From Planctomycetota bacterium (GTDB taxonomy: Bacteria; Planctomycetota; Planctomycetia; Pirellulales; Pirellulaceae): a stretch of 38,466 nt of DNA. Shown here piece by piece: positions 1 through 38,466 of the stretch (position 1 is its first letter; every line of letters starts with the position of its first letter). The stretch spans positions 1-38,466 of the forward strand of contig JAQCHP010000034.1 in the NCBI GenBank assembly GCA_027619595.1. Direction: 5' to 3'. Under the pieces are notes generated by a model, which saw only the letters and a program-made list of their open reading frames with translations, had not been told where the DNA came from and ran no database searches. The position numbers and the translations under genes were made by a program.

Positions 1-98
1 GATGCGTGGGATCTCAGCGATTGCTTCAACCGCGTTTCGTCTCCCCGACACGGTGCTTGATCGCCGATGGACGGAAATTTGCTCGGCTGTGAGGCCAT

Positions 99-122
99 CA
101 CTCGCTTGCGCGTCGTGCTAGT
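99..122. repeat. Dispersed short repeat, copy A
   Basis: This stretch shares the core CTTGCG followed by GTGCT and GT with 1214-1237 and 36605-36625. Copies A and B begin with the same CACTCGCTTGCG and flank the membrane protein gene as direct repeats. I believe similar motifs are common between planctomycete genes, but that is from memory and unchecked. The rest of 1-159 holds no gene I can support. Confidence 0.4.
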
Positions 123-159
123 AGCAATTAGCCCCGCACGTGATTGAGGCAACTTATTT

Positions 160-1155
160 CTAGTGAAAATGCCGTGAATAGTAAGCGCGATTCGTATTGC
201 GATCAAACGCTGCGTACACGCCGTCATCCGCGCTTCTCCATCGAAAATACCATCCGTTCGCAATTGTGACCGAGGAAGGTCCGACCAAACGCCAATTCAT
301 GCCGTAACATCGCTGCATTTCGACTGGGGTACTAATCGGCTTCAAAAATTCTTCCGGCGTCCCGACCACAGGAAACCCAACGCCATTGCGAACCCACTCC
401 ATGAACGCCGGTTCATCGATCGTAAATTCAAATGCGGCCATCTCATTGTAACCGTTACAATACGACACATCTGTAGCATTGGGGGGAAGCCGAAACGGAA
501 CCTTGTCACGTGTTACGTTTTCCGCTGCGGGCAGCGGATAGTAAATGACAAGTCCCGCAGTAATGGCCGCGACGCATCCAACTGCCATTAGTCGCTCGCG
601 CCGTGACAACCGAACGACTGCTTCCCCCTGCGATGAGGTGTCGATCGTCTGTCGTTGCCAAGGTAATTCCAAGCACGACAACAACCACTTGCGCCACAAG
701 AATGGACGTATTGGCGAACGCTTGGGAACAGGTGCGGCAAACGCATGAAGACGCTTTGACCAAAGCAAATTCAACCAGCCGATACCGACAGCACAACTCC
801 CAATCGCAAGAAGGAGGACGGCTCCGTCGTGATATTGAATCGCATCCGGATTGCCTAGTATCACGTCTACCCACGCACGAACGGAGAGAATCAAGACGAG
901 ACTTCCCGGCACCAGCAGTATTGCCGCCACTAGCGACGCTGAGGTCTCGTCTCGGCGAAACGTGCCAAGATATTGCCTTCGCGCCAAGACAAGCGGCAGG
1001 GGGATGGAGATCGCAGCGCCGAAAAAAGAAAGACCATCCCGATTGACAATGAAGGCAGCAATCACCAATGAGACGAAACAAATTGTCAGGGCAAGGACAA
1101 TCACCGAACCACCGACTACGAGGACGGGCAGCATCTCCGTACTACGTATTTTCAT
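160..1155 (-). CDS. Multi-pass membrane protein of unknown function
   Basis: I do not recognise the family of this 331-residue protein. It shows about five hydrophobic segments (roughly residues 9-36, 41-58, 73-94, 110-131 and 189-206). A basic, probably cytoplasmic, loop lies at about 132-188, and a C-terminal domain of about 125 residues (207-331), rich in aromatic residues, follows the last membrane segment and probably faces outward. The ATG at 1153-1155 overlaps the stop codon of an upstream 62-codon ORF as ATGA, so the two could be translationally coupled. No strong ribosome binding site precedes it. The next gene (aldehyde dehydrogenase) is divergent. That this is a real gene is inferred from its length and membrane-protein character. 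Confidence 0.7.
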   Translation of the reverse strand: MKIRSTEMLPVLVVGGSVIVLALTICFVSLVIAAFIVNRDGLSFFGAAISIPLPLVLARRQYLGTFRRDETSASLVAAILLVPGSLVLILSVRAWVDVILGNPDAIQYHDGAVLLLAIGSCAVGIGWLNLLWSKRLHAFAAPVPKRSPIRPFLWRKWLLSCLELPWQRQTIDTSSQGEAVVRLSRRERLMAVGCVAAITAGLVIYYPLPAAENVTRDKVPFRLPPNATDVSYCNGYNEMAAFEFTIDEPAFMEWVRNGVGFPVVGTPEEFLKPISTPVEMQRCYGMNWRLVGPSSVTIANGWYFRWRSADDGVYAAFDRNTNRAYYSRHFH

Positions 1156-1340
1156 TTATCTTCGCCCATGGTGGTGAGCTCCTCCGGTCCCAATGTCGAC
1201 ACTTCGAAGGGTTCACTCGCTTGCGTTTTGTGCTTGTCGTGAAGTTCTCCGTGCCGATTTTCGCCCTCCGTCGCAGCGGGAGCGGTAGCCGACAAATGCC
1301 TCAAGCGGTATAACGTATTGCTACGTGAATTATACCGCAA
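1152..1340 (-). CDS. Possible small protein coupled to the membrane protein
   Basis: This 62-codon ORF ends in the TGA that overlaps the ATG of the downstream membrane protein gene (ATGA). That geometry is the only argument for it. The protein is hydrophilic, with no recognisable domain, signal or membrane segment. Its 5' end overlaps the inverted repeat in the leader of the divergent aldehyde dehydrogenase. It may be a chance ORF; a shorter start inside it is also possible. Confidence 0.2.
   Translation of the reverse strand: MRYNSRSNTLYRLRHLSATAPAATEGENRHGELHDKHKTQASEPFEVSTLGPEELTTMGEDK
1214..1237. repeat. Dispersed short repeat, copy B
   Basis: Matches copy A at 99-122 over CACTCGCTTGCG and again over GTGCT and the final GT. 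It lies in the divergent spacer between the membrane protein and aldehyde dehydrogenase genes. Confidence 0.4.
1305..1338. promoter_or_regulatory. Inverted repeat in the aldehyde dehydrogenase leader
   Basis: GCGGTATAA (1305-1313) is perfectly repeated in inverse as TTATACCGC (1330-1338), with a 16-nt spacer. The arm centres are 25 bp apart, and the second arm ends 25 bp before the preferred ATG of the aldehyde dehydrogenase. This is the layout of a dimeric repressor operator; a leader hairpin is the alternative. No regulator gene lies next to it. Confidence 0.5.
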
Positions 1341-1363
1341 TCCTTGCCCGGGAGACAGGAACG

Positions 1364-2833
1364 ATGAGCCTCAAACAGGTCCTACACATTATTGACGGAA
1401 AAGAGACGGCTTCCGTGTCTGGTCGGACATTCGAATCGATCAATCCGGCAACGGGTCAACCATGGGCTTCCGTGGCCTACGGCGAGTCGGAAGACGTGAA
1501 CCGCGCAGTCGAAAGTGGCTGGCGGGCATTCGAATCGGGCACCTGGTCACGTATGCCGGCGACCGACCAAGCACAACGGATGAGGACCGTGTCTCGTTTG
1601 ATTCGTGAACGAGCTGATTATTTGGCCGAACTGGAGACAAAGGACACCGGTAAACCGCTCACGGCGGCAAAGGGAGATATCTTGGGCGCCGCCAGCGTTT
1701 TCGAATATTTCTCACAAATACCCGACCACGTCCTGGGCACCACCTACCCATCCGACCCGGGCTACTTCACTTACTCGCGGCGAGAGCCGTACGGTGTCGT
1801 CGGTGGCATCGCCCCCTGGAATTTCCCCTTCATGCTCGTCGTCTGGAAAACCGCCGGACCGCTGGCCGTGGGAAACTCCGTCGTGCTCAAGATGGCGGAA
1901 CAGACTCCAGTTACCACAACGGAGTTTGCTAAGATTTGCCTGGAAGCTGGCATTCCGCCGGGGGTTGTCAACGTAGTTCACGGAGACGGAGAAACCGGCG
2001 CGGCGCTGGCCGCTCACCCCCGTGTCCCGAAAATTACATTTACTGGTAGCACCGAGGTGGGCCGCAGTATCATCCGCTCCAGCGCGGATGCGATCAAAAG
2101 CGTCCACCTGGAACTCGGCGGGAAGTCTCCCAACATTATTTTTGCCGACGCCAACTTGGACCAAGCTATGGCTGGTTCGTTATTCACCAGCTTTTTCAAC
2201 AGTGGCCAAATTTGCACTACAGGTTCGCGGCTCCTGGTGGCCGAAGCAATTGCTGAAGAATTCATCGAAAAGTTCCATCAGCGTGCCAAAAAAATTGTCG
2301 TTGGGGACCCCATGCAGAGCAATACTCAATTAGGACCCCTGATTTCACAAGTGCAATTGCAAAGAGTGCAAAATTACGTCAAGGTCGGCAAAGAAGCAGG
2401 AGCACGCGTCCTTTGGGAAGGCACGCCTACTAAAATCCCCGGCCACGACCAAGGTTACTTTTTCCAGCCGACTATTTTTACACAGGTCCACCCCGACATG
2501 CGGATCGCGCAAGAAGAAATCTTTGGACCAGTCCTTTCGGTGATGACCTTTAAGGACGACGAAGAAGCCATTCGCATTGCGAACAACACGATCTATGGTC
2601 TAGCAGCTACGGTCTGGACGACTAACCTATCTCGCGCGTTCACGATGGCCGACCGACTTGACGCAGGAATCGTTTGGACCAACTGCCCTCACTACCTCAA
2701 GTGGAACGTACCATTGGAAGGACACCGCACGAGCGGACTCGGCGAAGACCTTGGCTTGGAAAGCATTAAGACATTCACCAAGCTCAAGGTCAATTACATC
2801 AACTACGGCGGTCATCAAATGAATTGGGGCTAG
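1364..2833 (+). CDS. NAD(P)+-dependent aldehyde dehydrogenase (betaine-aldehyde-dehydrogenase-like)
   Basis: Oxidises an aldehyde to its acid; the substrate is not readable from sequence. The 489-residue protein has the usual family length and all key residues (numbered from this ATG): PWNFP with Asn153, the cofactor motif GSTEVG at 228-233, general base Glu250 in LELGGK, nucleophile Cys284 in GQICTTG, and Glu385 in EEIFGP. It has no signal peptide, so it is cytoplasmic. The frame is open back to a GTG at 1325, but that would place the start inside the inverted repeat at 1305-1338. The ATG at 1364 has a GGGAGACAGGA ribosome binding site and starts the typical N-terminus, so I prefer it. The gene stands alone and converges on the DUF6807 gene. 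Confidence 0.93.
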   Translation: MSLKQVLHIIDGKETASVSGRTFESINPATGQPWASVAYGESEDVNRAVESGWRAFESGTWSRMPATDQAQRMRTVSRLIRERADYLAELETKDTGKPLTAAKGDILGAASVFEYFSQIPDHVLGTTYPSDPGYFTYSRREPYGVVGGIAPWNFPFMLVVWKTAGPLAVGNSVVLKMAEQTPVTTTEFAKICLEAGIPPGVVNVVHGDGETGAALAAHPRVPKITFTGSTEVGRSIIRSSADAIKSVHLELGGKSPNIIFADANLDQAMAGSLFTSFFNSGQICTTGSRLLVAEAIAEEFIEKFHQRAKKIVVGDPMQSNTQLGPLISQVQLQRVQNYVKVGKEAGARVLWEGTPTKIPGHDQGYFFQPTIFTQVHPDMRIAQEEIFGPVLSVMTFKDDEEAIRIANNTIYGLAATVWTTNLSRAFTMADRLDAGIVWTNCPHYLKWNVPLEGHRTSGLGEDLGLESIKTFTKLKVNYINYGGHQMNWG

Positions 2834-2879
2834 ACCGGTGCCCCGGGCATGGCCCCCCCTAGGCATGGCTCATTGTTGG

Positions 2880-3893
2880 TCACTTTGATACCGACGAATC
2901 CATCCGTTGCAGGCACTGTTTATACTCGGCCGCCGGATCGAACGCGTCGGCCTGCTCGTGCCAATGAAAGAGGACGCCGTAGCGCAGCCGGAAAGCAGTT
3001 CCACGGGGGACCACCCATTCCTTCTTGGGCTGCTTGGTAAATGCGTTGATTCCAAACGGGTTGAGGGCTACAAAACCCGTGTCACGAGCATGGGACCAGG
3101 ATCGTCGGAAATTGGACGGGTGTGGCGCCAGCATGGCCCCCACAAAATGGCCATTAATCGTACCGCTGTAGTCACACCAATCAGCCTGTTTGCCCCATAC
3201 ACCAGGCTTCCCCTCGAACCCCTTCTCGTTCATTTCGCCGTTGCTGTTCAAAATCCGCCCCCCTTGCTTGCTTACAACCGCAATTTGCCGTGCAAGACGA
3301 ACTCCGACTCCAAGTTCTTCTTGATCGCCGAAAGTAATATCCGCATCGGCCGATTGAAAAGTGCTGTCCCAGTCCAACAAGACCCCGTGGGGGAGTTCAT
3401 GAAACCGGTACCGAACGACCTCCCGGCACACCTCACGCTGTTTGTCGGCATGCAAGTAGCGGTTCTCCACGGTAAAGTCAAAGACGCCACTCTGATCGTG
3501 TGGAGCTTCGACAAAGGCAATGTGTTCCACCGGCGCCTTCAATCTCCAGCTGTCCGCGCCCGAAAGGTCGCCGAATGCCATCCACAGACCGGGATGGAGA
3601 TCTTCATGGTCTTGCAAATCGTCGGGCGCCGGAGGGTGGTTGCGTGTGATCTTGACGCCATTGGGCGCAAAAACGTTGGCAAAGTAAGGACGCGATATCG
3701 CTGGATCCCGAAATTGATAGGTGACGAACGGTCGCCCATGCAATTGAATCTCGAGCGAGGAATTCGCGTCGTCCTTCTTGGCCGTCCAACGTTCCGCCGC
3801 TGCCAACCAACCGCTCGAATTTGCCGTGAGACACGTGACAATCGCCAAAAACAACGCCCGACAACACCCATTGATTGCTTTCGAATGATTCAT
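2880..3893 (-). CDS. Secreted DUF6807 (PmoA-like) family protein
   Basis: A 337-residue protein with a probable signal peptide (about residues 1-30, ending near WLAAAE), then a beta-rich domain. Conserved-looking features of the planctomycete family annotated as DUF6807 or 'PmoA' are visible: RPYFANVFAPNG, an acidic HEDLHPGLWMAFGD stretch, and a late region beginning NFRRSWSHARDTGFV. The 'methane oxygenase' name carried by some database entries is not supported by any motif here, and the function is unknown. The start is the ATG at 3893, preceded by GAGG, rather than an ATG ten codons upstream. It may be the last gene of a minus-strand group with the FG-GAP and SUMF1-glycosidase genes (gaps of 111 and 229 bp). 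A longer open frame on the opposite strand is a shadow. Confidence 0.75.
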   Translation of the reverse strand: MNHSKAINGCCRALFLAIVTCLTANSSGWLAAAERWTAKKDDANSSLEIQLHGRPFVTYQFRDPAISRPYFANVFAPNGVKITRNHPPAPDDLQDHEDLHPGLWMAFGDLSGADSWRLKAPVEHIAFVEAPHDQSGVFDFTVENRYLHADKQREVCREVVRYRFHELPHGVLLDWDSTFQSADADITFGDQEELGVGVRLARQIAVVSKQGGRILNSNGEMNEKGFEGKPGVWGKQADWCDYSGTINGHFVGAMLAPHPSNFRRSWSHARDTGFVALNPFGINAFTKQPKKEWVVPRGTAFRLRYGVLFHWHEQADAFDPAAEYKQCLQRMDSSVSK

Positions 3894-4004
3894 CTCAATC
3901 CTCTTCCAACAAAGAACTATCATCAGAAACTATGCACTCTTCCTGACGCAACTACCGACAAGTCATCATTCAGCCGATACGATACATCCCTCGTGAACTG
4001 ACCA

Positions 4005-5234
4005 CTAGCGAATTTGGCGATGGTAGAAGACACCCTTCTTATTGGCCACGGCCACGTCCAGAAGGCCATCGCCATTTACATCCGCCACCTGAAACTGCGT
4101 GCCAACGCCACTGTCATCATGGATCTGGTGTGGGATCCAGGTCGGTTTACCCTCCCGACGCGTGAACTCGAACCAATAGACGACCGCCGGTGCGTCTGGA
4201 TCGACGTCCCCTTTGGGACCGTGTGCCCACCATCGTTTTCCGGTAATGAGATCTGGCAATCCATCGCCGTTGATATCGGCAATGGCCAGAGAGTGCGTTT
4301 GCGAGAAGAGTGTACTGATCGTGTGCGTCTCCCAACCATCGGTTTTTTGCTCGTGCCACCAAATCCCCACACCGTGCGCACTGCTACTAATGACATCTGC
4401 ATCACCGTCAGCATCGACGTCATAGACGTGCATCTGTGCGCAGGCTTCCCCGAAAGGGGCAGAGTGGAACTTCCAGGCTGCTTCACCGGCTGAATTGTCT
4501 GGCTGTTCCCACCAACCGGCGGTAACGATCACATCCTGACGCTGGTCGCCGTTGATGTCGCCATGTCCTAACCCATGCGAAAATCGTTCCACACCGGAGA
4601 CTTTTCCTACTGAAACAATGCGCGGCGTCCAAGGGAGTTGTGGATCTGTGTTTGGACTAACGAGCGCCATCCCCTCGACCGCCGTCTCCGATTCCTTGGT
4701 CGGACCAGGGGCGGCCAAGAGTAATTCAGGAACCCCGTCGCCCGTCACATCGGCGAACGTGGGACTTTCATTGTTCGTCACCGGAGTACATTCATGGCGG
4801 TGCCAACGTCCGATTCCATTTCCCGGATTCTTCCACCACCACGTCGGAGCACCAGGAAAGTCGACAACGATCAGATCAACCGCGTTATCGTGATCTACAT
4901 CGTGAGCGAAATTGCAGAACGAGTTGCTGTATGCATGAGGATCAAATTCCTCTGCAGACTCTGCGATCTGGTGCATTTCCCAATTGGGAGCCGCATACCA
5001 AACGCTCCCCGCCGCTATGTCTTGTTTTCCGTCGCCGTTGAAATCACCGACGCAAACACCTTCGCTGCGAAACTTTGTGTCAAGCTGCTTCGTTTCGAAT
5101 CGGATATTGCTCCCATCTTCGGCCCGCACAAAAAAATCGCCTAGGCACCCGAATACAATCACGCTCCAGACGGCAGCGGCGCAAACATGCTGCGGAGAGA
5201 TCGCTTTCAGGCCATTAACTTGGTCGCACATCAT
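4005..5234 (-). CDS. Secreted FG-GAP/VCBS-repeat protein
   Basis: A 409-residue exported protein. A signal peptide (about residues 1-37, ending near FFVRAED) is followed by seven calcium-binding-type repeats of the DxNGDGxxD kind, beginning GDFNGDGKQD, DVDHDNAVDL, DVTGDGVPEL, DINGDQRQDV, DVDADGDADV, DINGDGLPDL and DVNGDGLLDV. This spacing is typical of a seven-bladed FG-GAP propeller, used for binding or scaffolding at the cell surface; no catalytic domain is present. The start is placed at the ATG at 5234, which has GGAG nine bases upstream. An open frame extends to 5306 but adds a non-signal-like stretch. It probably binds carbohydrate or protein partners outside the cell; that role is inferred. 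Confidence 0.8.
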   Translation of the reverse strand: MMCDQVNGLKAISPQHVCAAAVWSVIVFGCLGDFFVRAEDGSNIRFETKQLDTKFRSEGVCVGDFNGDGKQDIAAGSVWYAAPNWEMHQIAESAEEFDPHAYSNSFCNFAHDVDHDNAVDLIVVDFPGAPTWWWKNPGNGIGRWHRHECTPVTNNESPTFADVTGDGVPELLLAAPGPTKESETAVEGMALVSPNTDPQLPWTPRIVSVGKVSGVERFSHGLGHGDINGDQRQDVIVTAGWWEQPDNSAGEAAWKFHSAPFGEACAQMHVYDVDADGDADVISSSAHGVGIWWHEQKTDGWETHTISTLFSQTHSLAIADINGDGLPDLITGKRWWAHGPKGDVDPDAPAVVYWFEFTRREGKPTWIPHQIHDDSGVGTQFQVADVNGDGLLDVAVANKKGVFYHRQIR

Positions 5235-5400
5235 CGAAAGGATCTCCACCTCAAACGAACAGGGGCCGCGGACGTCCATCAACGAACGCCATCGTAACAT
5301 TCCCACCGGGCACGTCCAGATGGTAGCGATTCCCAGCAGCGGGATGATGGCAAAGTTACCACCCCTGGCACAAAGGCGTAGCGCCGAAAGTCCACTCCGC

Positions 5401-5485
5401 CAGACTTCGGAATCACTCAGACTTCGGAATCACTCAGACTTCGGAATCACTCAGACTTCGGAATCACTCAGACTTCGAAATGACC
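5401..5485. repeat. 17-bp tandem repeat across a stop codon
   Basis: Four perfect copies of CAGACTTCGGAATCACT (5401-5468) are followed by a fifth, diverged copy (5469-5485). The diverged copy encodes the last residues of the SUMF1-glycosidase gene on the minus strand, and its stop codon sits at the boundary. The perfect copies lie just downstream of that stop. Seventeen is not a multiple of three, so each duplicated stop lies in a different frame. Confidence 0.9.
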
Positions 5486-7758
5486 CAGACGTTGATATCG
5501 CCAAATGCCATTTTGTGCTTGGCAATCACCCACTCTTCGGTAGCTGGGTCATAAGTGAGGGATCGGCTCCAGTCTTCATTAAGCACACTTACCGACCGAG
5601 CTCCGTCCCCTTTCAGTTTGGGCAACTTCATGCGGAACGCAATATCTTCTAGCTTTCCAGAGTTATTGGAGGCAATTAGGTAATAGTTGTCCTGATCTTC
5701 AAGGGTCAGGGTACTGATATCAGGTACACAATCGACGAGGAAGGACCGTTTGATTCCCATATGGCCATGCCTGACCGTAAAGGGCGGATTCTCATAGCTC
5801 ATTTGTAGTGCCGGCATGAGTTGGTGAAACTCTGCCTGTAATCGCGTCACGTTGCGTTTGATATCGGCGCAACTCGAGTTACGTATCCAGTGCAAGAAAC
5901 CCCATCCACCTGCCGTTAATGAGGAATAGGCCATATAGCGAGTCTCTTCATAGGTTGGATTTCGCCACCAATTGCCATCGTCTTCGACACCATTTTCGTT
6001 ATGTCCCGAACCGACCCCTTGCATTACGGGCACTGGATTAAGGTGGTTACGAAAACGCACTTCTTTGGCACCGTGAGCACAGGACCACGCCATGACGAGC
6101 GGCCCCCAGTCCCCCTCCTGAGCCAGATAGGGTGCTCCATTCCAAATTGGGTAGCGATCAATTTGAAATCCGTCGACGGCAGGCAAAAATTCCATCCAAC
6201 TCGACAACGGGACTAGGTTGAAGACGACTTGAATGACGTGATTCGGGTTGGTGTCGACGGCTCGAATGGCTTCCTTGGTGCGTCGCAACGCATCGGGCAA
6301 CTGCAACATCTTTTCGTTTAGATGCTGTCCCAACGAACCGCTACCACCTTGATACTCAGGTTCGTCGAATAATTGGTAACCCATCAAACCTGGGTGATCC
6401 TTGACTGCCTGGACAAATTTTACAACGCGAGCTTGAAACTCGGGCACTTCATCTCGAAACGCTTGATGCCAGGCACATTGCATGAGGACTTTTAGCCCCC
6501 GCTGGTGGGCTTGATCGAGAAACTCAATCATGCGTGGCAAGTTTTCGGCTAACTGTTCATCTTTTTCATCGATATCGGTTTGTGAATTGACATAGAGCAC
6601 AACGTTGCACTTTTCCCGTTGCATTTCGTCAAGTTCGCTAACGTTACAATCCCAAATGTACCAACCCATGGGAAAGAAGGGCTTCCCGGTCAACGGATCG
6701 CGCCAAGGCCGGCGTGCAAAGGCAGGCTCCGCTACCTGGTCGGCAGCAGGGGAGGGCGATACGGAATCACCAGAAGGCACGGCGACACCGTTCTCACCAC
6801 CTGCAACAACCGAAGCCACGCGAAATCCTAACAATTCGCTTTCCGAGCGCGACGTGATATCGCGGTTGTAGCTTCGGACATTCACACCTGCGTCCTTCGT
6901 ACCCCAAGATCCACCCCACAAGCTGCGCAAAAATGGGGGTGTCATCAACGTTTCGGTCATTTCCAAAACGTTGCCCGCTTGATCGCATGTGCCAAACGCA
7001 TTTCTCACGCGTGAAAAGGCGCCCACGGGCGTCAATCGTTTCGCCTCATCCAAATAGGTACCGTCGAAATAGTTGGCACTGTTAGCGCCCAGCAGGTCAC
7101 GGCCTGGTCGGGTGTCACTGCGAGTAGGGTAGTTCCAATATCCGGGACCGTCCGGCTTCTTGGGATCAAAATAGGCTGCCTTGTACCATTCATTTTCGTT
7201 CGGCAGAAACCATTTCGCACCGGGATTTCGGTGGATCTTGATGCCAATTTCTCCCGTGTATCCCTTCAGTGTGTAGGCTCCCGTTTCGGTATCTGCGTCC
7301 CCCTGACCGTTTTGCAGCCAATTGACAAACCGACATGCGTCCCAAAAGTTCACTTGATTGACCGGGCAATTCGCCAGATCATCGGCTAGGGTGTATTCGT
7401 AAGCACCCTTATTCCCCTTGCGGGTAATGCCACAGCCGCCCGTCTCTTCCATGTTGTTGGATCGCAGATCGTACGGATCGGTCTTTGAAGCTTTCGCGCG
7501 AAGAAACTCCGCAAACTGGGCCGCCGTCACTTCGTATTTGGAAATCTTATATGCATAGGGAACGGCGCCCAAACCATTATCGTCCGGTAGATTGCCGGGC
7601 GCACCAATCTCCACCATTTCCAGGCTTCTCAATCCGTCGGACATCTGCAAGACATCTGCCGCAGAAGCCGGTATCTGCATCAGTGTCAGGGAACACAACA
7701 AGGTCACCGTCGTGAAAATCGCACAACGCGAGTCACACGAAAACAAGCGATTTAGCAT
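5464..7758 (-). CDS. Secreted SUMF1-fold / TIM-barrel glycoside-hydrolase-like fusion
   Basis: A 764-residue exported fusion. Residues 1-33 are a signal peptide ending ASA. Residues 35-320 form an FGE/SUMF1 domain with the typical YKISKYEVT, WFLPNENEWYKAAY, DQAGNVLEMTET and LGFRVASV signatures. It lacks the cysteine pair of true formylglycine-generating enzymes near its C-terminal GGSW motif, so it is probably structural or ligand-binding. After a Ser/Pro-rich linker (about 321-345), residues 346-650 resemble a TIM-barrel glycosidase: FFPMGWYIW, LKVLMQCAW, then LFDEPE at 463-468 (a candidate catalytic acid), and GFLHWIRN. A C-terminal beta domain follows to 764. Natural substrate unknown. In the two SUMF1 paralogues in this window the SUMF1 domain is followed directly by a PEP-CTERM tail; here the glycosidase-like part takes that place. 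Confidence 0.8.
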   Translation of the reverse strand: MLNRLFSCDSRCAIFTTVTLLCSLTLMQIPASAADVLQMSDGLRSLEMVEIGAPGNLPDDNGLGAVPYAYKISKYEVTAAQFAEFLRAKASKTDPYDLRSNNMEETGGCGITRKGNKGAYEYTLADDLANCPVNQVNFWDACRFVNWLQNGQGDADTETGAYTLKGYTGEIGIKIHRNPGAKWFLPNENEWYKAAYFDPKKPDGPGYWNYPTRSDTRPGRDLLGANSANYFDGTYLDEAKRLTPVGAFSRVRNAFGTCDQAGNVLEMTETLMTPPFLRSLWGGSWGTKDAGVNVRSYNRDITSRSESELLGFRVASVVAGGENGVAVPSGDSVSPSPAADQVAEPAFARRPWRDPLTGKPFFPMGWYIWDCNVSELDEMQREKCNVVLYVNSQTDIDEKDEQLAENLPRMIEFLDQAHQRGLKVLMQCAWHQAFRDEVPEFQARVVKFVQAVKDHPGLMGYQLFDEPEYQGGSGSLGQHLNEKMLQLPDALRRTKEAIRAVDTNPNHVIQVVFNLVPLSSWMEFLPAVDGFQIDRYPIWNGAPYLAQEGDWGPLVMAWSCAHGAKEVRFRNHLNPVPVMQGVGSGHNENGVEDDGNWWRNPTYEETRYMAYSSLTAGGWGFLHWIRNSSCADIKRNVTRLQAEFHQLMPALQMSYENPPFTVRHGHMGIKRSFLVDCVPDISTLTLEDQDNYYLIASNNSGKLEDIAFRMKLPKLKGDGARSVSVLNEDWSRSLTYDPATEEWVIAKHKMAFGDINVWVISKSE

Positions 7759-7939
7759 CGTTGAACAGCCGGAGAAGTCCCGGCCCCTTTGAAGTTTGAA
7801 AATGGATCAGGTGAATCGCCAAAAGGAGATAAACAACAGAGATGACAGCGCGGAATTTGAGGCCACAAACGGCGGATGCGAACGAAATGCAATCTTGGCA
7901 ATAGGGCCGCTGCGTGTTTGGCGGGTAGGTAACCAGACG

Positions 7940-7968
7940 ATGACGTCGGGACGTGACCCTATTATAAT
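7940..7968 (+). promoter_or_regulatory. Candidate promoter for PSD1-DUF1501 pair A
   Basis: ATGACG (7940-7945) and a perfect TATAAT (7963-7968) are separated by 17 bp, about 75-80 nt before the ATG at 8047. The -35 region contains TGACGTC, also found in the candidate promoter of pair C. The rest of the divergent spacer 7759-8046 shows no gene. Confidence 0.5.
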
Positions 7969-8046
7969 CAAGTTTACCGCCGGAAATCAAAACGGCCCCT
8001 GCCGATGACAACTTCTGCCCCGTTTACAGCTGAAAACGAATAGAAA

Positions 8047-10377
8047 ATGACCCCCATTCGCTGTTGGTCTGCGTTGGTAATTCTTGGCATCCTGTCGGTA
8101 TGCCAGGAACTTCTCCTGGCACAGGGGGGCACAATCGATTTTAACCGCGATATCCGTCCTATTCTGTCGCAGAAGTGCCTTAAATGCCATGGCTTTGACG
8201 GGGAGGTGCGTCAGGGGGGGGTCCGTCTCGACACCCGTGAAGGAGCCATTACGCCAGGCGATTCGGGCGAAGCGCCGATTGTCCCCGGAGACTCCGCCGT
8301 CGGAACGCTGCTCGCTCGAGTCACCAGCCGCGACCCGGACCATCGTATGCCTCCTGCCGATACCGGCCCGCCGCTTTCGGACGAACGGATCCAACGACTC
8401 CGCGATTGGATCGATCAAGGGGCACGGTGGCAAAAACACTGGTCGTTTGAACAAGCGAGGCAACCCCAGCCCGCGGCCGTACCGCAAGTTGACTGGCTAC
8501 GGAATCCGATCGATGTGTTTTTGTTGGAAGGTATGAAGAAGGCCGAAGTCGAGCCCTCGCGCGAAGCGGACCGTCATACGCTCATTCGCCGCTTGTACCT
8601 CGACTTGCTTGGAATCCTACCCACGCCGGAAGATCTGCAACGAGCCGCGCTGGATCGTGCCCCCGATTGGTATGAACGATTGTTAGATCGCCTCTTAGCC
8701 AACCCACACTATGGCGAACGGATGGGGCGAAACTGGCTGGATGCGGCGCGTTATGCCGACTCAAGCGGGTACGCCAATGACGATCCGCGATCGATTTGGC
8801 CCTATCGTGATTGGGTTGTTCGCTCCCTCAACGCTGATATCCCTTTTGATCGTTTTACAATCGATCAAATCGCCGGTGACTTACTTCCGCAGCCCACGGA
8901 CGACCAAATCATTGCCACCGGTTTCCATCGCAATACGCCTCATCAATACGAAGGGGGGAGTGACCCGGAACAATACCGTGTCGATCGTGTCAAAAATCGC
9001 GTCGATACTACGGGCTCCGTGTGGCTAGGGCTCACGCTCGGGTGTGCTCAGTGTCATACCCACAAATATGATCCGATTTCGCACAGTGAATACTATCAGT
9101 TCTATGCGTTCTTCAACGCCGATGAGGAACCGGAGGAATGGCAGGCACATTCCCAGGACCGAGCAGAGATTGCCCAGTTGCAAGACCGAGTCGCACAACT
9201 CAGCGCCATGTTGACGACAGCCCAAGACGGTGAGCGGGAATCGATACAGCAGGAAATCAACATGACAACCGCTGCGTTGGAAAAGACCAAACGTGGTGCG
9301 ACGAGGACGTTGGTCCTGCAGATGAGCGATTCGCCCCGCGCAACACATATCCATCAGCGAGGCAGTTTCCTCAGCCCGGGCGAAGCGGTGAGCCCAGCGC
9401 CGTTGGCCGCCCTGCACCCATTTCACGCTCCCAAGAACCAGCTGCCAAATCGTCTGCACTTAGCACAATGGCTCGCCGCCAGCGATAACCCACTCACCGC
9501 ACGCGTCATGGTGAATCGCATGTGGCAACACTTCTTCGGCGTCGGCTTGGTCGAAACAGAAAATGACTTTGGTAGCCAAGGGGCTTTGCCATCCCATCCA
9601 GAACTGCTCGATTGGCTTGCAGTCCGTTTCCATCAGAACGGTTGGAGCATGAAAGCTATGCATCGGCAGATTGTCATGTCCGCCGGCTACCGTCAATCGT
9701 CAGAATTCCGCGCCGACTTACTGCAGAAGGACCCACAAAATCGCCTGTTTGCCAGGCAGTCGCGACACCGAGTGGAGGCGGAAGTCGTGCGCGACATTGC
9801 ACTGGCGGCCAGCGGGCTACTGACTCCCATCATGGGAGGACCGGGCGTTTTTCCGCCGGTACCCCCGAACGTGATGGGGACGAGCTCCGCTGGACACAAG
9901 TGGCCGACAAGCGACGGCGCGAACCGTTTTCGTCGCGCAATCTACACAACCGTATATCGCGCAGAAATCTATCCGCTGTTATCTACGTTTGATGGGCCCG
10001 ACCGTGACAATGCCTGCACGCACCGAAACCGATCCAACACGCCCTTGCAGTCGCTTACCTTGGCCAACGACCCAGCGATGTTCGAATTGTCCCAAGGCCT
10101 AGGAGCCAGGATCTTTGCGGAAGGGGGCGCAAATGACGCAGACCGAGTGCGTACTGGATTTATGCTTTGTCTAGGGCGCTCGCCAAGCGACCAAGAACGC
10201 GATGTCTTGATTCAGCACTACGGTCATCAATTGCACCACTACAGGCAAAATGCAACCGCGGCAAAAGTGGCCATGGGGCCGTTTTTTCCGCCCGATGCCT
10301 CCCCGCCTGACGCCGCCGCTTGCGTCGCCTTGGGACGGGTGTTGATTAACCTCGACAATTTCGTAACCCGCGAATAA
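8047..10377 (+). CDS. PSD1 / DUF1549 / DUF1553 protein, pair A
   Basis: A 776-residue exported planctomycete protein. Residues 1-26 are a signal peptide. A cytochrome-c-like domain (PSCyt1 type) follows, with CLKCH at 44-48 as a possible heme site. DUF1549 covers about 150-355, including GERMGRNWLDAARYADS and a second CxxCH in GCAQCHTHKYDPIS (333-345). A short charged, probably coiled-coil stretch (370-415) leads to DUF1553 (about 465-776), ending in the typical LINLDNFVTRE. The linker between DUF1549 and DUF1553 is compact compared with many relatives. The family is abundant in planctomycetes and is thought to act at the surface in degradation of complex carbon, but no reaction is established. 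It is followed 80 bp downstream by a DUF1501 gene, its usual partner. Confidence 0.92.
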   Translation: MTPIRCWSALVILGILSVCQELLLAQGGTIDFNRDIRPILSQKCLKCHGFDGEVRQGGVRLDTREGAITPGDSGEAPIVPGDSAVGTLLARVTSRDPDHRMPPADTGPPLSDERIQRLRDWIDQGARWQKHWSFEQARQPQPAAVPQVDWLRNPIDVFLLEGMKKAEVEPSREADRHTLIRRLYLDLLGILPTPEDLQRAALDRAPDWYERLLDRLLANPHYGERMGRNWLDAARYADSSGYANDDPRSIWPYRDWVVRSLNADIPFDRFTIDQIAGDLLPQPTDDQIIATGFHRNTPHQYEGGSDPEQYRVDRVKNRVDTTGSVWLGLTLGCAQCHTHKYDPISHSEYYQFYAFFNADEEPEEWQAHSQDRAEIAQLQDRVAQLSAMLTTAQDGERESIQQEINMTTAALEKTKRGATRTLVLQMSDSPRATHIHQRGSFLSPGEAVSPAPLAALHPFHAPKNQLPNRLHLAQWLAASDNPLTARVMVNRMWQHFFGVGLVETENDFGSQGALPSHPELLDWLAVRFHQNGWSMKAMHRQIVMSAGYRQSSEFRADLLQKDPQNRLFARQSRHRVEAEVVRDIALAASGLLTPIMGGPGVFPPVPPNVMGTSSAGHKWPTSDGANRFRRAIYTTVYRAEIYPLLSTFDGPDRDNACTHRNRSNTPLQSLTLANDPAMFELSQGLGARIFAEGGANDADRVRTGFMLCLGRSPSDQERDVLIQHYGHQLHHYRQNATAAKVAMGPFFPPDASPPDAAACVALGRVLINLDNFVTRE

Positions 10378-10457
10378 CGGCTCGGCAAAGTGCTTACCCA
10401 TTTACCCTCAATACGAATTCAAATCACACTGCGACGCTCAAGAAACGAGATACCACG

Positions 10458-11918
10458 ATGAATGCGACACACATGAACGATGCAATCGTATCCAATGTGC
10501 CAACCGCGCGTCGTCATTTTCTTGCACAGTGCGGCGTGGGAGTCGGATGGATGGCGCTCGCTGCGCACCTGCAGCGAGAAGTAGTGGCTGCTTCGCCGTC
10601 CAACCATGCCGCAGCAAATCCGCTACGGCCTCGCCAGCCCCACCATCAGCCGACCGCCAAATCGATCATCTTTTTGTGCATGGCCGGAGGGCCCAGCCAA
10701 TTGGAGACATTTAGCCACAAGCCGGAACTGGCCAAGTTACACGACAAGGCCCCTCCTCCCAGCATCTTGGAGGGGCGACGTTTCGCCTTCTTGAAAGGGA
10801 ACGAAAAACTTTTAGGGCCGCTGCGACCGTTTTCGCAATATGGACAGAGTGGCGCATGGGTGTCCGATTTGCTGCCCCATTTGCAGAAGCAGGTTGATGA
10901 CATGTGCATCATCAATAGCATGCAGACCGATGTATTTAACCATGGACCGGCCAAGACGTTTCTTAATTGCGGATCATCGCTTATGGGACGTCCCAGCATG
11001 GGCGCATGGTTGACCTACGGACTAGGGAGTGAGGCAGACGACCTGCCCGGCTTTGTTGTCATGCTATCGGGTCCCCGCGGACCACGTAACGGAGCCCAAC
11101 TCTGGTCGAGCGGATTCCTTCCAACCACGTATCAAGGGGTAGCGTTTCGCAATAGTGGTTCACCAGTACTCAACCTGGAAACGCCACCTGGTATCGATCC
11201 GCAGCAACAGGCAGAGTTTTTCTCCACTGTGTCGCAGCTCAACACGCTTCGCCAAGAAGCTGTGGGCGATCCAGAAATCTCGACGCGCATCGCCGCGTAT
11301 GAGACAGCCTATCGCATGCAGATATCGGCGCCGGAACTCATCGATCTGTCACGAGAATCTCAGGCAACCCTCGACGCATATGGCGCAACACCGTCGGAGC
11401 CCTCCTTTGCCAACAACTGCCTCCTCGCGCGACGGCTGGTCGAAAAAGGGGTACGCTTTGTGCAACTGTACCATACGAACTGGGACCATCACGGCGGCGC
11501 AGAAAACATCAATACCGACTTGCCGCTGCGTTGCCAACAGATTGACCAACCGGTAGCAGCATTACTGAACGACCTGAAAGAGCGCGGGCTGCTTCAGGAC
11601 ACGATTGTGGTTTGGGGGGGGGAATTTGGGCGGACGCCGTTGGGGGAAATCCGAGCGGATACCGTGGGACGTGATCATCACATTGATGGGTACACGATGT
11701 GGTTGGCAGGGGGGGGATTTCGGCCGGGGACGGTGTGGGGACGCACCGATGAACTAGGCATGGGAGTAGTTGAAAATCCCGTGCACGTGCATGACCTCCA
11801 TGCGACATTGCTGCATTGCATGGGGATCGAACACACTCAGCTTACGTATCGATTTCAAGGACGTGATTTTCGGCTCACTGACGTGCATGGTCGGGTCGTA
11901 CGCGAGATTCTGGCATGA
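10458..11918 (+). CDS. DUF1501 protein, pair A
   Basis: A 486-residue protein of the DUF1501 family, distantly related to alkaline phosphatase/sulfatase-fold enzymes. An N-terminal Tat-like signal is visible: Arg18-Arg19 in ARRHFLAQ followed by a hydrophobic stretch to about residue 37, so export in folded form is likely. Family motifs follow: AGGPSQLETF (76-85), NWDHHGG (341-347), WGGEFGRTP (386-394), GRDHH (404-408) and MWLAGGG (414-420). The Asp and His residues are candidate metal ligands. The gene follows its PSD1 partner, and its start has a weak AACGAG ribosome binding site. Substrate unknown. It converges with pair B across a spacer holding a large inverted repeat. Confidence 0.92.
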   Translation: MNATHMNDAIVSNVPTARRHFLAQCGVGVGWMALAAHLQREVVAASPSNHAAANPLRPRQPHHQPTAKSIIFLCMAGGPSQLETFSHKPELAKLHDKAPPPSILEGRRFAFLKGNEKLLGPLRPFSQYGQSGAWVSDLLPHLQKQVDDMCIINSMQTDVFNHGPAKTFLNCGSSLMGRPSMGAWLTYGLGSEADDLPGFVVMLSGPRGPRNGAQLWSSGFLPTTYQGVAFRNSGSPVLNLETPPGIDPQQQAEFFSTVSQLNTLRQEAVGDPEISTRIAAYETAYRMQISAPELIDLSRESQATLDAYGATPSEPSFANNCLLARRLVEKGVRFVQLYHTNWDHHGGAENINTDLPLRCQQIDQPVAALLNDLKERGLLQDTIVVWGGEFGRTPLGEIRADTVGRDHHIDGYTMWLAGGGFRPGTVWGRTDELGMGVVENPVHVHDLHATLLHCMGIEHTQLTYRFQGRDFRLTDVHGRVVREILA

Positions 11919-11987
11919 TCCCAAGATAAGCACGAGACGTTAACAGCATCCGAAGTTATCAAGGCAATTCTTCGTCAACTCAGTACC

Positions 11988-12101
11988 CGCGTACGCCTCC
12001 GGCCGGCATGTTTAACCGTTAGCCGTAGGCCCAACGTCGTCTCGGTAATCGCGTAGACCTTCGGCTAACGGTTAAACATCAGAGGGCCGAAGGCGTACGC
12101 G
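11988..12101. repeat. Large inverted repeat between convergent genes (REP-like)
   Basis: The left arm (about 11988-12029) and right arm (about 12057-12101) are near-complementary. The outer blocks are CGCGTACGCC and GGCGTACGCG. The inner blocks are ATGTTTAACCGTTAGCCGTA and, on the opposite strand, the same with one base changed. The loop is about 28 nt. It sits between two convergent DUF1501 genes, so it could act as a bidirectional terminator or be a REP/BIME-like element. A related third segment lies at 12144-12165. Confidence 0.75.
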
Positions 12102-12143
12102 ATCTTGGATGTATGATCGATTCACCAAAACGCAAGACACAGT

Positions 12144-12165
12144 CGCCTACGGCTTGCCGTTAAAC
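12144..12165. repeat. Third, partial copy of the REP-like motif
   Basis: CGCCTACGGCTTGCCGTTAA is a close variant of the inner arm of the inverted repeat at 11988-12101 (TACGGCTAACGGTTAAAC on the matching strand). It lies alone, about 32 bp before the end of the pair B DUF1501 gene. Confidence 0.55.
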
Positions 12166-12196
12166 GATTCAATGTTCGCGACTCGCCTGCAAGTGA

Positions 12197-13630
12197 CTAC
12201 GCGATCAGTTCCTGCACCACACGGGCCCTGGTGACCTTTGCGTCGGTCAGGGTCTCTTCGACGCCATGGTGACGAAACGACAATCGATTCTGATCCAGTC
12301 CCAGTTGGTGCAAAATGGTCGCTAAGAAGTCGGGCACGCTGACACGATTTTCGGTGGCACGATACCCGAAGTCATCCGTAGCGCCGTGCACGTGCCCCCG
12401 CTTAAATCCGCCTCCGGCCAGAAACAGACTAAAAGCATGCCGATTGTGGTCTCGACCGTCTTTCCCTTGCGTGATCGGCAATCGACCAAACTCACCCGAC
12501 CAAATCACGATCGTCTCGTCCAACATCCCGCGATTTTTAAGATCGGTAATTAATGCCGCGGTCGGCTTATCGGTCATTTCGCATAGCTCTCGCACCTTGT
12601 TCGTATTGTTGCTATGCGTGTCCCAAGGACTCCCAGTACCTGGGAAGACTTGCACGAAACGAACGCCGGCCTCGATCAGTCGCCGCGCCATCAAACATCG
12701 TCGGCCGTATCCTGCAGTAACCGGATTATCGAGCCCATACATACGGTGAGTCGCCTCCGTCTCGCTCGATAGATCCACCACACGATCGGCCGACATCTGC
12801 ATGCGCGCAGCGAGTTCGTAATTGCGAATCCGGGTCTCAAGTTCTGACTCGTTGTTATGCTTCCGCCGGTGCCGCTGGTTCAACCACGCCAACAACTCAA
12901 GGTTGTCGTGTTGGACACCGGGCGGCAAGACTGCTGTCGGTTTCAGATTGTGTACTGCCGCACCCCGAGAATTGAACTCCGTGCCGCGGTAAAGTGCCGG
13001 CAGCCAACCGTTGTCCCATAAGCGTGAGCCATTGCCCGGAGGACCGTCCGGATCGACTAGCACTAAGTAGGCTGGCAGGTCCTGACTCTCCGTACCCAAT
13101 CCATAGGTCACCCAAGACCCTAGTGTAGGGCGCCCCGGAATTATTTTTCCCGTCTGAAATAGCTGTTGTGCTTCGGGGTGATTGTTATTCTCGCTAAACA
13201 TGGAACGAACCAAACACAGGTTGTCCGCCACTCCGCCAATATGCGACAACAGTTCCGACAATACCATCCCCGATTCACCGCGCGGCGAAAAACGAAACGG
13301 ACTCCCCAACAGTTGCTGCGACTCACTTCCTTTCTGAAAACTCTCGATGCTCTTGCTCGGAAGCTTCTCACCATCTCGCTTCGAAAGTTCCGGCTTGGGA
13401 TCAAACAAGTCCATTTGACTCGGACCGCCCTCCTGAACCAACTGAATGACGGCTTTGGCTCGCGATGGAAAATGTCCCGTCCTGGGACGCAAATTGAGCG
13501 CCGGTTCCGCACCACTCGCCTCATTCGAAAGCAAACCGTCACCGGCCAAGATCTGAGCCAATGCTAGACTGCCAATACCGAGCCCGTTCTGTTGCAAAAA
13601 TGACCGTCTCGATTGTCCATTCGTTGACAT
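12197..13630 (-). CDS. DUF1501 protein, pair B
   Basis: A 477-residue DUF1501 protein with a clear Tat signal: Arg8-Arg9 in QSRRSFLQQ, then a hydrophobic stretch to about residue 29. Conserved motifs are EGGPSQMDLFDPKP (67-80), WDTHSNN (336-342), WSGEFGRLP (377-385), GRDHN (392-396) and LFLAGGG (412-418). Compared with pairs A and C the WGGEF motif reads WSGEF and GRDHH reads GRDHN, so it may have diverged in substrate or metal binding. The gene begins 7 bp after the stop of its PSD1 partner and is clearly cotranscribed with it. Its reaction is unknown. Confidence 0.92.
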   Translation of the reverse strand: MSTNGQSRRSFLQQNGLGIGSLALAQILAGDGLLSNEASGAEPALNLRPRTGHFPSRAKAVIQLVQEGGPSQMDLFDPKPELSKRDGEKLPSKSIESFQKGSESQQLLGSPFRFSPRGESGMVLSELLSHIGGVADNLCLVRSMFSENNNHPEAQQLFQTGKIIPGRPTLGSWVTYGLGTESQDLPAYLVLVDPDGPPGNGSRLWDNGWLPALYRGTEFNSRGAAVHNLKPTAVLPPGVQHDNLELLAWLNQRHRRKHNNESELETRIRNYELAARMQMSADRVVDLSSETEATHRMYGLDNPVTAGYGRRCLMARRLIEAGVRFVQVFPGTGSPWDTHSNNTNKVRELCEMTDKPTAALITDLKNRGMLDETIVIWSGEFGRLPITQGKDGRDHNRHAFSLFLAGGGFKRGHVHGATDDFGYRATENRVSVPDFLATILHQLGLDQNRLSFRHHGVEETLTDAKVTRARVVQELIA

Positions 13631-13637
13631 CGTCTCA

Positions 13638-16355
13638 TTACTCCACGTAAATGAACTCGTTTGTGTTCAGCAGCGTTTGACAGAAACTCACCAGCGCACG
13701 AAAGGACCCTTGTTCGGCACCGGCGTTAGGGGATTCCATCAATGCCGCTTGACCCGTCAAATACGCCTGGAACCGTGAAACCTCGTCTGCATCCGGTTTT
13801 CTCGCCAGCGTAAGCCGAAACGCCAGCACGATCTGATCGTCCGTATTGCCACCTGCTTCCCGCAGAACGCGACGCGCCAGTTGTTCCGCCTGTTCCCAAA
13901 CGAGATCACCGTTCATCATCGTAAGTGACTGCAACGGCACTGCCGAAGCCTGCCGCGCCACGCAATTGACGTTCATGCTCGGCTGATCGAAAACGCTCAG
14001 AAACGACAAATTGCATTGTCGTCGATTGAGCAAGTAGAGACTGCGTCGCCAACGTGCAGCGGGAGAATTAGGCTGCTTGTCCGAAATGACCGTCATTCCA
14101 TCGGGTTGCACAACGGTAAGCACCGGCGCCCCGCCGATTTCAGGGTTTAATGAGCCGCTCGCAGACAACATCGCATCCCGTATGCATTCCGACTCCAAGC
14201 GTCGCAGCCGCATTTTCCACAGAAGCTCGTTCCCCGGGTCCACAAGTTCAGCCGACACGGCAACGCTTGTGCCGACACGCAGTTCTTCGTTCGAGTCGCG
14301 GTAGGTCGCCTGCCGGTAGGTACTCGACAAGAGAATGGTCCGCAGGATTGGCTTGACACGCCACCCACCTTGCACGAATTCACGTGACAACCAGTCAAGC
14401 AGCTCAGGATGCGTCGGCGGCGTTCCGGTCACGCCAAAATTATCGCGAGACGCCACGATTCCGCGTCCCGTGAGCTGATACCACAGACGGTTCACGAGAA
14501 TACGCACTGTTAAGGCCGAAGCGGGGGACTGTGGATTCGTAATCCACTGGGCGACGGCCGTCCGCCGACCGCTGCTCGTTGCGCTGATAGGCTCAACCGG
14601 CATCCATGTATCCACCTCGGCATTCGAAAGGGCCGCCAAAAATCCTGGCTCGACCTGCCCCGCGGGCGATTCATGATCCCCCCGATGCAAAATGTACGTC
14701 GGTGGTGGCGCACCAACATCATAAACCGCCTGCAAAATGCCGTAGGAACGGCGATCTCGCTGAGTAGCTGCCAAACCGCCTTGGATTTCGTCTCGCACGA
14801 TCTGATCGGATGCACTGAGAAACGGACCAGTATCTTCGAGTGTCACCTTTGACAGTGGCGCAAACTGCTTTGCCAGATACTTCTGAATTTCGTCACGGTC
14901 GGCTGGCAGAGTGTCCAATGCCTTCTGCGTATCGGATCGAATCGCAACCGGCAGACTCGCGATCCGGGATTCGAGCACTTGCTTGACATACGGCTGCTTG
15001 AGCGACTCAGCACGTTCATTGAGCTTTGCCACGCTGGCATCTAGACATCGATTGTGCTCGTCAATCGCCTCTTTTTCTCTCTGCGGCACGTCCGCCACAG
15101 GCCGCGTCTGGGGATTTTTCCATTCGTTAGGGTTGAATGCGGGCGTAAAGATTGCCATTAACCGGTAGTAGTCCTCCTGACTAACTGGCTCATATTTGTG
15201 GTCATGACATCGAGCACATTGCAAACTTAATCCCAAAAAATTGCTGCCAAAAATCTGTAGTGTGTCGTAGAGGACCTCATATCGTTTGAGAACGGGAGCG
15301 ATGGACTCGTCGGTTCGATCTTCGGCGTTGCGTAAATAGCCGGTCGCAATCAACGGGTCGATTGTTCTTTGCGTAAATTGATCGGCCACGCGCCAGTCGG
15401 ATAATTCATCCCCCGCTAACTGTTCTGCAATAAACTCATTGAATGCACGATCCGCATTCATGCTACGCACGACGTAGTCACGATAGTGCCATTTGTTGTC
15501 GGTGCGAATAAACTGCGCGATATTGACGTCGTAACCGAGCGTATCGACGTACCCGGATACGTCCAGCCAATGACGCCCCCAACGCTCTCCGAATGTCGGT
15601 ACGTTCAGCAAACGATCGACGAGACGTTCGTACGCGTCGGGACGCGGGTCCCGTACAAACTCATCGACCTCTTCGGGGGATGGGGGCAGACCGGTAAGGT
15701 CAAATGTTACGCGGCGGATCAACGTGATTCGATCAGCGTCTGGCGCAAGCAATATGCCATGGCCTTCCAGCTTCGCTAGAACAAAGGCATCGACGGGGGT
15801 TCTCATCCGGTGCGCAATGTCGACCACGTTCGGTATCGCAACTGCCTGAAGCGGCCGGAACGACCAGTGCTTGTTCGCCACTTCCGCGTTGCTCGCCGTA
15901 TCGCGGAGACGAGTTCCTTGCGGCCACGGCGCGCCTTGCTGCACCCACCGCCTCACTGCGACAATCTCGCTGTCGGTCAACTTGCCATTCGGTGGCATAC
16001 TGAGATCGCCCGATTGCTCGATCGCTGCGATTAGCAAACTCGCGTCAGGATCCCCTGGGACGATCGCCGGACCAGATTCGCCACCTTGCAGGAGCGTTTC
16101 CCGACTGATCACCTGCAGACTCCCAGACGCCTTATCCTCGCTGTGACATGCATGGCACCTGGCGATAAATAATGGGCGCACTTGGAGTTCAAAAAACTCG
16201 TCAGCTGCCGCATCTACCGCCAGCGAAGAACTGTCTGACACCGCTGCCGTCGATTGCTCAACCGTGGTTTCACCAGCACGCCCGGCATCACGCCCAGAGA
16301 CCAGCAGACTCAACAAGCCCAATACAAACAGATTGCGGTAGGGTAGGGGGGGCAA
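13638..16355 (-). CDS. PSD1 / DUF1549 / DUF1553 protein, pair B
   Basis: At 905 residues this is the largest of the three PSD1 proteins here. A signal peptide (about residues 1-27) and a cytochrome-c-like domain with CHACH at 67-71 are followed by DUF1549, containing GERWGRHWLDVSGYVDT and CARCHDHKYEPVS. A long middle region of about 200 residues, partly coiled coil, leads to DUF1553, ending in LLNTNEFIYVE. The start is a TTG at 16355 directly after an in-frame TGA. A strong AAAGAGG ribosome binding site seven bases upstream supports it, and no ATG lies nearby. A promoter candidate sits 40-68 bp upstream, so pair B is probably transcribed independently of pair C even though pair C ends only 84 bp away. 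Confidence 0.92.
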   Translation of the reverse strand: MPPLPYRNLFVLGLLSLLVSGRDAGRAGETTVEQSTAAVSDSSSLAVDAAADEFFELQVRPLFIARCHACHSEDKASGSLQVISRETLLQGGESGPAIVPGDPDASLLIAAIEQSGDLSMPPNGKLTDSEIVAVRRWVQQGAPWPQGTRLRDTASNAEVANKHWSFRPLQAVAIPNVVDIAHRMRTPVDAFVLAKLEGHGILLAPDADRITLIRRVTFDLTGLPPSPEEVDEFVRDPRPDAYERLVDRLLNVPTFGERWGRHWLDVSGYVDTLGYDVNIAQFIRTDNKWHYRDYVVRSMNADRAFNEFIAEQLAGDELSDWRVADQFTQRTIDPLIATGYLRNAEDRTDESIAPVLKRYEVLYDTLQIFGSNFLGLSLQCARCHDHKYEPVSQEDYYRLMAIFTPAFNPNEWKNPQTRPVADVPQREKEAIDEHNRCLDASVAKLNERAESLKQPYVKQVLESRIASLPVAIRSDTQKALDTLPADRDEIQKYLAKQFAPLSKVTLEDTGPFLSASDQIVRDEIQGGLAATQRDRRSYGILQAVYDVGAPPPTYILHRGDHESPAGQVEPGFLAALSNAEVDTWMPVEPISATSSGRRTAVAQWITNPQSPASALTVRILVNRLWYQLTGRGIVASRDNFGVTGTPPTHPELLDWLSREFVQGGWRVKPILRTILLSSTYRQATYRDSNEELRVGTSVAVSAELVDPGNELLWKMRLRRLESECIRDAMLSASGSLNPEIGGAPVLTVVQPDGMTVISDKQPNSPAARWRRSLYLLNRRQCNLSFLSVFDQPSMNVNCVARQASAVPLQSLTMMNGDLVWEQAEQLARRVLREAGGNTDDQIVLAFRLTLARKPDADEVSRFQAYLTGQAALMESPNAGAEQGSFRALVSFCQTLLNTNEFIYVE

Positions 16356-16394
16356 TCAGCGACCTCTTTCTTAGCGCAACGGTGGGAGCGTTAC

Positions 16395-16423
16395 AGTTTA
16401 ACTCGGTCAAACTAGGAGGTCAA
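16395..16423 (-). promoter_or_regulatory. Candidate promoter for pair B
   Basis: On the minus strand TTGACC (16423-16418) and TAAACT (16400-16395) are 17 bp apart. The predicted transcript would start about 33 nt before the TTG start at 16355. A second TTGACC lies within the spacer, so alternative spacing or a repeated binding site is possible. Confidence 0.45.
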
Positions 16424-16439
16424 CCGACAGCAACTCCTG

Positions 16440-17873
16440 CTACAGAATCTCGCGGATCACGCGACCGTGAACTTGCGTCAAGCGTTCATTCCGTCCGAGA
16501 TGAGGGAACGTCAACTGGTCTTGATCGAGCCCAAGTTGATTCAAGATCGTCGTATGAATATCGCGAAAGTGACAAGGTCTTTCCACGGCACGTAGGCCAA
16601 TCGCGTCGGTAGCGCCAACGACGCGTCCCCCTTGCACTCCTCCGCCAGCCATCCACATCGTGAATCCAAGGTTATGGTGGTCGCGTCCCACGCCGGCTTG
16701 CGCTTCGGGCGAACGTCCGAATTCGCCCCCCCACAGAACGAGCGTCGTATCGAGCAGTCCGCGACGCTTCAGGTCGGTGATCAAAGCGGCGATCGGTTGA
16801 TCTGTTTCGGCGGCCATGCGAAGGTGATTTTCTTCGATGTCTTTGTGCGCGTCCCACTGCTGCATCGCCGCACCACCTCCTGAAACGACCACAGTGAAAC
16901 GCACACCGTTTTCAACTAAACGACGCGCCAGTAAACATCGCCTTCCGTAGTCGTCAGTCGGTTGGGAGCCGACACCGTACAACTTCAGTGTCTCTTCGGT
17001 TTCATTGTTCAGATCTAAAATCTCTGGTGCCTCCGTTTGCATACGAAAAGCCAGCCCGTAGGTCCGAATCCGCGCCGCCAATTCGTCTTGCTCTTCCGCC
17101 GAGGAAGCCTCATTAAGCTGCTGGATCAGTTCGATCGTCTGGTAGCGGTCTTGGCTGCTAATCCCGGCGGGCAGGCCCAGATTCAAGACGGGGCGATCTC
17201 CGGGCCGAAAGACGGTGGGCTGGTACGCCGCAGGTAGGAACCCGTTTCCGTACATCGGCTGCCCTGCCTCCAACGCACCATCGGGATCGGGCATCACCAC
17301 GTACGCCGGCAAAGCATCCGATTCCGAACCTAAGCCATAAATCGACCATGCGCCCATGCTCGGAAACCCCGGCATCACACGCCCGGACATCAATTCATAT
17401 TGGGCCGCCGAGTGAACTACTCGATCGCCATAACAAGAACGAATCACAGCGATCTCGTCGATCACCTTTGCCACATGCGGAAACAGATCCGATACTTCGA
17501 TCCCACTCTGTCCACACCTGGCAAACGTGCGTTTCGATCCCAGTAACCGTGCTTCCTTGGAGACAAACTGGTACTTCGCCTCTCCAAACTCCTGGGGACG
17601 AGTTTGGCCGTCAAGCTTATTTAGCAGCGGCTTGGGATCGAACGTTTCAAGATGACTTGGGCCTCCCGCCATGAACAGAAAGACCACCGACTTCGCTCTT
17701 GCCGGAAAGTGTGAAGCCTTGGCGGCGAGCGGCGAATTTGGCTCCGCGCGCAGACGCTCCTGTGCCATCATGGAAGCCATCGCGAGGGACCCCAGCCCGC
17801 AAAAGCTTTCGGTCAAGAACCGGCGACGACCTTGATGGGGGAGTAGCGACATGCAGAGTGGCCTCAGTCTCAT
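16440..17873 (-). CDS. DUF1501 protein, pair C
   Basis: A 477-residue DUF1501 protein. An N-terminal twin-arginine type signal (GRRRFLTES, residues 15-23) precedes a short hydrophobic region. Family motifs are FMAGGPSHLETFDP, WDAHKD, LWGGEFGRSP, GRDHHNLGF and MWMAGGG, all in the usual order. The ATG at 17873 overlaps the stop of the upstream PSD1 gene as ATGA, which supports this start over an ATG seven codons later and implies translational coupling. It is probably exported by Tat to act with the PSD1 protein; the reaction is not known. Confidence 0.92.
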   Translation of the reverse strand: MRLRPLCMSLLPHQGRRRFLTESFCGLGSLAMASMMAQERLRAEPNSPLAAKASHFPARAKSVVFLFMAGGPSHLETFDPKPLLNKLDGQTRPQEFGEAKYQFVSKEARLLGSKRTFARCGQSGIEVSDLFPHVAKVIDEIAVIRSCYGDRVVHSAAQYELMSGRVMPGFPSMGAWSIYGLGSESDALPAYVVMPDPDGALEAGQPMYGNGFLPAAYQPTVFRPGDRPVLNLGLPAGISSQDRYQTIELIQQLNEASSAEEQDELAARIRTYGLAFRMQTEAPEILDLNNETEETLKLYGVGSQPTDDYGRRCLLARRLVENGVRFTVVVSGGGAAMQQWDAHKDIEENHLRMAAETDQPIAALITDLKRRGLLDTTLVLWGGEFGRSPEAQAGVGRDHHNLGFTMWMAGGGVQGGRVVGATDAIGLRAVERPCHFRDIHTTILNQLGLDQDQLTFPHLGRNERLTQVHGRVIREIL

Positions 17874-20188
17874 CGTACGTATAAAAATGCATTGATATTA
17901 AAGATCGCGAGCGCGAACTCGCGGTGTGCTCCACGCTCGAGAAACGCTTTTGCTAGGCGAACTTCTTCTGGGTTCGGCGACCTACCGGTCGCCATCCGAA
18001 ACCCAAGCTCAATTTGCGACTGGGAGTCACCCGCCGCGAGGCCAGCTAGATGTGACGCGAAACGATCCGCCAGATCATTCGAGGTTCTACCGTTCAGCAG
18101 TTCGAGCGCCTGGGGGACATGTGTACTCGCTTCCCGATTGGCACAACTCGCCTGTAACGTCGGTTGATCGAACGCCTCCATCAAGGGGAGCCGAAGATTG
18201 CGTTTGGCGATCAAATAGATGGACCGCCGCGCCTGCTGGGAGCGTTCCTCCGTCACCTTCCATTGGCTGGGATCGTAGAGTTGTTTCACCAACTCTTCTT
18301 CCACCGGTAGCATGACGCTCGGCCCCCCGATTTCACGATTGAGTTGACCGGAGAGCAGAAGCATCGAATCGCGAATCTCTTCAGCACTCAGTCGTCGGCG
18401 AGTAAACCGCCCCAGCAACCTATTTTCCGGGTCAATTGTCCGATATCTCGCGGCGTTCGCCATCTCGCTTGACTGCCGGTAGGTACTGCTTAGTACGATC
18501 ATGCGATGTATCGGCTTCAGCTGCCAATTGCTCATGACGAGTCGGCATGCAAGATAATCCAGAAGTTCAAGGTGGCTGGGTGGCATCCCATTTCTACCGA
18601 AGTCGTTGGGACTCGGCACGATGCCGCGGCCGAAGTGGTAATGCCACAATCGATTTGCGATCACGCGAGCGGTCAACGGGTTCTGTCGGTCAACCAACCA
18701 ATCTGCGAGCGCCGTACGGGGCATCGATGCGTGGCGTGGCGCAACGCTCGACGAGCCCAAGGGGAGAACCTCGGGCGGTTGGGGCCAGACCTGGTCGAGC
18801 GGAATCGCCCATTCGCCCCGCCTCAATACGTGAATGGGAGTTTGCTTCGCGAAGTCGTTACGCACCGAACTTACCATCGGAATCGCAGCGGGAAGTTGCT
18901 TTGCAAGGGTCTGAATTTTCGCGATCGTGGCCTTTTCCTCCGCAATCCCTTTATTCGCGAGAAGTTGCGTTAACTCAGCGATTTCGCGCTGAACTCGCGT
19001 CGTTTCGCTCTTCCAAGCCTCGACGTTGTCGCTTTTGACATAGGGGACATCATGTTCGTGGGACGCGGCGAAATACGCCTGCAGGCGATAATAGTCGCGT
19101 TGCGAAATCGGATCGAATTTGTGGTCATGGCACCGCGCACAGCCAACAGTCATGCCAAGAAACGCCGAGCCGATAATGTCCGTCCGCTCCGTCAACACTT
19201 CGTTGCGACTACCTGATACTTCTTGGTTACCAGCATTGCGCCGCACCGCCCCTAGTCGGTGAAACCCCGCCGCGACTTGAAGGCGTCGATCTTCCTCGCT
19301 GATTTCATCTCCGGCGAGCTGTTCGCGAACAAAAGTGTCAAACCCGATCCCCGCATTCAAGGATTGAATGACATAGTCGCGAAATCGCCATGAGTCGGGG
19401 ATCGTTCGGTCGTATTCGAACCCTTCTGTTTCAGCGAACCGAATGACATCCAGCCAATGCTGACCCCAACGCTCGCCATAGTGTGGACTTGCCAACAATC
19501 GATCGACGAGCCTTTCGTATGCGTTTGCAGTTTGGTCGCTAAGAAACTCGTCGATTTCTTGAACGGTTGGCGGCAACCCACATAGGTCGTAATGAACACG
19601 TCGCAACCAATCAACGCGGTCGGCTTCAGCGGATGGTTGTAATTCCGCTTGCTCTAGTTTCGACAGAATGAAATAATCGATCGAGGTTCGGGGCCATGTT
19701 GGGTTTGTGATCACAGGGAGCGGCGGATTCGATATGGGTCGCAGCGACCAAAAGTCACGCCCAGTCTTCAGATCGAATCTGTTTTTTTCCGGATTCGCGG
19801 TCTCGTCGCGTGGATCGGGGGCTCCCATCGTAATCCAACGCTCGATACTCTCGATCTCGTCGTCCGAAAGTCTTCCATCGGGTGGCATTTCCAGGCCATC
19901 GTAGCGAACGGCGGACACAAGGAGGCTCTTGGCAAGGTCGTGCGGGACAACCGCGGGTCCAGATTCACCGCCGGCGAGCGTTCCTTCACGAGAGTCTAAC
20001 CTCAATCCCCCCTTGAGCTGATCCGCTGAGTCGGAATGGCATTGGTAGCAACGCCGAACCAAGACCGGGAGTACATGAGCCTCAAAAAACGCAATTCCAT
20101 CGGTGTCGACGGAAGATTCAGCGGCCGCAACGAGCGGCATCGCCAATACGATCAGACCGACCAGTAATTGTGTGAAATTGCGTCGCAC
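17870..20188 (-). CDS. PSD1 / DUF1549 / DUF1553 protein, pair C
   Basis: A 772-residue exported protein with a signal peptide (residues 1-23, ending AAA). A cytochrome-c-like domain has CYQCH at 47-51. DUF1549 includes GERWGQHWLDVIRFAET and GCARCHDHKFDPIS. A short coiled-coil-like stretch follows, then DUF1553 ending in IFNINAFLYVR. The start is a GTG at 20188 with a purine-rich GGCAGGG upstream. The gene overlaps the DUF1501 gene by 4 bp. Function as for the family: an abundant planctomycete surface protein of undefined chemistry, possibly redox-active if the two CxxCH sites bind heme. Confidence 0.92.
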   Translation of the reverse strand: MRRNFTQLLVGLIVLAMPLVAAAESSVDTDGIAFFEAHVLPVLVRRCYQCHSDSADQLKGGLRLDSREGTLAGGESGPAVVPHDLAKSLLVSAVRYDGLEMPPDGRLSDDEIESIERWITMGAPDPRDETANPEKNRFDLKTGRDFWSLRPISNPPLPVITNPTWPRTSIDYFILSKLEQAELQPSAEADRVDWLRRVHYDLCGLPPTVQEIDEFLSDQTANAYERLVDRLLASPHYGERWGQHWLDVIRFAETEGFEYDRTIPDSWRFRDYVIQSLNAGIGFDTFVREQLAGDEISEEDRRLQVAAGFHRLGAVRRNAGNQEVSGSRNEVLTERTDIIGSAFLGMTVGCARCHDHKFDPISQRDYYRLQAYFAASHEHDVPYVKSDNVEAWKSETTRVQREIAELTQLLANKGIAEEKATIAKIQTLAKQLPAAIPMVSSVRNDFAKQTPIHVLRRGEWAIPLDQVWPQPPEVLPLGSSSVAPRHASMPRTALADWLVDRQNPLTARVIANRLWHYHFGRGIVPSPNDFGRNGMPPSHLELLDYLACRLVMSNWQLKPIHRMIVLSSTYRQSSEMANAARYRTIDPENRLLGRFTRRRLSAEEIRDSMLLLSGQLNREIGGPSVMLPVEEELVKQLYDPSQWKVTEERSQQARRSIYLIAKRNLRLPLMEAFDQPTLQASCANREASTHVPQALELLNGRTSNDLADRFASHLAGLAAGDSQSQIELGFRMATGRSPNPEEVRLAKAFLERGAHREFALAIFNINAFLYVR

Positions 20189-20269
20189 GACCCTGCCGCC
20201 TATGCTTCATGTGACAGTTTGCCACGGTGCACCGTCCACGGCCCGATCAGCCGCGCAACGACTACTTCT

Positions 20270-20298
20270 GTTGTATTTTCTGCGTAGGTTGACGTCAA
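20270..20298 (-). promoter_or_regulatory. Candidate promoter for pair C with palindromic -35 region
   Basis: On the minus strand TTGACG (20298-20293) and TACAAC (20275-20270) are separated by 17 bp, about 82 nt before the GTG start at 20188. The -35 box is part of the perfect 10-bp palindrome TTGACGTCAA (20289-20298), which could also be a regulator site. Confidence 0.45.
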
Positions 20299-20389
20299 TC
20301 CTGTCTATACCAGGCAGAGTGTTTCCCGGCAGACCCCGACAAAAGCGATTCGGGAGTAGGTAGTCACGCCGGAAGGTGGCGGCGTCTGC

Positions 20390-23296
20390 CTATCGAGTAA
20401 ATGAGATCATCCGCCCGTCTTGCAAGCTGACGACGATATTCCCGAAACGGTTGATAGCAACACCAAACTCGACAGGATCGGCAGGGAGAGGGTGACTCCA
20501 CAGTGTCTCACCGCTGGCCGAATCCAGAGCCACTAGTCCGGCGGTAGTGGTTCCTGCAGGTGAGCGGTTGACTCCTGCGATTAAGATTGCATTTTTTGCG
20601 ATTGCCACCGCGTTGTTTTCATGAAATGGGGCGACCTTCCATATCGATTCGACCTTTCCGTCCGGTTGAATTGGAGTTTTGACGACAGCAACCTCTTCCG
20701 TCGTGACAAGCAGATTGCCTTGCTCCACCGGCAGTTCGATACTGACGATAAGGTGCCAATCCTCTTGACGCCAATAGAGCGGATGTCCGCTCGAACCGAT
20801 TGACGATCCCACGAGAAAAAGGTCCTTGCCGGCGGTGGTTCCGACCTTGTTCAGGAAATTGCCGGTGATTTTATCAAAGACCGCCACAGACGCCGTGCTC
20901 CCACCCGCCATGCACAGCAAGTTGTCATGCAACAGAAGATGACCCTGAACACCGGGTCCCGTCGGCCCGGTAGCATCGTTATTCTGCCAGCGCATCTTTC
21001 CGGATTCAGCATCGAGGGCATACAGGTAGGTCCCGTCGTAATTGAACATTCCAGCCGCGGCATAAGCCACACCGTTGTCTACTAATACACCGCTGCCGAT
21101 GGGCCATGTGGATTGCAGTCTGCCGAAGACTGGTATATTACGATCGATTGGCCCACCACGAAATCGCCAAATCTGTTTTCCATTGCTGGCTGCCAAGCAG
21201 TAGATCCAGCCATCGGCCGACCCAACATAAACACGACCGCCGCTCACCGTCGGTGGATAAAGGATGGCGCCTCCGGTGTAGGCTCGCCACACCTGTTTTC
21301 CTGTGGTCGCTTGCACAGACCGCACGATCCCATCTGTGCCGCCCGTAAAAACAAACTCCCCGGCAGTTACCGGTGCCGTCGCCACGGTAGCGGTAGTCGG
21401 CTGAAATTCCCACTGCTGCTTCACAGACGCCGGCACGGCCAACGCAGTGCGCGTGCTGCGGGCGTTATCCCTGCGGTAAGTCGGCCAGTCGGCTTCCGTT
21501 AATTCGAACGGCGACAGGTTGCTTCCGTCACTCAACACTTGGCGCCGTGTCTCGGTCGTGGCCGGATCTTTAAATTCGAACGATCCGGACGGCGCAAGGG
21601 AAATCATGCCAATTTGTGTCTGATCACAGCGACAGATCCACGGGCCCCAAAACAAATGGCCATGCGCCATGAGCACTCCATCCTGACAGGCGGGGCGCAT
21701 AGGGGAAACGACCCCCATGACCGGCGAAGGGGTCGTAACATCAAACGTCGCGGTGCTTCCACCCTTTCCGCCGCGAGTAAAGATGGTATCCACGCATGCG
21801 GTGGCACGCGTACATCGGTCACGGCTCGCAAATCGCGCCAACACATCCCCGGAGATGGGGTCAATTTTCATACTCGACTCTCTATCATTGCGTCTACCTT
21901 TTCCCAATGCGTAGACTGCTTCGTCTCGCAATACCAGCTGCACGTTTCCGTCTTCCTTATGCCACGCGAGCTTCCCTGTCTCGGCCGATACCGCCACTAA
22001 GTTCTTGCGCATTGGACCGGCAAAGTACAACATTTTGTCAGTACATTTCGCGTAAGCCGTCGTAAGGAAACCATAGTAGGCATCCTGAGCCGGCGTGTCC
22101 TGACCGATAGCTGAAAGCAGTTCGGCATCGTCGTTTCTCCATAGTTTCGTGCCGTTTCTTTGATCGAGTGCCACCACGAACTTACCGGGTGACGTAAAGA
22201 AGATCCGTTGATTGGCCATGCACACCGACCGTCCGTCAATCGGTTCCTCTTGGCGGTAATGCCAGAGAACCCTCTGCGTGTCCGGGTCTATTGCCAAGAA
22301 AGTGCGTCCGAACTGCATGGCATATTCCGGAATCTCCCACCACGGCCAACCGGCCCCGCGAAAACGCGTTCCTCGTACCTCTTCAACCGGCGGTTCCTTC
22401 TCGCCGACAAGAGCGTAGAGCACGCCATTCTCCAAAGCCATCCATTTCCAAACCGGGCCGTCGCTTAATTCGGCTGGCACGACGATCTCGTCGCGGACTT
22501 TACCCGTGGCGGCGTCGATCCGTTTGCATGAAACGTCATCTGCTGCGTAGAGGAGATCGGGTGTTGCAATGAGCGTATTACGGTGGATCTCAAACCCTGG
22601 CGTGAGATCGCGCATCCACAACTGCACTCCATTGAATGCGTTAAAGGCAACCAACTTGTGCAAGAGTGCCACTTGCGGCAATGCACTTGTGCGATGCCCA
22701 TAGGCCTTGAAGATACGTCCGCCAGCAATAACCGACTGTTGCGGCATCGCCGCATACCAAGGTTCCGCAGCAAAATGGGTCATGAAAGGTCGCTTGATCG
22801 TTTCGTCAAGCGACTGCGGATTATTATCGGGTCCGTGGTACGGATGCGACCATTCATCGGTACCGTCGGCAAACGGCTTGCGGATGACCTCGCCATGCGC
22901 CACGAGCTTGCCGCCCGGACGCAGGACGCGGAGCAGTTCCGTATCGGGCGTCACGTTTGTCTGGTCGACAACCAGATCTGCCAGATTATCGGCCAAGCAG
23001 ACCTCGCGCGCATCTCCCGCCTTAACGTACAACCTCGTTCCCAGCAGTCCTGCGGCGTCGGCCGATTCGCGAGCCGCTTCCAGCCTATCCCGCTCCGCCA
23101 ACTGGCAAAAGACGATGCATTCGCTTTGCTGTGCCAATGCCAACGCTAAGGCCGAGTCCTCCATCACAACGATCATTCCGCGACGACTGTCGAGTTGGTC
23201 GAGAAGCCCCTGCACGGAAGGCGACTCGCCTCTCGAGACATAGGGAGAAACAAGCAAAGTCTGACAAGCAACAATCGTTATAAGAAATCGTTTCAT
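20390..23296 (-). CDS. Exported PQQ-type beta-propeller protein with methyltransferase-like N-terminus
   Basis: A 968-residue protein. Residues 1-23 (from MKRFLITIVACQ) form a signal peptide. Residues about 31-136 resemble a class I methyltransferase, with a VVDQTNV strand and LLRVLRPGGKLVAHG near the end. The glycine-rich SAM loop is missing, however (GMIVVMEDSALAL takes its place). The rest is a propeller of PQQ/BamB-like repeats: LYAADDVSCKRIDAATGKV, VVALDQRNGTKLWRN, VRSVQATTGKQVWRA, IYCLAASNGKQIWRF, LYALDAESGKMRWQN and LVALDSASGETLWSH. No quinoprotein catalytic residues can be assigned. The start at 23296 is chosen for the signal peptide; upstream in-frame ATGs exist at 23326 and 23398. 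It is divergent from the ABC operon. Confidence 0.82.
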   Translation of the reverse strand: MKRFLITIVACQTLLVSPYVSRGESPSVQGLLDQLDSRRGMIVVMEDSALALALAQQSECIVFCQLAERDRLEAARESADAAGLLGTRLYVKAGDAREVCLADNLADLVVDQTNVTPDTELLRVLRPGGKLVAHGEVIRKPFADGTDEWSHPYHGPDNNPQSLDETIKRPFMTHFAAEPWYAAMPQQSVIAGGRIFKAYGHRTSALPQVALLHKLVAFNAFNGVQLWMRDLTPGFEIHRNTLIATPDLLYAADDVSCKRIDAATGKVRDEIVVPAELSDGPVWKWMALENGVLYALVGEKEPPVEEVRGTRFRGAGWPWWEIPEYAMQFGRTFLAIDPDTQRVLWHYRQEEPIDGRSVCMANQRIFFTSPGKFVVALDQRNGTKLWRNDDAELLSAIGQDTPAQDAYYGFLTTAYAKCTDKMLYFAGPMRKNLVAVSAETGKLAWHKEDGNVQLVLRDEAVYALGKGRRNDRESSMKIDPISGDVLARFASRDRCTRATACVDTIFTRGGKGGSTATFDVTTPSPVMGVVSPMRPACQDGVLMAHGHLFWGPWICRCDQTQIGMISLAPSGSFEFKDPATTETRRQVLSDGSNLSPFELTEADWPTYRRDNARSTRTALAVPASVKQQWEFQPTTATVATAPVTAGEFVFTGGTDGIVRSVQATTGKQVWRAYTGGAILYPPTVSGGRVYVGSADGWIYCLAASNGKQIWRFRGGPIDRNIPVFGRLQSTWPIGSGVLVDNGVAYAAAGMFNYDGTYLYALDAESGKMRWQNNDATGPTGPGVQGHLLLHDNLLCMAGGSTASVAVFDKITGNFLNKVGTTAGKDLFLVGSSIGSSGHPLYWRQEDWHLIVSIELPVEQGNLLVTTEEVAVVKTPIQPDGKVESIWKVAPFHENNAVAIAKNAILIAGVNRSPAGTTTAGLVALDSASGETLWSHPLPADPVEFGVAINRFGNIVVSLQDGRMISFTR

Positions 23297-23710
23297 GGCA
23301 CCCAACTTTTTCAGTGATACGAGCATCCTATGAGGATATATCAAAGCGACGGGCCTGAACTTCCATAACCGAATCGCCACACATTCAACATGGGCCAATC
23401 TAGCGATCGTATCCCAAGAGTACCAGTCGTCGCGTTCAGCAAAAACTCCACCCTGTAGCCCGATGCGGGCTCAGTACGCCCTAGGCGTACGAAGCCATCT
23501 CTGAGAGAACTCCCTTGTTTGCGCGTTCGGGTTCCAAGATCATCATCCGTCACTTGATTCTGTCGATTCATCCACATATCCCGGACGTGTCCTCGGGAAA
23601 AGCCAACTCTCAGTTCGAAGTTCGACAAAGCACTAGTTGCCATTCCCCCGCGATTATCTTACAAAGCAGACTTACGGACTCCGTCACCCCCATGAACAAC
23701 GGTTGACACG
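23297..23710. other. Divergent intergenic region
   Basis: About 414 bp between the propeller protein and the transport operon. It holds two adjacent perfect inverted repeats (23457-23490). No gene or convincing sigma-70 promoter was found. Confidence 0.6.
23457..23490. promoter_or_regulatory. Two adjacent perfect inverted repeats
   Basis: AGCCCG-ATG-CGGGCT (23457-23471) is followed after two bases by GTACGCC-CTA-GGCGTAC (23474-23490). Each would form a small hairpin with a 3-nt loop. They lie between divergent genes, about 220 bp before the plus-strand operon. Operators, a REP-like pair or an RNA structure are all possible. Confidence 0.45.
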
Positions 23711-24940
23711 ATGCAACTACACCGATACCTACACTACCTATGGATCCCTGCCGCGTTTTCCACGGCTCTCTCCTGGGCGGACGAAACTACGAGTCCAATT
23801 CACTCTCAAGCTTGCTTCCTTGCGCAATCCGACGTGGTCGAATTGGCCGTCACGGAAACAGGAGGGCACCTGGGACCGGTGACATTTTACCGAAACAGCG
23901 GTCATCCGGTCCGCCCGTACTATATAAGCCCTTGGCAGGACGAAAACGCTGGTGAAATGCCGGTCCCTGTGCTGGTACCGCTTCGTGGTGACTTCTTTTG
24001 CATGCCCTTTGGTGGCAACCAAGAAGCGGTCGATGGCGAAACTCACCCCCCACACGGAGAAGTTGCGGGATCTAAATGGCATCGAGTCGGCCTCACCAAG
24101 TCGGGCGTCGTTACCACGCTTACACTCGCGCTAACAACGAATGTCCGGAAGGGGACCGTCACCAAAGCGATCTCGCTCATTGAAGGCCACAACGTCATTT
24201 ACATGCGCCATACAATTGAAGGCTTCACAGGGTCCACGCCACTGGGACACCACGCAACACTCGCCATGCCCGAAAAAGAGGGCTCGGTGAGGATCGCAAC
24301 GAGCCCGCTACGATTTGGCATGACCTACCCTGGCATTTTCAGCAATCCGAAGTCGCGGGAATACCAAACGCTCTTGCCCGGCGCGAAATGGGACCGTTTG
24401 CAAGACGTCCCCATGGCTTGGAAGAACACGCCCAATGCTGACCTCTCTCGCCTTCCCGGCCCACAAGGATTTGCCGACTTGGTTCAGCTGGTGAACGAAT
24501 TACCAGTATCGCCCAACCAACCGGCGTGGACAACCGCCACATTCCCCGACGACAAATACCTTTGGTTCTCGCTCAAGGACCCACGCGTCTTACGCACAAC
24601 GGTGTTGTGGATGGAAAATCGCGGTCGACACGGTTTTCCTTGGAACGGCCGCAACAATTGCCTTGGCCTTGAAGACGTAACCGCATATTTTGCCGATGGG
24701 CTGCTAACCTCGACGCAAAACAACATCCTCTACCAAGCCGGCATCCCAACTTCCACCACGTTGACGGCCAATGCGCCGACGGCGGTGAACTACATTCAAG
24801 GCGTAGTGCAGCTACCCGATAAATTCGAACAAGTCGAATCGGTTGAATTTACACCGGGCTCCGTATCGTTTGTATCGACCACTGGCCAACGTGTTTCTGT
24901 CGCAGTCCGCCACGAGTTCCTTTTCTCTGGGCAGCTCTGA
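23711..24940 (+). CDS. Exported protein of uncertain family, possibly galactose-mutarotase-like
   Basis: A 409-residue protein with a signal peptide (about residues 1-22, ending LSWA). The remainder looks beta-rich and reminds me of the galactose mutarotase-like superfamily (aldose-1-epimerase relatives such as DUF4432), with HPVRPYYISPW, LRGDFFCMPFGGN, HGEVAGSKWH and INGH-type turns. I cannot point to catalytic residues and would not insist on the family. It is the first gene of the transport operon (29 bp before the binding-protein gene), so a role in presenting or modifying the imported sugar is a fair inference. No clear ribosome binding site precedes the ATG. Confidence 0.55.
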   Translation: MQLHRYLHYLWIPAAFSTALSWADETTSPIHSQACFLAQSDVVELAVTETGGHLGPVTFYRNSGHPVRPYYISPWQDENAGEMPVPVLVPLRGDFFCMPFGGNQEAVDGETHPPHGEVAGSKWHRVGLTKSGVVTTLTLALTTNVRKGTVTKAISLIEGHNVIYMRHTIEGFTGSTPLGHHATLAMPEKEGSVRIATSPLRFGMTYPGIFSNPKSREYQTLLPGAKWDRLQDVPMAWKNTPNADLSRLPGPQGFADLVQLVNELPVSPNQPAWTTATFPDDKYLWFSLKDPRVLRTTVLWMENRGRHGFPWNGRNNCLGLEDVTAYFADGLLTSTQNNILYQAGIPTSTTLTANAPTAVNYIQGVVQLPDKFEQVESVEFTPGSVSFVSTTGQRVSVAVRHEFLFSGQL

Positions 24941-24969
24941 GCCGATTCACTACCGCGAAACAGGTACCC

Positions 24970-25953
24970 ATGACAATCCCAATACGAATTCTCACAGTCA
25001 CGCTTTGTAGTCTAGCCGTTTCGGTCGGCTGTCAATCTCGCGACAATCTCGGCGGTAATCGAACAAAGACTGCGACAGGCAAGAAGGAGGTAATCGGCGT
25101 ATCACTCCTGACGCTCGACAACCCGTTCTTTAAGATCATCGGCGACAATATTACCGCTTCCGCGGCGCAGCACGGGTATGAGACGAACGTTGTCAGCGCC
25201 GACAAGGACGTGGCGAAGCAGGGGAATCAAGTCAAAGATTTTATAGTGAAAGGCGTCAGTGCGATTGTACTCAGTCCGTGCGACCCAAAAGCGATCGTCC
25301 CCATCATCCAAGAAGCGAACGCGGCCGGTATACCCGTATTCACGGTGGACATCCCGTGCGACCAACCCGGCGTAAAGATCGTTACACAGATCGCAACGGA
25401 CAATTACGGCGGGGGACGGGAAGCTGGTAACGCGATGGTCGAGGTACTCGGCGCATCGGGTGGCGAAATCGCCGTATTGCATTTCAAACAGGCGCAATCA
25501 TGCCTCTTGCGGGTGAGGGGCTTTCGCGAAGTTATTGACGCACATAATCAATCCGGAAAGCCGAAACTCGAGGTGGTCACCGAGTTAGAAAGCGGCGGCG
25601 CCAAGGACGTCGGATACAAGGCTACGGAAGATGCCTTACAAGCTCACCCTAACATCCGCGGAATCTTTGCCATCAACGATCCCAGCGCTCTCGGCGCTGT
25701 GGCGGCCGTCGAGAAAGCGAACAAGTCAGGCCAGATAACAATCATCGGATTCGATGGTATGCCTGAAGGGAAACAAGCGATCAAAGAGGGGACAATTTAT
25801 GCGGATCCCATTCAATTCCCTGACAAGATGGGAATTCAAATCGTCGATGCAATCTTGAGACATTCTCGCGGGGAGTCGCTGCCACCTGAGCTGCTTATTC
25901 CCACAAAACTGTACCGAAGAACGGACGCACTCAACGATCCCGACCTCAAGTAA
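24970..25953 (+). CDS. Sugar ABC transporter substrate-binding lipoprotein (RbsB-like)
   Basis: A 327-residue periplasmic binding protein of the Peripla_BP_4/RbsB type. The N-terminus has a hydrophobic signal ending in VSVGC with Cys21 as the probable lipid site; the -3 residue is Ser, so the lipobox is imperfect. The mature part has the two-lobe pattern: IGVSLLTLDNPFFKIIGDNI, SADKDVAKQGNQVKDFI, GIPVFTVDIPC, TDNYGGGREAGNAMV, then the second lobe with FAINDPSALGA and IIGFDGMPEGKQAI. It delivers a sugar or polyol to the permease at 28371. The second gene of the operon; the substrate cannot be told from sequence. Confidence 0.9.
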   Translation: MTIPIRILTVTLCSLAVSVGCQSRDNLGGNRTKTATGKKEVIGVSLLTLDNPFFKIIGDNITASAAQHGYETNVVSADKDVAKQGNQVKDFIVKGVSAIVLSPCDPKAIVPIIQEANAAGIPVFTVDIPCDQPGVKIVTQIATDNYGGGREAGNAMVEVLGASGGEIAVLHFKQAQSCLLRVRGFREVIDAHNQSGKPKLEVVTELESGGAKDVGYKATEDALQAHPNIRGIFAINDPSALGAVAAVEKANKSGQITIIGFDGMPEGKQAIKEGTIYADPIQFPDKMGIQIVDAILRHSRGESLPPELLIPTKLYRRTDALNDPDLK

Positions 25954-26026
25954 TTGCGAATCAAATAGTTGGAAGATACGTTCCGCGTCACCCCACCTCG
26001 TTTCAACGCCCAACCTAGCGAGTTCC

Positions 26027-26881
26027 ATGTCCGACACCCCGCATTTTTTGCCCGAACTTGTAGGTTCCATGTCGACCGGCGCGGCAGGCAATCCTACCGT
26101 GGCCATGATGGAGGCGGCGTTCGCCCATCACAAGATGCACTGGCGCTATATCAATATGGAGATACCACCTGCGTCGTTGGCCGACGCCGTTCTGGGAGCG
26201 AAAGCGTTAGGATTTCGGGGGTTCAACTGCAGCTTGCCCCACAAGATCAACGTAATCCAACACCTCGACGGCCTTGGTGAATCAGCTGCGGTAATGGGGG
26301 CTGTCAATTGTGTAGTCCGCCGATCCAACCAATGGATCGGTGAAAACACCGACGGAAAGGGATTCTTGAGGTCTTTGCAGTCGCTGACCGATCCGGCGGG
26401 CAAGTCAGTTGTTCTCTTCGGTGCCGGTGGCGCTGCTCGAGCCATTGCTGTCGAACTCGCCATGGTGGGAGCCAAAAAAATCACGGTGGTCAACCGATCC
26501 CAAGACAGGGGCAGCGGGCTTGCAAGCGTGTTACAAACCAAAGTGGGAATTGACAGCGAATTTGTACGATGGCAGGGAGAATACGTCTTGCATCCAACGA
26601 CCGACATTGTCATCAACGCCACGTCGATTGGACTTTATGACGCGGACGCCCGGCTCGCTTTGGATCTGAATTCCTTACGGCAATCGATGATCGTAGCCGA
26701 TGTCATCGAAAATCCTCCTCGAACAAGTTTGATCGGTGACGCAGAAGCACGAGGATGTCGTGTGCTCGACGGAATCGGCATGCTGGTCAATCAAGGCATT
26801 ATCGCCGTCAACTATTGGTCAGGCGTCGAACCGGACGCTGAGGTAATGCGTCGGGCCTTGCTACGAGGACTGGGCCTATGA
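26027..26881 (+). CDS. Shikimate-dehydrogenase-like oxidoreductase
   Basis: A 284-residue NAD(P)-dependent enzyme of the shikimate/quinate dehydrogenase family. Catalytic Lys73 (in NCSLPHK) and Asp109 (in ENTDG) are present, as are the nucleotide loop GAGGAARA (132-139), the NR pair (156-157) that favours NADP, NATS (197-200) and the C-terminal GMLVNQG. The N-terminal substrate loop, normally GxPxxHSxSPxMHN, is rewritten to GSMSTGAAGNPTVAMM (13-28), losing the usual Ser pair positions. The gene lies between the binding-protein and ATPase genes and overlaps the latter by ATGA, so it belongs to the transport operon. It may oxidise an imported cyclic polyol or quinate-like compound rather than make aromatic amino acids. 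Confidence 0.85.
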   Translation: MSDTPHFLPELVGSMSTGAAGNPTVAMMEAAFAHHKMHWRYINMEIPPASLADAVLGAKALGFRGFNCSLPHKINVIQHLDGLGESAAVMGAVNCVVRRSNQWIGENTDGKGFLRSLQSLTDPAGKSVVLFGAGGAARAIAVELAMVGAKKITVVNRSQDRGSGLASVLQTKVGIDSEFVRWQGEYVLHPTTDIVINATSIGLYDADARLALDLNSLRQSMIVADVIENPPRTSLIGDAEARGCRVLDGIGMLVNQGIIAVNYWSGVEPDAEVMRRALLRGLGL

Positions 26882-28368
26882 CCCACCCCACAGATTTGCT
26901 ACGCATGCAGGGTATTGTGAAGTCCTTCCCCGGCGTGCAAGCGTTACGCGGCGTGGATCTATCGCTACAATGTGGCGAGGTTTTAGCGTTGCTCGGTGAA
27001 AATGGCGCTGGAAAGAGCACGCTCATGAAGATACTGGGCGGTGCTCAGCTCACCGATTCAGGTTCCGTAGAGATCAATGGTCGCCGCGTATCGCTGGCAT
27101 CGCCGCAGGATGCCCGACAAGCCGGTGTTGCAATGATCTATCAAGAATTCAATCTTGTACCGGGGCTCACCGCGGTCGAGAATATTTTTCTCGGTCAAGA
27201 AAAAGCCACTTTCGGCTGGATTGCCCACGCCCAACAATCACAACGTGCTGCTCAACTCTTCCGCCGATTAGGGGTCACCCTACCGCTCGACACCCCTTGT
27301 CGAAGTCTGACCACGGCGCAGCATCAATTGATTGAGATTGCCAAATCGCTTGCATGCGACGCACGTATTTTGGTAATGGATGAGCCCACCGCCGCATTGA
27401 CGTCCCACGAGGCGGATCGATTGTTCGCCATCATTCGCGAACTTCGCTCACAACAAATCGGTGTCGTCTACATCAGCCATCGATTGGACGAAGTTTTCAA
27501 CATCGCCGACCGAATCACGATCCTGCGGGATGGGAGAAATGTCGGCGACCGGCGAATCGGCCAGGTAACTCGCAACGAGATTATTGAAATGATGGTCGGC
27601 CGACCAATGGAGAACGAATTCCCCGTCCGCACGCCGAAGATTGGGGAGGTGAGACTGGAAGTGAATGGCCTAACGTATGGGCACAAGGTACGGAATGTAT
27701 CATTGCAGGTGCGGCGCGGAGAAATCCTTGGCTTAGCGGGGTTGGTGGGAGCGGGCCGCACCGAGCTGGTTCGCTTAATTTTTGGTGCCGACCGGCGGGA
27801 ATCTGGCAATATCCGCTTGGACGGAAAACAACTTTCCATCCGAACGCCGCGGGACGCCATCAATGCTGGCATTGGATTACTTACAGAAGATCGAAAACTG
27901 CAAGGGCTGGTTCTCGGACACTCCGCACAAGACAACTTTGCCCTGCCGAACCTGAATCGCCTATCGCAACTTGGCTTTATAAAGCACCGTAGGGAACGCG
28001 ACGAATTCCGGCAGTTTGCGGATAGGCTCACCATCCGTTTGGCCAATCCAGCTCAACATGCGGGTCTAATATCTGGCGGCAATCAGCAGAAACTTATACT
28101 GGCCAAATGGCTGGCCCGAAACTGCAACGTCCTGATCTTCGACGAACCGACGCGAGGAATTGACGTCGGCGCCAAGTATGAAATCTATCGATTGATGCAT
28201 GAATTCGCGGAGCAGGGGAGGGCGATCATCATGGTGAGCTCCGAACTCCCTGAGATTCTCGGCATGGCGGATCGTATCATCGTCATGCGCGATGGGATAG
28301 TCGCAGGTGAAATACACGACGCACGCATCGCGACCCAACATCAGATACTCACGCTAGCGGTGGCTTGA
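26878..28368 (+). CDS. Sugar ABC transporter ATP-binding protein (RbsA/MglA-like, two ATPase domains)
   Basis: A 496-residue protein with two ABC domains in tandem, the normal length for the family. Domain 1 has the Walker A GENGAGKST (40-48), a variant signature LTTAQHQLIEIAK (144-156, with Ala where Gly is usual) and Walker B VMDEPTAAL (166-174). Domain 2 has the family's degenerate Walker A GLVGAGRTEL (288-297), signature ISGGNQQK (398-405) and Walker B FDEPTRGID (421-429). It energises import through the permease. The start overlaps the stop of the dehydrogenase gene (ATGA), and its stop is 2 bp from the permease ATG, indicating tight coupling. Confidence 0.95.
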   Translation: MTHPTDLLRMQGIVKSFPGVQALRGVDLSLQCGEVLALLGENGAGKSTLMKILGGAQLTDSGSVEINGRRVSLASPQDARQAGVAMIYQEFNLVPGLTAVENIFLGQEKATFGWIAHAQQSQRAAQLFRRLGVTLPLDTPCRSLTTAQHQLIEIAKSLACDARILVMDEPTAALTSHEADRLFAIIRELRSQQIGVVYISHRLDEVFNIADRITILRDGRNVGDRRIGQVTRNEIIEMMVGRPMENEFPVRTPKIGEVRLEVNGLTYGHKVRNVSLQVRRGEILGLAGLVGAGRTELVRLIFGADRRESGNIRLDGKQLSIRTPRDAINAGIGLLTEDRKLQGLVLGHSAQDNFALPNLNRLSQLGFIKHRRERDEFRQFADRLTIRLANPAQHAGLISGGNQQKLILAKWLARNCNVLIFDEPTRGIDVGAKYEIYRLMHEFAEQGRAIIMVSSELPEILGMADRIIVMRDGIVAGEIHDARIATQHQILTLAVA

Positions 28369-28370
28369 CC

Positions 28371-29702
28371 ATGAATCTTGTGTTGAGACGTTTGATTCCT
28401 GAGTACGGGATGTTTCTGGTCTTGTTGCTGCTGTGTGCCTTTTTTAGCTTTGTCACCTACAGCGAACAATCGTCCACGGGTGAGGCGGGTGCAGATCAAG
28501 TTGCATCGGAAATTGCCCGACAGGCTAAACCGGCCGATAACGTACTTATCGTGACGCGGAGGCAAACGGATGACATCCGCTTTGCCGACAAACTCCAGCG
28601 AAATCTTGCTTCGAGGGAGATGCAAGTCGCCGGTGTCGTCCAGGGGGAGCCTCAAGATGCCCGCGTTGCGATGGAACGGCTCTTGCAAGAGAATCAGAAA
28701 ATCGATTTTGTGGCATGCTCGCAAGCGTCAGCGGATTGGCGAGTTTTTGCCAACATTCCGGTCGATTTTCCCAACTTCGGGAATCCAAGGGTTGTCCAGC
28801 CTTATGTCTATTACTGGCCGAATTTCCTGAAATTCGATAATCTACTTAATATTTCCAATCAGATTTCGGTGATTGCCGTCGTTGCAATTGGGATGACGAT
28901 GGTCATTGTCTCCGGCGGGATCGATCTATCGGTGGGAAGCCTGATCGCCTTGTCGGCAGTTCTCTCCGCCAGGATCATCCGCGACTTTGCTGGGGCGACC
29001 GACGCCACAACAACGGGAATGACGCTGGCCTGCATCATTGCCATTTTGTGCTGTGGGGCCATAGGCGCATTTTCAGCCTGCATGATTACGTACTTTGGAA
29101 TTCCTCCGTTCATTGTAACCCTCGCAATGATGTTGGTAGGGAGTGGATTCGCTTATATGCTGTCCGAAGGTCAATCGATTGCCGCCATGCCCGACACATT
29201 TGTCTGGCTGGGACGAGACGCAAGTCTATTCGGGCTACCAAACGCCGTGGTGCTCATGGTGGCACTTTATGCATTGGCTCATCTTGTCATGTCACGCATG
29301 ACCTTGGGACGGTACCTTTACGCCGTGGGTGGTAATCGCGAGGCGGCTCGGCTTTCTGGAGTACCCGTCGAACGTGTAATCGTTTTTGCATATGTCGTTT
29401 GTGGCTTGCTCGCCGGACTGGGAGGAGTCGTGTTAGCGTCCCAATTGAAAAGCGGTTCGGCCACTTACGGAAATATGTACGAACTATACGTAATTGCAGC
29501 AGTGGTCGTCGGCGGAACAAGCCTCAGCGGCGGTGAGGGGAAGATGCCTGGCACGCTTATCGGTGCATTCACCATCGCTGTCATACAGAACGGCATGAAT
29601 CTGACCAACGTAGAGAGTTACACGCAAAAAGTGGTCCTAGGCTTTGTGATCCTGGGAGCGGTGCTGTTGGACCAGATCCGCGGCCGACGATATTCCGCGT
29701 AA
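28371..29702 (+). CDS. Sugar ABC transporter permease (RbsC-like) with inserted periplasmic domain
   Basis: A 443-residue permease of the BPD_transp_2 type. The core is typical, with GGIDLSVGS in the early conserved region, GxPxxRV-type loops (VGGNREAARLSGV) and VVGGTSLSGGEGK near the end. The first membrane segment (about residues 12-30) is separated from the second (about 161-182) by some 130 residues instead of a short loop. That segment contains NVLIVTRRQTDDIRFADKL, MQVAGVVQGEPQDARVAMER and KIDFVACSQAS, a beta-alpha alternation like one lobe of a periplasmic binding protein. It probably faces the periplasm. The ATG at 28371 is preferred over a TTG two codons upstream. Last gene of the operon. 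Confidence 0.93.
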   Translation: MNLVLRRLIPEYGMFLVLLLLCAFFSFVTYSEQSSTGEAGADQVASEIARQAKPADNVLIVTRRQTDDIRFADKLQRNLASREMQVAGVVQGEPQDARVAMERLLQENQKIDFVACSQASADWRVFANIPVDFPNFGNPRVVQPYVYYWPNFLKFDNLLNISNQISVIAVVAIGMTMVIVSGGIDLSVGSLIALSAVLSARIIRDFAGATDATTTGMTLACIIAILCCGAIGAFSACMITYFGIPPFIVTLAMMLVGSGFAYMLSEGQSIAAMPDTFVWLGRDASLFGLPNAVVLMVALYALAHLVMSRMTLGRYLYAVGGNREAARLSGVPVERVIVFAYVVCGLLAGLGGVVLASQLKSGSATYGNMYELYVIAAVVVGGTSLSGGEGKMPGTLIGAFTIAVIQNGMNLTNVESYTQKVVLGFVILGAVLLDQIRGRRYSA

Positions 29703-29924
29703 ACTGCGTGGTGCAGTAGCCATTCGTTGATCCGACAAACACACACCGTAACTCAAACTCACTGCGTGGAATTCAGATATGGACATAGGCTACGGGAGCA
29801 GATAGGAGTAGAATGGAGGGGCTGATCGGGGCTGGACCCAGCAACCGCGTATTCGCATCTGGCTTCCCACCTCAAGCCACAGGACAAGTTTCGTTCTACT
29901 GAGCCTCAACGGAAACCTCCGCCC

Positions 29925-31310
29925 GTGCAACTAACATTTGACCGCGGCACGCTATTATTACGGGTCCCAGCTGCGGATCGAGTGACCGGCAGCTTGACCG
30001 AGGCGGGCTGGAAATGGGATCACCGAATACCCGGTTGGCGTTGTGATGCATGGCGATACCGCGGCACAATTGATGGGCTAGCTGCTGCCAATCCTGATTT
30101 AGAGGATCTCGTCCCGGCCTGGGAAAAGGTGATTTGGCCACAGGACGGACTACCGCAGTTGCGACCGGAACAAGACACCGCTCTGGCAAAATGGACTGAA
30201 TCGAGACAAGGAATCGTCATCATGCCTACGGGTACCGGTAAGACCGAAGTGGCCCTGGCGGCCATGCGAGCAACATGCGTTTCAACGCTCATCGTCGCTC
30301 CGGTGCGAGATCTGATGTACCAATGGCATCGCCGTATCGTCCATGGGTTGGGCTACGACGCGGGAATCGTTGGCGACCAGATCTATCGCGTCAAGCCGGT
30401 CTCCGTCACAACCTACGACAGCGCGTGCATTCACATGCATCAGCTCGGAAATCAATTTGCACTCATCATCTTCGACGAATGTCACCATTTGCCGGGACAA
30501 GTCCGCAGTGATGCCGCTCGCATGTCGGCCGCGCCGTACCGGATGGGGTTGACGGCCACACTGGAACGCTCCGATGGCCGCCATGCCGACTTGGTGCAAT
30601 GGATTGGCCCTACAGTGCATGAACTTACTCTGGCGAACGTACGGGGATCGACGCTGGCCAACTATGAGGTCATTCGTATACCGGTTTTTTTGCAGGCGGA
30701 CGAACAATCGCGATACGACGCTTTGTCGCTCAAGATACGACAGTTCATGGCGTACCGCAGCGGCACATCCGAGAAGCAATCGTGGCAAGATGTATGCGCC
30801 AATGCGGGGTCCGACCCTCAATCGCGAGAAATCATGCGGGCGCTCCGCATGAAACAGGCGATTGAGGATCGCGCTCGCGAGAAACTCCGAGTCTTGGAAG
30901 ATCTCTTTCGCCTTCATGCGGGAACTCCTATCATCGTATTCGCCGGGTCGAACGCCATGGCGCGTGAAGTGTCTCGGCGATTTCTCATCCCATGTTTACT
31001 TAATCACTGCGGCAAACACGAACGACTCGATGCGTTAGACGGCCTTAACGACGGACGTTACTCCGCCGTGGTCGCCAATCAAGTATTGGACGAAGGAGTT
31101 GACATACCGGCAGTCAAGGTGGGGATTGTCCTAGGAGGCACTGCCTCGACGCGGCAATCCCGCCAGCGTTTGGGGCGCATCTTGCGGCGTGTGGGCGACG
31201 CGCGTGCCGCCCTCTATGAAGTCGTTTGTGCGGAAACACGTGAAGTGAATCGATCTCGAAAACGGCGAAGTACTGATGCTTTCCAAGGAACACGGCATCG
31301 CCGAATATGA
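29925..31310 (+). CDS. XPB/Rad25-type superfamily 2 DNA helicase
   Basis: A 461-residue helicase. An N-terminal region (1-75; LTFDRGTLLL, GWKWDHRIPGWRCDAWRYR) resembles the small domain before the motor in XPB proteins. RecA domain 1 has a Q-like LRPEQ, Walker A PTGTGKT (101-107), DECHH (184-188) and LTATLERSDGRH (209-220). RSD at 215-217 is where XPB has its RED motif. A helical thumb-like insertion follows (about 255-320), then RecA domain 2 with VVANQVLDEGVDIP (382-395) and QSRQRLGRILRR (411-422). It should unwind or translocate on DNA using ATP. The start is a GTG at 29925. It overlaps the DUF790/Bax1 gene by 35 bp, the partner known from archaea. Confidence 0.88.
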   Translation: MQLTFDRGTLLLRVPAADRVTGSLTEAGWKWDHRIPGWRCDAWRYRGTIDGLAAANPDLEDLVPAWEKVIWPQDGLPQLRPEQDTALAKWTESRQGIVIMPTGTGKTEVALAAMRATCVSTLIVAPVRDLMYQWHRRIVHGLGYDAGIVGDQIYRVKPVSVTTYDSACIHMHQLGNQFALIIFDECHHLPGQVRSDAARMSAAPYRMGLTATLERSDGRHADLVQWIGPTVHELTLANVRGSTLANYEVIRIPVFLQADEQSRYDALSLKIRQFMAYRSGTSEKQSWQDVCANAGSDPQSREIMRALRMKQAIEDRAREKLRVLEDLFRLHAGTPIIVFAGSNAMAREVSRRFLIPCLLNHCGKHERLDALDGLNDGRYSAVVANQVLDEGVDIPAVKVGIVLGGTASTRQSRQRLGRILRRVGDARAALYEVVCAETREVNRSRKRRSTDAFQGTRHRRI

Positions 31311-32493
31311 TTTCGGTGCCCGCCTTATTATACCCGATCGACTGACGCGCCATGCGCATGCTCACTACCTGAAGTATGCTCGTCAAGTCATTCACCTTTA
31401 CGCAAACGGCCGCGGAAAAACTCGGCGGGAGTTGCATACCGCCGTACAGGAGATATTTTCCGACGAACCCGACTGTCCGGTGCGCCGTATTGCGGCTTTT
31501 TGTAAACTACTGGACGAAAATGCCAACTACGATACCGATCGTCGCGGTGCGGCAGCAGCGCTTCGGCGTAAGGTGTTTGGCATTGCCGGAAAATTCCATC
31601 CATTAGTCGAACAACCTGACAATCTATTTGAGTCCTCAGAAATGCTCGTCAAACAAAAGATCAGCGATGCATTAGGCATGCCCTGGGAGCAGATCGACCA
31701 GCGACTGTTCGGGGATGTGATTGAGTTTCAAAGACTACGTGAATTCCAGGAGCCCGAAAGTCCGGCGTTGCTGCTCGCACGATACAACGTCGCACAATTG
31801 CAGGTGGTACTCTATGACGCGATCGATATGACCATCCGAGTCAAGAATGATCTTAAGCTAATCGTACGCCAGGCGAAGTTGACTCAACTCATGCACCGTA
31901 TCCGACCGTATGGAGACGGATACGAAATCCATCTCGACGGACCTGCGTCGGTTCTCCGGCAAACACGCCGCTACGGAATCGCCATGGCCAAGTTCTTGCC
32001 GAGCCTCCTTTCATGTCGCGATTGGAAGATGCGAGCCCGCGTGCAGGCCCGCGGTGGAAATTGGATTGTAGACTTACACCTTACTTCCACTGACGGCTTC
32101 CGCGGTCAAGTTGAATCGCGTGATTTCGACTCCAGCGTCGAGGAGCAATTCGCAAAAAATTGGGGACCTGAGCCAAGAGAGGGTTGGACTCTTCACCGCG
32201 AGGCGACCATTCTGCATCGTGGACAGAAGACGTTTATTCCTGATTTTTCTCTACGACATCTGGACGGCCGTGAGGTGTTGTTCGAAATCGTTGGATTTTG
32301 GACGCCAGAGTATCTGACGGCGAAAGCCGCTACGTTAGAGACGTTTACGGAACACGACATTCTATTGGCCGTGGCGGACGTAAACGTAGCACGTTTCCCC
32401 ATGTTCCAGCGGGCTCCCATCGGCTACAAGAAATCCCTTTCCGTGGCATCGGTGCTGCGAGCTCTCAATGAAACCACTGGAAACAAGTTGTAG
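31276..32493 (+). CDS. Bax1-like (DUF790) nuclease, partner of XPB
   Basis: A 405-residue DUF790 protein. DUF790 is the family of archaeal Bax1, an XPB-associated nuclease that cuts near DNA bubbles. The N-terminal half is helical and starts with the family-typical LIIPDRL and HYLKYARQVIHLY. The C-terminal half holds a PD-(D/E)xK-like core: an upstream acidic SSVEEQFAKNW, then FIPDFSLRH with Asp323, FEIVGFWTPEYL with Glu337, and a lysine soon after. The ATG at 31276 lies inside the end of the helicase gene, so the two products are probably made together. The last 70 bp overlap, antisense, the end of the SUMF1-PEP-CTERM gene at 32424. Confidence 0.88.
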   Translation: MLSKEHGIAEYDFGARLIIPDRLTRHAHAHYLKYARQVIHLYANGRGKTRRELHTAVQEIFSDEPDCPVRRIAAFCKLLDENANYDTDRRGAAAALRRKVFGIAGKFHPLVEQPDNLFESSEMLVKQKISDALGMPWEQIDQRLFGDVIEFQRLREFQEPESPALLLARYNVAQLQVVLYDAIDMTIRVKNDLKLIVRQAKLTQLMHRIRPYGDGYEIHLDGPASVLRQTRRYGIAMAKFLPSLLSCRDWKMRARVQARGGNWIVDLHLTSTDGFRGQVESRDFDSSVEEQFAKNWGPEPREGWTLHREATILHRGQKTFIPDFSLRHLDGREVLFEIVGFWTPEYLTAKAATLETFTEHDILLAVADVNVARFPMFQRAPIGYKKSLSVASVLRALNETTGNKL

Positions 32494-33500
32494 GTTCCCA
32501 ACGCAGAGCGGACAAGAAACAGTGAGATCAGCAAGCTCCCAACGATAGCAGCTGAATTTGGCTCCGGCACCGAAGCCACGCGAAATCCAATGAGATTCAA
32601 CTGATCCGCAACCGAAAATCCATCGTTTCGGATCGGCGCCGATAGCCAGATCGAATCATCGCTCCAATAGCTTCCGCGCAAACCACGAAACGACGCGCTG
32701 ATGGCTGTCTCATTCCACTCCCAGGCATTTCCACCTTGATCCAGTGTGCCATAGGGTCCAGCAGAGCGCGGATACGATCCCACCGGCGTAAACCCGCCCA
32801 CAGCCACGCCAAAACTGGCGGAATTCGCGCCGCCTGGCGGTCTTTCTGCCGACGGAGTCACATTGCTGCGCGTGGGATAGAGCCAATAGTTTCCGGTTAC
32901 GCCGTCATTCTTGTGATACGCAGCCTTATACCATTCATTCTCGTCCGGCAGAAACCACTGGGCGTTAGAGTTGCGAGCAATACTTGGTCCGCTGCTCGGG
33001 ATGGGCGTGTCACCTAAGAGTGTATACGCACCAGACTCTGTACCACTCGGGCCTTGGCCATTGTGGAGCCAGTTTGCAAACCGAACTGCGTCGTACCAGC
33101 TGATGAAATTCACCGGATAGGATTCTTTACCGGGCCGTACAAGATATTTGTTACCCGCTAACGCCGTAACATCTCGTGCAATTCCACCGTTACTGTCGAG
33201 CGACATCCCAGGGTCAAAAAGAGCCAGCCTGTTTTCTCCGAGAGAGTCAACGGCATTCAGGAAAGAAACATATTGGGCATTCGTCACTTCATGCTTACCG
33301 ATTCGGTAATTGTAGGGAACACCTCGTACGGTGGCGTCCGGCCCCGTTCCACCGGCGCCAGCACCCGACAATTGCCCCGCGTTACCGCTGTTACCTATGA
33401 ATACGGTTTCCATTTCTATCGCATATCCCGACTGCAAATGGCATTCGAAGTCTATCAAGCAGACAAGCGTCAGTACACGAGTGGGAAACATTTTTTGCAT
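32424..33500 (-). CDS. Secreted SUMF1-fold protein with PEP-CTERM tail (copy 1)
   Basis: A 358-residue exported protein from the ATG at 33500 (an open frame extends to 33566). A signal peptide is followed by an FGE/SUMF1 domain: YRIGKHEVTNAQY, NFISWYDAVRFANWLHNGQG, WFLPDENEWYKAAYH, TLDQGGNAWEWNET and LIGFRVASV. The cysteines needed for formylglycine generation are absent. VPEP then starts a PEP-CTERM signal with a hydrophobic stretch (AAIVGSLLISLFLV) and Arg, a tag for exosortase sorting. Unusually, 22 more residues follow RSALGT, all encoded antisense to the end of the Bax1 gene. The close paralogue at 36657 lacks this extension. No exosortase gene is in the window. Confidence 0.88.
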   Translation of the reverse strand: MQKMFPTRVLTLVCLIDFECHLQSGYAIEMETVFIGNSGNAGQLSGAGAGGTGPDATVRGVPYNYRIGKHEVTNAQYVSFLNAVDSLGENRLALFDPGMSLDSNGGIARDVTALAGNKYLVRPGKESYPVNFISWYDAVRFANWLHNGQGPSGTESGAYTLLGDTPIPSSGPSIARNSNAQWFLPDENEWYKAAYHKNDGVTGNYWLYPTRSNVTPSAERPPGGANSASFGVAVGGFTPVGSYPRSAGPYGTLDQGGNAWEWNETAISASFRGLRGSYWSDDSIWLSAPIRNDGFSVADQLNLIGFRVASVPEPNSAAIVGSLLISLFLVRSALGTYNLFPVVSLRARSTDATERDFL

Positions 33501-33819
33501 GCAATTCTCCGTCTCAAAATCGCGATGTTGCACCACACCCTGCGGGATATCAACCAACCACTTCACGACGCCTTATCATACCGCATTTCCTGCCCACGGA
33601 ATATCGATATCGAACGGCGGCGACGCATGAGACTCCACTGCTTGAAGAATGCGTCCTAAGTTGGTACCTTCGTTTCTGGAGGCGCCAGTCATTCCTGTAG
33701 CATTCGTTCATCGCCTTGCCACGCATACGTTTGGGGGCATCCGGTTTAGTGAATCCTGTTTGGTTGCAGCCCTCGTTCGGGTAGCGTATGAGTTGGGCAA
33801 TATCCAAAGAAGCCGAAAA
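33501..33819. other. Spacer between SUMF1 copy 1 and the isomerase-like gene
   Basis: About 319 bp. Both flanking frames are open further into it (to 33566 and from 33649), but the translated extensions look non-native. No RNA gene, repeat or convincing promoter was recognised. Confidence 0.5.
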
Positions 33820-34674
33820 ATGAGCGTGTGGGTAAATTTATCGTTATCAGGGCGAGTCGCAGAAGGTTTTTTTTCCAAAAAAACCACCTCGTTGAGAATG
33901 GAAGAATTGGCCGACTTGGCATTGCACGCCGGCTATTCAGCTATTTGTATGCGACCATCACAAGTGGGCGTCCACTCTACTAGCGACCGCGTACTTGAGG
34001 CCTACGAAATCCTGGTGGCACGACGCTTATCTGTGAGTATGGTGAGCGGAGACTTTGCTGTCGTCTACAATAACGATCAAGGTGCGGACTGCTTGCTCAG
34101 CATCGCGCCCTATCTTGACCTCGCAACGGCACTGGGATCGCCCATGGTGCGGGTCGCAATTCGTTATCCACATCAAATAGCATGGGCGCGGGAGGCCGCA
34201 ATACGAGCCGCTGACCGGGGAATATTACTTGTTCACCAATGTCACAATAAGAGCCTATTCGAAACCGTTGACTCAATCGTTGAGACTCTGGAACGGATTG
34301 ATCATCCCAATTTTGGATTGGTCTACGAACCGGCCAATTTGGAAATGTGTGGTGAAGACTACGGGCCTCAAACGATACGTCGACTGGCGCCATGGATTCG
34401 CAACGTCTACCTTCAAAACCAATTGCTGGTGGACAGCGGTTGCAACGAAATTCTTACCTGGGCCCGAGGCCCGATTCGGTTTGAGGTCATTCCAATTTAC
34501 GACGAGAGCGGGATCGATTTTCCATCAATTCTGTCTGCGCTAGAGGCAATCGACTATCGAGGGCCCATAACTGTCCACCAGTCGGCTCCCGCCAACGATT
34601 CTCCGCACCAAATGGTGCACCAAACGGCCGACTATTTGCGAGCGCTCGTCACAGCATCGCGCGATGCATTATAA
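33820..34674 (+). CDS. Sugar phosphate isomerase/epimerase-like TIM-barrel protein
   Basis: A 284-residue protein of the xylose-isomerase-like TIM barrel (AP_endonuc_2) superfamily. Alternating strands are visible in ICMRPSQVGVHS, LSVSMVSGDF, GSPMVRVAIRYPHQ, ILLVHQCHNKS, FGLVYEPANL, VYLQNQ and ITVHQSAP. The usual metal ligands (Glu in ENH, Asp in DxxN/H, His in HxKD, a final Glu) seem changed to Gln, Glu, Gln and Gln/Ser at the equivalent places, so activity as a metal-dependent isomerase is uncertain. The ATG at 33820 fits the family N-terminus; the frame is open from 33649 but the extra 57 residues look unrelated. It converges with the oxidoreductase gene, and the pair suggests sugar or inositol-type catabolism. 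Confidence 0.78.
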   Translation: MSVWVNLSLSGRVAEGFFSKKTTSLRMEELADLALHAGYSAICMRPSQVGVHSTSDRVLEAYEILVARRLSVSMVSGDFAVVYNNDQGADCLLSIAPYLDLATALGSPMVRVAIRYPHQIAWAREAAIRAADRGILLVHQCHNKSLFETVDSIVETLERIDHPNFGLVYEPANLEMCGEDYGPQTIRRLAPWIRNVYLQNQLLVDSGCNEILTWARGPIRFEVIPIYDESGIDFPSILSALEAIDYRGPITVHQSAPANDSPHQMVHQTADYLRALVTASRDAL

Positions 34675-34705
34675 TGCGACCACTCGTTGTCAACGGATTG
34701 GCTGG

Positions 34706-34732
34706 CGTGATTCGCGGCCTAAATAAATCACG
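34706..34732. terminator. Weak inverted repeat between convergent genes
   Basis: CGTGATT (34706-34712) and AATCACG (34726-34732) could pair around a 13-nt loop. The second arm covers the stop codon of the oxidoreductase gene. There is no T-run, so a terminator role is only a suggestion from position. Confidence 0.25.
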
Positions 34733-35900
34733 GCAATTTCTGCGCAACGCCTGTTTGCGATGAGCGGTACGCAGCAAATATAACCTTCAATACTTGGAGG
34801 GAATCATCACCGGTAAGCGGCGCCTCATGCACTCCGCGTGCCGCATCGACGGTCGCCTGGACAAAGGATTGGTAAATACCGCCATGGGATGTAGCATCTT
34901 CGGTCTGAACTCCCCGGGGGGCCTCGGCGTGGCTTGAATACCACTGGAACGATGTGTCCGATCCGTCAGGCCCGCGGTGCGCTGACATTCTCAACCAGCC
35001 ATTCGAACCCCAAAGTGTCAATCCTGATTGCGCCGCGCCTTGGTCAAGATAATATCCTCCGTGAAACGTTCCGACCATACCGCTCTTAAAGTGCAGCGCA
35101 AGCGCCTCGGCATCTTCGATTTCAACCGGTTGCCCCCCGACATTTCGGCAAAACGCCGATACCTCCGCAACACTATCCGATGTGATAAAAAGCATTTGGT
35201 CGATTTCATGAATGCCGAGCCAAATCAAATGCCCTCCCCCTGCTTGATCCTTGAAGGCGAACCACGACTTGTGGTACTCAGGTTTCGTCAAGCGAACCTG
35301 GTCCTTAACCTGATAACCGTTTACGGCGTACAACTTTCCGAGGAATCCTTGCTGAACAATCTCGCGTGCTCGCAGCAATTTGGGGCTGACACGATTAGGC
35401 AGGGAGAGCATCAACATAATCTTCTTGGCTTCCGCCAGTCTCACAAGTTCTTCGAATTGCTCAGCGTTTACGCAGCCAGGTTTTTCAGACAGCACATGGC
35501 AACTCGCGTCCAAGGCAAGACGAATCATGTTCGGCGACAAGTTGGCCGGCATGGCGACAATTACCAGCTGAGGCTTGAATTCGTCGAACATGCTCGCAGG
35601 GTTTCGATAGGTCGCCACGTCGCGGAATGTTTTGCCAAGCACTTCCCGCGTGCGCTCGAATTCGCTTCCGCTCTCGTCGCACACAGCAACCTGCGACACG
35701 CCTTGACATGCGGCAAGCGAATTCAGGTAGATTTCCAGATGCGGACCGCCTGCCTGAGTCACAATACCGACGCGTAGAGCATCATGTTCGTTGTCATTAC
35801 CATGGTCAAAGGCGCACGTGTGGGCCCCACCGATGGCCCATATTGAAACCGCAAATATTACTCGCCTCACACCAATCTCCACGAAAGCACGGAATTTCAT
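34728..35900 (-). CDS. Exported Gfo/Idh/MocA-family oxidoreductase
   Basis: A 390-residue NAD(P)-dependent dehydrogenase-like protein. The N-terminus (MKFRAFVEIGVRRVIFAVS) is a signal with an RR pair before the hydrophobic core, which would suit Tat export of a cofactor-loaded enzyme, though the motif is not canonical. The Rossmann part begins LRVGIVTQAGGPH, a degenerate form of the GxGxxG loop. EKP (139-141) carries the conserved Lys, and GIHEIDQM contains the His231 and Asp234 expected in the active site. The ATG at 35900 has GGGGGA upstream and is preferred over the frame opening at 35945. The substrate is probably a sugar or cyclitol. It faces the isomerase-like gene across 53 bp. Confidence 0.85.
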   Translation of the reverse strand: MKFRAFVEIGVRRVIFAVSIWAIGGAHTCAFDHGNDNEHDALRVGIVTQAGGPHLEIYLNSLAACQGVSQVAVCDESGSEFERTREVLGKTFRDVATYRNPASMFDEFKPQLVIVAMPANLSPNMIRLALDASCHVLSEKPGCVNAEQFEELVRLAEAKKIMLMLSLPNRVSPKLLRAREIVQQGFLGKLYAVNGYQVKDQVRLTKPEYHKSWFAFKDQAGGGHLIWLGIHEIDQMLFITSDSVAEVSAFCRNVGGQPVEIEDAEALALHFKSGMVGTFHGGYYLDQGAAQSGLTLWGSNGWLRMSAHRGPDGSDTSFQWYSSHAEAPRGVQTEDATSHGGIYQSFVQATVDAARGVHEAPLTGDDSLQVLKVIFAAYRSSQTGVAQKLP

Positions 35901-36656
35901 CGCTCTGTCCCCCATCCCCAACGGTTTGTTCGCATTTCGACTCAACTCAAATCAATTTAGGCAGCAACCAATCGTCCGGCAAGACGTCGCGCCATCCGGC
36001 TGCTAGTCTAAAAACCTCCGAACGCATGGTTTCTCTGGCGATCGAACCGCCTTCCGTCTCGCAGGTTGATGTCCCGATTCGGTCAGAATGAAGTGATGTT
36101 GCTCAGCTAATCTTTTCACTAGAAGGACTATTTCCGCTGCTGGTGCATCTGCTGCCAGTCTTGCCCGAGTTTGCCACCGCTAGATGACTCGAACCTAATA
36201 GTGTACCTGTTGGGAAATCTCTGGTATTCGCCCAAATGGACGCCGACCCACGCACTTACAAACCTCAGTCGCGTTCGAACCCACAGGCCGGATCGATCCT
36301 AGCCCAACATATCTAAGTCGAATCGATCGAACCACCGCCATTCGCAAAAGTTGAACCGGTGACACGATCATACCTGCCGGCCAGTCGCTCGACCGTTGCT
36401 GCCGACAAGCGACGGAAAAAGTCCGTGATTGTTGCGAACGGTAGGTCGATTGACGACGAATCGGGGCAATTGACTACTGCATGTCGGAGCATGGAATTCG
36501 CATTCGCTGCGCATCCTGTGTGGGAGAACGAGCAACGTGTTGAAATATTGGCGATTTAATTGACATAGTAACGTAGTAGATACTCCAATTGACAATCAAC
36601 GTTACATCTTGCGCTTCGTGCTGGTACAAACGTACGGTACGGATACGCGGCATATT
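35901..36656. other. Long region without a supported gene
   Basis: About 756 bp. The few open frames are short and have no family likeness. Near its end AATTGACA occurs twice (36558-36565 and 36587-36594, 29 bp apart), and copy C of the short dispersed repeat lies at 36605-36625. It may hold the leader of the oxidoreductase gene and decayed coding sequence; nothing else is recognisable. Confidence 0.55.
36605..36625. repeat. Dispersed short repeat, copy C
   Basis: CTTGCGCTTCGTGCTGGT matches the core of copies A (99-122) and B (1214-1237). It lies 32 bp past the 3' end of SUMF1 copy 2. Confidence 0.4.
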
Positions 36657-37673
36657 CTACGAAGTCTTTCTTGGACTCCGCAAGATTGCGACCATTAGAA
36701 GAACGGCACTGGTAACCAGAGGACTGGTATTCGGCTCAGGTACGGTGGCTACGCGAAAACCGATTAGATTCAATTGATCCGAAACAGAAAATCCATCGTT
36801 TCGAATCGGGGCCGACTGCCAGATCCAGGTATCGCTGTAGTAACTTCCGCGTAGCCCCCGAAAATTGGCGCTAATAGCTGTCTCGTTCCACTCCCAGGCA
36901 TTGCCACCCTGATCCAGCGTGCCGTAGGGTCCAAGTGAACGGGGATACGATCCCACAGGAGTAAAATCCCCTACCACCACACCAAAATTTGCTGAATTCG
37001 TACCTCCCGGAGGTACTTGGGCCACCGGAGCCACATTGCTTTGTGTGGGATACACCCAATAGTTTCCAGTCACGCCATCATTTTTGTGATAGGCAGCCTT
37101 GTACCATTCATGCTCGTTGGGCAAGAACCAACGGGCGTCAGGATTTCTAGTAATATTCGCTCCGTTACTCGGCGTCGGCGTGCCACCCAAGAGCGTGTAT
37201 GCGCCTGTCTCCGTATCGCCGGTCCCTTGTCCGTTGTGGAGCCAGTTCGCAAATCGCACCGCGTCGTACCATGAGATAAAATTCACCGGATATTGGTCAC
37301 GCCCAGGCCGCAGTTGGTACTTGTTACCCTGCTGTGCTGCGGCGTCCATCACAATGCCGGCGTTGTGGAATGACGCCATTTCTTGATCGAACAGAGCAAG
37401 CCGATTCACGCTACCGGAATCAACAGCATTGAGGAAGGCAACATATTGGGCATTCGTCACCTCATGTTCGCCAATTCGGTAATCATAGGCCACCCCTCCC
37501 ACAATCGCGTCGGGCCCTACGCCCCCAGCACCGGCACCTGACAATTGCCCTGAATTCCCGGCGTTTCCGACTAAGACGGTTTGCATCTCGAAGGCACTCG
37601 CCTTGTAAGGCCGCCACGCCATCCCGATCACGACGGGGAACACGCAAACGTAGGCGAAATACATGTACCGCAT
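36657..37673 (-). CDS. Secreted SUMF1-fold protein with PEP-CTERM tail (copy 2)
   Basis: A 338-residue exported protein, most of whose SUMF1 domain is identical in sequence to copy 1 at 32424. An N-terminal hydrophobic signal (MRYMYFAYVCVFPVVIG) is followed by the SUMF1 blocks YRIGEHEVTNAQY, NFISWYDAVRFANWLHNGQG, WFLPNEHEWYKAAYH, DQGGNAWEWNETAIS and LIGFRVATV. VPEPN then starts a PEP-CTERM signal with a hydrophobic stretch and ends in RSPRKTS, a normal basic end. It lacks the catalytic cysteines of true FGE, so it is probably a surface-sorted structural or binding protein. The ATG at 37673 has AGG ten bases upstream. Copy 1 lies on the same strand 4.2 kb away, suggesting duplication. Confidence 0.88.
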   Translation of the reverse strand: MRYMYFAYVCVFPVVIGMAWRPYKASAFEMQTVLVGNAGNSGQLSGAGAGGVGPDAIVGGVAYDYRIGEHEVTNAQYVAFLNAVDSGSVNRLALFDQEMASFHNAGIVMDAAAQQGNKYQLRPGRDQYPVNFISWYDAVRFANWLHNGQGTGDTETGAYTLLGGTPTPSNGANITRNPDARWFLPNEHEWYKAAYHKNDGVTGNYWVYPTQSNVAPVAQVPPGGTNSANFGVVVGDFTPVGSYPRSLGPYGTLDQGGNAWEWNETAISANFRGLRGSYYSDTWIWQSAPIRNDGFSVSDQLNLIGFRVATVPEPNTSPLVTSAVLLMVAILRSPRKTS

Positions 37674-38197
37674 GAAGAATACCTGCTAAAAAAATGCATG
37701 CGGCCGAGTTCCGGACGCCACCAAAACACCTCATCTTCGCCCGCCTATTTTACCGCGGCACCGCTTTGCCCCCAAGCAGAAAAACACCAGGACAGTATGA
37801 GCAAAACACCTGGAAAAGACCCTGACGGAAAAGACCCTGACTGGGAAAAGACCCTGACAGTCTGAAAATTAGAAATTGACGAAAATTAGAAATTGACAGT
37901 CCAGAATTGAAACAAGACAGGCAAATTTTGTGAGACTTGAATGAAGACAGTCTTGTTTTCGAAACGGGACAGTCATGTCTCGAATTGCTGGGCGAAGGAC
38001 GGGCTGAATTGGCAACTGCGACCGATTTTTTAGGCGTACGCCGCCTCAGGTCGTGGAATTGTCCAGAAGCAGGCGGAAAATCGCCGGGCGTTTGCGCAAG
38101 CTGAGCGCAGAAGGTGCTGAAGGGCACTTCAAGCTTGGCTGACCGGGCAGCCTGGGGAATTCAGGCGGATTGCTTTCCCGGGAGTTCAGGAAGACCG
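37674..38197. other. Repeat-rich region without a supported gene
   Basis: About 524 bp. Short direct repeats fill 37814-37974, and a perfect GGCGTACGCC palindrome lies at 38033-38042. Open frames here show no family likeness. It could be the edge of a decayed mobile element; no terminal repeats or transposase motif was found. Confidence 0.5.
37814..37974. repeat. Cluster of short direct repeats
   Basis: AAAAGACCCTGAC occurs three times (37814-37826, 37829-37841, 37846-37858). GAAAATTAGAAATTGAC occurs twice head to tail (37864-37880, 37881-37897). GACAGTC occurs four times (37856, 37895, 37946, 37968). The repeats interlock, with GAC at each boundary. Confidence 0.8.
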
Positions 38198-38464
38198 CTA
38201 TCCCGATACCTCTTGTGAGTTTGACGGTTGCTCCACAAAGCAAGTTCGGCAAGCTCGAACCCCCTTCACATACTTCCGCTTCAAGCGACGGGCAATCGCC
38301 TCCATTTGGCTTGGCATTGCCACAAAATTGTGGAACATTTCCGCATAGCGGTCGATCGTGTCCAACCAATGTTTGGGGTCGATGCCTAGGCTCTGGAGCA
38401 GTTCCTCAATCCGCTCCGGTACGGTTACCTCGTCCTTCCTCGAACTACGGCCTCGACGAACACC
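38198..38464 (-). CDS. C-terminal end of an unrecognised protein (5' end outside window)
   Basis: A frame open from the window edge to a TAG at 38198-38200 encodes 88 residues with protein-like composition: PERIEELLQSLGIDPKHWLD, TIDRYAEMFHNFVAM, then a basic helix ending in ARRLKRKYVKGVRACRTCF and a short polar tail. It has no start codon in the window. The helical, basic end and the nearby repeats would fit the C-terminus of a transposase or DNA-binding protein, but I cannot assign a family. A longer ATG-started frame on the same strand (38046-38369) overlaps it and looks less protein-like. Confidence 0.5.
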   Translation of the reverse strand, partial: GVRRGRSSRKDEVTVPERIEELLQSLGIDPKHWLDTIDRYAEMFHNFVAMPSQMEAIARRLKRKYVKGVRACRTCFVEQPSNSQEVSG

Positions 38465-38466
38465 AA

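Follow-up and report, generated by a model that had tools for sequence, protein, structure and literature searches.

A bacterial XPB-Bax1 (DUF790) helicase-nuclease gene pair in a member of the Planctomycetota

The overlapping genes and their products

The window (the whole stretch of 38,466 nucleotides analysed, contig JAQCHP010000034.1) carries two overlapping genes that encode an XPB-type SF2 helicase and a Bax1 (DUF790) nuclease (Table 1). The first-pass annotation had described a helicase with the XPB-like motifs PTGTGKT, DECHH, and LTATLERSDGRH that overlaps a DUF790 gene by 35 bp, and had called for a profile search of both proteins. All three motifs are present, the coordinates confirmed the overlap, and the XPB profiles matched the helicase and the DUF790 profile the second protein. 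These matches lie far beyond chance and confirm an XPB-Bax1 pair in a planctomycete.

Table 1 Features of the XPB-Bax1 locus. Positions are those of the window.
Feature	Position	Strand	Basis or remark
XPB-type SF2 helicase, 461 aa, GTG start (DRD, two RecA-like domains, thumb insertion)	29925..31310	+	Pfam, PDB match, model, tree
Damage recognition domain (XPB_DRD, PF18458)	29931..30113	+	36.7 bits; single match found in genome
Walker A MPTGTGKT, residues 100-107	30222..30245	+	Invariant in 12 aligned window-clade rows
GLTATLERSDGRH, residues 208-220; RED-motif position is R215-S216-D217	30546..30584	+	Alignment
Thumb (ThM) insertion, residues ~258-315, extent approximate; W287 at wedge-aromatic place	30696..30869	+	Alignment, model helices
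Overlap of XPB and Bax1 genes, 35 bp, different frames	31276..31310	+	ORF coordinates
Bax1 / DUF790 nuclease, 405 aa, ATG start	31276..32493	+	DUF790 profile, model
Region of proposed N-terminal nuclease site, RLFGDVIE, residues 143-150	31702..31725	+	D147 kept; E135 position is I149
Nuclease core D285-S-S-V-E289, P322-D323-F324, E337-I-V-G-F-W342	32128..32301	+	Alignment to AfBax1

Translation of the two genes may be coupled at the overlap, which was identical in length at three further loci (L117, L119, and L120) under the same start rule. The GC3 of the XPB (0.58) and Bax1 (0.56) genes lies in the range shown by the remaining called genes of the contig (0.53-0.62), which also bears planctomycete-type PSCyt1/DUF1501 genes; the flat composition and these genes speak against recent transfer into the contig. 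A promoter and terminator scan gave nothing above shuffles.

Pfam searches of the helicase returned ResIII (77.3 bits, top match), Helicase_C, ERCC3_RAD25_C (40.4 bits, cut-off 27), and the damage recognition domain (DRD; cut-off 26). The closest solved structure by sequence was Archaeoglobus XPB (E 5e-85), the predicted model (pLDDT 91.7) gave TM 0.84/0.89 to 6p4f_C, and the helicase grouped with Bax1-linked XPBs in the XPB tree (support 100/100). It has two features of a Bax1-partner XPB, the DRD and a thumb inserted into the second helicase domain. W287 of the thumb aligned to F278 of Sulfurisphaera XPB (StXPB); this segment is present in Bax1-linked sequences and gapped in all eight Mycobacterium-type sequences. 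The helicase does not belong to the Mycobacterium type, since it scored 145.8 bits with profile NF045503 (cut-off 610) and possesses the thumb.

The second protein matched DUF790 with 292 bits (cut-off 28.8) over the entire profile (1-387 of 387), and solved Bax1 structures of Pyrococcus (8gy8), Archaeoglobus, and Sulfurisphaera were retrieved by sequence (E 3e-30 to 6e-28). All eight structural matches to its model (pLDDT 90.8) with E <=0.001 were Bax1 chains. E289, D323, and E337 correspond to E275, D305, and E318 of AfBax1, whose catalytic roles are described in PMC7293015, and are the same in all 13 sequences of the clade containing the window pair (window clade). The intact PD-(D/E)xK-like core proposed earlier therefore holds. 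In clade B, another planctomycete lineage, the E275 column was not E in any of 22 Bax1 sequences.

A second, N-terminal site consisting of D133 and E135 is reported in PMC7293015 for the Archaeoglobus and Thermoplasma proteins. The window Bax1 lacks this site, which was not taken as defining: D is kept, I replaces E135, and the next residue is acidic (E150). Of the 44 bacterial sequences, 42 have a non-acidic residue at the E135 position, and this missing glutamate of the proposed site is the newer point here. The window protein scored 160 and 136 bits with the two NCBIfam archaeal Bax1 equivalog models, named after the Archaeoglobus and Sulfurisphaera proteins (cut-off 500 bits); this shortfall counts against orthology to that narrow group and not against DUF790 membership.

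Conserved pairing and relation to known XPBs

A survey of conserved adjacency had been suggested. XPB adjoined Bax1 at 31 of the 39 intact planctomycete Bax1 loci examined and was unlinked at eight; seven of the eight genomes with unlinked Bax1 encode XPB elsewhere. In the phylum sample, these counts cover the returned Bax1 loci (the 28 loci L074-L101, and L010), from 54 genomes with a match. Distances between XPBs correlated with those between Bax1s (0.84 over 68 pairs; best of 1000 label shuffles, 0.12), also within the window clade (0.88; 0/2000 shuffles as high). The genes are thus adjacent at most loci and co-inherited, and they very probably work as a unit.

The pair is patchily present, in 11 of 146 genomes of the order sample and 54 of 392 of the phylum sample, and both genes are broken in one relative (G140). 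DUF790 is contained in 11 Deinococcus plasmid records, and plasmid pNRC200 of Halobacterium NRC-1 bears an XPB-Bax1 pair. Haloferax volcanii also has a DUF790 match. In an all-against-all comparison of 27 stretches (five from Deinococcus) with crude longest-ORF gene calls, no family recurred consistently as a fixed third partner. A family that looked kinase-like by inspection recurred at seven loci, an ABC-transporter family at four, a probable opposite-strand artefact at four, and the others at three or fewer.

The window pair shares with archaeal XPB-Bax1 (Archaeoglobus 6p66; Sulfurisphaera 6p4f, 6p4o, and 6p4w) the DRD, two helicase domains, and thumb of XPB, the N-terminal, central, and PD-(D/E)xK nuclease domains of Bax1 with the E-D-E centre, gene adjacency, and full-length fold matches. 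It differs in having W rather than F at the wedge, R-S-D rather than R-E-D (R-D-D in Sulfurisphaera), and I at the position of AfBax1 E135, and its identity to the archaeal proteins is 22-27% for Bax1 and ~35% for XPB. Deinococcus plasmid pairs (pDrdI, pDEIPE01, P1, and others) agree with the window pair in gene content and gene order, and in the five records fetched of the 11 the two genes touch or overlap, but they lie on plasmids and form a separate lineage in both trees. Other planctomycete lineages (clades B and C) carry the same pair, adjacent at most loci examined, with distinct Bax1 clades. Mycobacterium-type XPB (NF045503) is likewise an SF2 helicase of the XPB superfamily; however, it is thumbless with a strict R-E-D in 8/8 sequences and is not linked to Bax1 (PMC3353954). 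It coexists with XPB-Bax1 in some planctomycete genomes. A 2005 survey found DUF790 in Archaea and Cyanobacteria, mostly near such helicases. Thus, the pair in a bacterium is real and distinct from Mycobacterium-type XPB, as first thought, but the association of DUF790 with helicases in bacteria was already known from sequence surveys, and the window pair is a further case.

At the RED-motif position, the window XPB keeps R and D and not E. The middle residue varies across the Bax1-linked family: RSD occurs in 10 of the 13 window-clade and all five Deinococcus sequences, R-x-D is absent from 6/21 clade B and 4/4 clade C sequences, and the motif is degenerate in L125 of the window clade. Because crystallised StXPB has R-D-D according to PMC7672443, a strict E is not required of Bax1-partner XPBs. 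The earlier suggestion that RSD may signal different DNA unwinding is not borne out, since with this variability and the R-D-D of StXPB, RSD by itself gives no such hint.

Descent of the pair

In both trees, bacteria were represented by Planctomycetota and Deinococcus, without Cyanobacteria, other bacterial phyla, Thermococci, or Asgard archaea. Archaeal sequences came from one pattern scan with the window protein and are biased to its motifs; of the 59 scan loci other than L014, 32 entered the Bax1 tree after thinning by hand and 25 the XPB tree. The record of L070, among these 32, bears the title 'bacterium'; this locus branches with Nitrososphaerales and was treated as archaeal. Short-flank duplicates of twice-fetched loci were removed. 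Sulfolobales and Archaeoglobi contributed one XPB each (StXPB and AfXPB), only in a quick XPB tree that omitted three of the eight outgroup sequences.

In both trees, the 13 sequences of the window clade formed one group (100/100) on a long stem, and the Mycobacterium-type outgroup of the XPB tree was separated with 100/100. Planctomycete clades B and C were distinct in the Bax1 tree (100/100 and 100/99). The neighbour of the window clade in the XPB tree was clade C (93/90) and in the quick tree L099-L101 (SH-aLRT 42), so its deep place is not fixed. The first-pass annotation had held that an archaeal and an old bacterial origin could not be told apart from one window; this still holds for the deep order, but recent transfer is not indicated and the window clade is not nested in the sampled archaea.

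Ancient acquisition from archaea, which would make the pair simply the archaeal complex in a bacterium, seems unlikely to us, although it draws on the narrow bacterial sampling and on the Bax1 tree, in which the haloarchaeal plasmid type is the neighbour of the window clade without strong support (94/76). Forcing all bacterial Bax1 sequences into one clade cost likelihood but was not rejected (p 0.096), and neither was a single clade of all Planctomycetota (p 0.072). Against this origin, the XPB tree, with the Mycobacterium type as its root, united the archaeal sequences in a clade (97/92) that excludes the window clade, and the quick tree with AfXPB and StXPB did so again (27 sequences, SH-aLRT 86). 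The long-stemmed window clade also argues against it; the base composition resembling that of the neighbours counts only against a recent transfer.

Possible role of the pair

Judged from the homologous archaeal complexes of known structure, the DRD and R-x-D loop of XPB would recognise distorted DNA, and the thumb, whose aromatic wedge is W287, would be driven between the strands, opening a bubble with ATP. Bax1 would dock with its N-terminal domain against the thumb and the second helicase domain of XPB, and its single PD-(D/E)xK centre (E289, D323, and E337) would cut one strand at the double-/single-strand junction. We infer that the two proteins form a complex, and likewise the polarity of cleavage and the function of the pair; neither physical nor biochemical evidence was found for a bacterial XPB-Bax1 pair.

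The host genome encodes UvrA, UvrB, and UvrC, which makes it doubtful that the pair serves primarily in excision repair and leaves the kind of repair role proposed for archaea insecure. According to PMC1590041, Halobacterium NRC-1 lacking uvrA, uvrB, or uvrC can no longer repair UV lesions in the dark, and the authors infer that the eukaryotic-type homologues take no part in nucleotide excision repair (NER), leaving transcription-coupled or back-up roles open. This result speaks against a role in UV repair and not against an accessory one. The pair is most likely an XPB-Bax1 heterodimer serving as an accessory, non-essential processor of bubbles or forks beside UvrA/B/C, not the main excision repair, and it may handle bulky or stalled-fork damage. 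Counting against this reading are the eight unlinked loci and the degenerate R-x-D motif in L125 and in some of the other planctomycete lineages.

The patchy, partly plasmid-borne distribution (Deinococcus and haloarchaea) would fit defence too, with XPB tracking along foreign DNA and Bax1 cutting it in a two-gene defence or plasmid-competition module. The helicase-plus-nuclease architecture, the breakage of both genes in G140, and the resemblance of XPB to PbeA of the phosphorothioation system (172 bits, E 7e-51, SF2 core) are consistent with this, and a few single neighbours among 103 scanned matched defence families strongly (PD-T4-6, 5e-87; DrmD, 7e-72; SduA, 9e-71; BrxH, 1e-69). However, each of the 25 PADLOC families listed, of 92 matched, matched one neighbour, a count with no background rate behind it; no defence family was seen recurring in the 27 stretches, and Bax1 had no match to PADLOC models at E 0.01. 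Viral carriage was rejected: a clade B Bax1 had no match in 50,697 phage records, and exact peptide patterns found no relative of one haloarchaeal Bax1 or of the window-clade alignment in viral contigs (23 pattern matches for the latter, none a relative). Since, moreover, PMC7293015 reports in vitro cleavage of bubble DNA by a related complex from archaea, we consider defence improbable. Far less credible still is a restriction-type (Dnd/Pbe/ResIII) motor with Bax1 as an incidental neighbour, as the top Pfam match and the scores with PbeA and TIGR04095 dnd_restrict_1 might suggest. The TIGR04095 score lies far under the cut-off (120 vs 600 bits), which led us to reject Dnd membership, the helicase has the DRD, its top PDB matches are XPBs, and the pairing is conserved with parallel XPB and Bax1 trees. 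The RecG or restriction-type identity named beforehand as contrary to an XPB was thus not found, a decision based on profile and PDB scores, as such helicases, including Dnd and Pbe, were absent from the trees.

Beyond the accessory role, we tentatively propose, as a possibility short of even chances, that XPB-Bax1 has old lineages native to bacteria, with no fewer than three in Planctomycetota and one in Deinococcus. These would be stripped to a single nuclease site, tolerate an altered or lost RED motif, and work outside NER beside UvrABC, in some genomes together with the thumbless Mycobacterium-type XPB.

XPB-Bax1 is a repair-type machine so far studied mainly in archaea, and XPB function in bacteria and archaea is still called 'more elusive' in PMC13024598. 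The presence of XPB-Bax1 in a bacterium that has retained UvrABC uncouples the complex from excision repair, and its purpose thereby becomes testable in genetically workable hosts, e.g. Deinococcus and Haloferax. The natural variants of the RED motif and the N-terminal site constitute a ready-made mutant series.

Identity of the overlapping gene pair and its surroundings

The window carries an XPB-type helicase ORF and a Bax1/DUF790 nuclease ORF that overlap by 35 bp; both ORFs and the overlap were verified as first annotated. The product of the first ORF matched the Pfam models ResIII, Helicase_C, XPB C-terminal helicase, and XPB damage recognition domain, and the second protein, which had been called DUF790 from the sequence, matched that profile over its full length (292 bits). 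The solved structures nearest by sequence were Archaeoglobus and Sulfurisphaera XPB for the helicase (near-full-length chains; E, 5e-85 to 2.5e-79) and Bax1 of Pyrococcus, Archaeoglobus, and Sulfurisphaera for the nuclease (E, 3e-30 to 6e-28). AlphaFold models built from input alignments of 47 (XPB) and 50 rows (Bax1) were confident (pLDDT 91.7 and 90.8, respectively). All eight Foldseek matches of the Bax1 model with E ≤0.001 were solved Bax1 chains, and the top 13 matches of the XPB model by E-value were archaeal XPB chains, with TM scores of 0.84/0.89 against the DNA-bound ternary complex 6p4f. Profile searches of the own genome (281 contigs, 96% complete) gave a single DUF790 and a single XPB_DRD match, and the sole match of the profile for Mycobacterium-type XPB, the other bacterial kind, at E 1e-20 was the window's helicase.

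Coordinates of the pair, its neighbours, and related loci
Feature	Position	Strand	Remark
XPB helicase ORF	29925-31310	+	461 aa
Bax1/DUF790 ORF	31276-32493	+	405 aa
FGE-sulfatase-domain gene	32424-33566	opposite to Bax1	downstream, overlaps 3' end of Bax1
FGE-sulfatase-domain protein	5464-7758
FGE-sulfatase-domain protein	36657-37673
PSCyt1-PSCyt2-PSD1 region	8047-20188		12 kb
Third DUF1501-type gene	16440-17873		by similarity
Broken XPB and Bax1 (L128)	G140:C1:593991-596429		still adjacent
Separated pair, G083	G083:C18:28706-29902; G083:C29:58245-59612		separate contigs
UvrA frame, own genome	G000:C66:39133-44970		2374 aa
Deinococcus gobiensis plasmid P1 locus (L114)	5501-9260

Genes for a periplasmic binding protein, shikimate dehydrogenase, an ABC ATPase, and a permease lie upstream of the pair. 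The window has three FGE-sulfatase-domain proteins and three planctomycete PSCyt1-PSCyt2-PSD1 genes, each of the latter adjoining a DUF1501-type gene (two assigned by profile). No third family recurred consistently beside the pair in 27 stretches with crude longest-ORF gene calls, which overlooked some members of the pair itself.

Distribution, pairing, and phylogeny

A bacterial XPB complex of the Bax1 kind had, as of 2012, 'not been identified yet' according to one report (PMC3353954), and no description of a planctomycete XPB-Bax1 pair was found among the matches listed in a literature mostly without subscription papers. The order sample of 146 genomes contained 11 with DUF790, including the window's own, and a phylum sample of 392 contained 54. 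The adjacency proved to be conserved in relatives: at 31 of the 39 intact planctomycete Bax1 loci examined (the window, L002-L010, L014, and L074-L101), an XPB match was present in the upstream fetched stretch, mostly within 1.5 kb. Seven of the eight loci without linked XPB had window-type XPB elsewhere in the genome; the sole genome without it, G267, is 59% complete. An XPB match, in some cases incomplete or at a distance of up to 1.9 kb, was also found in the fetched stretch at 47 of 59 further loci (L015-L073), several of whose stretches end at contig ends. In G140, a genome of the same family in 8 contigs, XPB and Bax1 are both in pieces with internal stops; if not sequencing error, this would be joint decay of the pair. 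Mycobacterium-type XPB scored above its curated threshold in 66 of the 149 genomes making up another phylum sample and coexists with a DUF790 match in some (e.g., G148, G161, G206, G274, and G289).

Patristic distances in the XPB and Bax1 trees were correlated (r 0.84, 68 pairs; best of 1000 label shuffles, 0.12), as they were within the window clade (0.88), planctomycete clade B (0.88), and main archaea (0.96), where 0 of 2000 within-clade shuffles reached the observed values. Shared species history is part of this correlation. The unlinked pairs (G083 and the f47/f75 group) nonetheless had both genes in matching clades; those of G083, of the same family, both fall in the window clade.

In the Bax1 tree (76 rows), the window clade (13 rows, 100/100), clade B (22 rows, 100/100), Deinococcus (5 rows, 100/100), the haloarchaeal plasmid type (5 rows, 100/100), and other archaea (27 rows, 97/95) were recovered, and planctomycete clade C (4 rows, 100/99) stood beside the main archaea (95/93). 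The window clade adjoined the haloarchaeal type with support of only 94/76, and constraining all bacteria (p 0.096) or all Planctomycetota (p 0.072) together was not rejected. The XPB tree of 76 rows, with the Mycobacterium type as outgroup, united the Bax1-linked XPBs (68 rows, 100/100); in it, archaea were a single clade (25 rows, 97/92), and the window clade adjoined clade C (93/90). When AfXPB and StXPB were added to a quick XPB tree, archaea were still together (27 rows, SH-aLRT 86), and the window clade's neighbour differed with low support. The first-pass annotation had left archaeal origin and old bacterial lineage side by side. By its tree position, the pair's XPB is not nested in the sampled archaea, and the pair gives no sign of recent arrival; the trees do not separate old bacterial heritage from ancient transfer.

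Motifs of the helicase and catalytic sites of the nuclease

RED motif variants were tallied by hand from the XPB alignment. The window clade read R-S-D in 10, R-A-D in 2, and a degenerate form in 1 (L125) of 13 rows; Deinococcus, R-S-D (5/5); the haloarchaeal plasmid type, R-A-D (2) and R-P-D (3); other archaea, R-E-D (18) and R-P-D (2); and Mycobacterium-type XPB, R-E-D (8/8). Clade B had R-E-D in 3, R-D-D in 2, another R-x-D in 10, and no R-x-D in 6 of 21 rows, and R-x-D was missing in all four clade C rows. Since the middle residue varies across Bax1-linked rows and crystallised StXPB has R205-D206-D207 (PMC7672443), the earlier suggestion that R-S-D hints at different DNA unwinding is not supported; from the alignment, this position appears able to vary among Bax1 partners. 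The window XPB has the thumb segment, with W at the place of the StXPB wedge F278; the segment is gapped in all eight Mycobacterium-type rows, in agreement with the description of the M. tuberculosis thumb as much shortened and most likely missing (PMC3353954).

The nuclease core is intact, as had been noticed: E289, D323, and E337 correspond to catalytic E275, D305, and E318 of AfBax1 (PMC7293015) and are identical in all 13 window-clade rows. A second, N-terminal site with D133 and E135 was proposed for AfBax1 in the same paper. D133 is conserved in all 76 Bax1 rows; an acidic residue occupies the E135 position in 30 of 32 archaeal and 2 of 44 bacterial rows, and the window clade has I or M there (acidic in 0/13). 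The N-terminal site has thus likely been lost in the window clade, though not certainly so, because each of its 13 rows has an acidic residue at the next position. In clade B, the E275 column holds L, I, M, or V in all 22 rows (e.g., L133 and L136), many with a glutamate 1 or 2 columns before it; motif I may be shifted there.

Possible role of the pair

On D. gobiensis plasmid P1, the pair comes immediately after a gene of the spore photoproduct lyase family, an isolated hint of a UV-damage setting. DRA0131 of D. radiodurans is catalogued as a RAD25/XPB-type protein (PMC10614293, PMC2587704). One open frame of the own genome contains two complete matches to UvrA (1291 and 1221 bits), an apparent tandem UvrA fusion, and two further UvrA-type genes are present.

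That the pair serves defence remains a rival explanation. Single defence-like genes occur near window-clade pairs: among 103 neighbours scanned (25 of 128 omitted), PADLOC at E 1e-10 matched 92 families, including strong single matches to PD-T4-6 (5e-87), DrmD (7e-72), SduA (9e-71), and BrxH (1e-69). The best 25 of these 92 families match one protein each, and the best 25 of 107 Pfam families in the same neighbours are mostly ordinary.

As for excision repair, the host genome has UvrA, UvrB, and UvrC, and all six related genomes tested, including G140 with its broken pair, also have UvrC. Halobacterium NRC-1 carries an overlapping helicase-DUF790 pair on plasmid pNRC200, and in its uvrA, uvrB, and uvrC mutants dark UV repair was absent; the authors of that study infer no involvement of the eukaryotic-type homologues in NER and leave room for sub-pathway or back-up roles (PMC1590041). 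Because the host has UvrA, UvrB, and UvrC and the NRC-1 uvr mutants lack dark repair, we consider an accessory role of the pair in processing bubbles or forks more likely than mainline excision repair.
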